The notes below the pieces were generated by a model, which saw only the letters and a list, made by a program, of their open reading frames with translations, made no database searches and was not told the origin of the DNA. Made by a program: the position numbers and the translations under genes. This document shows, piece after piece, positions 1 to 64,000 of a stretch of DNA of 64,000 nt. The stretch is from Bacteroidales bacterium (GTDB lineage Bacteria > Bacteroidota > Bacteroidia > Bacteroidales > Prolixibacteraceae): assembly GCA_012729335.1 (NCBI GenBank), contig JAAYDJ010000028.1:1-64000 (forward strand). Reading direction: 5' to 3'. Every line of letters begins with the position of its first letter. Position 1 is the stretch's first letter.

Positions 1-23
1 ACAAGGCGGACCGGATCGATGCT

Positions 24-797
24 TCAGCTGCGAACCAGGCGGGTACCACGGCCTTTGTAGAAGTTATCGGGATTGGTGATCAACACTTCGCTGACCCCGT
101 TATGGATGGCCTTGAAGCCGTTGTAGAGTTTGGGGATCATGCCACTGCTGATGATGCCCGCTTCCTGGTATTCCAGAAACTGGGGCTCAGTGAGTTCTCC
201 CAACACGCTGTCGTCGTCGAGCGGATCGGAAAGAACGCCCCTTTTCTCAAAACAGTAGAAAAGGAGGACTTTATAGAAGTGGGAGAGTTCGATGGCCAGA
301 CGGGAGGCGATAGTGTCGGCGTTGGTATTGAGCATCATGCCTTTACCATCGTGGGTGAGGGGGGCGACGACGGGAATGACGTTTTCTCCCAGGATAATGC
401 GCAGCTCACGGGAGTTGACATTCTCCACATCCCCGGCATACCCGTAATCGATGTCGGTGACCGCTCTTTTCCGGGCCCGTACCAGATCCAGGTCAGCTCC
501 CGTCAACCCCAGAGCATTACAATTACGCGCCTGCAGTCCGGCCACTACCCGCTTGTTGATCAGTCCGCCATATACCATGGTCACAATCTCCAGGGTCTCC
601 AGGTCAGTGATCCGGCGACCGTCCACCATTTTCGTCTCCACACCCAGCCGGGCAGCCAGGTCGGTAGCCGCCTTGCCACCACCGTGGACCAGGATCTTGT
701 ACCCCGTGATCGTGGTAAATGCATCCAGCAACCGGTCAAGCAACTCCGGCTCTTCCACCACTTTCCCACCTACTTTGACGATCGTCAGCCTGTCCAT
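24..797 (-). CDS. argB: acetylglutamate kinase family (N-acetyl- or N-succinyl-glutamate kinase)
   Basis: 257 aa; amino acid kinase fold motifs KVGGKVV, VHGGGKAATDLAARLG, NTNADTIASRLA, SSGMIPKL. Confidence 0.93.
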   Translation of the reverse strand: MDRLTIVKVGGKVVEEPELLDRLLDAFTTITGYKILVHGGGKAATDLAARLGVETKMVDGRRITDLETLEIVTMVYGGLINKRVVAGLQARNCNALGLTGADLDLVRARKRAVTDIDYGYAGDVENVNSRELRIILGENVIPVVAPLTHDGKGMMLNTNADTIASRLAIELSHFYKVLLFYCFEKRGVLSDPLDDDSVLGELTEPQFLEYQEAGIISSGMIPKLYNGFKAIHNGVSEVLITNPDNFYKGRGTRLVRS

Positions 798-801
798 AAA
801 A

Positions 802-1407
802 TCAATCTTTTAAGCGGATAAAATTCTCCAGAATGGCACTCCCCACATCACCGCTCTTCTCGGGATGAAACTGGGTGGCATAGAAGTTCTCCTTCTGCAG
901 TGCTGCACTGAAAGGTTTCATATAGTTGCACAGGGCCGAGGTGTGTTCGCCCTCTTCGGCATAATAAGAATGTACGAAGTAAACATATTGGTGTTCCATT
1001 GCGGGAGTGAAAATTCGCCCTTTCAGATGATAAATGGCGTTCCACCCCATATGGGGCACCTTGTCGACATGTTCGCGACCCGGGGCAGACACGAACTTAC
1101 GTACCACCTCCCCGAAGATGCCCAGGCAGGGGGTATCCCCCTCTTCTGAATGGGCACACATCAGCTGAAGCCCCAGGCAGATGCCCAACACCGGCTGTGT
1201 CAGCGACCTGATGACCCCGTCGAGGCCACGGGCACGCAGGTAAGCCATGGTATTGGCCGCCTCCCCCACCCCGGGAAATATCACCCGGTCGGCCGCACGG
1301 ATACGCTCCGGATCGTCAGTGACTTCCGCCTGCACCCCTAAACGATGCAAAGCATTGCACACCGACTCAATGTTCCCCGCATTGTATTTGATAATCACTA
1401 CCTCCAT
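802..1407 (-). CDS. hisH: imidazole glycerol phosphate synthase subunit HisH (glutamine amidotransferase)
   Basis: 201 aa; IIKYNAGNIESV, GICLGLQLM nucleophile elbow, FHPEKS. Confidence 0.95.
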   Translation of the reverse strand: MEVVIIKYNAGNIESVCNALHRLGVQAEVTDDPERIRAADRVIFPGVGEAANTMAYLRARGLDGVIRSLTQPVLGICLGLQLMCAHSEEGDTPCLGIFGEVVRKFVSAPGREHVDKVPHMGWNAIYHLKGRIFTPAMEHQYVYFVHSYYAEEGEHTSALCNYMKPFSAALQKENFYATQFHPEKSGDVGSAILENFIRLKD

Positions 1408-1539
1408 AAACCGATTATGCTAAATTCAGGCCAACTTCACCATACACCACCCGGAAAATCCCTGAATCATGTATGGAGAACTACTCCTCCCCCTTTTCAA
1501 AATCAAGACTCAGGATTACTATTCAAATATTCTGACATG

Positions 1540-2136
1540 CTAATCCTCCCCCAAGGCTTTTTCAATGACTTTTTTCATCTGTGCGAACTCCTCCTCTTTG
1601 AAGAGACGGGTGAGGAAAATGATTTTTCCTGATTTGTCGATGATCACATTGCGGGTGACGCCGGCGCCCTTTTCCGCAAAGGTGTAAAAGATCTTACCCC
1701 CGGGGTCCAAAGCGAGGGGATAGGTGATTCCCACATCTTTCCCGAATTTGACCACCTTGTCGAGCGGTTCGTCGAGGTCGATGCCGTAAAGGGCGAACTT
1801 CGGGTTATTCCGGTGTTTGGCCCAGATCTCCTTTTCGATATGGGGCATCTCCTTGCGGCACACCCCGCACCAGCTGGCCGTGAACTGAAGCATCACTACC
1901 CTGCCTTTCAGGTCTGACATCTTCACCTTTTTCCCGTCGGTGAGCGTCATCTCAAATTCAGGCACCAGCTGCCCCGGTTTTACTACATACCCATAATCGG
2001 CCGGAACCTCTTTCTGCACAGGGTTCTGGCCGTCCGCCACCACAGAGGCGGACATAAAAACGACCCACAATAAAAGCGCATACGCTGTTTGACGCATGCG
2101 AAAAGATTTTTGCTTGTTTCCTGCTTCAGTCATCAT
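1540..2136 (-). CDS. TlpA/ResA-like thioredoxin-family lipoprotein or secreted protein
   Basis: 198 aa; N-terminal hydrophobic segment, LKGRVVMLQFTASWCGVCRKEMP (WCxxC). Confidence 0.88.
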   Translation of the reverse strand: MMTEAGNKQKSFRMRQTAYALLLWVVFMSASVVADGQNPVQKEVPADYGYVVKPGQLVPEFEMTLTDGKKVKMSDLKGRVVMLQFTASWCGVCRKEMPHIEKEIWAKHRNNPKFALYGIDLDEPLDKVVKFGKDVGITYPLALDPGGKIFYTFAEKGAGVTRNVIIDKSGKIIFLTRLFKEEEFAQMKKVIEKALGED

Positions 2137-2281
2137 TCTGTTTTTCAGGCTAATTTGTATATTTTATTACACTCTGCCAGCTTGCGTTACTCCTCCGGAA
2201 GACTCTTTCTCCCTCCGTTGTCCAGGTTTTCCGGGGTTCCGGAGATGACTTGAGACTTGAGGAGGTCTCCACTTTAGTCCT

Positions 2282-3166
2282 TCAGTTGAACACCACAGTC
2301 CGGTTACGATAAACGAGGACTTTGTGCTGTAAGTGTTTAAAGACCGCTTGCGAAAGTACGATTTTTTCAAGATCACGCCCTTTCCTGACCAGGTTTTCTA
2401 CCGTGTCAACGTGGCTGCAGCGGGTCACGTCCTGTTCAATGATAGGGCCGGCATCGAGCTCACCGTTCACATAGTGGCTGGTTGCGCCGATGATTTTGAC
2501 ACCCCGCTGGTGTGCGGCATGATAGGGGCGCGCCCCGGCAAATGCCGGGAGAAACGAATGATGGATGTTGATGATCCGGTTAGGATAACGTGATATGAAA
2601 GCAGGGGAGAGAATCTGCATGTACCGGGCCAGTACCACAAAATCAATCCGTTGGGCCGCGAGCAACTCCAGTTCGGCTGCCTCCTGCGCCGCTTTGTTCT
2701 CAGGGGTCAGCGGAAAATGATGAAAGGGGATGTTAAACCTTTGCGCCACAGGTTCCAGCCGCCGGTGGTTACTGACCACCAGGGGAATCTCCACATCCCA
2801 CTCCCCGGCGGTATACCGCGAGAGGATGTCAAACAGGCAGTGGGGCATCTCTGACACAAACAAGGCCATCCGCTGTACCTCCTCCGAGAAAAAGAGCTTC
2901 CAGGTCATCTCCAGCGGAACGGCAATCAGGGTCGCAAAATAATCACCGATCTTATCCCGCGGAATCGTAAAGCCCTCCAGTTCCCACTCTACACGCATAT
3001 AAAAGGTCATCTCCTGACGGTCAACATGCTGGTCGAGGTAAATGATGTTCCCGTTGTTCCGGTTGAGAAATTCGGTGACCGTGGCCAGTATCCCCTGCCG
3101 GTCGGGACAGTGGATCAGCAATATCGCCGTATCCTTTTTCTCTTTTAATGTGCGTATGCTCTTCAT
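2282..3166 (-). CDS. purU: formyltetrahydrofolate deformylase
   Basis: 294 aa; N-terminal ACT-like domain (LLIHCPDRQGILATVTEFL) plus formyltransferase domain (ARYMQILSPAFISRYPNRIINIHHSFLPAFAGARPYHAAHQRGVKIIGATSHYV). Confidence 0.94.
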   Translation of the reverse strand: MKSIRTLKEKKDTAILLIHCPDRQGILATVTEFLNRNNGNIIYLDQHVDRQEMTFYMRVEWELEGFTIPRDKIGDYFATLIAVPLEMTWKLFFSEEVQRMALFVSEMPHCLFDILSRYTAGEWDVEIPLVVSNHRRLEPVAQRFNIPFHHFPLTPENKAAQEAAELELLAAQRIDFVVLARYMQILSPAFISRYPNRIINIHHSFLPAFAGARPYHAAHQRGVKIIGATSHYVNGELDAGPIIEQDVTRCSHVDTVENLVRKGRDLEKIVLSQAVFKHLQHKVLVYRNRTVVFN

Positions 3167-3196
3167 AATAAATATCAGAAGTTTAGGATATTATAA

Positions 3197-3451
3197 TAAT
3201 CTGGAGTCTGGAGTCTCGAATCTTGAATGAGGGAATCCTGAGTCTGGAGTCTGGAGTCTGGAATCTGGAATCTGGAGTCTCGAATCTTGAATGAGGGAAT
3301 CCTGAGTCTGGAGTCTGGAGTCTGGAATCTGGAATCTGGAGTCTCGAATCTTGAATGAGGGAATCCTGAGTCTGGAGTCTTGAGTCTGGAGTCTTGAATG
3401 AGGGAATTCTGAATCCTGAGTCTCGAATCTTGAATGCGGGAGTCCTGAATC
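3197..3451. repeat. GANTC-core heptamer tandem array with 64-bp higher-order unit
   Basis: Units GAGTCTG/GAATCTG/GAATCTT etc.; 64-bp block 3211-3274 repeated identically at 3275-3338 and starting again at 3339. Confidence 0.97.
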
Positions 3452-3453
3452 AT

Positions 3454-4608
3454 TTAAAGCAGTCCCTTGGTGGTGGGCAGCTGAAAGTTAAAAGGGTCGC
3501 GCCGGAGGGCCATTTTCAAGGCCCGGGCCAATCCCTTGAAGAGGGCTTCGGCCTTGTGGTGATCGTTGTCGCCTTCGGCCTGCAGGAAGAGGTTGCAGCG
3601 GGCGGTATCGGAAAACGACTTAAAAAAGTGGAAGAAGAGTTCGGTCGGAACATCCCCCACCCTTTCCCTGCGGAACTCCACCTTCCAGACGAGCCAGGGG
3701 CGGCCGCCGAAGTCGAGGGCAGCGGTGGCCAGGCAGTCGTCCATAGGGAGCACATATCCATATCTTTCAAGACCCGTTTTGTCACCCAGTGCCTTGCCGA
3801 AGGCCTCTCCCAGGGCCAGGGCGGTATCCTCCACGGTATGGTGTTCGTCGACGTGCAGGTCACCCTTCACCCTGACCGTCAGGTCGCAACCCGAATGGCG
3901 GGCGATCTGGTCCAGCATATGGTCCAGAAACCCCAGTCCGGTGGAGATGTCGCTGCGGCCCTGGCCATCCAGATTCAGAAAAATCCTGATATCGGTTTCC
4001 CGGGTGGTGCGCACCACGGTAGCTGTCCGCACCGGAAGGGCCAGGAAAGCAAAAATCTCATCCCAGCTGTTGGTCACAAGCGCCAAATGCTCCGCCAATC
4101 CGGCCGTTGCCACCTCGTCCCGGGTGAGGAGGGTGGTATAAAGAATGGCCCGGGTTCCCAGGTTGGCCGCCAGTTCAATGTCGGTAAGCCGGTCGCCGAT
4201 GACGTAACTCCCCGCCAGGTCATACCCGCCCCCTGTGTACCGGCCCAGCAGAGCTATCCCCGGTTTGCGCGTGGGGGCTTTCTCCTCCGGAAAGGTGCGG
4301 TCAATGAGTATTTCCTCAAAGGTGACACCCTCATTGCCCAATAGCCTGAGCAGTTTCCCCTGCACGAGGGTAAAGGCCTCCTCGGGGTATCCCGCGGTAC
4401 CCAGTCCGTCCTGATTTGAAACCATCACCAGCTCAAAGGGAAGCTTTTCCCTGATCCGCCGCAGGTTGGTGATCACCCCCGGCAGCAACTCCAGCTTCTC
4501 CAGAGAATCCACCTGAAAATCTTCGGGAGGCTCCACGATCAGGGTGCCGTCACGGTCTATGAACAATACCTTCTTCATCTGTTTAAATAATATCTTAAAA
4601 TGGTTCAT
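3454..4608 (-). CDS. hisB: bifunctional histidinol-phosphatase / imidazoleglycerol-phosphate dehydratase
   Basis: 384 aa; N-terminal HAD domain ([10 protein letters not shown]) plus IGPD domain ([41 protein letters not shown]). Confidence 0.96.
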
Positions 4609-5641
4609 TCCGTGAAATGTCGTGCAGGGCCCTGATCAGAATTTCGTTTTCACCGGGGGTTCCCACGGTGATCCGCAGGCTTTCGTCGCAGAGGAGTATC
4701 CGGGAGCGGTCACGGACGATGATTCCCCTGTCGGTGAGGAGGCCATAGATCTTCCGGGCATCAGAAACCCTGACCAGCAAGAAATTGGCATCGCTGGGCC
4801 AGACCTTTTCCACGCAGGGAACGGAGGCCAAGGCCGCTGCCAGCCCTTCGCGCTCCGTCAGAAGGGTGTGCACCCACTCTTCCTTCCGGGCTTCCGTGTC
4901 CAGGAGTTCCAGGGCGGTCCGCTGGGTCAGGCTGCTCAGGTTGTATGGGTATTTGATGCGGTTCATCAGGGTGATGATCTCCGGAGCCGCAAAAGCCATC
5001 CCCAGCCGGAGGCCCGCCATACCCCAGGCTTTGGAGAAGGTCTGCAGGACGATCAGGTTAGGAAATTCAGAAAGCCGGGGCAGCAAGGACCCCTTCCGGG
5101 AGAAATCGACATACGCCTCATCGACCACCACGGGACCGGGAAAACCTAGGATAACCTTCACCATCTCTGCGGAATCGAGGGCGTTGCCCGTGGGATTGTT
5201 GGGCGAACAGAGGAAGATGATCCTGGTTGCGGGGTTCACAGCCGCCAGAAGCCGTCTGGCATCCAGCTGGTAATCCCCGCTGAGGGGTACGCCGGTTACC
5301 GCGATGTGGTTAACCCCGGCTGCTACCGCGTACATGCCATAGGTGGGTTCAATCTGCACCAGATTGTGTTGCCCGGGCTCACAGAAAATCCTGATCAGCA
5401 AATCGATCGGCTCATCGCTTCCGTTTCCCAGGAAGATCAGGGAGGGATCGGTCTCTTTGAGTTGGGCCACTTTCTTTTTGAGTTCCCGTTGGAGTGGATC
5501 GGGGTAGCGGTTCCAGGGCTGGTTCCAGGGATTCTCATTGGCATCGAGAAAAACCATAGCCTCCCCTGAATATTCGTCGCGCGCCGAGGAATAGGGCTTG
5601 AGCTGAAGGATATTGGGCCGGGCCCATTGGGTGAGTTCCAT
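4595..5641 (-). CDS. hisC: histidinol-phosphate aminotransferase
   Basis: 348 aa PLP aminotransferase; [34 protein letters not shown]; his-operon context. Confidence 0.95.
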
Positions 5642-5642
5642 A

Positions 5643-6941
5643 TTATATTCCTTTCATTTTCAGGTAATCGAGCCGAAGGGTAACGGCATTTTTATGGGCT
5701 TCAAGCTCTTCGGCAGCCGCCATGGTCTCCACCACCGGCCCCAGATTCTTGAGTCCGGAGGTGGTGATTTCCTGGAAGGTGATCTTGCGCACGAAACTGT
5801 CCATGTTCACGCCGCTGAAGGAGCGGGCCCATCCGTTGGTGGGCAGGGTGTGGTTGGGCCCTGAGGCGTAGTCGCCGGCACTCTCGGGGGTGAAATTTCC
5901 CATGAAAACCGACCCGGCATGGGTGACCAGGGGGGCCAGCGTGGAATAGTTTCCGGTACTGATGATCAGGTGTTCAGGTGCATAGGCATTGATCAGGTCC
6001 ATGATCTCCCCGTCGTGCGAAAAGATGACGATCCTGCTGTTTTCCAAGGCCTTTCGGGCGATGTCCCTGCGGGGAAGGGCTTCGAGCTGCTCCTGCAGCG
6101 CGCTTTCTATTCCGGGCAGAAGACGCTTTCCGCGCAAGACCAGCAGGACCTGGCTGTCGGGACCGTGTTCGGCCTGTGACAGGAGGTCGGCGGCGATGAA
6201 GGCGGGTTCCGCGGAATGGTCGGCGATGATGGCCACTTCGGAGGGGCCTGCCGGCATGTCGACGGCCACGTCGTTGAGGCTCACCAGTTGTTTGGCCGCC
6301 ATGACGTACTGGTTGCCGGGGCCGAAGATCTTGTCGACTTTAGGGGTAACCACGCCGTAGGCCATGGCACCGATGGCCTGGACTCCTCCGAGCCGGAAGA
6401 TGCGGGTGACACCCGCGATGCGTGCCGCCGCCAGAATGGCCGGGTGAACCGATCCGTCACGCCCGGGAGGGGTGCAAAGGATGATCTCGCGGCAGCCGGC
6501 CAGGCGCGCCGGAACCGCCAGCATCAGCACCGTCGAAAACAAAGGGGCGCTCCCACCCGGAATATACAATCCCACCCTCTCAATGGCCACGGGTTTCTGC
6601 CAGCACCACACCCCCGGCATGGTCTCTACCTTTCGGGGGGACTGGAGCTGCGCCCCATGGAAGGCGGCGATGTTCTCCGCGGCCTGCGCCATCGCCTCCC
6701 GCAGTAAAGGGGAGGTGCTTTCCCAGGCCGCCTCCATCTCAGCAGCCGTCACCTCCCACCGGTCTACCACCACCCCATCAAAACGAAGGGTGAGCTCCCG
6801 CAGGGCTTCCTCCCCGTTCCGGCGAACCGACTCCAGCAACCCACCTACCCGGCTGGCCAGGTCGGAAACATCAAACAAAGGCCGCCGCAGAATCTCCGGC
6901 CACTGTTCCCTGTCAGGGTGATCATATATTCTCATTCGCAA
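5643..6941 (-). CDS. hisD: histidinol dehydrogenase
   Basis: 432 aa; YIPGGSAPLFSTVLMLAVPA, FGPGNQYV, AGPSEVAIIAD, QAEHGPDSQ. Confidence 0.97.
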   Translation of the reverse strand: MRMRIYDHPDREQWPEILRRPLFDVSDLASRVGGLLESVRRNGEEALRELTLRFDGVVVDRWEVTAAEMEAAWESTSPLLREAMAQAAENIAAFHGAQLQSPRKVETMPGVWCWQKPVAIERVGLYIPGGSAPLFSTVLMLAVPARLAGCREIILCTPPGRDGSVHPAILAAARIAGVTRIFRLGGVQAIGAMAYGVVTPKVDKIFGPGNQYVMAAKQLVSLNDVAVDMPAGPSEVAIIADHSAEPAFIAADLLSQAEHGPDSQVLLVLRGKRLLPGIESALQEQLEALPRRDIARKALENSRIVIFSHDGEIMDLINAYAPEHLIISTGNYSTLAPLVTHAGSVFMGNFTPESAGDYASGPNHTLPTNGWARSFSGVNMDSFVRKITFQEITTSGLKNLGPVVETMAAAEELEAHKNAVTLRLDYLKMKGI

Positions 6942-6968
6942 AGTTGTTTGTTAATTTATGGATAATCC

Positions 6969-7829
6969 TTAAAATATCATCTTCTCAATGGGAACCACCA
7001 GGATGCCTTCGGCCCCGGCCCTTTTCAGCTTTCCGATCACCTCCCAGAAATCCTTTTCGCTGATCACCGAATGGACGGAACTCCAGCCCGGTTCAGCCAG
7101 AGGCATCACTGTCGGACTTTTCATGCCGGGAAGGATGGCTGAAATCTCGCCTATTTTATGGTTTGGGGCATTGAGCAGAATATACTTTTTCCCCTCGGAA
7201 CGCTGTACCGATTCCAGCCTGAAGATCAGTTCATCAAGGATCTCCCTCCGGGCGGGCGACAGCGCATGGTTGGCGATGAGCACCGCTTCGGAGGTGACAA
7301 CTGTTTCGACCTCTTTCAGGCGGTTGCTCACCAGCGTGGAACCCGAACTGACAATGTCAAAGATGGCATCGGAAAGGCCGATACCGGGGGAGATCTCCAC
7401 GGAACCGTTGATGACGTGGATTTCAGAGGTGAGGCCGTTTTCGGCAAGCCACTTCCGGAGGATGGCCGGATAGGAAGTGGCGATTTTCCGTCCTGAGAAC
7501 CACTCCTTGCCGTGGTATTCCATTTGTTGGGGGATGGCCAGGGAAAGGCGGCAGCGACTGAATCCCAGCCTTTTGACAATGGCCACATCCTCACCGCGTT
7601 CCAGCACTTCGTTTTCGCCCACGATCCCCACGTCGGCCGCTCCGTAAGCGACGGTCTGCGGAATGTCGTCGTCACGCAGGTAAAGCACCTCCACGGGAAA
7701 ATTCATGGCCGGCGATACCAGGTTACGGCGGCCGATGACCAGGTTGATTCCCGCCTCCTCCATCAGTTTGACCGATCCTTCATTCAGCCGTCCTTTGGTC
7801 TGAATGGCAATTCTTAAGATTTCCTCCAT
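6969..7829 (-). CDS. hisG: ATP phosphoribosyltransferase, long form
   Basis: 286 aa; IAIQTKGRLNEGSVKLMEEAGI, DIVSSGSTLVSNRLKEVE, C-terminal ACT-like regulatory domain. Confidence 0.96.
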   Translation of the reverse strand: MEEILRIAIQTKGRLNEGSVKLMEEAGINLVIGRRNLVSPAMNFPVEVLYLRDDDIPQTVAYGAADVGIVGENEVLERGEDVAIVKRLGFSRCRLSLAIPQQMEYHGKEWFSGRKIATSYPAILRKWLAENGLTSEIHVINGSVEISPGIGLSDAIFDIVSSGSTLVSNRLKEVETVVTSEAVLIANHALSPARREILDELIFRLESVQRSEGKKYILLNAPNHKIGEISAILPGMKSPTVMPLAEPGWSSVHSVISEKDFWEVIGKLKRAGAEGILVVPIEKMIF

Positions 7830-7840
7830 AAAAAAACATT

Positions 7841-7965
7841 AAAAAAGGCCTACCGTTACTGGTAAGCCTTCAGGTGAATATCGTCAAGCACCGACATACC
7901 GCCTACGGCCTACCTCCAGGCAGGTGAGATGCGTGACGTCCGTGAAGATAAAACATGGCGTTCAT
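7841..7965 (-). promoter_or_regulatory. candidate his leader/attenuator: His-containing leader ORF, antiterminator and intrinsic terminator
   Basis: Leader ORF MNAMFYLHGRHASHLPGGRP* (ATG at 7965-7963, stop 7905-7903) with three in-frame CAC codons; terminator arms 7845-7854/7861-7870 followed by U tract; GGTAGGCC of the terminator 3' arm is duplicated in the leader (7907-7914). Confidence 0.65.
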
Positions 7966-8209
7966 AATCTCGCTTTGTGGCTGCAATAATAACAATAAAT
8001 TATCAGTCGGGAAACAAAAAGGGTAATAAAATGAAACCCGGCCGATTACTTTTCGATCATTGTGACGGAATATCGGCCAATTGCTTTCAACTGACACTAT
8101 TCGTTTAAAAATGCATACAAATGGGATCTAACCGGGAAAATCCGGCGGGTCACATTAATTTTAATCCATGACAAGACCCTTAGGTAGAATCATTAAAAAA
8201 CAGAAGATC

Positions 8210-8566
8210 ATGAATGCATTGAGAAACAGTGTCAGGCTTATCGGGCACCTGGGTGACACGCCGAAAGTCAGGCAGCTGGAGAGTGGCAGGAAGGTGGCCA
8301 ATTTTTCTTTGGCCACCAATGAGACGTATGTCGACGGTGCGGGCAACCGCAAGTCGGAGACGACGTGGCACAGGCTGGTGGCATATGGCAATACGGCCGG
8401 GGTGGCGGAGAAGTACCTTCAGAAGGGTTCGGAAGTCGCCGTCGAGGGCAAGCTGACCCACCGCAGTTATGACGACAAAAACGGGGAAACCCACTACATC
8501 ACCGAAGTGGTGGTCAACTCCATGATGATGCTCGATGCCCGGAACAGGCAAAACGGTGAAGAATAA
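8210..8566 (+). CDS. ssb: single-stranded DNA-binding protein
   Basis: OB-fold protein starting MNALRNSVRLIGHLGDTPKVR (internal Met preferred over 8168); WHRLVAYGNTAGVAEKYLQKGSEVAVEGKL. Confidence 0.93.
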   Translation: MNALRNSVRLIGHLGDTPKVRQLESGRKVANFSLATNETYVDGAGNRKSETTWHRLVAYGNTAGVAEKYLQKGSEVAVEGKLTHRSYDDKNGETHYITEVVVNSMMMLDARNRQNGEE

Positions 8567-8698
8567 CCCCACCATCCCGCAGCAGTGCTGCTGATTTACA
8601 AACCTCAAAATTACCCCAATGGAGGGTTCCATCCCTCAGTTCATTCCAGGTGACCAGTTCACCAAGTTGCGTTCTTAGTTCAGTTCTTATGGTGGTTG

Positions 8699-8740
8699 AC
8701 CCGGAGTGGGTTCCGTTGACCGGAACCCTCCGGGTTTTTT
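8699..8740 (+). terminator. intrinsic terminator downstream of ssb
   Basis: ACCCGGAG..GGTTCCG-TTGAC-CGGAACC.CTCCGGGT followed by T tract. Confidence 0.7.
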
Positions 8741-8846
8741 CGGATCATCACTGACAACCCCATCAATCAACGGAAATAATCCTATATTTGGGGGAACCCG
8801 GGAACGATGGGTCATTTCAGGCCCGGGGACCCGGGGTGTATGAGGT

Positions 8847-9875
8847 ATGGAAAGTAAAACAGTATCAGGCGTCAGGCCGCTGGGTTTTCTCTGGGAGACC
8901 CGGAATCCCTTCTTGTTTTGTGCACACCACAACGATGCCTACCCCCGTGGGGATGGGCGGTACGGCCCTGCAGCCTCCCTGGCGGGCCGCAATCTGGGCA
9001 ATGACTTCACCCTCAGGGAGGGATGGCGTATGTACCACGGCCACCCGGTTCCGGGATTTCCTGTGCACCCCCACCGGGGATTTGAAACGGTCACCATCGT
9101 CCTGAAAGGATTTGTGGACCACTCCGACTCCCATGGTTCGGCAGGGCGCTACGGAAACGGGGATGTCCAGTGGATGACGGCCGGCAGCGGACTTCAGCAC
9201 GCAGAGATGTTTCCCCTGCTCAGAACAGAAGAACCCAATCCGCTGGAGCTCTTCCAGGTATGGCTGAACCTTCCTGCTGCGCGCAAATTCTGCACCCCGT
9301 TCTATAAAATGCTCTGGGCGGAGGAGATTCCCGTGGTGACCACCCGTGATGCGCATAATCGGCAGAGCATGGTAAGGGTCATTGCCGGCACCTGGGCGGG
9401 GGTGACCGCGCCTGCGCCGGCACCCGACTCGTGGGCGGCAGATCCGGCCAACGGGGTGACCATCTGGCTGGTGACCATGGATCCCGGGGCCACCCTGACG
9501 CTCCCCGCGGCAGCCCCTAGGCTAACGCGAACCCTTTACTTCTATGAAGGGAGTAGCCTGACCGCCGGCACCACCCCCCTGCCCCGCTACCACCAGGCCG
9601 ACCTGGCCCCCGAGCGGGAGATCACCCTGGTCAACGGGGCCGGCGAAGGCCGCTTTCTGCTCCTTCAGGGCCGCCCCCTGGAAGAACCGGTGGTCCAGTA
9701 CGGCCCCTTCGTCATGAACAGCGAAAATGAAATCAGGGAAGCCTTCCGCGATTACCGGGCGACGGAATTCGGGGGATGGCCATGGGACGACCGGGGACCC
9801 GTTCATGGTCCCGAACTGCGGCGCTTCGCCTCTTACCCTGGAGGGGAGACCGTATTCCCGGGCCACGGAAACTAA
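8847..9875 (+). CDS. pirin family protein
   Basis: 342 aa bicupin; HPHRGFETVTIVLKGFVDHSDSHGS, MTAGSGLQHAE. Confidence 0.92.
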   Translation: MESKTVSGVRPLGFLWETRNPFLFCAHHNDAYPRGDGRYGPAASLAGRNLGNDFTLREGWRMYHGHPVPGFPVHPHRGFETVTIVLKGFVDHSDSHGSAGRYGNGDVQWMTAGSGLQHAEMFPLLRTEEPNPLELFQVWLNLPAARKFCTPFYKMLWAEEIPVVTTRDAHNRQSMVRVIAGTWAGVTAPAPAPDSWAADPANGVTIWLVTMDPGATLTLPAAAPRLTRTLYFYEGSSLTAGTTPLPRYHQADLAPEREITLVNGAGEGRFLLLQGRPLEEPVVQYGPFVMNSENEIREAFRDYRATEFGGWPWDDRGPVHGPELRRFASYPGGETVFPGHGN

Positions 9876-9952
9876 CCGTTGCCGCAACCCTTTCCTCCGC
9901 GCCATGCACGAGAGGAAACTCCCCACCGGAATTCAGGCTCCCCTGGTGCCTT

Positions 9953-10651
9953 TCAGGGTTTGAAACTGTGGGCGAAATCGATGACGCAGACGTTGCGCCA
10001 TCCGGGGTGTGTACCACAGGCTACTCCTACCAGGAGGTAATGTTCGCTGAGGAAATTCTTGCGATGGCCCCGCTTGGGGATGCCATCGTCGATGACCAGG
10101 TGAAGGACCACCGAGCGGGCATCGGGATCCCCGTAAAAGATATTTTCACCCATGGCTTTTTGCCAGGTCCCATGACGCCTGATGCGATCCTGGGCGGTGG
10201 AGCCGTCGGATCCCGTGTGCCCCGTCCGCCCCGTGGCCGACTGGTCCTTCATGTGATCACGAGAGGCTTTGGTCAGCCTTATGTCGGGCGAGAGCAAGGG
10301 GACCGGCGGTGCCTGCTTCAGTTCCCTGATGGCATCTTTCAACGCAGCTACCCCTTCCCGGGTAATGATGGGCACATCGCCGGGGTAGTTCAGTTTCTTG
10401 CCGTCATACTTATTCAGCAGGGGCTCCAGGTATTCCCGGGCATAGGACGGCGGATCGGAGCGCAGTTTGTTGATCTCTAAGATCACCGCCTTCTCATTGT
10501 CGGAGAGATAGGTCGCCCCGGCGGCAGTATTCAGGGCCATCTTGTCCCAGCTCTTTTCCGCCAGGGAACGCATGCCCGTGAAACACACCATCAGTACCAG
10601 ACCAACCCCGAAGAGTATTTTTTTTCTCACCATCTGCAATTTTCCCATCAC
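9953..10651 (-). CDS. CAP (SCP/PR1-like) domain protein, secreted
   Basis: 232 aa; signal peptide, LEINKLRSDP, GHTGSDGSTAQDRIRRHG, GENIFYG, HRKNFLS. Confidence 0.88.
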   Translation of the reverse strand: MMGKLQMVRKKILFGVGLVLMVCFTGMRSLAEKSWDKMALNTAAGATYLSDNEKAVILEINKLRSDPPSYAREYLEPLLNKYDGKKLNYPGDVPIITREGVAALKDAIRELKQAPPVPLLSPDIRLTKASRDHMKDQSATGRTGHTGSDGSTAQDRIRRHGTWQKAMGENIFYGDPDARSVVLHLVIDDGIPKRGHRKNFLSEHYLLVGVACGTHPGWRNVCVIDFAHSFKP

Positions 10652-10801
10652 TTATTATCGACTGATTCAAAAAAAGTGCCGTTCCTCCATTTCACGGCCT
10701 GCCTTGATGAAAAACGGAAAACATGCCGGCAAATTTTATGCGGATCAGAAAATTTCATCTGCCCGCCAGGATGGATTTAGCAGGAAGTGTGGACAGCTTT
10801 T

Positions 10802-11632
10802 TCAGGAATAGGCCTCGTTACGGTCGATGGTGGCCACCTGTACCAGCATGCGGGCGATTTCAGCGGTGACATGGCGGAAATACTTCTCTCCCTTTTCCCG
10901 GGTGGCTTTGCGGGGATCCCCCACTCCGGTATCGCGGGTGACCTGGCTCCATTGCCGCTCGGTCCAGGCCCATTTCTTCCGGCAGGCCTCGATGTTGATC
11001 TGCCGGGAGGCACCATCGCCTGCCTCTTCAAGGGGAAGTACCCATTCCGGATGGAGAAACAGCATTAAACTGGTTTCCATTTCGCCGGCATGATCGTCGG
11101 GTTCCTCAAAGAGATTTTCCGGAAGGGGAATCTGGTAGAAATTGGCCTGAAACAGCCACATATCGGGGTATTTCAGTCCGAGTTCCCGGAGCATCTGCCG
11201 GAAGTCATTGCCCCCATGGCTATTGAAAACCACCATCTTATAGATCCCGGAGCGGAGCAGGCTGGTGAGGACATCCTCCAGGATCTTCATTTGTGTGGAA
11301 GGATTGAGGTTGATGTCGAGCCTGATGTCGTGCTGACCGGTATTCACACCGAACGGGATGGGGGGCAGCACGATGATGCGGGCGCCTCCGGCGGCGGCGA
11401 GCCGGGCTGATTCGGCTGCAAGGGCCTCGGCTTCAAAAACATCGGTTCCATAGGGAAGATGATAGTTGTGGGCCTCGGTGGCTCCCCAGGGCAACACCGC
11501 CACATCATAATCGCTCACCTTCACGTTCTTCCAGTGGTTACGCGACAATACAACTGAACGCTCTCTGCCTGACATAAGCTTTTCTCTTAAAAATTCAATA
11601 GAAGCAGGCGGGAATCGCAGGCTCCGGGCCAT
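10802..11632 (-). CDS. creatininase family protein
   Basis: 276 aa; LPWGATEAHNYHLPYGTDV, FNSHGGN, GEMETSLML. Confidence 0.9.
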   Translation of the reverse strand: MARSLRFPPASIEFLREKLMSGRERSVVLSRNHWKNVKVSDYDVAVLPWGATEAHNYHLPYGTDVFEAEALAAESARLAAAGGARIIVLPPIPFGVNTGQHDIRLDINLNPSTQMKILEDVLTSLLRSGIYKMVVFNSHGGNDFRQMLRELGLKYPDMWLFQANFYQIPLPENLFEEPDDHAGEMETSLMLFLHPEWVLPLEEAGDGASRQINIEACRKKWAWTERQWSQVTRDTGVGDPRKATREKGEKYFRHVTAEIARMLVQVATIDRNEAYS

Positions 11633-11735
11633 TTCCTGCCGTACTGCCCAAAATTACACTTTTCAGTCCGAATGTTTCCACTTTCCGGCTTTATCCTAAC
11701 CCCTATTTTCTTATTTTTGGAAAAACAAACATATC

Positions 11736-13055
11736 ATGATCATGAGTGACAGGAGAACATTTCTGAAGAATACGGCGCTGGCTACGGCAGGATTGGCGGC
11801 TTTTCCCACCATTGTCAGGGGAAGCGGTGTGGCGGCAAACGACAAGATAACGGTCGGGTTGATCGGATGCAAGGGACAAGGGTGGAGTAACCTCCAGGCG
11901 TTCCTTAAACAACCCGGAGTGGAGTGTGCCGCCCTCTGTGATGTCGACCGGAATGTCCTCATGGAGAGGGCCGCCGGGGTCGAAAAAATCACGGGGAAAA
12001 AACCCGCGCTTTACGGCGACTTCCGGAAGCTTCTGGAACAGAAGGATATCGATGCGGTTATCGTGGCCACGCCCGACCATTGGCACTGCATACCGATGGT
12101 CAACGCCTGTGAAGTTGGGAAGGATGTGTTTTGCGAGAAGCCCCTGGCCAACACCATTGAAGAGTGCAATGTGATGGTCAATGCCACGCAAAGGTACAAC
12201 AGGGTGGTCCAGGTCAACCAGTGGCAGCGGAGCGATCCCCACTGGAAGGATGCCGTGGAGTATGTCCACAGCGGCACCCTGGGGCGTGTGCGCTCGGTCC
12301 GTGCCTGGTCATACGTGGGCTGGAAGGGTTCTATCCCTGTGGTGCCCGACACACCGGTTCCCGAGGGAGTCGATTACGACATGTGGCTGGGGCCCGCTCC
12401 CAAACGCCCCTTTAACCAGAACAGGTTTCACTTCACCTTCCGCTGGTACTGGGATTACGCCGGCGGACTCATGACCGACTGGGGGGTGCACCTGCTCGAC
12501 TATGCCCTTTTCGGCATGAACCAGTATGTTCCCAAATCGGTGATGGCCACCGGCGGGAAATACGCCTACCCCGACGATGCCATGGAAACCCCCGACACCC
12601 TGATGGCCATGTATGACTTCGGGGATTTCGGGTTGCTGTGGGACCATACCATCGGTATTTATGGCGCCAACTACGGCAGGGGCCACGGCGTGGCTTTCAT
12701 CGGCGAATACGGTACCCTTGTGGTCGACCGCTCCGGCTGGGAAGTCCTCCCGGAAACCAGCAGCGTCAGCGCCAATAAAGATTTTGTGAAGGTTCCCCTG
12801 CAAAAATCGACAGGGCAGGGGCTGGAGCTTCATGTGAAGAATTTCCTGGAATGCATGAAAACCCGGGAGAAGCCCACCTGCGATATTGAAACCGGGGCCC
12901 ATATTGCCCGGATCGCCCACCTCGGGAACATCTCCTACCGTTTGGGGCGCAAGGTTTTCTGGGACCACGACCAGCAGAGGTTCATTAAAGACAAGAAAGC
13001 CGATGAGCTGGTGAAGGCACACTACCGGAAACCGTGGACCCTTCCCCGGGTATGA
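11736..13055 (+). CDS. Gfo/Idh/MocA family oxidoreductase with Tat-like signal
   Basis: 439 aa; SDRRTFLKNTALATAGLAAFP, VGLIGCKGQG, ATPDHWHCIPMVNACEVGKDVFCEKPL. Confidence 0.93.
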   Translation: MIMSDRRTFLKNTALATAGLAAFPTIVRGSGVAANDKITVGLIGCKGQGWSNLQAFLKQPGVECAALCDVDRNVLMERAAGVEKITGKKPALYGDFRKLLEQKDIDAVIVATPDHWHCIPMVNACEVGKDVFCEKPLANTIEECNVMVNATQRYNRVVQVNQWQRSDPHWKDAVEYVHSGTLGRVRSVRAWSYVGWKGSIPVVPDTPVPEGVDYDMWLGPAPKRPFNQNRFHFTFRWYWDYAGGLMTDWGVHLLDYALFGMNQYVPKSVMATGGKYAYPDDAMETPDTLMAMYDFGDFGLLWDHTIGIYGANYGRGHGVAFIGEYGTLVVDRSGWEVLPETSSVSANKDFVKVPLQKSTGQGLELHVKNFLECMKTREKPTCDIETGAHIARIAHLGNISYRLGRKVFWDHDQQRFIKDKKADELVKAHYRKPWTLPRV

Positions 13056-14155
13056 AGCAGATTCTGAAATACGCGGGCTATGTGTTGGCCGTGGCGGCCT
13101 TCGGATACATGGTATGGCGGTTTTCTTACATGATTGCCTGGATCCTGGCGGCGGCCGTCCTCTCCTTTGTGGGCCATCCCCTGGTGCACTTCTTCGACAG
13201 TCTCCGTATCCGCAAGCTGAAAATTCCCCATGCCGTGAGCGCTTTGCTCTCCCTGGGCCTCATCCTGCTGGTGATGCTGGGGCTCCTGGCCATTTTTGTG
13301 CCCCTGATCCTCAACCAGGCCAACACCATCGCCCAGATCGACATTAACCGGCTGGCGGCTAACCTTCAGGGCCCCCTCCAGTGGATTGACGAGCAACTCC
13401 ACGCCATGGGGGCCATTCCCGACGGGTTGACCATGCAACAGTTCCTGGTCCAGAAAGCCAAATCGGTCGTAAACCTGGGCAACGTCTCCGGGCTCCTTAA
13501 CAACATCTTCAGCGTGGCCGGAAATGCCTTCGTAGGCATCTTCTCCATCTTCTTCATCGCTTTCTTTTTCCTCAAGGATGAAAGCATGTTCGAGGAGATC
13601 CTCCTGCTTGTGGTTCCCGAAAAACACCACAAGGCCACCCTGCAGGTGGTTGCCGACTCCAAAAACCTGCTGATGCGCTATTTTGTGGGGATCATGGGGG
13701 AAATCCTGGGCGTTATGGGGCTGATTACTCTGGGACTATATCTCTTCGGCATAAAGAACGCCTTGCTGATCGGGTTCTTCGGGGCCATCATGAACATTAT
13801 TCCCTACCTGGGGCCGGTGATCGGGACGCTCATCGGGGTTACCCTGGGGATAACGGCCACCCTGGCGGGCGGAGCCTTCGACCAGCTCCTTCCCATTGTG
13901 CTTAAGATACTGGGAGTTTTCCTGGTGGCCAACTTCATCGACAACAACATCCTGATCCCGGTCATCTATTCGAAAAGCGTGAAATCACACCCGCTGGAGA
14001 TCTATTTTGTGATCATCATCGGGGGGAGCCTGGCCGGATTGCCGGGAATGATCCTGGCCGTTCCGGTGTATACCGTGTTGCGTGTGATCGCCAAAGAGTT
14101 TTTCCAGAATTTCAGGATCGTTAAAAAACTCACAGCGGCGATGAAAGAAGAGTAA
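13052..14155 (+). CDS. AI-2E family transporter
   Basis: Polytopic membrane protein; ATGA overlap with the preceding gene; NIIPYLGPVIGTLIG and DNNILIPVIYSKSVKSHPLEIYFVIIIGGSLAGLPGMILAVPVYTVLR. Confidence 0.92.
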   Translation: MKQILKYAGYVLAVAAFGYMVWRFSYMIAWILAAAVLSFVGHPLVHFFDSLRIRKLKIPHAVSALLSLGLILLVMLGLLAIFVPLILNQANTIAQIDINRLAANLQGPLQWIDEQLHAMGAIPDGLTMQQFLVQKAKSVVNLGNVSGLLNNIFSVAGNAFVGIFSIFFIAFFFLKDESMFEEILLLVVPEKHHKATLQVVADSKNLLMRYFVGIMGEILGVMGLITLGLYLFGIKNALLIGFFGAIMNIIPYLGPVIGTLIGVTLGITATLAGGAFDQLLPIVLKILGVFLVANFIDNNILIPVIYSKSVKSHPLEIYFVIIIGGSLAGLPGMILAVPVYTVLRVIAKEFFQNFRIVKKLTAAMKEE

Positions 14156-14279
14156 ACGGGCCCTCACCCAGCCCCGGGGCAGCCAAAAAAGTATTGGATT
14201 ATAAAAAAGGCAGCAGCTCCAGAACAACTATATTCTCATATTCTGACCTTCTAAACTCTGACCTTCTGAAATTCCTGCA

Positions 14280-15113
14280 CTACCAGGATCCTCCGGCGCC
14301 GCCGCCACCGAAGCTTCCGCCACCGAATCCGCCAAAACCGCCGCCCCCGCCGAAGCCTCCTCCGCCTCCGAATCCTCCGCCAAAGCCCCCGCGGCCTGAG
14401 GAGAAATCGGACCAGGAGCCGCCGCGTCTGCCGGCATTCATGGCTCCCAGCCAAATCCAGAAGGGCAGGTTTCGGCTTCCCGTATTGAAGGATTTTTTAT
14501 TGCCCCCCTTCATCATGGCGATGACCAGCAGGATGATGATCAGGAGCACGATGACCGATCCGGTGCCAGTCCCTGTTTGGTCCTCGCCGCCGGTATACTG
14601 TTGGGCGGTAAACTCACCCCGGGCCAGGCCCATGATCACCCTGGTGCCGGCTTTGATCCCCCCGAAATAATCCTCCTCACGGAAGCGGGGGATCATTTCC
14701 TGGTCGATGATCCGGCCATTGGCCACGGCATCAGGGATCACCCCCTCGAGGCCATAGCCCACCGAAATGTATACTTCACCCCTTTCCGAAGGGGTTTTGG
14801 GCTTCACCAGAACCACAATCCCGTTGTTTTTACCCTGACGGCCCACGCCCCACGATTCGCCGATCCGGTAAGCCATATCTGCGGGGTCATACCCCCCGAG
14901 ATCGGGAAGGATGACCACGGCCACCTGGGTGGAGGTCTCCTGATCAAAGCGAACCAGTGAATCTTCGAGTTCCTGTGCCTGGGCGGGCGTGAGGATCCCG
15001 GCCAGGTCATTGACCAGGCGGGGAGGCACCGGCCGCTCCGGTACTTTGGCCAGCGCAGCCAAAGGCAGCAACAGGGCAAGCCATACCAGGTATTGTGTCC
15101 AGCTTCTGTTCAT
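14280..15113 (-). CDS. TPM domain protein (YgcG family) with Gly-rich C-terminus
   Basis: 277 aa; VNDLAGILTPAQAQELEDSL..., TM segment, C-terminal GGFGGGGG tail. Confidence 0.9.
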   Translation of the reverse strand: MNRSWTQYLVWLALLLPLAALAKVPERPVPPRLVNDLAGILTPAQAQELEDSLVRFDQETSTQVAVVILPDLGGYDPADMAYRIGESWGVGRQGKNNGIVVLVKPKTPSERGEVYISVGYGLEGVIPDAVANGRIIDQEMIPRFREEDYFGGIKAGTRVIMGLARGEFTAQQYTGGEDQTGTGTGSVIVLLIIILLVIAMMKGGNKKSFNTGSRNLPFWIWLGAMNAGRRGGSWSDFSSGRGGFGGGFGGGGGFGGGGGFGGFGGGSFGGGGAGGSW

Positions 15114-15116
15114 CGT

Positions 15117-15560
15117 CTATTCTTTATCTCCGTAGGAAATCTCATTGGTGAGCTCATTCACGTCATCGGCACGGCGGGGAAAATGGTCACTCAGCTGCTC
15201 CCCGGCCATCCTGATTCCCTCCATCAGTCCTTCCGTGATCTTCTCCTGCCGGAAATGATCCAGGACCACAGAACGGATCTGGTTCCAGAAATCTTCAGGA
15301 ACCACTGCGTTGATGCCGGCGTCGCCGATGACCACGAATTTGTGATCGCCGACAGCCACGTAAAAGAGCACCCCATTGCGTTCACGGGTTTTGTGCATCT
15401 CCAGATGCGTGAAGATATCGACCGCCCGGTCAAAGAGATTCTTCTTGCAGTGTTCTTCGATGTGCACCCTGATCTCGCCCGAGGTCTCCATCTCTGCCAC
15501 CTCGATGGCCCGTCTGATTCCGGCTTTCTTCTCCTCCGTGAACGATTCCCAGAAGTTCAT
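15117..15560 (-). CDS. TPM domain protein
   Basis: 147 aa; ETSGEIRVHIEEHC, TRERNGVLFYVAVGDHKFVVIGDAGINAVV. Confidence 0.88.
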   Translation of the reverse strand: MNFWESFTEEKKAGIRRAIEVAEMETSGEIRVHIEEHCKKNLFDRAVDIFTHLEMHKTRERNGVLFYVAVGDHKFVVIGDAGINAVVPEDFWNQIRSVVLDHFRQEKITEGLMEGIRMAGEQLSDHFPRRADDVNELTNEISYGDKE

Positions 15561-15566
15561 AGCTTA

Positions 15567-16151
15567 TTAAAATTTCACTTCAGGGGCCTTTTCGGCGCCC
15601 GTTTGCGCTTCAAAATAGGCTTTCTTGCCGAAGCCGAAAATCTTTGCCGTGATCAGTTCAGGGAAACGCCTGATATAGGCATTATAAGCCATGGTCGTTT
15701 CGTTGAACTTCATTCTTTCGACGGTTATTCTGTTTTCGGTACCCTCCAGCTGGGCCTGCAAATCAAGGAAGTTCTGGTTGGCCTTCAGATCGGGGTACTG
15801 CTCGACCACCACCATAAGGCGGCTGAGGGCCGAGGAGAGTCCCTGCTGGGCTTCCTGGAACTGCGCGATGGCCTCGGGCGTCAGGTTGGCAGGATCCACC
15901 TTCATGGAGGTAGCCTGTGAACGGGCTTCAATAACCCCGGTCAGGGTTTCCTGCTCATGCTCGGCATAACCTTTGACGGTCTCCACCAAATTGGGAATCA
16001 GATCGGCCCGGCGCTGGTAAACATTTTCAACCTGGGCCCAGGCGGCACCCACCGCTTCATCCATTGAAACCATCTTGTTGTATCCGCACCCCGAAAAAAG
16101 AAATCCGGTGACCACTGCGGCAAGGATGAATACACTTTTTCTCATGTTCAT
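15567..16151 (-). CDS. LemA family protein
   Basis: 194 aa; lipobox LFSGCGYN, VDEAVGAAWAQVENVYQRRADLIPNLVETVKGYA. Confidence 0.95.
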   Translation of the reverse strand: MNMRKSVFILAAVVTGFLFSGCGYNKMVSMDEAVGAAWAQVENVYQRRADLIPNLVETVKGYAEHEQETLTGVIEARSQATSMKVDPANLTPEAIAQFQEAQQGLSSALSRLMVVVEQYPDLKANQNFLDLQAQLEGTENRITVERMKFNETTMAYNAYIRRFPELITAKIFGFGKKAYFEAQTGAEKAPEVKF

Positions 16152-16249
16152 ATAATTTTATTCAAAATTGAGCTTCGAATGTTAAAAATCATCGAAAATA
16201 TCGGAGAAACCCCCTAATTTGCCGCTAAATTACATATTTCGGCAGACAA

Positions 16250-18250
16250 ATGGAGAGGACGATGTCAAAGGAGGAGTTCAGTGCGGCTATCAGGGAAGGG
16301 CTGCCGCGGGAGCTTCCCGGAGCGGCGGTGTATGCGCCGGGAGTGAACCATGCCCCTATCAGGAGGGATGTGTTGTCTGATGAGGAGAAACGGCTGGCGG
16401 TGAGGAATGCCCTGCGCTATTTCCCGGCAGCGTTTCACCCTGTATTGGCTCCGGAATTCAGGGAAGAACTCCGCAAATACGGAAGGATCTACATGTACCG
16501 TTTCAGGCCCCGGTATGCCATGAAAGCCCGGCCCATCGGCGAATACCCGGCCCGGACGCCCCAGGCGGCAGCCATTATGCTCATGATCCAGAACAACCTG
16601 GATCCTGCCGTGGCCCAGCACCCCCATGAGCTGATCACCTATGGCGGGAATGGCGCGGTCTTCCAGAACTGGGCGCAGTACCTGCTGACCATGCGATATC
16701 TCTCGGAGATGACCGAAGAGCAGACCCTGGTGATCTATTCGGGGCATCCCCTGGGACTATTCCCCTCCCACCGGGAGGCGCCCCGCGTAGTGGTCACCAA
16801 CGGCATGATGATCCCCCATTACAGTACCCGCGACGATTATGAACGATTCAACGCCCTGGGGGTCACCCAATACGGGCAGATGACCGCAGGCTCATACATG
16901 TATATAGGTCCACAGGGAATCGTTCATGGCACCACCATCACGCTGATGAATGCGGCGCGTCTCCATGCCGGTGGGGAGAGCCGCGGGAAGATTTTCGTCA
17001 CCTCGGGACTCGGGGGCATGTCGGGGGCGCAGCCCAAGGCGGCCGTCATCGCCGGCATGGTGTCGGTCACCGCGGAGATCAATCCCCTTGCCGTGAAAAC
17101 CAGAAAGGATCAGGGATGGGTCGACGAAGTGCACACCACCCTGGAGGGTGTCATCGGGAGAATGCTGGAAGCTTCGGCCGGCGGAGAAACGGTTTCTCTG
17201 GCATACCTGGGGAATGTCGTCGACCTCTGGGAAGAACTCGCCCGCCGCGACATCAGGGTGGACCTGGGGTCCGACCAGACTTCCCTGCACAATCCCTTTG
17301 GGGGGGGGTACTACCCTGTGGGGCTCACCCTGGAGGAAGCCAACCAGATGATGGCCGCCGATCCTGCGCTTTTCAGGGAAAAAGTGGAGGCTTCGCTGCG
17401 GCGCCACGTGGCCGCCATTCACATCATGACCGCCCGGGGCATGTACTTCTGGGACTATGGCAACGCCTTTCTGCTGGAGGCGGGGCGTGCCGGAGCCGAC
17501 GTCTTCACCCCCGGCGGGGGATTCAAATATCCCTCCTATGTACAGGACATCATGGGGCCCCTCTTCTTCGACTACGGCTTCGGGCCTTTCAGGTGGGTAT
17601 GCACCTCAGGCGCCCCTGCCGACCTGGAAACCACCGACCATCTGGCGGCGCAGGTTCTCGGGGAGCTTCTCCCGCGTTCCCCGGAAGAGATCCGTCCCCA
17701 GATGGAAGACAACATCAGATGGATTCGCGAAGCGGGGCGCAATAAGCTGGTAGTGGGTTCCCAGGCGCGTATCCTGTATGCCGATGCGGAAGGGCGGATC
17801 GCCATAGCCACGGCTTTCAACCGGGCCATTGCCGAAGGGCTGATCAGTGCGCCCATCGTTTTGGGGCGTGACCACCACGATGTTTCCGGTACCGACAGTC
17901 CCTGGCGCGAAACCAGCAACATCCGCGACGGATCGCAGTTCACGGCCGACATGGCTGTCCAGAACTTCGCCGGCGACAGCTTCCGGGGCGCCACCTGGGT
18001 ATCGTTGCACAACGGCGGGGGCACCGGCTGGGGAGAAGCCATTAACGGCGGCTTCGGGATGGTCATCGACGGCTCTGCAGATGCCGGCCACCGCCTGCAG
18101 AGCATGCTCCACTGGGATGTAAATAACGGCATCGCACGCCGCAGCTGGGCCCTGAATCCTCCCGCCTTGCGCACCATCCAAAGGGCCATGGAACAGAACC
18201 CCCTCCTCCGGATCACCCTGCCCCATGAACCGGAGGAGAAATGGCTCTGA
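16250..18250 (+). CDS. hutU: urocanate hydratase (long form)
   Basis: 666 aa; TYGGNGAVFQNWAQY, SGLGGMSGAQPKAAVIAG, GGGTGWGEAINGGFGMVIDG. Confidence 0.95.
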   Translation: MERTMSKEEFSAAIREGLPRELPGAAVYAPGVNHAPIRRDVLSDEEKRLAVRNALRYFPAAFHPVLAPEFREELRKYGRIYMYRFRPRYAMKARPIGEYPARTPQAAAIMLMIQNNLDPAVAQHPHELITYGGNGAVFQNWAQYLLTMRYLSEMTEEQTLVIYSGHPLGLFPSHREAPRVVVTNGMMIPHYSTRDDYERFNALGVTQYGQMTAGSYMYIGPQGIVHGTTITLMNAARLHAGGESRGKIFVTSGLGGMSGAQPKAAVIAGMVSVTAEINPLAVKTRKDQGWVDEVHTTLEGVIGRMLEASAGGETVSLAYLGNVVDLWEELARRDIRVDLGSDQTSLHNPFGGGYYPVGLTLEEANQMMAADPALFREKVEASLRRHVAAIHIMTARGMYFWDYGNAFLLEAGRAGADVFTPGGGFKYPSYVQDIMGPLFFDYGFGPFRWVCTSGAPADLETTDHLAAQVLGELLPRSPEEIRPQMEDNIRWIREAGRNKLVVGSQARILYADAEGRIAIATAFNRAIAEGLISAPIVLGRDHHDVSGTDSPWRETSNIRDGSQFTADMAVQNFAGDSFRGATWVSLHNGGGTGWGEAINGGFGMVIDGSADAGHRLQSMLHWDVNNGIARRSWALNPPALRTIQRAMEQNPLLRITLPHEPEEKWL

Positions 18251-18352
18251 CTGGACCAGAACTTTCCGCACCGGGACAAAAAAAAGTCAGATGACAATTT
18301 GATCTATCTTTTGTTAACTTTGCCGGGTATTCACCATTCTAACATTTTTGAC

Positions 18353-18994
18353 ATGATTTGTAAAAGGTCGATTTTGTTCTGGAATGTTGACACCCAAAAC
18401 GATTTTGTGGAACCATGGGGGAAGCTCTATGTCAAAGGGGCGGAGAAGCTCAAACCCCGATGGGCAGAGATTACCAAGGTTGCCCGGAGAATGAAGATCA
18501 GAGTGGTCAACACGGCCGATTACCACTTTGTACATTCGGCCGAAATCAATGAAAAACCCGACCTCATTCACACCTTTCCGGCGCATTGCCTGGCAGGTAC
18601 AAAAGGAGCGGAATTCATTGCCGAAACGGCCCCCGACAATCCGCTGGTCTTTCACTGGGACACCATTTACGACACCATGCCCCTGAAAGTCGATGTGCCG
18701 CAGTACCGGAACTTTGTCATCCTCAAGGATGCCTTTGATGTTTTTGCCGGGAACGCCGTCACGGTCAAGCTCCTGGAAGAACTCGCCCCGGAGATGGTAG
18801 TGGTTTACGGAGTCACCACCAACGTCTGTGTCGACCATGCCGTCAGAGGCCTGGCGCAAAGGGTTAAACAGGTTTACGTCCTGAAGGATGCCATTAAAGA
18901 ATTGCCGAAAATCCCCCTTCCATTCGGGGAATGGGAAAAGATGAACGTGAAACTGATCACTTCAGTAGATCTTTTTCACTCCTTTAAGAAATAG
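18353..18994 (+). CDS. isochorismatase-fold cysteine hydrolase (nicotinamidase-like)
   Basis: FWNVDTQNDFVEPWGKLYVKGAE, HCLAGTKGAEFI, VVYGVTTNVCVDHAVRGL. Confidence 0.88.
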   Translation: MICKRSILFWNVDTQNDFVEPWGKLYVKGAEKLKPRWAEITKVARRMKIRVVNTADYHFVHSAEINEKPDLIHTFPAHCLAGTKGAEFIAETAPDNPLVFHWDTIYDTMPLKVDVPQYRNFVILKDAFDVFAGNAVTVKLLEELAPEMVVVYGVTTNVCVDHAVRGLAQRVKQVYVLKDAIKELPKIPLPFGEWEKMNVKLITSVDLFHSFKK

Positions 18995-19029
18995 AAAAGG
19001 GGGTGCCATATTCATGGACACCCCCTTTT
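18995..19029. terminator. bidirectional intrinsic terminator between convergent genes
   Basis: Perfect 11-bp stem AAAAGGGGGTG/CACCCCCTTTT with nested CCAT/ATGG; T-rich on both outer sides. Confidence 0.85.
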
Positions 19030-19048
19030 GTTTTTTACGTCATACCCC

Positions 19049-19318
19049 TCAGATACCTGCTGAAAGCTCGGCACCGGGTTTGAATTTCACAACTTTCTTG
19101 GCTTCAATCTTGATTTCCTTGCCGGTCTGCGGGTTCCTGCCCGTCCTGGCACCACGCTCCGAAACCGCAAATGAGCCAAAGCCAACGAGAGACACCCTGT
19201 CGCCTGCTTTTAATGCAGCACTGACAGCGTTAATGGTCGCATCAAGGCCTTTCTTGGCGTCAGCCTTGGATAAGCCTGCATTTTCAGCAATGGCGTTTAC
19301 TAAGTCTTGTTTGTTCAT
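19049..19318 (-). CDS. HU family DNA-binding protein
   Basis: 89 aa; [53 protein letters not shown]. Confidence 0.96.
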
Positions 19319-19545
19319 ACGCTTAAGATTAAAAATTGATTAAGTTATTGAATTTAAACACTTTAAGAAAATTGTTGCATTGATCTGCATGTTGGGGATC
19401 GGCGTGTTAAAATCCCAAAAACCCAATAAAATCAGCATGTTCAGAGAACTGGATATTCAATGGTCTAAATTCAGAATAATGTTTTAAAAAAACAACCCTC
19501 TCCACTTATTTTTTTTCATGGATGTTATGAACACCCCTTTCCATG

Positions 19546-20166
19546 TCAAACCGGGACATAGACCAGTTTTTTGGTTTCAAAGAAGGGTTCGCCGAAAATT
19601 TCCTGGAGGGAGTATATGACCGCATGGTGTCGGAGTTCAGCGATTTCTGCGGTGAGGTCCCCTCCTTTAAGGTAAAGGATGCCGTTGGGGAGGCTGTTTT
19701 TCTGATCGGGGGAGATGTTTTTATGGATCCATTTGTAGAACTCAGGGAGGTGGGTCACCGCGCGGCTCACGACGAAGTCATATTTACCGGTAAGGGATTC
19801 GGCGCGGGCTTTATCGGCGGTGACGTTTCCGAGGCCGAGGGCAGCGGCAATCTCCGTGACGACCATGATTTTTTTGCCGATGGAGTCGACCAGGTGGAAG
19901 TGGACACCGGGGAAAAGGATGGCCAGGGGAATGCCGGGGAAACCGCCTCCGGTACCCACGTCGAGCACTGAGGTGCCGGCCCTGAAGGTAACGATCCTGG
20001 CGATGGAAAGGGAGTGGAGGACGTGCCGTTCATAGAGGGCTTCGATGTCCTTGCGGGAGATGACGTTGATACGGCTGTTCCACAGGTCATAGAGAGGCTT
20101 CATCCGGGCCAGCTGATCCCTCTGGAGGGGCGTCATTTGCGGGAAGTAACGAAGAACCGTTTCCAT
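19546..20166 (-). CDS. rsmG: 16S rRNA (guanine-N7)-methyltransferase
   Basis: YDLWNSRINVISRKDIEALYERHVLHSLSI, VLDVGTGGGFPGIPLAILFP; METVLRY start chosen. Confidence 0.94.
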   Translation of the reverse strand: METVLRYFPQMTPLQRDQLARMKPLYDLWNSRINVISRKDIEALYERHVLHSLSIARIVTFRAGTSVLDVGTGGGFPGIPLAILFPGVHFHLVDSIGKKIMVVTEIAAALGLGNVTADKARAESLTGKYDFVVSRAVTHLPEFYKWIHKNISPDQKNSLPNGILYLKGGDLTAEIAELRHHAVIYSLQEIFGEPFFETKKLVYVPV

Positions 20167-20170
20167 AGGA

Positions 20171-20785
20171 TCATTCCTTATCCCCCATCTCGGTGGTTTC
20201 AATGAGTTTGAATAGCATTTCGCGGGCCCTGAAAAGTTGTGCCTTGACAGTACCCAGCGGAAGCTTCAGTTCCACGGCTATCTCCTCGTACGACATCTCC
20301 CGGAAATAGCGGTATTCGACCAGGGTTTGGTAGCGGGGTTTCAGCTTGCGGACCACCTTGCGCATCAGGATGGCTTTCTGCTTGCGTATCAGCCGCTCCT
20401 CGGGATCGGGATCCCCTGAACGGAGCTTCACCGGCGTCTCTCCCTCGTTGTTGTCGGGAGTGGCCTCGATGTTGACGGTGATCCCCTTTCGTTTCCGGAG
20501 GAAATCAATGCAATTGTTGGAGGCAATCTTGAACAGCCAGGTGCTGAAGGCATAATTGGGGGAGTACTGGTGCAGATTCTTGAAGGCTTTACCGAAAGCT
20601 TCCAGGGTGAGGTCCTCGGCATCGCTTTTGTTGTTGACCATCTTCAGGAGCATGAAAAAGATGGCATCCTTATACCGCGCCAGCAGGCGTGCAAAGGCAT
20701 TCTCATCGCCCTCCAGGGCAGCCTGCACCAGGTCATAATCATGCCGTGCCTTGTCAGAAAGATGGTCTTGCAGCTCCTCCATCAC
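20171..20785 (-). CDS. ECF-type RNA polymerase sigma factor
   Basis: 204 aa; DAEDLTLEAFGKAFKNL, region 4 YREMSYEEIAVELKLPLGTVKAQLFRAREML. Confidence 0.93.
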   Translation of the reverse strand: MMEELQDHLSDKARHDYDLVQAALEGDENAFARLLARYKDAIFFMLLKMVNNKSDAEDLTLEAFGKAFKNLHQYSPNYAFSTWLFKIASNNCIDFLRKRKGITVNIEATPDNNEGETPVKLRSGDPDPEERLIRKQKAILMRKVVRKLKPRYQTLVEYRYFREMSYEEIAVELKLPLGTVKAQLFRAREMLFKLIETTEMGDKE

Positions 20786-21918
20786 CTGTTTTTCCGCCTG
20801 AAATCAAATCCCCAACGGGCCAGCATCCTGTACCAGGGCGCCAGGAACCCGTATAACAACGAAGGTATGAAAATTCCGGGTTCATTTAGCCGTTTCTGGA
20901 TAAGCTTTATGCTCACGGCGGATAAAATAAGAAGAAGAATCAGCAGGATCAAAAGGGGCATCCATAATACCGGATAAAGGAGGAGGCAAGCCAGGGCGAG
21001 GGGCACCATGGCCATCTTCAGTAAGGAGAAGAACCTTCTGAGCCACACTTTCCCGAAGGAGAGTTCTTTTTCGAGCACGAAAAACTTGTGGATCAGGTCC
21101 CTGAATTCCTGCTTACCGGCGTTGGTTTCGCGGCGCAGGACCAGGTTGGCCCAGGGGAGGATGGCCGTTTCCCTGCGACGGATGATGGAATTGAAGATGA
21201 CCTCCATGTTGAGGTACTCTTCTCTCATCCTTCCTGCGAATCCGTTGATATCGAAGTAAGCCTGCCGGCTGAAGGCGACATTCTCCTCGTTGGCCACCCA
21301 GGGGAGCCCGTTGAGACAGAAGGCCATGCTTTCGGTCTGCTGGAAAAACGATTCGGTACGAAAAAGCTTGTGGTAGAATCCTTTGTCGGGGAGGGTGGCG
21401 GTGTACCCCACCACCACTTTTCTCTCTTTTGAGAAGGCGGCTGAGATGGTGGGAAGCCACTGGTGATGAGGCATTTCCATCGAAGGATGGGCAAAGACCA
21501 CTTTATCATGGGCAGCGGCTTTCATAGCCAGATTACGGGAGAGTTTCTGTGAGAATCGCGTCTCCTGGTTCAAGCCGGTCATTTTCAGCCGGGGATACTG
21601 TTGTTTCATGAGCCCCAGCTTCGTCAGGGAGTTGTCTTCGGAGTAGTCGTCGACGACTACCACTTCGTAGTGGGGGTATCCGAGGGAGAGCCAGCCCGGC
21701 AGGTTCTTGACCAGGTTCTGTTCCTCGTTGCGCTGGACCATGATCACCGAGAAGGATTGCGCTGTTTCCTGTGCTCGGGAGGGTTTCAGTAAGGCCAGCC
21801 GGAGCCTGAAAAAGAGGGTATAAAGGACCAGCAGCAGCCAAACGCCGGCCACCACCCCCGGAAAAATGAAATCTTCCGGAGCAGCACTCCTGAAAAAAGC
21901 CATCAGTTCCTGCGGCAT
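20782..21918 (-). CDS. membrane-associated family 2 glycosyltransferase
   Basis: 378 aa; SVIMVQRNEEQNLVKNLPGWLSLGYPHYEVVVVDDYSED; C-terminal TM segments. Confidence 0.88.
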   Translation of the reverse strand: MPQELMAFFRSAAPEDFIFPGVVAGVWLLLVLYTLFFRLRLALLKPSRAQETAQSFSVIMVQRNEEQNLVKNLPGWLSLGYPHYEVVVVDDYSEDNSLTKLGLMKQQYPRLKMTGLNQETRFSQKLSRNLAMKAAAHDKVVFAHPSMEMPHHQWLPTISAAFSKERKVVVGYTATLPDKGFYHKLFRTESFFQQTESMAFCLNGLPWVANEENVAFSRQAYFDINGFAGRMREEYLNMEVIFNSIIRRRETAILPWANLVLRRETNAGKQEFRDLIHKFFVLEKELSFGKVWLRRFFSLLKMAMVPLALACLLLYPVLWMPLLILLILLLILSAVSIKLIQKRLNEPGIFIPSLLYGFLAPWYRMLARWGFDFRRKNR

Positions 21919-21925
21919 ACTCCCG

Positions 21926-21960
21926 TTTTGGCCGCAAATTTAGCAGAATAATTATCTTTG
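21926..21960 (+). promoter_or_regulatory. Bacteroidota-type sigma promoter upstream of tgt
   Basis: TTTTG-N22-TATCTTTG matching TTG-N17-23-TAnnTTTG. Confidence 0.55.
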
Positions 21961-21981
21961 TGGCCATTAAATTACAGAAAT

Positions 21982-22052
21982 GACCATCCCCGGTGATGGT
22001 CTGCTGCCGGGGTAAGGCCCACGTGACGGGAGCCGCGGAACGCTCCGGGGCC
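21982..22052 (+). promoter_or_regulatory. candidate structured 5' UTR of tgt with H-type pseudoknot
   Basis: Stem GACCATC(21982-21988)/GATGGTC(21995-22001); loop CCCGG (21989-21993) complementary to CCGGG (22007-22011); second hairpin GGCCC...GGAGC/GCTCC...GGGCC to 22052. Confidence 0.4.
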
Positions 22053-22081
22053 GATTCATTGCAAATGACATAATTGAGGAG

Positions 22082-23212
22082 ATGACTTTCGAACTGACCA
22101 CCACCTGTGAGGGCTCAGAAGCCAGGGCCGGGGCGCTGGAAACCGCCCACGGAACGGTACTCACGCCGGTATTCATGCCCGTGGGCACCGCCGGGTCGGT
22201 GAAAGGCATCCATATCCGCGACCTGAAAGAGGATATCAAAGCTCAGATCATCCTGGGGAATACCTACCATCTTTACCTCCGGCCCGGGCTGAAGGTTTTA
22301 CAGGATGCGGGGGGTTTGCACCGGTTCAACGGCTGGGATGGGCCCATCCTTACCGACAGCGGAGGTTTCCAGGTCTTCTCACTGGGTGACCTGAGGAAAC
22401 TCTCTGAGGAGGGGGTCAGGTTCCAGTCCCACATCGACGGTTCATACCATCTTTTTACGCCTGAGAATGTGATGGACACCCAGCGGGTTATCGGCGCCGA
22501 CATCATGATGGCTTTCGATGAGTGTACCCCTGGGGACGCCGGGTTTGACTATGCCAGGAAGTCGCTGGAACTCACCCAGCGCTGGCTCGACAGGTGCCAC
22601 CGCCGTTTCCATGAAACCTCCCCCCTTTACGGGTATCCGCAATCCCTCTTTCCCATTGTCCAGGGGGCGACCTTCCCCGAATTGAGGCGCAAGTCGGTGG
22701 AACATGTCAAAACCCTTGATGCCGACGGCTACGCCATTGGCGGACTGGCGGTAGGGGAACCTGAAAAGGTGATGTATGAGATGATCGAGGTGGTCAATGC
22801 CGGACTGCCGGTGCACCGGCCCCGTTACCTGATGGGGGTGGGCACGCCTGTCAACATTCTGGAGGCCATTGACCGGGGTGTCGACATGTTCGACTGCGTG
22901 ATGCCCACCCGCAACGGACGCAATGGCATGCTTTTCACCAGCGGGGGGATCATCAACATCCGCAACAACAAGTGGATGAACGACCACTCCCCCGTTGATC
23001 CCCACGGCACCTCCTTTGTCGACCATCAGTACAGCAAGGCCTACCTGCGTCACCTGGTCATTTCCGGAGAGATGCTGGGTGCCCAGATCGCCAGCCAGCA
23101 TAACCTTGCCTTTTACCTCTGGCTGGTCACCGAAGCCCGCCGGCAAATCCTCGCCGGCACCTTCCCTGCCTGGAAAAACGAAATGGCCCACAGGCTCAAA
23201 CACAGGCTCTGA
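22082..23212 (+). CDS. tgt: queuine/preQ1 tRNA-ribosyltransferase
   Basis: 376 aa; TDSGGFQVFSLG, GGLAVGEP, VDMFDCVMPTRNGRNG. Confidence 0.97.
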   Translation: MTFELTTTCEGSEARAGALETAHGTVLTPVFMPVGTAGSVKGIHIRDLKEDIKAQIILGNTYHLYLRPGLKVLQDAGGLHRFNGWDGPILTDSGGFQVFSLGDLRKLSEEGVRFQSHIDGSYHLFTPENVMDTQRVIGADIMMAFDECTPGDAGFDYARKSLELTQRWLDRCHRRFHETSPLYGYPQSLFPIVQGATFPELRRKSVEHVKTLDADGYAIGGLAVGEPEKVMYEMIEVVNAGLPVHRPRYLMGVGTPVNILEAIDRGVDMFDCVMPTRNGRNGMLFTSGGIINIRNNKWMNDHSPVDPHGTSFVDHQYSKAYLRHLVISGEMLGAQIASQHNLAFYLWLVTEARRQILAGTFPAWKNEMAHRLKHRL

Positions 23213-23213
23213 G

Positions 23214-24293
23214 ATGAAGCACTACAAAACCATCGACTTTTATATCACCCGGAAGTTCCTAGGAACCTTCTTCTATTCCATTGCCCTGATCATCAGCATC
23301 GCCACGGTCTTCGACATCTCGGAAAACCTCGACGAATTCATTTCGAAAGACATCCCCACCAAAGACATTGTCTTTCAGTATTACCTCAACTTCATTCCTT
23401 ACTTTGCCAACCTCTTCAGTCCGCTTTTTGTCTTTATTTCGGTCATCTACTTCACCTCCAAGATGGCCTACAATACCGAAATCATCGCCATTCTGAGCAG
23501 CGGGGTTTCCTACAAGCGGCTGATGCGCCCCTACCTGGTATCGGCGGCCTTCATCGCCCTCTTCACCTGGTTCCTGGGGAATTACGTCATTCCCGGTGCC
23601 AACCGTGAAAGAATAGACTTCCGGAACCACTATATCAACAACAACAACTTTCAGGTCGAGCGCCATATCCACCGCCAGATTGAACCGGGGGTGTATGTCT
23701 ATATGTATACTTTCAGTTCCAGCAACATCGGCACCCGTTTCACCATGGAGAAATTTGAGGAGCAGAAGCTGGTGGAGAAGATCACGGCCGACAACATCAG
23801 CTGGAATGAGGATTCGGCACGGTGGACCATCAACAATTACTGGCGAAGGAGATTTGTGGGCGACCAGGAGTTCATCACCCACGGGTACCATATCGATACC
23901 ACGCTGAACATGACCCCACAGGATTACAAGGTGGAGCGTGACGACATGGAAGCCCTCACCACCCGGCAACTGGTCAATGAAATCAGGAGCATGAAGCTCA
24001 GAGGCGTCAACTCCACGGAGTTCGCCATCGAGCGCCATAAACGCATCAGCAATCCCTTTTCGGCCTTTATCCTGACCATCATCGGGGTTTCCCTGGCCTC
24101 CCGGAAGATCAAGGGTGGACTGGGGCTGCACCTCGGACTGGGACTGTTGCTCAGTTTCTCCTACATTCTTTTTATGCAGATTTCGGTGGTTTTCGCCGCG
24201 AGCGGAAACACCCCTCCCATCGTGGCCGTATGGATACCCAACCTCCTTTACGCCCTTATTGCCTGGTACCTTTACAAATGGGCCGCCCGATAG
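23214..24293 (+). CDS. LptF/LptG (YjgP/YjgQ) family permease
   Basis: Starts MKHYKTIDFYITRKFLGTFFYS; multi-TM, NPFSAFILTIIGVSLASRKIKGGLGLHLG; immediately follows tgt. Confidence 0.92.
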   Translation: MKHYKTIDFYITRKFLGTFFYSIALIISIATVFDISENLDEFISKDIPTKDIVFQYYLNFIPYFANLFSPLFVFISVIYFTSKMAYNTEIIAILSSGVSYKRLMRPYLVSAAFIALFTWFLGNYVIPGANRERIDFRNHYINNNNFQVERHIHRQIEPGVYVYMYTFSSSNIGTRFTMEKFEEQKLVEKITADNISWNEDSARWTINNYWRRRFVGDQEFITHGYHIDTTLNMTPQDYKVERDDMEALTTRQLVNEIRSMKLRGVNSTEFAIERHKRISNPFSAFILTIIGVSLASRKIKGGLGLHLGLGLLLSFSYILFMQISVVFAASGNTPPIVAVWIPNLLYALIAWYLYKWAAR

Positions 24294-24611
24294 ACCAACC
24301 ATGCGCCGGGGCACGACAGCGGGGTTCTCAGTCCCTTTTGAATGGCAGATGGCCGGCACGATTCCTTCTCTCTCCAGGAGATGTTATGGTCAGGTGGAGT
24401 CAAACCAAACGGGGGAACAGGGTGCTCAACTATTCAAACATTCCATAATATTGTTCAAAAACAAGATGTTACAAAAACTTAAAAGAAAGGCCGATTCGGG
24501 AAGTGGAGGGTTTTGAATATAAAAAATTAGTAATTTTGGTCTCCTGTTGAAAAAGTGCTCAGGCCGAAGGGATGCCTGGAGCCCGTTTGCCAAACTTAAT
24601 AACTACCTGAT

Positions 24612-26156
24612 ATGTCATTAAAAAGGAACATTCTCGATCTGAGAAAAAGAAAGGAAGAGATCCAGAAGGGGGGAGGCGAAGAAGCCATTGAAAAGCAGGC
24701 CCAGATGGGTAAGCTCACCGCCCGTGAGAGGATCATTTCGATTCTGGATGAAAATTCTTTTCATGAATACGACATGTTCGTGGAGCATGCGGCGCGTGAT
24801 TTCGGCATGGAGGATAAAATTCTTCATGGAGACGGGGTGATCATCGGCACTGGCACCATATACAACAAGCCGGTATGTATTTTTGCCCAGGACTTCACGG
24901 TAGCCGGGGGTTCTCTGGGGTTAATGCATGCCCAGAAGATCACCAAGATCATGGACCATGCCCTGAAGATGCGGGTTCCCCTGATCGGGATCAACGATTC
25001 GGGGGGTGCGCGTATCCAGGAGGGGGTTAACTCCCTGGCTGGTTACGGGGAGATTTTCTTCCGCAACACCCTGGCATCGGGGGTAATTCCCCAGATCTCG
25101 GTCATTTTAGGGCCCTGCGCCGGCGGTGCCGTCTACTCCCCTGCCCTCACCGACTTTGTTTTTGTGGTCGAGAACATCTCCAAGATGTTTATCACCGGTC
25201 CGGGGGTCATCAAATCGGTACTGGGTGAAGACATCTCCATGGAAGAACTGGGGGGTGCCCGCGTGCACGCCCAGGTGACCGGCAACGCCCATTTCTTCGC
25301 CAAAAACGAGAAAGAGTGCTTTGAACAGATCAAGAAACTGATCACCTACATTCCCTGGAACAACAAGGAAAAAGCGCAGCCGTTTCCGGCCAAGCCCCCC
25401 AAGAAAAGCAAAAAGGTGGAACGCATTGTGCCCACCGATCCGAAGATTCCGTATGACATGCGCGAAATCATCAAGGCGATCACCGACGGATCGGAATTTC
25501 TGGAGATCATGGAACTTTTCGCCCCCAACATCATCATTGGGTTTGGTCGTATGGACGGGGAGACCGTAGGATTTGTGGCCAACCAGCCCATGGTTTTGGC
25601 GGGGGTGCTCGATACCGACAGTTCTGACAAGGCCGCCCGCTTTATCCGTTATTGTGATGCCTTTAACATCCCCATCGTCACGCTGGAAGATTTGCCGGGG
25701 TACCTGCCGGGGGTGGACCAGGAGCATGCCGGGGTGATCCGCCACGGGGCCAAGATCCTTTATGCCTACAGTGAGGCTACCGTTCCCAAGATTACGGTGA
25801 TCCTCAGGAAAGCATACGGAGGAGGGTATATTGCCATGAATTCGAGGCATCTGCGCGCCGACTTTGTCTTCGCCTGGCCTGCTGCCGAAATCGCCGTCAT
25901 GGGTCCCGAGGGTGCTGCCAATATTGTTTTCCGGAAGGAAATCATGGAAGCCGAAGATCCCGAAGCCATGCGTCTCCAGAAAATACAGGAATACAAGGAG
26001 AAATTCGCCAATCCCTATGTGGCCGCAGCCAAGGGGTATATCGACGAGGTCATCGAACCCGAAGAAACCCGCTCCAGAATCCTGCACGCCCTGAAGGTGT
26101 CCAAGAACAAAAACATCTCCATGCCGGTCAAAAAACATGGCATTCCTCCCTTCTGA
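24612..26156 (+). CDS. acyl-CoA carboxylase carboxyltransferase (beta) subunit
   Basis: 514 aa; GINDSGGARIQEGVNSLAGYGEIF, GPCAGGAVYSPALTDFVFVV, AYGGGYIAMNSRHLRADFVFAWPAAEIAVMGPEGAANIVF. Confidence 0.95.
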   Translation: MSLKRNILDLRKRKEEIQKGGGEEAIEKQAQMGKLTARERIISILDENSFHEYDMFVEHAARDFGMEDKILHGDGVIIGTGTIYNKPVCIFAQDFTVAGGSLGLMHAQKITKIMDHALKMRVPLIGINDSGGARIQEGVNSLAGYGEIFFRNTLASGVIPQISVILGPCAGGAVYSPALTDFVFVVENISKMFITGPGVIKSVLGEDISMEELGGARVHAQVTGNAHFFAKNEKECFEQIKKLITYIPWNNKEKAQPFPAKPPKKSKKVERIVPTDPKIPYDMREIIKAITDGSEFLEIMELFAPNIIIGFGRMDGETVGFVANQPMVLAGVLDTDSSDKAARFIRYCDAFNIPIVTLEDLPGYLPGVDQEHAGVIRHGAKILYAYSEATVPKITVILRKAYGGGYIAMNSRHLRADFVFAWPAAEIAVMGPEGAANIVFRKEIMEAEDPEAMRLQKIQEYKEKFANPYVAAAKGYIDEVIEPEETRSRILHALKVSKNKNISMPVKKHGIPPF

Positions 26157-26298
26157 CGCCGAAGCGTTTCCGGGGATTCGCCCGGAAGGGGACCGATGCT
26201 GTGGACAGACATCATGCTGATGGTCTGTGTGTTTCAGCAGGGCCAAGACCAAAGAGATTGAATTTTCCCAAGGAATTTAACATTAAAGGAGCCGAAAA

Positions 26299-26622
26299 AT
26301 GTCAGAAGAAATAAAGTTAGACCATTTGGTCGTGCAGGGGGCGATGTACAAGACCACCCTGACTCCGAAGTTCAAACACCGGAAGGCCTGGAAAGCTCCG
26401 AATCCCAACCTGATTTATTCGTTTATTCCGGGAACGGTGATTGACGTACTGGTAAAACCCGGGCAGAAGGTCAAGGAGGGGGAAACCCTGGTCCTTCTGG
26501 AGGCGATGAAAATGCACAACAGCATTGTAATGCCCTTTGACGGGGAGGTGGTCAAGGTGAACGTACAACCCAAAGATTCGGTTTCCAAGAAGGAGCCGAT
26601 GATAGAGATACGGCCGAAATAA
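26299..26622 (+). CDS. biotin carboxyl carrier protein
   Basis: 107 aa; FIPGTVIDVLVKPGQKVKEGETLVLLEAMKMHNSIVMPFDGEV (AMKM biotinylation motif). Confidence 0.93.
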   Translation: MSEEIKLDHLVVQGAMYKTTLTPKFKHRKAWKAPNPNLIYSFIPGTVIDVLVKPGQKVKEGETLVLLEAMKMHNSIVMPFDGEVVKVNVQPKDSVSKKEPMIEIRPK

Positions 26623-26650
26623 AAAACGGGCTGTTGAAACAACAGCCCGT
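26621..26650 (-). terminator. intrinsic terminator for the minus-strand LExWM-repeat gene
   Basis: ACGGGCTGTTG-aaa-CAACAGCCCGT; U tract present only on the minus-strand reading (26621-26625). Confidence 0.75.
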
Positions 26651-26675
26651 AAAAACCAAACTAACTAACTCAAAA

Positions 26676-27260
26676 CTACCTGCTCTCTGGTTGGCTCCAG
26701 TATATTTCTGTGGTCATCCAGGGTTCGAGGGAAAGGGCGGGTTCCTCAGCTGCTGCGGTGGGAAGGGCATGGGTGCCGTTCCAGGCAGAGGGGCTGGTCA
26801 TCCAGCCTTCCAGAACCATGGGGGACTCATTTTCGGTGGCAGTATGGGTGGCGACTTCCCAGTTCAGGCCGGTCATCCACGCCTCCAGTTCCAGGGGATT
26901 CTCCGCTTCGACGGGAGTCATGGCTGCGGCATCCCAGGCTGCACCTGACATCCAGGTTTCCAATTCCATAGGACTTTCGACTTCGACGGGAGTCAGGGAC
27001 GCGGCATCCCAGCTGTTCAGATTGGTCATCCAGGCTTCCAGCAAAAGGGCTGCGTCGTAATCCCGGCTGATCAGGGCGGCATCGGCGGTGTTCCAGAAAT
27101 GGCTGTTCACCATCCAGTTTTCGATTTTCATGACCGGGTCCATTTCGTTTTCAAGGCTTGAGGCAAAATTCACTTTACGGGCATTGACTTCGGTTGCTCC
27201 GGCGAGCATGAAGGTGGCCATCATTAAAGCGATCACGGTTAAAAATACTCTTGTTTTCAT
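26676..27260 (-). CDS. secreted protein of six LExWM...W tandem repeats, function unknown
   Basis: Signal peptide MKTRVFLTVIALMMATFMLAGATEVNA; repeats IENWM, LEAWM, LETWM, LEAWM, LEGWM, LEPWM at about 25-28 aa spacing. Confidence 0.8.
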   Translation of the reverse strand: MKTRVFLTVIALMMATFMLAGATEVNARKVNFASSLENEMDPVMKIENWMVNSHFWNTADAALISRDYDAALLLEAWMTNLNSWDAASLTPVEVESPMELETWMSGAAWDAAAMTPVEAENPLELEAWMTGLNWEVATHTATENESPMVLEGWMTSPSAWNGTHALPTAAAEEPALSLEPWMTTEIYWSQPESR

Positions 27261-27489
27261 ATTGTTTTCTGTTTTCTGTTTTCTTAATTGTTCCGTTCTG
27301 TTTCTGTTTTCGTACATCCAATAGACTAATTAACGATGCAAATGTTACACGAAACAGCTCGAAAAAAGAGAGGAATCCAGCAAACGGAGGGGTTTTACCG
27401 GTGAATGGAGATTTTAGGCGGTAAATAATATACCCGGAACTCTTTTTTTATAGGAATATAGGCTGAGGGGTTTCCGGATTCCGGAATTT

Positions 27490-29418
27490 TCAGGTCAATT
27501 CCTGGTTCTTCACACCTCCGGGGAGGATGTTTTGGGCGAAACGGGAATGGGCGGGTTGGTATTCCCTGACGATCTCTCTCATGCGGGCGACGAGTCCTTC
27601 ATCGTTTTCTGTCTGCAGGTGGTCAAGCAGATCCTGAATTCTCACAGAGGTTTCTTCGAGGTTAACGGAGGGGGTATGGGCGATCAGGATTTTACCATGG
27701 TCGATGGAGGCGGATGTTTCCTGGTTGGCCAGCAATTCCTCATACAGTTTTTCTCCGGGGCGGAGGCCTGTTTCCACGATGTCGATGTCTTTATATGGGA
27801 GGAAACCCGAGAGCCGGATCATCTTTTCGGCCATGTCATAAATTCTGACGGGTTCTCCCATATTGAAGAGAAAGACTTCGCCCCCCTCTCCGATGGATCC
27901 GGCTTCCAGGACCAGCCTGCTGGCTTCGGGGATGGTCATAAAGTAGCGGATGATATCCCGGTGGGTGACGGTCACCGGTCCGCCCGCCCTGATCTGGCTG
28001 CGGAAAAGGGGAATCACCGAGCCACTGCTGCCCAGGACATTCCCGAAGCGGGTGGTAATAAAGCGGGTTCTGCCTTGGGGCTTCCGTGAATGCCATTGGA
28101 TATATATCTCACAAATTCTCTTGGTGGCCCCCATCACGCTGGTCGGGTTCACAGCCTTGTCAGTGGATATCATCACGAACTTCTCCACGCCATGTTCCAC
28201 CGCCAGGTCGGCCATAATTTTTGTGCCCAGCACATTGTTCCGGACGGCCTCATAGGGTTGTTCTTCCATAAGGGGCACATGTTTATACGCCGAAGCATGA
28301 TAGATCAGTTCAGGCCGGGATTCCGCAAAAAGCTGCTGCATGGTGTAATCGTTGGTCACATCGCCCACACAGATCTGCAGGTTCACCTCCCGGTTGGTCA
28401 GCCTGATTTCATTCATCAGATCATAGAGCCCTGATTCGGCCTTGTCGACCAGGGTAATACTTTGGGGATAAAAAGCCGACAGCTGCCGCACAAGTTCGGA
28501 ACCGATCGATCCGGCGGCTCCGGTCACCAGGATCCTTTTGCCGTGGATACCTTTGATCACTTCCCTGGTATCGATTTCAATGGGATCTCTGCCCAGCAGG
28601 TCTTCAATCATGACATCCCTGACCTGGCTGGTAAAAAACCTGCCGTTAAGCCATTCCCTCGTGCCGGGCACCTCTTTCACCCTGATGTTATGTGCAATGC
28701 ACCAGTCAACGATGGTGGTTTTCCGTTCCTTGGTGATGCCTCCGGGGTGGACGCAGATGACCATTTCCCTGACATTCTTTTCCCTGACCAAACGGTTGGA
28801 CTCTTCTCCCGGAGGATATACCATCACTCCTTCCACCTTCTTGCGGTGAAGCCCCGGATGGTCGTCGATGAAGCCCACCACCCTGTAGTTCAGGGCCGGG
28901 TCTTTCTCGAAAACACTTTTGGTGATGATTCCCATTTCTCCCGCACCAAAAATCATCATATTGACGCCGGGGCGCCCCGTTTTAACCAACCGGTGGTACA
29001 TGACCGCCACCACCACCCTTAGTCCGACCAGAACCACCACCGCGATAAAAAACTGGGAGACCACCACTGAATAGGGCAGAACCATGAGAGGCCACTTCCC
29101 ACGGGCAGCCAGCGTGAGAAACACCATGCCTGCAGCGATGAATAACTGGGTTTTAACCACGGCCAGGGCATCGCGAAAACCGGAATGACGGAGCATGCCG
29201 TCGTAGGGACTGAAAAGTAATTCTGCGAAAACAAATAAGGGGAGCAGGACGGCCATTTGGAGCAACATCCGGGGGACATCGACCGAAGAGGCTTCCAGGT
29301 TGAAGCGCAGCAAATAGGTGAAAATAAAAATCATACTGATTATGACGACATCTGAGGCGAAAACGATCCAGCGTGGAAGAAATACCCTGCCGGCCAGTTT
29401 TCTTAACAATGTGCGCAT
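27490..29418 (-). CDS. FlaA1/CapD-type membrane nucleoside-diphosphate-sugar epimerase/dehydratase
   Basis: 642 aa; N-terminal TM segments, GKRILVTGAAGSIGSELVRQL, YHASAYKHVPLMEEQP, FVMISTDKAVNPTSVMGATKR. Confidence 0.95.
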   Translation of the reverse strand: MRTLLRKLAGRVFLPRWIVFASDVVIISMIFIFTYLLRFNLEASSVDVPRMLLQMAVLLPLFVFAELLFSPYDGMLRHSGFRDALAVVKTQLFIAAGMVFLTLAARGKWPLMVLPYSVVVSQFFIAVVVLVGLRVVVAVMYHRLVKTGRPGVNMMIFGAGEMGIITKSVFEKDPALNYRVVGFIDDHPGLHRKKVEGVMVYPPGEESNRLVREKNVREMVICVHPGGITKERKTTIVDWCIAHNIRVKEVPGTREWLNGRFFTSQVRDVMIEDLLGRDPIEIDTREVIKGIHGKRILVTGAAGSIGSELVRQLSAFYPQSITLVDKAESGLYDLMNEIRLTNREVNLQICVGDVTNDYTMQQLFAESRPELIYHASAYKHVPLMEEQPYEAVRNNVLGTKIMADLAVEHGVEKFVMISTDKAVNPTSVMGATKRICEIYIQWHSRKPQGRTRFITTRFGNVLGSSGSVIPLFRSQIRAGGPVTVTHRDIIRYFMTIPEASRLVLEAGSIGEGGEVFLFNMGEPVRIYDMAEKMIRLSGFLPYKDIDIVETGLRPGEKLYEELLANQETSASIDHGKILIAHTPSVNLEETSVRIQDLLDHLQTENDEGLVARMREIVREYQPAHSRFAQNILPGGVKNQELT

Positions 29419-29530
29419 AGTACAGCCTGGTTAAACCAATAACCCAATTTACAAAAAAAACAGGAGATTACGGGGATAAATGTGAAGTAAAAGAGAAATG
29501 GGGTGTATGCACAAGAGAGATCTTTGGATT

Positions 29531-29739
29531 TGTCAATCGTCACCGTTTGTACGGAGGCAGATGAACCATGATGAGCTATTGTCGGTCTTCCCACAGACGC
29601 AGCTGATACAAAATGAGCGATCAGCGGTCTTCTCTCAGAAGCATATAGACCTTGAAGAGCGATTGGCGGTCTCTCACGGGAACAGATAGACTATGAAGAG
29701 CGACCAGCGGTCTTCCCACAGAGGCAGCTTGTGCCTTAT
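29531..29739. repeat. degenerate 42-bp tandem repeat (4-5 copies)
   Basis: Units at 29573, 29615, 29657 and 29698 sharing GAGCGA..NNCGGTCTTC...; a weaker unit at 29531. Confidence 0.85.
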
Positions 29740-29745
29740 GAACAG

Positions 29746-30894
29746 TTATTCTATGCCGCCTCTGCGGATGGTCACGCGGATGGCGTTTTCGACGGGTTTG
29801 GGGGAGACCAGGACCAGGTAGCCTCCGCCTCCGGCGCCTGAGATTTTCCATCCCAGTGCATTCTTCTCATAGCGGCGGATGGTTTCCAGGATGACGGGGT
29901 TGACCATTCCGGGGAACATGCTCACCTGGGCTTCGAATGATTCGCGGAAGGCCAGTCCGAACCGGGGCAAATCTCTTTGGAGGAGGGCTTTCCAGACGGC
30001 TTCTGCGGCCAGGGCCAGGGCACGGGCGCCCGCCTCGTGGATTTTAGTGCCGGCCAGGACGTCATAGTCCCCGGCACGAGGCGAGAGGTTGATGAACCAC
30101 AGGTTCTCCTCGATGAAGGAGAGGATTTCCGGATCGGTAACCGTGGTGATATTTTCCGGCCAATAGCTGCCACGGGGGTAGTCGAGACGGTTAACGCCCG
30201 GGAATACAATTCCGATGGAATCCTGCGATCCGCTGACGTAGCCCGAGCCAGGTGGATTTTCGACGCAGAAAAGGGTGTGGGCCAGTTTTTCGCGGTGGCC
30301 ATCAGGGATATCATTGTGCCAGAGTTCCATGGCTTTAATGCGGGTGCTGCTGGCCATGCCGCTGCGGTCATTGAATTCAATTTCCGGCTCTATGGAGATG
30401 GTGATCACCGGTCCGGGCCAGTATTTGGAGACATAGGGCTGGTCGAGCCATCCCCCGGCCAGGTCGAGGCGGAAGGGGATGCGGCACTCATTGCGCAGGG
30501 CGGTGGTTGAACGGGCAGGCAAGCCGCCACGGGGAATCCGTCTGCTCACCACCAGTATAATGCCCAGTTCATCACATAAACGCTGCTTCGAGGGGGTGAA
30601 GCCATCTTCATTGACGAAGAAGATATCGGGTTTCAAAGTCCTGAGTTCCTTTTCAAAGTCAAGGTGTCCCGAACCGCTGTTGATCCAGGCGTCCTTCACC
30701 ACCCTGAGGGCTTTAACCATATAAAGGCGCTCCTGCTCGGCGTTGATGGTCCTGCGGGCTTTCAGCTCCGCGATGGTGCGGTCGGAACCCAGTCCCACGT
30801 AAAGATCCCCGTGGGAGGCCGCCTCTTCAAAGAAAGCGACATGCCCGCTGTGGAGCATGTCATAACAACCGCTGACAAATACTTTTTTCTTCAT
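29746..30894 (-). CDS. fused cytidylyltransferase-like nucleotidyltransferase / GHMP kinase
   Basis: 382 aa; N-terminal VFVSGCYDMLHSGHVAFFEEAA (HxGH) domain, C-terminal GHMP fold RIPFRLDLAGGWLDQP ... WKISGAGGGGYLVL. Confidence 0.85.
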   Translation of the reverse strand: MKKKVFVSGCYDMLHSGHVAFFEEAASHGDLYVGLGSDRTIAELKARRTINAEQERLYMVKALRVVKDAWINSGSGHLDFEKELRTLKPDIFFVNEDGFTPSKQRLCDELGIILVVSRRIPRGGLPARSTTALRNECRIPFRLDLAGGWLDQPYVSKYWPGPVITISIEPEIEFNDRSGMASSTRIKAMELWHNDIPDGHREKLAHTLFCVENPPGSGYVSGSQDSIGIVFPGVNRLDYPRGSYWPENITTVTDPEILSFIEENLWFINLSPRAGDYDVLAGTKIHEAGARALALAAEAVWKALLQRDLPRFGLAFRESFEAQVSMFPGMVNPVILETIRRYEKNALGWKISGAGGGGYLVLVSPKPVENAIRVTIRRGGIE

Positions 30895-31056
30895 GATAAT
30901 AAGTCACACATTTCCCCGGATTGCCCCATCGTTCTGGCCACTGACCTGCACCATGAGGCAAGACCTTCCGGAGGAAAGACCACAAAATTATCATTTTGGT
31001 GCATCCATCCTAATAGAGACAGGAAACAGGAGAAAAAACAGGGCAGGCGCAGGGGG

Positions 31057-32232
31057 TCAGGAATGGTACCAGCTGTTTAATCGTCTGATACCCTCTTCGA
31101 TATCGATCTGGTGGTGCCAGCCCAGGGCGTGGAGTTTGGAGGGGTCAGTAAGTTTCCGCAGTGTGCCGTCGGGTTTTGACGGGTCGAAGGCCAGATTCCC
31201 TTTGAAACCGATGATCTCCCTGATCAGGAAAGCCAGTTCCCTGATAGAGATCTCCTTTCCGGTGCCGATGTTAATATGGGTGTTGCGGGTTTCCCGCAGG
31301 TCAGGGGACTCATCTCCCCTATGGGCATCCTCCTTCTGGCTGAGGGCTGCCAAGTCGCGGAAGCCTACCCGTTCCATGATGAAAACACAGGCATCGGCCA
31401 TCTCCTCACTCCAGAGGAACTCCCGCTTCGGGGTGCCCGTTCCCCAGATTTCGACCACGACATTCTCCTTCATCTGCCCGGATGCGGGCCCCTCTCTTTT
31501 AATGCCGGATTTGTCGAACATTCTGAGGATATCATTTTCGGCACTTTCTCCGGAGACTCCCGCCACCGGACGATTGTTCAGATCGTGCCTGATGGCAGGC
31601 CAGTTTTCCTCTTCCAGCCATTTGGCGAGGGTGATCCGGCGCAGGAGGGCCGGCAGGACATGGCCCTTTACGAGGTCGAAGTTATCGTTCGGACCATAAA
31701 GGTTGGTGGGCATGACGGCAATGAAGTCGGTGCCATACTGGAGGTTGTAGCTCTCGCAAAGTTTCAGTCCGGCGATTTTGGCGATGGCGTAAGGTTCATT
31801 GGTATATTCAAGGGGAGAGGTGAGCAGGACCTCTTCTTTCATGGGCTGGGGAGCATCCCGGGGGTAGATGCAGGTAGAACCCAGGAAAAGCAGTTTTTTG
31901 ACGCCGTGGAGCCAGGCATGATGGATGACGTTGTTCTGGATCTGCAGGTTTTCGTAGATGAACTCCCCGCGGAGGGTGTTATTGGCGACAATGCCCCCCA
32001 CTTTAGCGGCGGCCAGGATAACATATTCAGGTTTCTCGTCCGTGAAAAACCGGCCTACGGCCTGCTGGTCGAGGAGGTTCAGCTCATCGATGGTGCGGCC
32101 TACCAGCCGGGTATACCCCTTTGAGAGAAGGTTGTTCCAGATGGCTGACCCCACCAGCCCCTTGTGGCCTGCCACATATATTTTACTGTTCTTTTCCATT
32201 TGCTGTTTCAGATCTTCCCGACATCGTTTCAT
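31057..32232 (-). CDS. fcl: GDP-L-fucose synthase
   Basis: 391 aa; YVAGHKGLVGSAIWNNL, LFLGSTCIYPRDAPQPMKEE, MPTNLYGPNDNFD; next to gmd. Confidence 0.93.
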   Translation of the reverse strand: MKRCREDLKQQMEKNSKIYVAGHKGLVGSAIWNNLLSKGYTRLVGRTIDELNLLDQQAVGRFFTDEKPEYVILAAAKVGGIVANNTLRGEFIYENLQIQNNVIHHAWLHGVKKLLFLGSTCIYPRDAPQPMKEEVLLTSPLEYTNEPYAIAKIAGLKLCESYNLQYGTDFIAVMPTNLYGPNDNFDLVKGHVLPALLRRITLAKWLEEENWPAIRHDLNNRPVAGVSGESAENDILRMFDKSGIKREGPASGQMKENVVVEIWGTGTPKREFLWSEEMADACVFIMERVGFRDLAALSQKEDAHRGDESPDLRETRNTHINIGTGKEISIRELAFLIREIIGFKGNLAFDPSKPDGTLRKLTDPSKLHALGWHHQIDIEEGIRRLNSWYHS

Positions 32233-32313
32233 TCAGTTTTGGCGGGAAGGTTTTCCCGGCCTTTCCATCATAGTTATACAATTCACTCCCTGTTGCATGC
32301 TGTAACGCCCGGT

Positions 32314-33474
32314 TTACTCGAAATAATTGAGGATTCTGAACCCACCCTCTTTAAGGTAACTCTCTTTTTGCATCAGCTTCACGTCGCCCTCCATCATCTC
32401 CCTGATGAGTCCGTCGAGGTCATATTCGGGGATCCACCCCAGTTTTTCGTGGGCTTTGGTGGGATCGCCGATGAGCAGGTCGACTTCCGTAGGGCGGAAA
32501 TAGGCGGTGTCGACAGCGACGACGACATGGTGTTCTGCCACTTTCCGGCGGATGGGTTCAAGAAACTTATCGCCGACCTTGGCGGTGAACACCTTTTCAT
32601 CGACGGCGGCCAGGCATCCCGTTTCACCGGCGCCTTCTCCCCGGAACGCCACTTCCAGGCCTATTTCTGCGGCGGCCCTGATGATGAATTCCCGGATAGA
32701 GGTGGTGATGCCGGTGGCGATGACATAATCGTCGGGTTCATCCTGCTGCAGAATGAGGTACATCGCTCTTACATAATCTTTGGCGTGGCCCCAGTCGCGG
32801 CGGCTCGAAAGGTTGCCGATGTAAAACCGCTCCTGCATGCCCATGGCGATACGCGCCAGAGCGCGGGTCACTTTGCGGGTGACGAAGGTTTCACCCCTGA
32901 CCGGGCTTTCGTGGTTGAAGAGGATGCCGTTGCTGGCGTGTAGGCCGTAGGCCTCCCGGTAGTTGATGGTAATCCAGTAGGCGTAAAGCTTGGCCACGCC
33001 ATAGGGGGAGCGGGGATAAAAGGGGGTGTGTTCGGTTTGGGGGACCTCCCTGACCTTTCCGAAGAGTTCGCTGGTGGAGGCCTGGTAGATGCGGGTTTTG
33101 GCTGTAAGTCCCAGCAGCCTGACGGCCTCCAGGAGGCGGAGGGTCCCCACCCCATCGGCATTGGCCACATATTCCGGCGTATCAAAGCTGACTTTCACAT
33201 GGCTCATGGCCGCCAGGTTGTAGATTTCGTCGGGTTGCACCTCCTGGATGATCCGTGTGAGGTTCATCGAGTCGGTCATGTCGCCGTAGTGGAGGGTGAA
33301 ATTACGGTTCTCGACGTGGGGGTCCTGGTAGATATGGTCGATCCGCTCGGTGTTGAAGAGGGAGCTGCGCCGTTTCAGGCCGTGCACCACATACCCCTTT
33401 TTCAGGAGGAACTCGCTCAGGTAAGCGCCATCCTGGCCGGTGACACCGGTTATTAATGCTGTTTTGGCAGTCAT
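32314..33474 (-). CDS. gmd: GDP-mannose 4,6-dehydratase
   Basis: 386 aa; [66 protein letters not shown]. Confidence 0.96.
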
Positions 33475-33485
33475 GATTCAGAAAA

Positions 33486-33522
33486 AAAAGTGGTAAATTA
33501 CGTTATGCAATTTACCACTTTT
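33486..33522 (-). terminator. intrinsic terminator immediately 5' of gmd
   Basis: Perfect 14-bp inverted repeat AAAAGTGGTAAATT/AATTTACCACTTTT; minus-strand U tract ends about 8-11 nt before the gmd ATG. Confidence 0.75.
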
Positions 33523-33612
33523 CTTTCACTTTAACCGTTCCGGAATGTCGGGAACTACTATGCATCCGGAACATAACTATCGTAAGGCATTCGCCTTATT
33601 CACCGGAATTCA

Positions 33613-34698
33613 TCAATAAACATCCTGGCGTCTCAACCGTCTTTTCAGGACGATGTCGGGGAGCTGCAGCAGGAAGAAGATGACCAGGATAAGGAGTCCC
33701 ATGAGCAGGTGCTTGTTGAGGAAGCGGAAGGCAAAGGCCAGAACGATGATCAGTCCGTTCGTGGCCACGATGATGAGGGTGCTGGTCAGGTGGGAGTAGC
33801 CGAGTTTGAGGAGGCGGTGGTGGATATGATTCATATCGGGGGAGAAGGGGGAGCGGCCCTGCAGGATGCGGAGGGTGAAGACGCGGATCATGTCGGCCAG
33901 GGGGGTAGCCAGGATGGCCAGGGAGAAGATGGGAGAAAAGGCGATTTCCTGGGAAGGAAAGCGGAGGGCAAATTCGTTGTACTGTATCACCATGACGGCA
34001 ATCAGCAAACCAAGAATAAGGGATCCTGTGTCTCCCAGGAAAATTTTATTCTCTTTACCGAAGAGGTTGAACCAGAGGAAGGCGATCAAACTCCCAGCCA
34101 TTGCGCTTGCAAGGACACCATAATGGCTTTCTCCCATAATAAGAAACTTAGTGCCGAAAAGGATGGCGGCGAAAATGCCCGAGGAGGCGGCTAATCCGTC
34201 AATCCCGTCGATCAGGTTGATCGCGTTGATGATGGCAACGATGGCAGTCACACTGATCAGAAGACTGGCCACATAAGGGATTTCGCGGATTCCGAGAATA
34301 AAATGAAGGTCTGTAAACCTGATACCTCCCGCCACAATCAGAATTAGGGCACAAATAACCTGTGCCATAAATTTCTTGGTGGGCGAGATAATCAGAATAT
34401 CATCCTTAATGCCGGTAAAAAAGAGGATAATCAGCGCTGCCTGGATATAACGGAATTCTATAAACTCAAACTGATTCAGACTTAGCAAGGTCGCAATGGA
34501 TACCCCAATGAAGAGGGCTACCCCTCCCAGATTGGGAACCACCATTTTATTGATTTTGCGGTCACTTGGCTCATCATAGAGATTTTTTAACCGGGAGATC
34601 CTGATGATGACCGGGATAACCGTAAATACCAGTAAAAATCCGATCACAAAAGCAAGGATAATCTGAACAATTGGCACCGGATAATAGAATTCAATCAT
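33613..34698 (-). CDS. WecA/MraY-family undecaprenyl-phosphate sugar-1-phosphate transferase
   Basis: 361 aa polytopic; NLIDGIDGLAASSG, FLGDTGSLILG, PFSPDMNHIHHRLLKLGYSH. Confidence 0.93.
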   Translation of the reverse strand: MIEFYYPVPIVQIILAFVIGFLLVFTVIPVIIRISRLKNLYDEPSDRKINKMVVPNLGGVALFIGVSIATLLSLNQFEFIEFRYIQAALIILFFTGIKDDILIISPTKKFMAQVICALILIVAGGIRFTDLHFILGIREIPYVASLLISVTAIVAIINAINLIDGIDGLAASSGIFAAILFGTKFLIMGESHYGVLASAMAGSLIAFLWFNLFGKENKIFLGDTGSLILGLLIAVMVIQYNEFALRFPSQEIAFSPIFSLAILATPLADMIRVFTLRILQGRSPFSPDMNHIHHRLLKLGYSHLTSTLIIVATNGLIIVLAFAFRFLNKHLLMGLLILVIFFLLQLPDIVLKRRLRRQDVY

Positions 34699-34709
34699 AA
34701 GACCTTGAT

Positions 34710-35462
34710 TTATATTCGTTTTTTGATGGCATTAAACGCGTAGCAACTGAAATAATAAAGCGATTCCACAAAGCTGAATTTCTCAGTCCTGCGGTAAGAT
34801 TTCCAAATGAGTATTGCCCATTTCATTTTATTGGAAGAGATGGAATTTTTCTGAACCCGGTATTGCACTAAAACCTCATCAAGTCCATACATGGTGTAAC
34901 CTTTCCGGAATACATCCTTCCAGAATTGGTTGTCGTCGGCCACTGGGAACGGCCTGAATTGAATGCCGTCAAGAAGGTTTTTGTACAAAACAGAGGAAGA
35001 AAAACCAATGTTGGTATTACGCAGAAATTTCTTGTAATTCTGGATGGGAAGACAATGGATCACCTTATTCTTAGGGGTTCCGGTTTCGTCGATCAGTTCG
35101 TAAGAAGTACAGGAAAGCAGGGCATTTTTCTTTTCCATGAACGTCAATTGACGTTCCAGTTTTTCAGGCATCCAGATATCGTCACTATCGAGGAAGGCAA
35201 TCAGTTCACCCTTTGCAGAAGCGATTCCCAGGTTTCTCGGAGCAGATGGTCCACCTGAGTTCTTTTCCATTTTAATAAGCTTAATTCTGGGGTCATCCCT
35301 TACAAAAGAAGAAATAATACCGACTGATTGATCTGTAGAACAATCATCCACCACGATCGCCTCCCACTGGGTATAGCTCTGGCGAATGAGTGAATTCAGG
35401 GTTTCCCTGATTTTCTCCCCTGCATTGTAACAGGGGATAATGATGGATACGCTCCGGTTCAT
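34710..35462 (-). CDS. family 2 glycosyltransferase
   Basis: 250 aa; SIIIPCYNAGEKIRETLNSLIRQSYTQWEAIVVDDCSTD. Confidence 0.94.
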   Translation of the reverse strand: MNRSVSIIIPCYNAGEKIRETLNSLIRQSYTQWEAIVVDDCSTDQSVGIISSFVRDDPRIKLIKMEKNSGGPSAPRNLGIASAKGELIAFLDSDDIWMPEKLERQLTFMEKKNALLSCTSYELIDETGTPKNKVIHCLPIQNYKKFLRNTNIGFSSSVLYKNLLDGIQFRPFPVADDNQFWKDVFRKGYTMYGLDEVLVQYRVQKNSISSNKMKWAILIWKSYRRTEKFSFVESLYYFSCYAFNAIKKRI

Positions 35463-35477
35463 AGGAATGATTTACTT

Positions 35478-36431
35478 TTATTCTGTGTAATAAATATCCA
35501 TACAGGGCTGGCAAATGGTGTTGTGGTATTCCCCCCTGATCATCTCATCCCTGAAGGCCATGTAATTTTTGCCGTTCCATATCTCCACGAGGGAGGCATC
35601 TTTCACATTCCCCATTTTGTTTTCAGCGTTGTAATCGCGGCAACAGGCGACCACATCTCCATTCCACTGAACCACCACATACTGCCAGGCAAACGGACAC
35701 GGCATAAAGGGGGGATACTTGTCGTATTCACCCAGTTCTACCATTTTCTTTTCCCCCCAGGGGAAAAAACGACGAATTTCCACGTCGATTCCATTTTCTT
35801 GCCAGAAACTCCGGAACGATTCCTTCATATGGGCATTCAGATTCATGGAAATCATCCTGACCAACAGTTTTGTGGAACTGTTGAGCGCTTTAATAATCAC
35901 TGACAGCTGAACGATATTTTCGATGGCCTGGTTGTAATCGATTTTTCTGCCTCTGATTTTCTGGAAACTCTCTGCGTCATATCCATCAAGTGAAACGACG
36001 ATTTTCCCGGCATTTCCCCTGACCAGTAATTCAGCCAAATGACCGGTCAGTTCAATGGCGTTCACAGAAAGCATGGTATTTAGTCCGCAGGCAGCGGCAT
36101 AGGCATTCATTTCGGCAAATAGCGGATGGAGCAATGATTCCCCGAAATGGAACAATTCGATTTCCTTTCTTTTGATCTCCTCAGGGAATGTCGCCACTTC
36201 ATCCATGACCTTTTGGAACAGTTCCATCTTCATAAACCCGACGGGGCGTTTCATCTCTTTTCCGCGTGGACACATGATGCAATTGTAGGGACAGGCATTG
36301 GTAGGTTCTATCTGATGAAGGTGCGGGTAAGGTGAGCGCTTCATTTCGAAGAGTTTCCCCCATCCGTCACGGCTGTTCAGAAACGAGGGCAGCTTTTGTC
36401 CGCAAAGGTTTTTCCTGGCTGTATCACCCAT
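35478..36431 (-). CDS. radical SAM protein with SPASM domain
   Basis: 317 aa; IEPTNACPYNCIMCPRG (CxxxCxxC), C-terminal CPFAWQYVVVQWNGDVVACCRDYNAENKMGNVKDASLVEIWNG...CQPC. Confidence 0.93.
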   Translation of the reverse strand: MGDTARKNLCGQKLPSFLNSRDGWGKLFEMKRSPYPHLHQIEPTNACPYNCIMCPRGKEMKRPVGFMKMELFQKVMDEVATFPEEIKRKEIELFHFGESLLHPLFAEMNAYAAACGLNTMLSVNAIELTGHLAELLVRGNAGKIVVSLDGYDAESFQKIRGRKIDYNQAIENIVQLSVIIKALNSSTKLLVRMISMNLNAHMKESFRSFWQENGIDVEIRRFFPWGEKKMVELGEYDKYPPFMPCPFAWQYVVVQWNGDVVACCRDYNAENKMGNVKDASLVEIWNGKNYMAFRDEMIRGEYHNTICQPCMDIYYTE

Positions 36432-36436
36432 GAAAA

Positions 36437-36577
36437 TCAGAAATTAATGTAAACAAACGCCCCCTCACTATAACCCGAGAAGATAAAGATGATGACCAAA
36501 AGAAAGGCAAACCACAAGGCAGTGATCAGTCCAGCGAGCCACGGACGGAAATATCGGCAAAAAAAGCGGTAAGTCAT
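36437..36577 (-). CDS. small single-TM protein (DUF5989-like) in the MBOAT operon
   Basis: 46 aa, absent from the ORF track: MTYRFFCRYFRPWLAGLITALWFAFLLVIIFIFSGYSEGAFVYINF*; start overlaps the MBOAT stop, ends 5 bp before the radical SAM start. Confidence 0.7.
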   Translation of the reverse strand: MTYRFFCRYFRPWLAGLITALWFAFLLVIIFIFSGYSEGAFVYINF

Positions 36578-37683
36578 CGGAACATGTTAAGAATAAAGTT
36601 ATTCACCAGGGTGGTTACCGGGAAGCTCAGAATAACGAATGCCAGAGTTACAGCAACGCTAACCACTTTTCCCATGGTGAGGAAGATTCTATTTCGCGGG
36701 AACAGACCTTTGGTTACCCTGGAATATTTCTCAAAAGCAGTAATTCCCATGGCGTGGTATACACCCCATAAAATATAGCGGAGACTCAGCTCATGCCAGA
36801 TACCGATGGTGATCATGGTGGCCCCGATAGCGATGAAGGGTCTCCGGGTGATGGCGGCCACCGGAATAAAAATATACTCCCGGCACCAGTGGGTCAGCGA
36901 CATATGCCAACGGTTCCAGAATTCCCTGATATTGGTGGCCAGGTAGGGATAATTAAAATTCTCCGGCACATTGAAACCTGCCATGGCCGCAACCCCGATG
37001 GCAATGCTGCTATAGGCCGAAAACCGTATATAAAGGTCAAGCCACAGGTAAACTGACTGGATCACCAAAGGTCCAAACCCCTCACTGGCCGTCAAACTGC
37101 CTGCGAGCCAGTTTTTAAGCAAGTAATTTACCCCGTAATTTCCCAGCACCACCAATTGGGCATATCCGTATACCATGCGCTCCAATCCGCCCGAAAACCG
37201 GCTGTTATCCCATTTTCTCCTCCTGAGGTTTTGCAGGAAGTCAGGGAACAGGTTGATCGGTCCAGCCAGGTAGGTGGGGAAAAAAGTCATAAAAGCCAGG
37301 AATTCGATCAGGGAGTGCTCCCTGAGTCGCCCCCTGTACCCTTCCTGCACGTAATGGATCAATCGGAATGTGAAATAGGATATCCCCAGAGGCAGGATCA
37401 GCGATCCCGCCAATGCCAGGTATTTGAACAGCAGAAAGGCTCCGAAAACAAGGGCCACAGTTGACAAAGCCACAACACCTTGCTTTAATTTCCTGATTCG
37501 TACAACATAATAACTGAGGAGGGATTCCAATAGCAAAAAAGCAGCAGCCAAGGGCGACATGTAATAGACAAAGGTTCCTCCAAAAAGCACCAGGATATAT
37601 GGACTGTACTTGAGGGCAGTTATCCGGGAAACCAACAGAAACAGGAATACCCAGGAGAGAAAAGCAAGGGAGACAAAACTCAT
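36574..37683 (-). CDS. MBOAT family O-acyltransferase (DltB-like)
   Basis: 369 aa polytopic; FMTFFPTYLAGPI, FWNRWHMSLTHWCREYIFIPV, GIWHELSLRYILWGVYHA. Confidence 0.92.
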   Translation of the reverse strand: MSFVSLAFLSWVFLFLLVSRITALKYSPYILVLFGGTFVYYMSPLAAAFLLLESLLSYYVVRIRKLKQGVVALSTVALVFGAFLLFKYLALAGSLILPLGISYFTFRLIHYVQEGYRGRLREHSLIEFLAFMTFFPTYLAGPINLFPDFLQNLRRRKWDNSRFSGGLERMVYGYAQLVVLGNYGVNYLLKNWLAGSLTASEGFGPLVIQSVYLWLDLYIRFSAYSSIAIGVAAMAGFNVPENFNYPYLATNIREFWNRWHMSLTHWCREYIFIPVAAITRRPFIAIGATMITIGIWHELSLRYILWGVYHAMGITAFEKYSRVTKGLFPRNRIFLTMGKVVSVAVTLAFVILSFPVTTLVNNFILNMFR

Positions 37684-38600
37684 TTGGATTCGAGTATTAT
37701 TTGCCTGGATTTCAGCTCTCTCAACAACCAGTCCACATAATAAAAACTGCCTGCTCTGTTGAGATGTGCCCGATCGTGGTAGAACTCCACATAACCGAGT
37801 TCCTCAGGAAAATCAAGGTAAGAAATGCCGTATGCGTTGTTAAACAGGTCGATCAAAGCCTTGTATTGCTGTTTTAGTTCAGGGGGGAGGTGTTTCTCTG
37901 CCTCCCGGGAACGGGGGATTTCCAGCAGGAAAATATGAATGCCCAAACTATCGGCATCTTTAAAGAACCGGACCCATTCCGGAAAGTCATTGATTTTTCT
38001 GACGGTTAAGACCTGACCTCTCAGTTCCAGATTCCGTTCATCAATGAAATCAAAATCGAGTTTTGTTTTAAATTTGTTTGAAAAGGGTTCAGGCACGTTA
38101 CGGTCGAGCAGTTCCAGGGCACCCCCTTTCATTTTGGTCAGATAGACAGGAATCCTGGCCAGGCGGGTCCTGAACCGGGAGAGTGCATATTGCCAGGCCT
38201 TCCGGGAGTTTCCCTGGTAATTAAGGGTGGCCACATTTGACTCAATAAAAAGATGTTTTGGCCTGAGGGCCTTGATCTCACCAAGACAAGAGTTGAAGGC
38301 CGAAAGGTTGGTCCCCATGCCGGTGACGACCTTATAATGAAATACATTTCCCGCCAGCAGGGAGTCCATCGTTTGGTATTCTAACAGGGCATACCGGGTC
38401 AGGGAGGATCCCAGGAAATAGGCCTCTATGGAATCTTTCGGGGCACTTGCTTTTTGAATCACCCGGGGTCTTAAAGCCCCCACCTTCTGATCCCTGACTT
38501 TATAGATCTGCCAGATCCCCGCAAGTATCCCCAAAGCCAGGGAAAAGGCCACTACCCATATTTTCAGGGGCATTCCCGGGGAATCGGCCGGCCGTTTCAT
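37680..38600 (-). CDS. SGNH-like / DltD-like membrane-anchored protein
   Basis: 306 aa; N-terminal TM; FLGSSLTRYAL near the N-terminus and HDRAHLNRAG near the C-terminus, consistent with SGNH Ser and Asp-His; 4-bp overlap with MBOAT. Confidence 0.7.
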   Translation of the reverse strand: MKRPADSPGMPLKIWVVAFSLALGILAGIWQIYKVRDQKVGALRPRVIQKASAPKDSIEAYFLGSSLTRYALLEYQTMDSLLAGNVFHYKVVTGMGTNLSAFNSCLGEIKALRPKHLFIESNVATLNYQGNSRKAWQYALSRFRTRLARIPVYLTKMKGGALELLDRNVPEPFSNKFKTKLDFDFIDERNLELRGQVLTVRKINDFPEWVRFFKDADSLGIHIFLLEIPRSREAEKHLPPELKQQYKALIDLFNNAYGISYLDFPEELGYVEFYHDRAHLNRAGSFYYVDWLLRELKSRQIILESK

Positions 38601-38700
38601 GTGTTTAAATTATTACGTTTACATGGTTGAACTTGTGAAACACATGTAATATCCATGTGGTTAATTATCGCGGTTGGAGCATAAATGATGCATGGATATT

Positions 38701-40536
38701 TCATCTTAGGGTCTTATTTTCGACCACGGCCAGGAGGTCCGACAACTTATTAATGTTCATCACCTCGACGGGAGAAATTTCAATCTGGAATATTTTCTCC
38801 ATTTCCGCGATTAAAAAGAGGTGGGAAATGGAATCCCACTCCGGAGTGTCTTCAGCGGCCAAATCGAGGCTCAGTGATTCTGCAGGCATTTGCAGGATTC
38901 TGGAGACAGCAGCCATAAAATCGTTCTCCTTGTGATTTGTCCCTGATTCAGACACAAGGTGCCCGGCCACCATTCTCCGGACTTCATTTATGATGACTTT
39001 TCCAGAGCGTCCATAAGGAAGGTCTTCTACAAAAAAGATATTCTTGGGCACCTTATTCTCCTCCAGGTGTTTGCGACAGTGGGCCACAATTTCCTCACGG
39101 CTTAGGGCCTGGTTTTCCCTAACCACAATGGCTGAGGCTACAATTTCGCCCCATAAGGGGTCCTCAACGCCAAAGGTGACCGCTTCTTTCACTGCACGAT
39201 GGGCGTGTAACACCTCGGTGATCTCCTCCGGACTCACATTGATCCCCCCCGTTATAATGACCAGCTTTTTCCTTCCGGTAATCCGGAAACATCCATCTTC
39301 GCCCACATAACCCAAGTCCCCGGTTTTAAACCAATCACCTGACCAGGCCGCCTTATTGGCTTCCGGAGACTCCAGATAACCGTTCATCAGCAGACTTCCC
39401 CGGAGCCAGATTTCACCCACTTCACCCACCTTTTTCTCTTTAAGGTCCTCCCCGACAATCCTGGCCTCACAATCAACAGGCTTCCCAATGGTGCCGATCA
39501 CATGCGATTCTGCATCAGGTCCGGCGAATAATCCGCCCGCCACTGTTTCCGTAAGGCCATACCCATTAATAATCATGGCCTTAAACTTCTCCTCGAATTG
39601 CTGCCACAGCAGAGCTTCCAGCTTTCCTCCGCAGGATATGACAAACTGAAAAGATCCATTATTCAGTGTATCCGTATCGTTCTGTTTAAACTGGTAAACC
39701 AGTCCGGTCATTGTGGGGACCATCACCCAATGGGTGATCTTTTCGCGGTAAATAACATCGAAACTGTCTTCGATCCGCTGGATGGTGAAGGGAAAAGGCC
39801 GGAATAACGTAGCGGAATTTACCAAAGCCAACAGCGGACCCTGTACCATGCCATCGGAATGTGACAGCATGAGGTTATTAAAAATCCGTGCGTTGCTGTT
39901 TAATTGATATACCTTGGAAAGCGTCTCTAAATGGGAAAACAGAGCCCGATGGGAGATTCTGACCCCCTTGGGAGCAGAGGTTGTACCCGAAGTAAACAAG
40001 ATATAGGCATCGGTTAGAGGATCGATTTCCTCAGGGAGGTCTGATGCCGGTAAAAGGTCAATGCACGCCGGGAAAGTGGAAGACTCCTGCCGTTTCCTGT
40101 TGAGTAATTTTTGCAGCAAACCATTCTCCGGTCCGTGGTGAATAGAGGTTACCTCCCTGAAGTCATTACTTTCCAGGTTCCATGCTTCCCCGATTTCCTG
40201 ATCGGCAAAAATGAACCGGGCCTTACAGTGGTTAATAATGGCATTTGCCCGGTCAGCGCCCGACTCCGGATCGAGAAAGACTGCAGTGATACCATTGGCG
40301 ATCAGGGAGATATAAAAAAGACATACAAAACGCTCATTTGCTGAAGAAAAAAGGACCTGGTCACCCTGCAAAATGCCTCTCTGCCGGAAATAAGTGGTAT
40401 ACCTTGCTATTGTGGATTGCAATTCCGGATAAGTCAACAACTGATCCCCAAAAACGATAAACTTTCCCTTCCGGAGGAAAGCCTTTTTAAAAATAGCCGG
40501 TACGGTGCTCTTTAATATATCCATTGAGTTTCTCAT
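38701..40536 (-). CDS. AMP-forming acyl/aminoacyl ligase fused to a C-terminal carrier-protein domain
   Basis: 611 aa; ILFTSGTTSAPKGVRISH, GYGLTETVAG, KTGDLGYVGEDGCFRITGRKK; C-terminal EWDSISHLFLIAEMEKIFQIEI (phosphopantetheine Ser in DSISH). Confidence 0.9.
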   Translation of the reverse strand: MRNSMDILKSTVPAIFKKAFLRKGKFIVFGDQLLTYPELQSTIARYTTYFRQRGILQGDQVLFSSANERFVCLFYISLIANGITAVFLDPESGADRANAIINHCKARFIFADQEIGEAWNLESNDFREVTSIHHGPENGLLQKLLNRKRQESSTFPACIDLLPASDLPEEIDPLTDAYILFTSGTTSAPKGVRISHRALFSHLETLSKVYQLNSNARIFNNLMLSHSDGMVQGPLLALVNSATLFRPFPFTIQRIEDSFDVIYREKITHWVMVPTMTGLVYQFKQNDTDTLNNGSFQFVISCGGKLEALLWQQFEEKFKAMIINGYGLTETVAGGLFAGPDAESHVIGTIGKPVDCEARIVGEDLKEKKVGEVGEIWLRGSLLMNGYLESPEANKAAWSGDWFKTGDLGYVGEDGCFRITGRKKLVIITGGINVSPEEITEVLHAHRAVKEAVTFGVEDPLWGEIVASAIVVRENQALSREEIVAHCRKHLEENKVPKNIFFVEDLPYGRSGKVIINEVRRMVAGHLVSESGTNHKENDFMAAVSRILQMPAESLSLDLAAEDTPEWDSISHLFLIAEMEKIFQIEISPVEVMNINKLSDLLAVVENKTLR

Positions 40537-42109
40537 TTAGAAGTTGGCGCTGGATTTTGCCTGCGGTACTCCGGGGGAGCTGTTCTTCAAGGTAGTAACA
40601 CCAGGGCATCCGGTTTTTACCCACCTTTTGAGCCATATATCCCCTGATGTCGTTGATAATTTGTTGACCATCCTTTCCGGCGCAGTCTTTACAGACCACA
40701 AAGGCGACGATCTTCTCATCCTCTTCGAGACGTGCGTAGGGACAGGTGGCAGCCTCCAGAACGGATGGATGGGATTCAAGGGCGTTTTCGATCTCCTCGA
40801 GATAAATGAGTTCGGAGTGTATATTTTTAACGATATTTCTCTTTCGGCCTAAAAGTTCAAAGCAACCGTCTGTTCTCTGGCGTACTATATCGCCGGTATA
40901 GAAACAGCCATTTTTCAATACCCGGGAAGTCTCTTCTTCTCGTTTGTAGTAACCGCTCATCAGGTTTTCACTTTTAACAAGTAATTCGCCTGTCCCCTCT
41001 TCATCGTCGGATTCCGCACTGGGAAAAACGATCAGTTCAGCTCCCGAAGCGGGCCCGATGCTGTTGTCCTCAGGGTCAAAGGTATCCAGGGTATGTCCCG
41101 AACAGATGCCGGCCGTCTCTGTTAATCCGTAATAATTCAGGACTGGAATCCCGTAGTTTTCCCAAAATAAACGAAGTTGTTCCTTAGTTAAGGGTCCGCC
41201 GGTACACATCACTGCTTTCAGGGAGGAGGTCTTGCTTTTCCGTGATTCGGAACAGAGTATATTCATTTGCCTGATCACAGTTGGCGCTACCCCCAGGTAG
41301 GTGATTCCCAAAGCCTGGATGAGTTCCAGGGAGAGAAGTATGTTATTCCGTTCTTCAGGTGAAGCGATCACAAAGGAAGCGCCGGCATGCAGCGGGGCAA
41401 AGCAGGTGTTGCGCAATCCGCTCATAGAATGAAGGTCGCCCAGGTTCATAAAAAGATCACCGGGTTCCCACCTGAAATGGGTGGCAATAAGATGACCGCT
41501 GTTAAAGAGTGCCTGCTGCGACAACATCACCCCTTTGGGGAGGCCTGTGGAACCGGAAGTATAGAGGATCACAGCCAGGTCATTCGGAGAAACCATTTCC
41601 TCTGAAGTAGATGCGTCGAGCCCCTGAACCATAACTTCAGCTTCTTTTCCTTCAGGGTCAACCGGAGAAAGCCATTCCAGGAAAAGAGGAGCCAAAAGAT
41701 ACTCCTGTTGGGATCCCGCCAGAAGGAGCATGCCGTCGTAATCCATTCCGGCAAGACCGTTTACCCGAGATGCATCGGTCAGTACGATTTTGGGAGCGGT
41801 TTCTTTCAAAATGAATTGCAGCAATTCAAGGGGCCAGTTGTGGTCAACAGGGACAAAAACAACCCCATTATAGAGGCATGCCCAGCAGAGGATGACCGAT
41901 TCCAGGGACAAAGGAGTATAGGTGAGAATGATATCCCCTTTCCCGATACCCTGTTGCCTAAGTTGAGCTGAAGCCAGTTGAACCAGCTGATAACCCTCGG
42001 TATAGCTTAATACCTGATTACCTGATGTTTCCACCGCCAAGCGCCGGTCGCGGTGCTCTGTAAAGCATCGTTCAGCCAGCGCCCGAAATGTTTTCTCCTT
42101 CATGGACAA
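40487..42109 (-). CDS. AMP-forming acyl/aminoacyl ligase
   Basis: 540 aa; AVILYTSGSTGLPKGVMLS, NYYGLTETAG, FYTGDIVRQRTDGCFELLGRKRNIVK, STAGKIQRQ. Confidence 0.92.
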   Translation of the reverse strand: MSMKEKTFRALAERCFTEHRDRRLAVETSGNQVLSYTEGYQLVQLASAQLRQQGIGKGDIILTYTPLSLESVILCWACLYNGVVFVPVDHNWPLELLQFILKETAPKIVLTDASRVNGLAGMDYDGMLLLAGSQQEYLLAPLFLEWLSPVDPEGKEAEVMVQGLDASTSEEMVSPNDLAVILYTSGSTGLPKGVMLSQQALFNSGHLIATHFRWEPGDLFMNLGDLHSMSGLRNTCFAPLHAGASFVIASPEERNNILLSLELIQALGITYLGVAPTVIRQMNILCSESRKSKTSSLKAVMCTGGPLTKEQLRLFWENYGIPVLNYYGLTETAGICSGHTLDTFDPEDNSIGPASGAELIVFPSAESDDEEGTGELLVKSENLMSGYYKREEETSRVLKNGCFYTGDIVRQRTDGCFELLGRKRNIVKNIHSELIYLEEIENALESHPSVLEAATCPYARLEEDEKIVAFVVCKDCAGKDGQQIINDIRGYMAQKVGKNRMPWCYYLEEQLPRSTAGKIQRQLLNEKLNGYIKEHRTGYF

Positions 42110-42294
42110 ATGACCACTTTTAGGGATTCAATCACAGAATTCATTAGTATAGCCGCTAATTAATCAATTGCATTTCTGTTATATAATTGTTTGGCCAGGG
42201 ACTGTTCATCATGCCCGCGGAACTCGCATTGGGCAGCTACCATTCTTCTTTTGTGTTCGAAGCACCATGCTTGTTTTATTGGTTTTAAACAAAA

Positions 42295-43398
42295 TCAGCA
42301 ATTTTCGTAGAAGACCGCCAGTTTCCTGAATTCAGCTTCCCAATTGAAATTCTCCATCACGTAGTTTTTCCCATTCTCACCCATCTGCCGTGATTTCTCC
42401 CTGTTAGTATGGAAATAAAGAATGGCATTTTTAACTTCTTCAATGCGGTCAGGATTCACTAAAATACCGCAGTTCCCATTTTGAACAATTTCTCTGTATA
42501 AAGGAAAATCGGATACGAGGGTTGGCATTCCCAAAGCCATATATTCAAATAGTTTGGTGGGCAGGGAATCGACAAAATTGGGCGATGGGTAAAAAACGGC
42601 TGCGCCTGCATGGCATGCGCTGATTCTTTCCCAGGCTTCCTCCGGCTTTAACCTTCCGGTAAAGGTAGCCCAACCTTCATGAATGGCCACCCTGTATATT
42701 TCAGAAGAAGTGACTTCCTCCCTGGCGGGACCAACAAATTTGATCAGGATATTCTGCCCGGTTAACCGTAATTGATGGACAGCACTAAGTAGTAATAATG
42801 CACCACGTTCCTGACTGATCTCCCCCATGTAACCCACTGTAAAAGGTTTTGACATGTCAGACAAAACTCCCTTAATTTTTCCTAAAACCGGATAATTCAG
42901 AACAATGACGCTCTTCCTGATTTCTGGAAAATCATGGGGATATGATTCCTCAGCAAACACAACGGGAATAGACCGGAACAGGAGATTCTGAAAATGACGA
43001 ATAGTGAAACTTAAAATTCTTCTGAAGGGTGCTTTGATATAGAATTTGGATAGAATTTGTTTGGGGAGATTTTCGTGCATATCAAATATCACCTTTTTAC
43101 CCTGCCTTCTCAATAAAAGTGCGTACAAAAGGAGCTCCGGATCATGCAAATGATAAAGATCAGCCTGAACGCTCTTTGCCTTCTGAATGACGTGATACCC
43201 TTTTATGAAGATTCGGGATAACCTGCTTCCGGTTGTGCCGGCGTCGATGATCTGAATACCCTCTTTTTGCTCATCTCCTTCCCCGTCAGCTACAACCAGA
43301 GTAACCTCAAATCCATGTTCAGATAGTGACTTGCATTGCTTAAGAAATATGCGTGTATCATAACGGAAATGAACAGAAGTTAAATGGGCGACCTTCAT
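42295..43398 (-). CDS. family 4 glycosyltransferase
   Basis: 367 aa; GT-B; GYMGEISQERGALLLLSAV, SLPTKLFEYMALGMPTLVSDFP. Confidence 0.92.
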   Translation of the reverse strand: MKVAHLTSVHFRYDTRIFLKQCKSLSEHGFEVTLVVADGEGDEQKEGIQIIDAGTTGSRLSRIFIKGYHVIQKAKSVQADLYHLHDPELLLYALLLRRQGKKVIFDMHENLPKQILSKFYIKAPFRRILSFTIRHFQNLLFRSIPVVFAEESYPHDFPEIRKSVIVLNYPVLGKIKGVLSDMSKPFTVGYMGEISQERGALLLLSAVHQLRLTGQNILIKFVGPAREEVTSSEIYRVAIHEGWATFTGRLKPEEAWERISACHAGAAVFYPSPNFVDSLPTKLFEYMALGMPTLVSDFPLYREIVQNGNCGILVNPDRIEEVKNAILYFHTNREKSRQMGENGKNYVMENFNWEAEFRKLAVFYENC

Positions 43399-43436
43399 GA
43401 ATTTATCTTCATTGAGATTGAATGATGAGAATAATA

Positions 43437-44612
43437 TTATTCAGGCAGAGAATACTCGCCATGATACAACTGATAGTATTTCTCCAAGGTAGTATTCCAT
43501 GTAAACTGTTGTGCCAGGAGAGCTGCGGATCTTTTCATGTCGGACTGTAACTCAATAGGCATTTGGGTAAAATTAAAAATAGCATCAGCAATCTCCTCAA
43601 TATTGTTCGGATCGACAAGAAATCCATGCACCCCATGCTTTATTATACCGTCAACACCAGCATTTTTAGCACCCACGACAGGCAATCCAGATGCCATAGC
43701 TTCAAAAAAGGCCCTTCCCAACGTCTCAGGATAACTGGGCATGATAAATAAATCATAGCATTTTAGTTCATCTGCTAGGGCTGAATAAGGCAGTTGTCCC
43801 GGAAATTTCACCTGTTCAGAAATCCCAAGATCAAGAGCTAACCCGGTTAAATATGCCCTTTCAGGTCCCTCCCCGATTATCGTGTAAACAAATTCCTGTT
43901 TATTCCTTGCCAGGGCTTGCAATACTTTATCAATGTTTTTCAACTTAATGAGCTTACAAACACTTACCAACTTGACCGGAATCGCCACTTTTTGAATGGA
44001 ATCGATGTCTACAAACAGCCGATCATCCACAGGGTGAGGGATCATTACTGCTTCCTTTTCGAGGAAACGGGAACATACCTCTTTTGCAATGTAATTTATT
44101 GAAAGAATGAAGTCGGCCTTCACCGCACCGGTCTTCAATCTGCTTAATGAGTAGGGATTCACGTTCCTGAGGGACTGAATCAGCCTGCAATTCAGTTTTC
44201 TCCTTAATATCTCCCCCAATTCCATATTATTCATCATGTTGTGGGAATGAATAACATCAGGTCGGTCATTTATCAAAAGCTGCTCAATCCTTTTGCGGTT
44301 TAATAAGTATCCCAAATAAGTCAACAGGGATCTGATCTTTAAATCTTGTTTGAAAGTGGGAAATCCAAAAACATGAATCCTATAATCGCCGAGATAATAA
44401 CCGCCCGACTGAATCAATTGGTAATATTCTTTCCATTTAGGCTTGAGAACAGAAAAAATCCGATTGCTGTAAGGCAGTATGTACCAAAAGTGATGGTGGT
44501 CCTCCGGAAACTTCTTCTCATATTCAATTGCCAATCTAATCAAAATATCATTTTCATTTTCTCTTGATTTAAGTGGCGATGGAAGTATGGATGTAATGTG
44601 AAGGATTTCCAC
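43437..44612 (-). CDS. family 4 glycosyltransferase
   Basis: 391 aa; LVSVCKLIKLKNIDKVLQAL, IMPSYPETLGRAFFEAMASGLPVVGAKNAG. Confidence 0.93.
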   Translation of the reverse strand: MEILHITSILPSPLKSRENENDILIRLAIEYEKKFPEDHHHFWYILPYSNRIFSVLKPKWKEYYQLIQSGGYYLGDYRIHVFGFPTFKQDLKIRSLLTYLGYLLNRKRIEQLLINDRPDVIHSHNMMNNMELGEILRRKLNCRLIQSLRNVNPYSLSRLKTGAVKADFILSINYIAKEVCSRFLEKEAVMIPHPVDDRLFVDIDSIQKVAIPVKLVSVCKLIKLKNIDKVLQALARNKQEFVYTIIGEGPERAYLTGLALDLGISEQVKFPGQLPYSALADELKCYDLFIMPSYPETLGRAFFEAMASGLPVVGAKNAGVDGIIKHGVHGFLVDPNNIEEIADAIFNFTQMPIELQSDMKRSAALLAQQFTWNTTLEKYYQLYHGEYSLPE

Positions 44613-44616
44613 AAAG

Positions 44617-45594
44617 TTAGGAATAAAGAGTTACCTTATTCAGTGATCTTTTGGGAGGCAAAACAATTCTTTCGCCTAATTCTAACAAATACTCAGAGGT
44701 CATTGACTTTGTTCTACCCCCATAGGATGTAAAAGTCATTTCTCCAATATAGGGTTTGTTGTTGACTTCATAAAAATCAATCCTCACTTGAGGAAATCCT
44801 TTAGATAATACCTTGCAGGCAGAAATCATTTCATCCAGAGTAACTGGCTTTGGGATCCTCTTTGCTTGTTTATATCTTCCCTTATAAACCAGATTCTCTG
44901 AAATATCAGTCCAATTCATATCAAAAAGAGACACGCCTAAACTATTGTCTGTACGATCTGAGCAAACAAAAACATTGAATGGTTCACCATTAAAACACCA
45001 AATCTTGTAGTCAATCAAAGTCTTGCTATAATCCTTATTCTTTTCCTCCAGGAATTTCTCAGCAATGATTCGTGGCTTTATGGGTAAATAATGAAATTCA
45101 CCTGAGAGAATAGCCTTCCTGGGCCATTTTGACATCTGGTTAGCCAATTCTCTGCGCATATATTCAAAATCAATCTTATTTTTATCAGGGACCACAAGAA
45201 CAATCCCTGAAGCATTGGTAGGCTTTAAGACAAATGATTCTGGCAGTTTATTGAAATCAATATCATTTACAGACTCAAAAACACCATATAATGGAACTAG
45301 CATATTTTCAAAACCACATTCTGCAACGTAATCCCGAACCTTATGCTTATCCGCTAATTCAGTCCACCGGGAGGTGTCAGAATACAATTTTAACCAATTG
45401 ATTTTTTCATTGAGGTTTTTCGGATTTTCCAGATCAAGGGGTATCCCAAGTCTTCTGAAATAGATCTTTTCTGTAAGCTTTCTGGGGTTATTTAGTAAAA
45501 GATAACGGGAATAAAGAAACCGCCATTCATCTCTGAGAAGCGCAAAAGGAAAAGTGATTGGCCGAAGCCTTTTCATGAATTCTATTCTGTTCAT
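44617..45594 (-). CDS. TupA-like ATP-grasp protein
   Basis: 325 aa; NLNEKINWLKLYSDTSRWTELADKHKVRDYV, ESFVLKPTNASGIVLVV, DFYEVNNKPYIGEMTFTSYGG. Confidence 0.85.
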   Translation of the reverse strand: MNRIEFMKRLRPITFPFALLRDEWRFLYSRYLLLNNPRKLTEKIYFRRLGIPLDLENPKNLNEKINWLKLYSDTSRWTELADKHKVRDYVAECGFENMLVPLYGVFESVNDIDFNKLPESFVLKPTNASGIVLVVPDKNKIDFEYMRRELANQMSKWPRKAILSGEFHYLPIKPRIIAEKFLEEKNKDYSKTLIDYKIWCFNGEPFNVFVCSDRTDNSLGVSLFDMNWTDISENLVYKGRYKQAKRIPKPVTLDEMISACKVLSKGFPQVRIDFYEVNNKPYIGEMTFTSYGGRTKSMTSEYLLELGERIVLPPKRSLNKVTLYS

Positions 45595-45695
45595 TTTACT
45601 AATTAATCATGAAAAAACAGTGACAAATCTTATCGATAATCTACATGAAGAATACCCCAAAATCAGATAATATTTCTAAACACAAAACAGCACTT

Positions 45696-46808
45696 TCATC
45701 TACTCACTGAATTTGAATAGATCTGATAGTATTTCATGGCGATGGAATCCCATTCAAATCTGTCAACCTCCCTTAAAGCATTATCTGACAATCTCTTATA
45801 CCCAAATACCACCTTTAGTACAACATCCTCAATCTGTTGCAAATTATCTGGAAGGGCATGGTACCCCACTTCTCCTTCCTCAAATTGACCGTCAAAACCT
45901 TCTCCCCGGGAATAAATCACCGGAAGCCCCTGGCTCATAGCCTCTCCGTAAACCAGACCAAAGGTCTCTTTATGAGAAACCATCACAAAAATGTCGGACT
46001 CCCTGTAGACTTTTAACAATTCATCCCTGCAACAGGCTCCAATAAACTGTGTATGATCATATTTCGCCAATTCTTCGAGGATGAATGGATCCTTCACGGA
46101 ACCAGCAATTTTGTATTCAACCCTATATCCTTTTTCATTTAGTTTCTGAACCACCTGGGCCACTGTGACCAAGTTTTTATTTAACTCAACACGTGCTACA
46201 CTAAGAATTGTAAAATTCCTTCCCTGGATTGGTGGCCGAAGGAAAAATTTATTCTGAAGCCAAAACGAATCAATGCCATTTGGGATGACCTCACTTTTTT
46301 CAAACAACTTTTTTCTGAGCCACACTGGAACTTTCTCCATCAGTTTAGTTCGGGCCACAGGAGTCTGGAAAATTATCTGGCTGGCATTTATCAATACTGA
46401 TAAAGCGGTTATAATATTATGAAAAGCAACTTTCCTGTCAAAAACCTTAAGACATGAAGCCCTGACTGATACAACATATGGAATCCCTGTTGCTTTGAAC
46501 AGTTTATATGCAATAGCTCCGTCGCTAGTGACAAAGTGGGCATGAACTAAATCGATATCTTCCGAAATTCCTTTTGAAATAATATGTTTTACAATGTGAG
46601 AAGAATTGATTTGAACCCCGAAAATCCTTTTCCTTCCCAAAAAACAATGGATTTCATTCTGTAGTGTTTTTTTGGTCTCAAACTCACCATACAATTCATT
46701 GGACAATGGTACTAGAATCTTCACAAAGCAATACTTCTCAAGTGCAGAATAAAGATTACGATAAACCTCAGTCTGATAATAGTTATTTGAGATATGTAAA
46801 ACCCGCAT
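45696..46808 (-). CDS. family 4 glycosyltransferase
   Basis: 370 aa; ILSVARVELNKNLVTVAQVVQKL, VMVSHKETFGLVYGEAMSQGLPVIYSRGEG. Confidence 0.92.
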   Translation of the reverse strand: MRVLHISNNYYQTEVYRNLYSALEKYCFVKILVPLSNELYGEFETKKTLQNEIHCFLGRKRIFGVQINSSHIVKHIISKGISEDIDLVHAHFVTSDGAIAYKLFKATGIPYVVSVRASCLKVFDRKVAFHNIITALSVLINASQIIFQTPVARTKLMEKVPVWLRKKLFEKSEVIPNGIDSFWLQNKFFLRPPIQGRNFTILSVARVELNKNLVTVAQVVQKLNEKGYRVEYKIAGSVKDPFILEELAKYDHTQFIGACCRDELLKVYRESDIFVMVSHKETFGLVYGEAMSQGLPVIYSRGEGFDGQFEEGEVGYHALPDNLQQIEDVVLKVVFGYKRLSDNALREVDRFEWDSIAMKYYQIYSNSVSR

Positions 46809-46834
46809 AAATTAAGATTGATTGACAAACGCAG

Positions 46835-47968
46835 CTACCCAGCCTGGTTCTTAAACAGAATGGCCCTGAGTATGGCCCATCTGTGACTTTCACATCGAAG
46901 ATTATTGATGATATGCACTGGTTTACTTTTCTTTCTTCTTAAGAGCACACCCATAAGCTTTTTTAAACAACGATATTTTAATGATGGAAGGAAATGATAC
47001 CCGCTTAACGAAAAGCTGGATTGATATTTGGGAAGCAATTCTGCACAGTGTTGGTTCACCCTTTCTATATACACCCTATCATCCTGTAGAATTTGGTTCA
47101 ATTCTGCAATATGCATCTTTAGCTCAACATCATGGCTTAATATCAAACGAGCCCCATCAAAATGAATATTGTGTACATCATAATACATGCCTGATGCTGA
47201 ATTCTGAGAAATTGTAAATACAACACTCAGACTATCATTCCATCCTGGCCGAACAGCCTGTGGATTGCTTTTTTGAAAACAGAAATTCCCCAGGCTATAG
47301 AAAATGGGACTACCTTTATAAACTTCCCAGCCTTGAACAACATGGGGATGGGATCCCACAACCGCATCAGCTCCAAGATCAACAAAACCTTTATAGACAT
47401 CGCGCCATTCAGGAAGGGGCATATCAAAAAACTCTATTCCTCCATGTGCAATTACAAACAAATAATCAACTTCCCTTTTCCCTTTCACAATAACTGAAGG
47501 TATGTCAGGATGACAGATCCATGCTGCCCCTGTATGGTTTTCCAAATCATACTGATCAGTCAGAGTTCCGAATTCACAATGAGTTAATGACAAAAATCCT
47601 ATCTTAACACTTTCAATTTCAATGACTTTTATTCTATATGCTTCCTCCCAATTCCCGGCACCCAACAATACTGAATTCTTGAATAACTCAATGGTTTTCA
47701 CATATCCCTCCACGCCATAATCCATGATATGGTTATTAGCGAGTGAAATCACATTAAAACCATGTGTTTCCAGCCATACTGGCGTTTCTTCGCTTTGAAA
47801 CAGGGTGGGTCCAGTTTTGCTAATGGGTTTTCCCTGGTTTCTGACAGGAGCTTCGAAATTGACAACGTTTAGAGTAGCATCCTGTAACAAATCAGATATC
47901 TCCGTGCTTAAACTGATTTGATCAACATCATCTATCTTACAATCCCCCCAGAATGATATTTTTAACAT
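46835..47968 (-). CDS. CapA family protein (PGA_cap metallophosphatase-like fold)
   Basis: 377 aa; FWGDCKID, VVNFEAPVRNQGKPISKTGP, NVISLANNHIMDYG, DAVVGSHPHVVQGWEVYKGSPIFYSLGNF. Confidence 0.92.
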   Translation of the reverse strand: MLKISFWGDCKIDDVDQISLSTEISDLLQDATLNVVNFEAPVRNQGKPISKTGPTLFQSEETPVWLETHGFNVISLANNHIMDYGVEGYVKTIELFKNSVLLGAGNWEEAYRIKVIEIESVKIGFLSLTHCEFGTLTDQYDLENHTGAAWICHPDIPSVIVKGKREVDYLFVIAHGGIEFFDMPLPEWRDVYKGFVDLGADAVVGSHPHVVQGWEVYKGSPIFYSLGNFCFQKSNPQAVRPGWNDSLSVVFTISQNSASGMYYDVHNIHFDGARLILSHDVELKMHIAELNQILQDDRVYIERVNQHCAELLPKYQSSFSLSGYHFLPSLKYRCLKKLMGVLLRRKKSKPVHIINNLRCESHRWAILRAILFKNQAG

Positions 47969-47978
47969 ATTAAACTAT

Positions 47979-49496
47979 TTATCGCTTCCGGATCTTTTCT
48001 GTAAACTGGGAAATCAACCTCTTCTCATCCACGCATAATCCAAAAAGAAATGTACTTCCGGCCATGGTGCATAGCGAAAGCCCAAATGTGCCTAAAAAAC
48101 TCCAACTGGTATTCAATAAACGAGAATAAGCATAACAAATTGAAATTGTTAAGAGAGTAGGTGTTAAAAGTCTAAGAAAAACCCTGCTAACAAAACCGTC
48201 AACGGATAATCCGGCTGTCACATGTAAAAAAGGAAGACGCGCAATGGCACAAACCATTTCAAAAAAAACATAACCAATCATCACTGATACTACTGGCAAA
48301 CCAAAATACAAGCATATCAAAGCCACAGGAACCGTCAATAATTTAATAGTATTAATAATTAAAGAATAACTCCTGATATCACCAATAGCCTTATTTGCAG
48401 TGATTAAACCTGAAGTCAACTGGTCAATCAGATTACTAAGCAGAATAAACTGACAGAACATAACGGCATGATCCGGAACCTCTTTGAGCCACAGCGATAA
48501 TAATGACCTCATTTCAATTATTCCGGGAATTGTAATGATGGCCATAAGAATGAACGAGAATTTGCTGGAAATTTCAGATAGACGTAACATTTTATTCCGG
48601 TCACCTGCCCCTTCTGCTTTAATAATTTGTGGATTGATTGCATTTCTCAGGGAAGTAGAAAGGAAACTCAACTGTCCTGAAACTGTAAGGGACAACCCAT
48701 AAGCGGCATTCATGGCTGCACCGAAAAACTTGTTGAGGACGATGGCAATCCCCTGTGTTCTACCTACGATACAACCCGTACTGTAGATCGTCCATCCCAT
48801 GAAGAAAAACATGTCTAAAAAAATGCGCTTTTTAAAAGAAAAGAGTCTCACGCCTGTGGTTTCTGGATATTTCCTTTTACTGTACAAATAATATAGTAGA
48901 TAATTCAAAGCCTGAACAGAAACCACTAAAATAGCATACAACTTCAAGCGATCAACCGAAAACCATGTTAAGGAAAGGGCAATGGGAATCTTAAGAAGAG
49001 TATCAACCAGTTGAACAACCGTGGCAAATAATATGTTTTCATGTGCAATCAAAGTGGCCAGGTAAGGAGTTGACTGCATTGTAAAAAAAAGAGAGACGAG
49101 CATGCAATAATAAACCCAAATGGCAGCCTCCATCCTGGTTGCCGGGATATTCAGAATCCCCCTGAACAGCAGAGGTTTTATAGCAACTAATATAACGATG
49201 AGAAGTATGCTGATTAAGAGTTGGGTAACCACACTATTGTTAAATATGCTCCTTTGCATAGAGATATCATCTCTCCCCTGATGGAAGGAGAGATAACGCT
49301 GGGTTGTCCCCGAAAGCGACGACTGGATGAAGGACAACATAGCTACTACGCCACCAACAACCGCGTATATTCCGTAATTCTCCACGCCAAGGGCATCAAG
49401 AATAAGCCGGGTAACATACAACGACACCAGGACTGAAACGACATTCCTGACATATTGTATGCCGGTGTTATATATTACACGTGTTGATGAATTCAT
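47979..49496 (-). CDS. polysaccharide flippase (Wzx/MATE-like)
   Basis: 505 aa polytopic; RLILDALGVENYGIYAVVGGVVAMLSFIQSSLSGTTQRYLSFHQG. Confidence 0.92.
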   Translation of the reverse strand: MNSSTRVIYNTGIQYVRNVVSVLVSLYVTRLILDALGVENYGIYAVVGGVVAMLSFIQSSLSGTTQRYLSFHQGRDDISMQRSIFNNSVVTQLLISILLIVILVAIKPLLFRGILNIPATRMEAAIWVYYCMLVSLFFTMQSTPYLATLIAHENILFATVVQLVDTLLKIPIALSLTWFSVDRLKLYAILVVSVQALNYLLYYLYSKRKYPETTGVRLFSFKKRIFLDMFFFMGWTIYSTGCIVGRTQGIAIVLNKFFGAAMNAAYGLSLTVSGQLSFLSTSLRNAINPQIIKAEGAGDRNKMLRLSEISSKFSFILMAIITIPGIIEMRSLLSLWLKEVPDHAVMFCQFILLSNLIDQLTSGLITANKAIGDIRSYSLIINTIKLLTVPVALICLYFGLPVVSVMIGYVFFEMVCAIARLPFLHVTAGLSVDGFVSRVFLRLLTPTLLTISICYAYSRLLNTSWSFLGTFGLSLCTMAGSTFLFGLCVDEKRLISQFTEKIRKR

Positions 49497-49611
49497 ATTA
49501 AACTCAGGATTTCCTTTTTTCTGAATATCAACTCCAACCTGGGGAAAGGATTATTAGTGCTCTGGACCAGCTTACCTATTGGTTTAATGACATTTAGCAA
49601 CAAGATTCATT

Positions 49612-49797
49612 CTAAAAAAACCAGAGCGGACCGAGGATGGTCTGCTCGTAAAAAGTGACGATCTCCCGCTTGATGTACATCTCCAGAAGGTCGCGGTACT
49701 GCCAGATCTCCTTCAGATTCAGGTGAAAAAGCGATTCCCTTGGCTTTATCTCCAGCGTCCAGCCCGTTTCATTTTCTACATTATTTTGATTGTTCAT
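49612..49797 (-). pseudogene. truncated N-terminal remnant of an ABC-2 polysaccharide export permease (Wzm-like)
   Basis: 61 aa ending ...NLKEIWQYRDLLEMYIKREIVTFYEQTILGPLWFF*, then unrelated sequence with stops. Confidence 0.75.
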
Positions 49798-49857
49798 TCT
49801 ATGCTCACTTTTAACAGCTCCGCCTGGTCAGTCCCATTCACGCCAACCCCTCATCCC

Positions 49858-49897
49858 CTTAGTCTCTTAGTCTCTTAGTCTCTTAGTCTCTTAGTCT
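49858..49897. repeat. 8-bp tandem repeat (CTTAGTCT x5)
   Basis: Perfect units at 49858, 49866, 49874, 49882 and 49890. Confidence 0.97.
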
Positions 49898-52665
49898 CAT
49901 TTTATCCCTCCCGGGGGTGGGAATTGCGGCCGGGTCTCCATCTGCTTACAGAACCGGTTGTAATTCGTGGTGCCGTCCTTGTCCCCCTTCTCCATGGCCT
50001 CCCGGAAGTACCTGCAGGCCTCCTCCTTATTCCCCATACTGTATGCATTGACTCCCAAGAGGTTCAAAAGGTTGGGACGTACCAATCCCTGTTCCAGAAG
50101 ATACTGAAGATCTTCGTTGCTTTTTTTGTAATCGCGCAGGTTGTAATAGCTGAACGCCCTGTATTCCCTGGCTTCGAGGTAATCGGGTTTTTGTGCCAGG
50201 ATATCGCTGAAAAGACGTATGGCCTCCTGGTGCCTTTTCCCGCGGAAGGCTTCCAGGGCCTGGTCAAAGTTCTCCTTGTAGAGGGAGATCACCACTTTGC
50301 GGTCGATATAGGTTTTCTGCCTGCGCACCACCGAATCGCGGGGAAAATGCTCAAAGGCGGTATTGGCCACCTCAGAAGCCTTATCCAGCTTGCCAATCCG
50401 GTCATAAAATCCCGGGGCAAACTTCAGGGCATCAGGATCCAGGGGATGCCGCTCCAGATATCCGGCTACCATCTCCTCCGCTTCCCCTCCTCTTTCCTGC
50501 TGAATCAGGTTATTGGCCATTACACTGATATTCCTGAAATTGTTTGGTTTTATCTCGTAGACTTTCTGCGAATAGTAAAGAGAACTGTCGGGCATCTTCA
50601 GTTCATTATAAGCCATGGACAGAAAATACTCGGGCCGGCTGTCCCACGGACTTGATTTATCTTTTTTCAGAAGGTCGATGGCCTCCCGGTAGCGTTTTTC
50701 ATTCAGCAGGAAACGGGCTTTTTGCACGGCAATGGGTTCTGCTTCTCCATTCAGGTTGGGAATGGACGGAAAACCCACCAGGAATTTATCTGCCGGCGAG
50801 GTCAGCTTCTTGCGCATGATCTCCTGCTTGACGATCCGCTGCAGTTTCAGCGACTGAAAATTCTGGACCAGCACCCAGGTGGCAGCCATCTGCACCAAAA
50901 CGAAAAAACCAAGGGTGAAGTACCGCATTGCCGGGGACACAGAAATCCCCTCACCCGGAACGCTATCCTTTCCCTGCAGAAGCCTGCCCAACCATGGAGC
51001 CCGCAAGGCCAGGACCTCAGCATCAGCGTCCTCCTCCCCCCTGTTGTTTTTCCCGGCCAGAAACAGGCTGGTCAGGGCAATCCCGGTTCCGGCAATCAGG
51101 GCAAACAAAGACTGGATCTCGGGCCGGTCATGGGGAAAGTTGAAAAAGGCATCGAAACTGTAGGCAAAAAGACCCAAGGCCGGCAGGAACAGCAATTCCA
51201 CAGTCAACGGGGTGCCTTTCTTCAAAAAAAGGAAAAGGAACTTCCCGAAGAGCAACAGAAAAATGGAGAGGAAAAGCAACCCTCCGAAAATCCCTGTTTC
51301 CGCCGGAATCTCAATAAAATCGTTGTGTACTTTATACTGGTAAATATAATCTTTGCTGGTCTGGTTCTCGATTTTCAGGATGGCCACTTTCCAGTTGCCT
51401 GCGCCGACCCCCAGCAGAGGACTCTCGCGAATCAGCTGAAAGGAGCGTTTCCAGGCGGTAAGACGCTTGTTGGCAGAATCTTCCTCCCCGCTGATGGTCG
51501 ACAACCGTCCGGCCACACTGGTTTTGCTCCTCATCTTCGTCTCACCCCCCTTGCTTTGCCGGGAACCGCTCTCCCTCGTCCTTTCTGTGGCCCGACCGAC
51601 ACCTCCTTCCAGCGCCGAAGAAGACCCTTCCAGGTGGCTACTCCCCGAAAGTGCGGAATCTCCTTCAGGAACACCCCCGGAAGCATCGGAAGTATCCTGC
51701 TCCTGAACTTCGCCGGAAACGCCATCTTCAGAAACCGGAGGATTCACCGGGGCAGCCGTATCGTCACTCCTCTCCTGTACTACAGGGGCAGGAGTTCGCT
51801 GAGCCGGTTTGGGATACCAGTTCGATTCTACAAAGGAGAAGGTTCCCAGGGCGACCAGTAAAAAACCCACCAGCCACACACCATCCCACAAATATCGCTT
51901 TTCTCTTTTCTGGAGGAAACCAATCCCCTGGTAGGCCAAAAGCACCAGCACCAATGCAAACACCCCCAGGTAAAAAGCACGGGCACTCATGAAAAAGACG
52001 GCCAAAATGGCCAGGGGGATGGCCGTCATCCCCAACACCCGCCACCCCTTCTGCCGGAAAAGCATCAGCCACACGGCAAAGGGAATCTTGATAAACAAGG
52101 CGGCAGCCAGGATATTCTTGTTCGAATAACCCGACTTCACTTTCAGGATATGCCGGAAGGTCCCCTCTTCAATCATCTCCTGGATATCACTATACACCAG
52201 GATACTTTCGTAGATCAGCAGCAAGGTCATGGCCCCGGAGAGATACAGGAGGCCCCTGCGTTCCGCCATCACCAGCACCGACACCAGATAGGTCGCAGAA
52301 AATATCGTGAATGCCTTGCTGAAGTATAGCACCGACTCGGTCACATTCACCGACTTGACAAAAGAGAGCAAACTGACCACCATCAACAAGGTATAGGCCA
52401 CTCCCATGGCATTCCCGAAGAAGCCAAAATACCAGCCCTGACGGGTTTTCACATCTTTCCGCGAAAACAGAAAGGCAAAGGTCACCAGATTAAGCAGCGC
52501 CAGGGCCAGGAATTTGGGCCCGTTGGAATCATAGGTGTTCATATTGGGTGTGAACACCGTGAGATAACCATACAAAATCAGCAGGACAACGTGGATCAGC
52601 TTTACCGGGTCTTTGGGGACCTCTTTCACGGCATGATGTCCCTTTTTGGGTACAGATCGGGCCAT
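49897..52665 (-). CDS. O-antigen ligase/polymerase-family protein with TPR C-terminus
   Basis: 922 aa; multi-TM, SPLLGVGAGNWKVAI...YKVHNDFIEIPAETGIFGGLLF; C-terminal TPR-like repeats. Confidence 0.88.
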   Translation of the reverse strand: MARSVPKKGHHAVKEVPKDPVKLIHVVLLILYGYLTVFTPNMNTYDSNGPKFLALALLNLVTFAFLFSRKDVKTRQGWYFGFFGNAMGVAYTLLMVVSLLSFVKSVNVTESVLYFSKAFTIFSATYLVSVLVMAERRGLLYLSGAMTLLLIYESILVYSDIQEMIEEGTFRHILKVKSGYSNKNILAAALFIKIPFAVWLMLFRQKGWRVLGMTAIPLAILAVFFMSARAFYLGVFALVLVLLAYQGIGFLQKREKRYLWDGVWLVGFLLVALGTFSFVESNWYPKPAQRTPAPVVQERSDDTAAPVNPPVSEDGVSGEVQEQDTSDASGGVPEGDSALSGSSHLEGSSSALEGGVGRATERTRESGSRQSKGGETKMRSKTSVAGRLSTISGEEDSANKRLTAWKRSFQLIRESPLLGVGAGNWKVAILKIENQTSKDYIYQYKVHNDFIEIPAETGIFGGLLFLSIFLLLFGKFLFLFLKKGTPLTVELLFLPALGLFAYSFDAFFNFPHDRPEIQSLFALIAGTGIALTSLFLAGKNNRGEEDADAEVLALRAPWLGRLLQGKDSVPGEGISVSPAMRYFTLGFFVLVQMAATWVLVQNFQSLKLQRIVKQEIMRKKLTSPADKFLVGFPSIPNLNGEAEPIAVQKARFLLNEKRYREAIDLLKKDKSSPWDSRPEYFLSMAYNELKMPDSSLYYSQKVYEIKPNNFRNISVMANNLIQQERGGEAEEMVAGYLERHPLDPDALKFAPGFYDRIGKLDKASEVANTAFEHFPRDSVVRRQKTYIDRKVVISLYKENFDQALEAFRGKRHQEAIRLFSDILAQKPDYLEAREYRAFSYYNLRDYKKSNEDLQYLLEQGLVRPNLLNLLGVNAYSMGNKEEACRYFREAMEKGDKDGTTNYNRFCKQMETRPQFPPPGGIK

Positions 52666-52843
52666 TTGAAATGATAATTAGGTTTCCCCACAAATCTAAA
52701 GATTTTTTTCGCTGCACGGCATCAGCCCGGGGATTTATCTGACCCGGACAAACACGTCTGCAAATATGTAAAACAGACCTTATTGATCGCCCTGACGGCC
52801 ACGCCAATACCCCTGCATGCATTTTAGCGCAGCGATCACAGAG

Positions 52844-53100
52844 GATAACCTGTAGATATGAGATTACTATACACTGGCAAATATGATGGTGCAGCCAGGG
52901 ATTAAAATGCACCACCAACGACGATGCAATAGCCGGGGGTTAACATGCACCACCAACGACGATGCAGCAGCCGGGGATTAACATGCACCACCAATGAAGA
53001 TGTAGCTTCCGGGGATTACTGCATTGGGGCAAAAAAGGTGCAGCAGCACGGGATTACATTACACCACCAAAGATGAAGCAATCGCAGGTGATTACAGCGC
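52844..53100. repeat. 38-bp tandem repeat (about 5-6 copies)
   Basis: Unit GACGATGCAGCAGCCGGGGATTAACATGCACCACCAAC in phase at 52882, 52920, 52958, 52996, 53034 and 53072; degenerate copy about 52844-52881. Confidence 0.92.
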
Positions 53101-53904
53101 GTGTACAAAAATGAAGGTATTATTGGGGAAGCGCTCATGGATTCCCTGCGGGAGCGCCCTGAAGAGGCCGTAAACCGCAGAACCGCTGCCCGACATGGAG
53201 GCATAGAGGGCACCCTGCCGGTACAACTCCTCTTTAATTTCACCTATCTCAGGGAACATCCGGAAGACCGGCTCCTCAAAGTCGTTGACCAGCAAACCCT
53301 TCCATCTCTCCGCGGGCTGTTGCACGATCTCCCGCACGGAAATCTCCGGCTGCCGGGGCGTGATGGACTGGTACGCCTTTCCTGTATGGACATGCACCGG
53401 AGGTTTCACCAGAACCAGATGGAATTCTGAGAGATCCACCTCTGCGGGGGAAAGGATATTGCCTGTTCCGGTGGCAAAAGAGGGCGTGTTCCTGATGAAG
53501 AAAGGACAATCGGCTCCCAGTTTTCCGGCCTCAACTTCCAGTTCCTCCTGACTCAGTGCGAGTCCGAAGAGTTCGTCAACCATCTTCAGCATAAAAGCCG
53601 CATCGGCCGACCCCCCTCCCAATCCGGCCCCCGAAGGAATCACCTTGTGCAGGCGAATGACTACCGGCGGAAGACCAAACCGCTCCTCCAGCAACCGCCA
53701 CGCCTTCACCACCAGGTTCTCCTCCATCGGTCCGTCAATGGCCAGTCCGGTAGCCCTGAAGGAGAAGGTCTCCCCCCGGATCACCTCCAGCACATCACAC
53801 AGGGGAACGGGATAAAACACCGTCTCCAGGTTGTGATAACCATCGCTGCGGCGCTCCGTCACCGACAATCCCAGGTTAATTTTTGCATTTGGAAACTCTA
53901 CCAT
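53092..53904 (-). CDS. ispE: 4-diphosphocytidyl-2-C-methyl-D-erythritol kinase
   Basis: 270 aa GHMP kinase; NAKINLGLSVTERRSDGYHNLETVFYPV, IPSGAGLGGGSADAAFML, SMSGSGSAVYGLF. Confidence 0.96.
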   Translation of the reverse strand: MVEFPNAKINLGLSVTERRSDGYHNLETVFYPVPLCDVLEVIRGETFSFRATGLAIDGPMEENLVVKAWRLLEERFGLPPVVIRLHKVIPSGAGLGGGSADAAFMLKMVDELFGLALSQEELEVEAGKLGADCPFFIRNTPSFATGTGNILSPAEVDLSEFHLVLVKPPVHVHTGKAYQSITPRQPEISVREIVQQPAERWKGLLVNDFEEPVFRMFPEIGEIKEELYRQGALYASMSGSGSAVYGLFRALPQGIHERFPNNTFIFVHAL

Positions 53905-53908
53905 AAAA

Positions 53909-54158
53909 GAATCTTGAATCTTGAGTCTTGAATAGTGGAATACTGAATATCATTCTCCAATGGAGAACCCGCTCTTCTTGCTCAACCATTATAATATCTT
54001 AACCTACAGCAACATAGGACTCTATACACTAACGTTCAAGATTCCCGACTCCTCCATTCAGGATTCCAGACTCTCTCATTCCAGATTCAAGACTCAAGAT
54101 TCCCTCATTCAAGATTCGAGACTCAAGATTCCCTCATTCCAGATTCAAGATTCCAGAT

Positions 54159-54180
<22 letters not shown>
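53909..54180. repeat. GANTC-core heptamer arrays in opposite orientations
   Basis: 53909-53950 GAATCTT GAATCTT GAGTCTT...; 54035-54180 ...CAAGATT CCAGATT CAAGACT... (reverse complement family). Confidence 0.93.
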
Positions 54181-57038
<2,858 letters not shown>

Positions 57039-57247
57039 ATGTTCAAATAATTATTTGTTGTCCTAAATCTTCGTGTATTTATGGGCAATGCCAAAGCCAC
57101 TCACTTGATGGTCAGGCCCTTTCACTGCACATACCAGGGCTTTCTCCGGATCAGGAGGTGCCGTCATGGGCAGCGAAATTACGCGCCCCGCACCTCAAAA
57201 AGAATGATTTTGTTCAGCCGGAATCATTTTATTCATTACCATCCCTG

Positions 57248-57886
57248 TCAAACCAGAAAGGGATTCTCCGATTTTTCAAGCCCGATGGTCGTTTCGGGGC
57301 CATGACCGGGCCACACCGTGGTCTCCTCCGGAAGTGTCAGGAGTTTCCCGCGGATGGCGGCAATCAGCTGGTCATAATCGCCACCCGGAAGGTCGGTCCG
57401 CCCGATGCTCCTCCGAAACAGCACATCTCCTGCGAGCAGAAATCCCCCTTCGCGGGAGTAAAAGGTCACATGACCCGGCGAATGACCCGGAATGTGTATC
57501 ACCTCCAGCGTGGAATGCCCGAAATGAAAGATCTCTCCCTCAGATAGATAACTGTCCGCAGGAGACACTTCCCCCATCCGGAAGCCGAAGGTTGCGGCCT
57601 GGCGGGGCGCCTGCGACAGCCAGAACGCGTCTCCCTCATGGCAGTAAAAGGGAATTCCCAGCTCCCCGCGAAGCCGTTCCACCCCCAGCAAATGGTCGAA
57701 ATGACAGTGGGTATTGACCAGCGCTACTGGTTTGAGGCCTTGCGCCGACAGGTATTCGCCCAGCACCGTATACTCTTCCGTATAGTAAAAACCGGCATCC
57801 ACCACGATGCACTCCCCGGTTTCATCGGAAACCACATAGCTGTTCTCCTGCAGCGGGTTGACTATAAACCTCTTCATTGTAATCAT
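57248..57886 (-). CDS. MBL-fold metallo-hydrolase (glyoxalase II-like)
   Basis: 212 aa; NTHCHFDHLLG, HIPGHSPGHVTFY, GDVLFRRSIGRTDLPGGD. Confidence 0.94.
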   Translation of the reverse strand: MITMKRFIVNPLQENSYVVSDETGECIVVDAGFYYTEEYTVLGEYLSAQGLKPVALVNTHCHFDHLLGVERLRGELGIPFYCHEGDAFWLSQAPRQAATFGFRMGEVSPADSYLSEGEIFHFGHSTLEVIHIPGHSPGHVTFYSREGGFLLAGDVLFRRSIGRTDLPGGDYDQLIAAIRGKLLTLPEETTVWPGHGPETTIGLEKSENPFLV

Positions 57887-58039
57887 CGGCTCTCTTCATT
57901 TTTTACTGACGCTCTGTGCCGGACTGGTTTCAGGATTGCGATCCCAACCGGGTACTGCCCATGCAGCGCCAGGCAGAATAATTTTGGTTCCTGGGAGCAT
58001 GACAGGCTATCCCTGTTACTTCAGTATTGCGCTTCACCT

Positions 58040-58690
58040 TCAATTGACCACGCCCCTGAGCAGGGGCACAAAGACAAATCCGCCATGCTTCCCGGTTTCA
58101 AATTCCGTTTCGCCGGTGCGGGTCACCACCACCATTTCCTGGTGCCGGTCGGGGCCCACGGGAATGACCATCCTTCCGCCGATGACCAGCTGGGTCTTCA
58201 GCTCCTCCGGAACAGAGGTCGCCCCGGCGGTGACGATGATCCTGTCGAAAGGGCCATAGGTGGGTAATCCCCGGAAGCCATCCCCGAAATGGAAGGCAGG
58301 GTGGTAGCCCAATTCGGGCAGAAGCTGGCTGGCTTTCACAAACAGCTCTTTCTGCCGCTCAATGGTGTGTACCTTGGCCCCCATCTCACAGAGAACGGCC
58401 GCCTGGTATCCCGAACCGGTGCCCACTTCCAGCACCTTGCACTGGGGCTCCACCATGAGTAATTCGGTCTGAAAGGCCACGGTATAGGGCTGCGAAATGG
58501 TCTGCCCCGCCCCGATGGGAAAGGCCTGGTCCTTATAGGCAAAATTGAGGAAGGTGCTCTCCATGAAAGCATGGCGGGGGACCTTCCCGATGGCGGCCAA
58601 CACCCGCTCATCCCTGATCCCCTTGATCTTCAGTGCATCAACAAGGCGCCTGCGCAACCCCTGATGGCGCGGATTCTCACTCCAGGTCAT
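58040..58690 (-). CDS. pcm: protein-L-isoaspartate O-methyltransferase
   Basis: 216 aa; GQTISQPYTVAFQTELL, VLEVGTGSGYQAAVLCEMGAKVHTIER. Confidence 0.95.
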   Translation of the reverse strand: MTWSENPRHQGLRRRLVDALKIKGIRDERVLAAIGKVPRHAFMESTFLNFAYKDQAFPIGAGQTISQPYTVAFQTELLMVEPQCKVLEVGTGSGYQAAVLCEMGAKVHTIERQKELFVKASQLLPELGYHPAFHFGDGFRGLPTYGPFDRIIVTAGATSVPEELKTQLVIGGRMVIPVGPDRHQEMVVVTRTGETEFETGKHGGFVFVPLLRGVVN

Positions 58691-58838
58691 TCAAAACGGT
58701 TTGCCGCAAAGGTAATGGAAAAACATTGGGTTTTCCCGCCAAAGGATATGGCCCGGCGACAATCCTTATTAACACGCCGGGTTAATAAGTTATTCCCCTC
58801 CGGAACGGCCAAAGCCCATTTATGGCTATTTTTGTCTT

Positions 58839-59708
58839 ATGCTGAATGTAGGTTTGATCGGAAGCATGACTTCGGTAGTGAGCCATGCCCGGAATCTGAA
58901 GAATACCAGTGGGATCAGGATCCTCGGCAAATCCTCGGTAGGAATGCCGGAAGGGCCCGGGGTTGCAGTCCCCGACATCCCCGAGTACAACCGGCGGGAA
59001 CTGGTCGAAGCCGCCGACCTGCTCCTGGTTGACCGCTCCTCCCTGTTATTCCCTGATCTGCTGAAACTGGCCATCAGAAGAAATACCCACCTTTTCTTCA
59101 CCGATTTCCCCGACCTCACTGCTGAGGAATGTGCCGATCTGCTCAAACTGGCCGATGAAGCCCAAACCCTGGTCAGGATACATAATCCCCTGCTCAGGGC
59201 TCCCCTGACAGGCCGGTTGGCCACCTTCTGGCAGGAACCCGCCTGCATCTCCCTCCAGGAGAGCTTCCCCGTGATCCCTGACAAAAAACCTCTGCTCATA
59301 CGATACCTCTATTACGCGGTGGCCCTCTTTAACGCCAGGCCCCAAAAAATAAGGGTCGCCGGTGTGCCCCGCGAAGAAAACGGCCACCTTTTCATCAACA
59401 TCAGGTTCGACTACCCTACCTGGTCCACCTTCAACATCGACCTCCTCCTTTCCGCCCCCGAGACCAGCATCCTCAGAGCAGCACTCCCCGGGAAGTACCT
59501 CGAGGGAAACAACCTCACCGGAAAAGGCTCTCTCAACCATAAGGAAATCACCCCTCCCTTGCAGCCCGTCAATGAAGAGGAAGCCTTCGTCAGACTGTTT
59601 GACGAAGAGGGATGGTACCGCCATTCCGACCTCCCGGCCTATAACACCACCCTTTCCATGCTCAATGATCTCCTCCGGAAAATCGAACTTTATACCCCTT
59701 GGGGCTAA
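58839..59708 (+). CDS. hypothetical protein with Rossmann-like N-terminus (degenerate Gfo/Idh/MocA-like?)
   Basis: 289 aa; MLNVGLIGSMTSVVSHARNLKNTSGIRILG...; ORF open over full length in a GC-rich region; adjacent to a sugar transferase. Confidence 0.75.
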   Translation: MLNVGLIGSMTSVVSHARNLKNTSGIRILGKSSVGMPEGPGVAVPDIPEYNRRELVEAADLLLVDRSSLLFPDLLKLAIRRNTHLFFTDFPDLTAEECADLLKLADEAQTLVRIHNPLLRAPLTGRLATFWQEPACISLQESFPVIPDKKPLLIRYLYYAVALFNARPQKIRVAGVPREENGHLFINIRFDYPTWSTFNIDLLLSAPETSILRAALPGKYLEGNNLTGKGSLNHKEITPPLQPVNEEEAFVRLFDEEGWYRHSDLPAYNTTLSMLNDLLRKIELYTPWG

Positions 59709-59728
59709 AACATAAAGTTTTACTTTTG
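59699..59728 (+). promoter_or_regulatory. Bacteroidota-type promoter upstream of the sugar transferase
   Basis: TTG-N19-TACTTTTG matching TTG-N17-23-TAnnTTTG. Confidence 0.6.
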
Positions 59729-59814
59729 CGGCAATATTTCCGGGCCAGTTCCGTTCTATGAACAAAACCGGCTTTGAACAGTTTTAGGGACGGAACGTAA
59801 CCTGACGCAAGGGC

Positions 59815-61230
59815 ATGAACAAGAAAAAACAAGCCGTAATATACCTCCTTTTTGATTTCCTGGCAGCAGCCATCAGCTGGACACTCTTCTACATCTACCG
59901 GAAGGAAGTCATTGAACCCGTAAAATTCGGCTACGACATCCCCCTCGAATTCACCCCGCAATATTTCATTGGTCTTTTGGTGATTCCTTCAGGCTGGCTC
60001 CTGTTTTATTTCATCACCGGGTTTTACAATAACGTCTACCGCCGTTCACGCCTCCTCGAACTGGGGCAAACCATCCTCACCTCGGTGATCGGGGTCACCG
60101 CCATCTTCTTTGTCCTGCTGCTCGACGATACCGTTTACTCCTATAAGAACTACTACCAGCTCTATTTCAACCTGTTGCTGCTTCACTTCTCGTTCACCTA
60201 CTTCTTCAGGCTGATCCTCACCTCCCAAACCATCAGGAAGATCCACCACCGGAAAATCGGCTTCAAGACACTGATCATCGGCAACAACGAAAAAGCACTT
60301 AAAATCTTCCGGGAGATGAACACCCAGCCCCGGCCTGCCGGAAACCTCTTCTGCGGGTATGTGGCTGTGGGTGAAAACGGGAAGGGACTCCTCGACCAGC
60401 ATCTGCCCCAGATGGGGGATATTTCAGGGCTCGAGAAGATTGTCCAGACCGAAGCCATTGAAGAGGTGATCATCGCCCTGGAGACCCATGAGCATGATAA
60501 ACTCAGCGAGATACTGACCATTGTTGAAAACAGGGACATCCTCATCTGGGGCATCCCCGACCTGTACGACTTCCTGTCGGGGATGGTCAAGATCAACACC
60601 ATTTACAGTTCACCGCTCATCAAAATCTCCAACGGGCTGATGCCTGCCTGGCAGGAAAACGCCAAACGGCTTATTGACGTGGTGGCTTCCCTTCTGGCCA
60701 TGATCATCCTCTCGCCGGTATACCTGGCCCTGACCATCATCATCAGGGCCACCAGCCGCGGGCCGGTCATATACAGCCAGGAACGGGTGGGCAAATTCGG
60801 GCACCCCTTTACCATTTACAAATTCAGGAGCATGTACGACGGCTCCGAACAAAACGGTCCCGCCCTCTCTTCACGCCACGACGAACGCATCACCCCCGTA
60901 GGCCGCTTCATCAGGAAAACCCACCTCGACGAAATCCCCCAGTTCTACAATGTCCTCATCGGCGATATGTCGCTGGTGGGCCCGCGCCCCGAAAGAAGCT
61001 ACTACATCGAACAAATCGTGAAAAAAGCCCCCCACTATAAGCTGTTGCACAAACTAAGACCGGGGATCACCTCATGGGGCCAGGTGAAATACGGATACGC
61101 CTCCAACGTGGAGGAAATGCTCGAAAGACTGCCCTACGACATGATCTACCTGAAGAACATCTCCCTCTATCTCGACTTCAAGATCCTCATCTACACGATG
61201 ATCAACGTCTTCCACGGAAAAGGGAAATAA
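59815..61230 (+). CDS. undecaprenyl-phosphate sugar phosphotransferase (bacterial sugar transferase family)
   Basis: 471 aa; N-terminal TMs, RLIDVVASLLAMIILSPVYLALTIIIRATSRGPVIYSQERVG, RKTHLDEIPQFYNVLIGDMSLVGPRPE. Confidence 0.95.
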   Translation: MNKKKQAVIYLLFDFLAAAISWTLFYIYRKEVIEPVKFGYDIPLEFTPQYFIGLLVIPSGWLLFYFITGFYNNVYRRSRLLELGQTILTSVIGVTAIFFVLLLDDTVYSYKNYYQLYFNLLLLHFSFTYFFRLILTSQTIRKIHHRKIGFKTLIIGNNEKALKIFREMNTQPRPAGNLFCGYVAVGENGKGLLDQHLPQMGDISGLEKIVQTEAIEEVIIALETHEHDKLSEILTIVENRDILIWGIPDLYDFLSGMVKINTIYSSPLIKISNGLMPAWQENAKRLIDVVASLLAMIILSPVYLALTIIIRATSRGPVIYSQERVGKFGHPFTIYKFRSMYDGSEQNGPALSSRHDERITPVGRFIRKTHLDEIPQFYNVLIGDMSLVGPRPERSYYIEQIVKKAPHYKLLHKLRPGITSWGQVKYGYASNVEEMLERLPYDMIYLKNISLYLDFKILIYTMINVFHGKGK

Positions 61231-61263
61231 TCCATCCCGGGGTACTCTCCTTCGCCATCACAG

Positions 61264-61557
61264 CCTGCACGTACACTTCTGCAAGTTCACCTCTGCAAAT
61301 TCTCCTGTGCAGGTTCTTCTCTGCACGTACACTTCTGCACGTACACCTCTGCACGTACACTTCTGCACGTACACCTCTGCACGTACACCTCTGCACGTAA
61401 ACCTCTGCACGTACACTTCTGCAAGTTCACCTCTGCAAATCCTCCTGTGCAGGTTCTCCTCTGCACGTACACTTCTGCAAATCCTCCTGTGCAAATTCTC
61501 CTCTGCACGTACACCTCTGCAAGTTCACCTTTGTGCGCACATCTCTGTTTGTGCTTC
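61264..61557. repeat. 14-bp tandem array (about 21 copies, TCTGCACGTACACY consensus)
   Basis: Continuous in-phase 14-mers: TCTGCACGTACACT, TCTGCAAGTTCACC, TCTGCAAATTCTCC, TGTGCAGGTTCTTC and others. Confidence 0.97.
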
Positions 61558-61633
61558 TCTTCCTTCCGGGAATCCAAAGGCGAACCGGCGTTAAATAAAC
61601 ACCGGGACCTGCTCGTTTAGCGTTCCGTAGAAG

Positions 61634-62119
61634 TCACATGACCTTACCGGCTTCGCGGATTTTTCTGTCGCGGAGGCGGCCTGCCAGCTGCCCTGCTATC
61701 CACCCCACGATAAGCCCCACGGCAGGCATGGCGTACCAGAGGGCCGGTTGAAACGATTCCGACAGAATTATTCCGGCGGTCAGACCCAGAAGAAGGCCCC
61801 ATACGGAATAACGAAAGGTGAACTGGTTCCGGGGAAAGAACCCATGTGCTTTCATCATGTGGTTGGACAGCCTGAAGATCAGCCTGTCGAGTTCACGCCG
61901 GTCTTCCCCCTGTACAGCCAGCGCATCCCCGATGCGTTCTGCCATCCCCTCTGCCTCGGGGAAAAAGTGATCGCACACCTCACAACCCGGGGCAAACTCT
62001 CCCAGCCGGGTGATATTCCGTCTGAGCTCATCGACCTTGAAAAAGAGAAGCTTTTCCTGAGGCGTCCCCTCCAGTTTCTGATCCATGTTCCTGAGGATCT
62101 CATCTGCCCTGTTGTCCAT
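61634..62119 (-). CDS. hypothetical protein with two C-terminal TM segments
   Basis: 161 aa; N-terminal soluble region with CEVCDHFFPEAEG, then LLLGLTAGIILSESFQPALWYAMPAVGLIVGWIAGQLAG. Confidence 0.75.
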   Translation of the reverse strand: MDNRADEILRNMDQKLEGTPQEKLLFFKVDELRRNITRLGEFAPGCEVCDHFFPEAEGMAERIGDALAVQGEDRRELDRLIFRLSNHMMKAHGFFPRNQFTFRYSVWGLLLGLTAGIILSESFQPALWYAMPAVGLIVGWIAGQLAGRLRDRKIREAGKVM

Positions 62120-62224
62120 GACCTTATTCGTTTAACATTTTCGCCGGCGCAGCATGCCGGTGACAGAGTAAATTTACGAATTATATTCCGGCCGGTGGCA
62201 AAATAGACTGCCCATTTACATATT

Positions 62225-62262
62225 AAAAGGGGCTGCCCCGGCATTCCGGAACAGCCCCTTCA
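62225..62262 (-). terminator. intrinsic terminator downstream of pnp
   Basis: AAGGGGCTG...CAGCCCCTT stem with nested CCGG/CCGG; U tract on the minus-strand reading. Confidence 0.75.
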
Positions 62263-62314
62263 AAGCATCAGCCGCAGAACACCAGGATCTCACGGCCTTA
62301 TGGTGACCCAGACT

Positions 62315-64000
62315 CTATGAATTTCTGGGTTTCCAGACGTTATCCCGGCGGTCGCCGCCACGGTTGTCACCGCCTCTGCGGTCACCACCACGGTGGTCAT
62401 CCCGGCGGTCGCCGCCACGGTGATCATCCCGGCGGTCGCCACGGTGGTCGTCGCGCCGGCGGTCGTCATCCCTGCGGGGCGGGCGGCCTTCACGGGAATT
62501 CTCCCTTTCCACATAACCTTCAGGCTTGGGCAGCAACACCCTGCGCGAAAGCTTCAGCTTTCCGGTCTTCTCATCGACACCGATCAGCTTCACTTCCACC
62601 ATGTCGTTTTCCTTCATCACATCGGAAGCCGACTCGATCCGTTTCCAGTCGATCTCGGAAACATGGAGTAACCCCTCTTTCCCGGGCATGATCTCGATGA
62701 ATGCCCCGAAAGAGACGATCGATTTCACCTTGCCGGTGTATATTTCTCCTACCTCGGGAAGGGCCACGATGGCCTTCACGCGGGCTTTGGCAGCGTTGAG
62801 GATCTCCAGGTTGGGACCCGAAATTTCCACAATGCCATTGTTCTCATCTTCAGTGATGGAAATGTTGGCACCGGTATCGCTCTGGATACCCTGAATGATC
62901 TTTCCACCGGGGCCAATCACGGCGCCGATCATATCTTTCGGGATGAGCATCACCTCAATGCGCGGAACGTTGGATTTGTATTCGGCACGGGGCTCGGGAA
63001 TCACCTCCAGGATCTTCCCAAGGATGTGCATCCTTCCTTCCTTAGCCTGCTCCAGGGCCTGCGACAGCACCTCATAGGAGAGTCCGTCCACCTTGATGTC
63101 CATCTGGGTAGCGGTAATTCCCTTTTCGGTACCCGTTACCTTAAAGTCCATATCACCGAGGTGGTCTTCATCACCAAGAATATCAGAAAGCACAGCGTAT
63201 TTGGCATTTCCCTTGTCGGTGATCAGTCCCATGGCGATGCCCGACACAGGGCGGACGATCTTCACGGCGGCATCCATCAGGGACATGGTTCCGGCACAAA
63301 CCGTGGCCATCGAAGAGGAGCCGTTTGACTCGAGGATGTCAGAAACGATCCGCACGACATAAGGCAGGTCGGCAGGGATCACCCTTTTGAGGGCGCGGAG
63401 GGCCAGGTTACCATGGCCGATTTCGCGGCGGCCAACGCCACGCGGCACCTTGGCTTCACCCGTCGAAAAGGAGGGGAAGTTGTAGTGCAGCATAAACCGC
63501 TCGAAACCCTGGACGGTCACGCCGTCGATCATTTTTTCGTCATCTTTGGTACCCAGCGTCGTGCTGGCCAGCGCCTGGGTCTCCCCGCGTGTGAAAAGCG
63601 CCGATCCGTGGGCCCCGGGAAGGTAGTCCACCTCACCCCAGATAGGCCTGATTTCACGGGTGCCACGGCCGTCAAGCCTGACCCCTTCATCGAGCACCAT
63701 GCGCCGCATGGCCTCTTTTTCCACATCGTGATAATACTTTTTGATCAGCTTCTCATGGAGAACCAGGTCGATGCCTTCGGCTCCCTCATTTTCGGCCTTG
63801 TATTTCCCGATGTATTCGTCGCGCAGCGTCTCAAAAGAGGACATCCGCTCCTGTTTGTTGGTAATCCGTCGCCTGACAATTTCATACACAGGGGCATACA
63901 GGTCGGCATGCACCCTGGCCCGCAGCGCTTCATCGTTGGTCTCGTGGCAATACTCCCGCTTGACCACGCCGCGCTCAGCCATCATCTCCAGCTGAACCTG
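62315..64000 (-). CDS. pnp: polyribonucleotide nucleotidyltransferase (5' end beyond window)
   Basis: RPH domain, KH ([28 protein letters not shown]) and S1 ([33 protein letters not shown]); frame stays open to 64000; R/D/G-rich tail. Confidence 0.97.

Follow-up and report, generated by a model that had tools for sequence, protein, structure and literature searches.

Gene content of the locus

The window, that is, the whole 64,000-nucleotide stretch of Bacteroidales DNA that was analysed, carries seven minus-strand open reading frames in surroundings of glycosyltransferase genes. An earlier sequence-only reading had described these frames, and all were recovered at the same positions and with the same overlaps (4 nt at 37680/37683, 4 nt at 36574/36577 and 50 nt at 40487/40536). 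Domain search also agreed with its families for two AMP-binding proteins, the MBOAT, the SPASM/Radical_SAM protein and the GT2.

40487..42109, minus strand: ANL1, stand-alone AMP-forming ligase, 540 aa (AMP-binding, E 7e-64)
38701..40536, minus strand: ANL2-PCP, AMP-forming ligase with a C-terminal carrier domain, 611 aa (AMP-binding, E 8e-59)
38701..38946, minus strand: carrier (PCP/ACP-like) domain of ANL2, motif EWDSISH (WDS and a profile match)
37680..38600, minus strand: putative periplasmic acyltransferase of SGNH type (DltD-like), N-terminal membrane anchor, 306 aa (motifs and the fold of a relative)
36574..37683, minus strand: MBOAT acyltransferase, DltB-sized, 369 aa (MBOAT, E 2e-22)
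36437..36577, minus strand: candidate DltX-like acyl-shuttle microprotein (X), 46 aa, one TM helix, C-terminal FVYINF
35478..36431, minus strand: SPASM/twitch radical SAM enzyme, apparently accessory, 317 aa (SPASM, E 6e-16; Radical_SAM, E 7e-12)
34710..35462, minus strand: GT2 glycosyltransferase, after the cassette (Glycos_transf_2, E 3e-39)

The listed start of ANL1 is a TTG at 42109, with an in-frame ATG two codons downstream. The GT2 gene probably belongs to the host polysaccharide locus and lies outside the module; it has no counterpart beside the cassettes of loci L034 and L122, introduced below.

A separate microprotein carries the acyl-shuttle motif

The strongest single piece of evidence for an acyl relay is the 46-aa protein, which its sequence marks as a DltX-like shuttle. 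It has a positive N-terminus and one predicted membrane helix, and its last residues, FVYINF, fit DltX's acyl shuttle motif, FxYxxF. Motif and one-helix topology are thus those of DltX, with a weak Pfam DltX match (E 0.06; score 13.3 against a cut-off of 25). Tyr43 is invariant in seven aligned microproteins, two of which are true DltX. Among 8,597 open reading frames of 30–80 aa from the window and 79 comparison loci, the 46-aa protein alone ends in F.Y..F; since the gene set also recurs in another phylum, a chance occurrence is very unlikely. The sequence-only reading had rightly noted the protein and its helix, but the probable shuttle role had escaped it. On a Sulfitobacter plasmid with the same core genes, the microprotein is absent from the listed annotation. 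Gene callers can miss such proteins of 46–53 aa, for which the relay proposes a mechanism.

The window MBOAT has no such tail of its own. The 79 comparison loci are those of the ordinary MBOATs among the matches listed from an MBOAT-alignment scan of genome contigs, and 77 of these MBOATs end in F.Y..F, the remaining two being cut by contig ends. The tail expected of MBOAT-SGNH acyltransferases is therefore found here on the separate 46-aa protein instead of the MBOAT, and this pairing of a tailless MBOAT with an adjacent microprotein that supplies FxYxxF supports the relay. The histidine motif recognized earlier in the MBOAT holds up well, as the catalytic pair His260 and His297 is invariant in 31 aligned MBOATs. 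In the MBOAT tree, the window type forms its own clade (support 100/99) and lies outside the DltB clade (100/100), although an AU test did not reject joining the two (p 0.36). Among the matches listed, the scan gave one close relative, on the same contig as locus L033.

Carrier domain and SGNH protein

The C-terminal domain of ANL2 is weak in Pfam (E 0.007, under the cut-off). Its identity as a carrier, proposed earlier from EWDSISH, is confirmed by the WDS motif, which is invariant with its Ser in four relatives, and by a match to a DltC/ACP profile (hhalign probability 92%, E 7e-7). The locus thus has a DltC-type carrier, fused to the ligase instead of free-standing.

The 306-aa protein is probably of SGNH type. 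It has no sequence match in Pfam and nothing meaningful among PDB sequences, and no match was found in comparisons with 60 relatives and with viral contigs. It does contain GSS and DRAHLN; Ser and Asp-His motifs are present in all four relatives, and in the alignment the Ser and the DxxH motif line up, with Ser66, Asp276 and His279 invariant; a membrane anchor is predicted at about residues 8–33. The fold evidence is taken from the L122 counterpart, which is 26% identical to the window protein and has an AlphaFold model of moderate confidence (57.5): among the 18 best PDB matches of this model, solved esterases, thioesterases or lipases of GDSL/SGNH type account for 16, and a designed scaffold and an enzyme with the label alpha/beta hydrolase make up the remainder. 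AlphaFold gave a poor fold for the window protein itself from two sequences (pLDDT 39). The protein may therefore be counted, by way of its counterpart's modelled fold, as the Ser/Asp-His partner typical of MBOAT-SGNH systems in the broad sense. The earlier description as DltD/SGNH-like is thus supported in its SGNH half; for the DltD half, Pfam gave no DltD match and profile comparison with DltD a probability of 2%.

The gene set is rare but crosses phyla

ANL2-PCP, SGNH protein, MBOAT and X occur together in four loci, namely the window, L034 (another Bacteroidota class), L122 (a Pseudomonadota genome) and the Sulfitobacter plasmid, and in each of them ANL2-PCP directly neighbours the SGNH/MBOAT/X genes. 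ANL1 is found in three of them and the radical SAM gene in two; the full six-gene set recurs in L122. The gene set is rare, and the recurrence in related neighbourhoods that the sequence-only reading had asked about is real, reaching another Bacteroidota class and Pseudomonadota, with the core on the Sulfitobacter plasmid. Full-length relatives of ANL2-PCP from L034, L122 and L125 are 30–37% identical to it, and ANL1 has counterparts in L034 and L122. A related module, L123, combines the TIGR03098/TIGR03099 pair and a free carrier with a split MBOAT, an SGNH-like protein and a microprotein.

Proposed acyl relay

The locus likely encodes a Dlt-type trans-membrane acyl relay assembled from non-Dlt parts. 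Dlt-type logic had been proposed before, and ligase, carrier, MBOAT and SGNH protein all support it. ANL2 would activate a carboxylic acid, probably an amino acid or another amino-bearing acid, and load its own carrier domain. By analogy with Dlt and PatAB, the MBOAT would then take the acyl group off the carrier, bring it across the membrane and esterify Tyr43 in FVYINF with it; the microprotein tail would pass it on to the anchored SGNH protein, at its active-site Ser. The SGNH protein would finally transfer the group to a hydroxyl of a periplasmic glycan. Both cargo and acceptor we infer. The acceptor here would most likely be the polymer of the surrounding Wzy-type locus; decoration of a neighbouring polysaccharide agrees with the window, L125 and L135, which have glycosyltransferase genes around them, but L122 and L034 lie outside polysaccharide loci.

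The core ligase is ANL2-PCP, not ANL1. Although a first hand alignment had suggested ANL1 as the amino-acid ligase, the multiple alignment places a Ser at that position in ANL1 and the Asp in ANL2. Since both are missing at the Sulfitobacter locus, and L034 lacks a radical SAM gene beside the set, ANL1 and the BtrN-like radical SAM enzyme appear to be accessory; their role is probably to prepare or modify the substituent. The sequence-only reading had given both genes a place in the module, and they do belong to a recurring set, although not to its core.

It is quite possible, if on balance doubtful, that the radical SAM enzyme and ANL1 stand outside the relay and act on a glycan sugar. The absences just named speak for such a role, as does a distant relative in a sugar-biosynthesis locus on a Roseibium plasmid. 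The enzyme has the radical SAM and SPASM cysteines expected from its sequence (CPYNCIMC plus a SPASM domain), and its best PDB relative is BtrN (E 5e-8; the match spans the C-terminal half), which oxidises an aminocyclitol. In L122, however, the radical SAM gene comes immediately after the cassette and no glycosyltransferases are near; between L122 and the window no other gene of the set is as well conserved (50% identity against 34–37%), and L122 is the only one of the 78 genomes of its class to contain it. A chance neighbour had seemed likely while L034 was the lone relative; L122 overturned that view and vindicated the earlier inclusion of the enzyme in the gene set.

The same relay could carry a plain fatty, hydroxy or dicarboxylic acid, with ANL2 as an acyl-ACP ligase and a glycan O-acyl ester as product, which we consider unlikely. 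ANL2 matches acyl-CoA ligases best (PRK06187 in NCBIfam, oxalate-CoA ligase in the PDB), and it is 33% identical to oxalate-CoA ligase against about 20–23% for DltA; because it is overall nearer CoA ligases than DltA, it might instead be a CoA or acyl-ACP ligase that takes a non-amino acid. ANL1, whose best PDB sequence match is an NRPS adenylation domain, keeps the catalytic A10 Lys but has no Asp at the amino-binding position in the multiple alignment. On the other side, Asp228 is invariant in the four ANL2 proteins and aligns with the amino-group Asp of DltA and NRPS enzymes, where the oxalate ligase has a His, which suggests an amino-bearing substrate. An aminotransferase adjoins the L034 set, and the L123 module includes an amino-acid-type decarboxylase. 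Judged from Asp228, an amino acid is the likelier cargo.

For the amino-acid relay, a bolder version can be offered only tentatively, and as a whole it is rather improbable: ANL2-PCP, ANL1 and the BtrN-like enzyme may make an aminoacyl group of a non-standard kind (oxidised or epimerised, for instance), which a relay of DltX type places on surface glycans, and carrier-fed microprotein relays may be general in Gram-negatives and involve at least two MBOAT lineages other than DltB.

An ordinary CoA-fed O-acetyltransferase of PatA/AlgI type, with ligases engaged in unrelated metabolism, is highly unlikely. MBOAT/SGNH pairs are frequent in polysaccharide loci, and L035 has a split MBOAT, an SGNH-like protein and a microprotein with no ligase or carrier in 20 kb; against this stand the constant adjacency of ANL2-PCP to its partners and the tail that PatA/AlgI-type MBOATs bear and the window MBOAT does not. 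There is very little probability in a true dlt operon gained by a Gram-negative bacterium and adding D-alanine: the component logic is identical, a DltX-like protein is present, DltB is the best NCBIfam match and the sole source of PDB sequence matches for the MBOAT, and Dickeya and Pectobacterium are known to have dlt genes (PMC5541007; PMC3544676), but neither ligase matches NCBIfam DltA at E 1e-100, where true DltA scores 716–723 bits, the MBOAT reaches 176 bits against a DltB cut-off of 375 and lies outside the fully supported DltB clade (though the AU test does not reject their union), and Pfam DltD is not matched. With neither ligase a DltA (19–23% identity) and the MBOAT in its own clade, the sequences indicate that the locus is not a dlt operon by descent.

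Relation to known systems

The preferred relay shares with the Dlt system of Gram-positives (DltX-A-B-C-D) a ligase, a carrier, a DltB-sized MBOAT, an SGNH protein and a one-helix FxYxxF microprotein. It differs in that the ligase, fused to its carrier, is not DltA, in having a second ligase plus a radical SAM enzyme, in gene order, and in an MBOAT and SGNH protein that are related only distantly. As the window host is Gram-negative, no teichoic acid is expected. Soft-rot enterobacteria (Dickeya and Pectobacterium) likewise have Dlt genes in a Gram-negative setting, and dltX is part of their operons as well. Compared by description only, they have DltA/B/C/D homologues, and the passages concerned do not mention a ligase-carrier fusion, a second ligase or a radical SAM gene; one of them reports that dltB is required for polymyxin survival in Dickeya (PMC3544676).

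The acyl-Tyr relay has been demonstrated for Dlt and PatAB (PMC12148441). PatA/PatB, AlgI/AlgJ/AlgX and WssH/WssI of Gram-negatives likewise combine MBOAT and SGNH chemistry by way of an acyl-Tyr within an FxYxxF tail. In them the MBOAT itself bears the tail and the donor is acetyl-CoA (PMC12148441), whereas the window encodes a separate tail protein and a carrier-bound donor. In the current model, MBOAT/SGNH pathways other than Dlt have neither carrier protein nor DltX-like microprotein (PMC12148441). Both occur in the loci found here, which come from Bacteroidota, Pseudomonadota and Desulfobacterota and have MBOATs that fall outside the DltB clade; this contradicts the model, and in such loci the possible cargo would widen from acetyl to anything that a ligase loads. 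The locus offers a compact, testable system for how a surface polymer gains unusual groups.

Two minor observations concern single components. PADLOC gave weak viperin-like matches alone for the radical SAM enzyme, which we read as generic radical SAM similarity. The XrtA (exosortase A)-associated ligase TIGR03098 and PLP decarboxylase TIGR03099, coupled in L123 to relay-like parts, differ from the window arrangement in having no ANL2-PCP fusion and no radical SAM gene, and their MBOAT belongs to another clade.

The cassette and its microprotein

The cassette comprises a stand-alone AMP-forming ligase (ANL1), a second ligase fused to a C-terminal carrier domain (ANL2-PCP), a 306-aa SGNH protein, an MBOAT, a 46-aa DltX-like microprotein and a radical SAM protein, and it probably works like Dlt, via an acyl relay. 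By the ligase and DltD tests it is not a Dlt member, and it runs counter to the generalization that MBOAT/SGNH pathways other than Dlt lack the carrier and microprotein (PMC12148441). A sequence check bore out the seven ORFs proposed in the sequence-only reading, in position, single strand and overlaps. Pfam and NCBIfam identified the two AMP-forming ligases, the SPASM radical SAM protein and the GT2 that follows the cassette. DltB was the best curated family for the MBOAT (NCBIfam), the 46-aa protein matched DltX below threshold (Pfam), and the 306-aa protein matched no family in Pfam or NCBIfam. GC content is 0.38–0.49 across about 34–50 kb of the window versus about 0.54–0.57 in both flanks, a contrast consistent with an exchanged polysaccharide locus.

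In Dlt, the MBOAT DltB passes the acyl group to the Tyr of the C-terminal FxYxxF motif of the microprotein DltX and from there to the SGNH protein DltD, and PatA-type MBOATs bear the motif themselves (PMC12148441). The 46-aa transmembrane protein of the sequence-only reading (36437–36577, minus strand) is present, but its DltX-like end, FVYINF, had been overlooked. Among 79 loci with ordinary MBOATs, 77 MBOATs carry their own F.Y..F end, and contig ends truncate the remaining two. The MBOAT of the window (369 aa, DltB-sized) has no such tail. Such an end is unique to the 46-aa protein among the 8,597 short ORFs of the window and these loci. The protein is predicted to form a single hydrophobic helix with a positively charged N-terminus, so its tail should be periplasmic. 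Tyr43 is invariant across seven aligned microproteins, including Enterococcus and Listeria DltX.

The ANL2 carrier domain scores under the Pfam cut-off; the C-terminal domains of four relatives match a DltC/ACP profile (E 7e-7), with WDS invariant in their alignment. In the SGNH protein, Ser, Asp and His are invariant in GxS and DxxH motifs common to three relatives. The predicted structure of the window protein (pLDDT 39) was too poor to use. Its counterpart in L122, a pseudomonadotal locus, was modelled from four sequences with moderate confidence (mean pLDDT 57.5, about 80 in the C-terminal third), and thioesterase I, sialate O-acetylesterase, acetylxylan esterase and GDSL lipases are among its top PDB matches (Foldseek probability 1.00). 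Because this model matches SGNH/GDSL-type enzymes, the SGNH-like nature of the 306-aa protein, on which the sequence-only reading had staked its proposal, probably holds through the fold of a relative.

Recurrence and descent

Recurrences of the cassette (L122, L034, L033, L125) and related modules (L123, L135, L035) in comparison loci from other genomes
L122, Pseudomonadota: ANL1, ANL2-PCP, SGNH, MBOAT, microprotein ending FIYWDN, radical SAM; gene order as in the window
L034, another Bacteroidota class: class-III aminotransferase, ANL1, ANL2-PCP, SGNH, MBOAT, microprotein ending FRYFGL
L033, same family: reduced to a truncated MBOAT and a microprotein ending FRYLGL; adjoining putative transposase ORF
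L125, Sulfitobacter pontiacus plasmid NZ_CP049347.1: ANL2-PCP, SGNH, MBOAT, 53-aa microprotein ending IIYIDLQEAQ; glycosyltransferases alongside
L123:8936-15411, Pseudomonadota: XrtA-associated ligase (TIGR03098-like), PLP decarboxylase (TIGR03099-like), free ACP, split MBOAT
L135, Desulfobacterota: ACP, SGNH, MBOAT, microprotein ending FRYIGF, ANL; glycosyltransferase/ABC-exporter locus, as read from sequence
L035:8817-11021: split MBOAT (372 aa), SGNH-like protein, 58-aa microprotein ending FFYSDF

The predicted gene set recurs in full in L122 (identity to the window 37% for ANL2-PCP, 34% for the MBOAT, 50% for the radical SAM protein), but L034 has no radical SAM gene beside it and L125 lacks both ANL1 and the radical SAM gene. 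Because of the gene content of these loci, ANL2-PCP, SGNH, MBOAT and microprotein form the core, with ANL1 and radical SAM as accessories. The ANL1 counterpart in L034 is the end of a 999-aa protein (5380-8379), the first half of which has no Pfam match. The L125 microprotein gene (12604-12765) overlaps the MBOAT stop codon and is absent from the listed annotation.

A tree of 31 MBOATs, limited by long branches, has four clades: the five MBOATs from cassettes (100/99), DltB (100/100), L123 with L135 (99/96), and the MBOATs that bear a tail (92/97). Joining cassette and DltB was not rejected (p 0.36), so all split MBOATs may still share a common origin. The cassette is rare by the MBOAT profile, which exceeded its threshold in a single genome among 393 from the order of the window, 2 of 399 Pseudomonadota genomes and 2 of 247 genomes from the phylum that includes Desulfocapsa (one of the two examined); the only candidate among 321 genomes from the class that includes Pseudomonas is a 577-aa frame. 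Only the window, L033 and L034 clearly outscore ordinary MBOATs in the Bacteroidota sample.

L123 and L135 have free-standing carriers and an MBOAT clade different from that of the cassette. L123 also encodes a sulfotransferase-like protein, a microprotein ending FRYAGF and, in the SGNH position, a 374-aa candidate SGNH protein with a GASS motif; its arrangement suggests what the XrtA families TIGR03098 and TIGR03099 may do. The L135 SGNH protein matches DltD weakly. L035, a possible CoA-fed microprotein relay, has neither a ligase nor a carrier in 20 kb.

Substrate and neighboring genes

In DltA and in NRPS adenylation domains, an Asp holds the alpha-amino group. A multiple alignment places an invariant Asp of ANL2 (HxDG) at this position, which is occupied by Ser in ANL1 and by His in an oxalate-CoA ligase. 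That one Asp favors an amino-bearing substrate for ANL2, whereas its overall similarity is to CoA ligases and points away from one. The best solved relative of the radical SAM protein by sequence match is BtrN, an enzyme that oxidizes the alcohol group of a small aminated ring. The radical SAM protein is therefore likelier to act on a small molecule than to modify a peptide.

Neighboring genes in the window
29746–30894, minus strand: 382-aa protein, cytidylyltransferase-like domain and GHMP-kinase C-terminal domain
44617–45594, minus strand: TupA-like ATP-grasp gene
46835–47968, minus strand: CapA/PGA_cap-like gene
49897–52665, minus strand: 922-aa protein, Wzy/O-antigen-ligase domain followed by TPR repeats

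The TupA-like and CapA-like genes, which lie in the same glycosyltransferase run, may provide a second, amide-type aminoacyl route acting on the same glycan as the relay.
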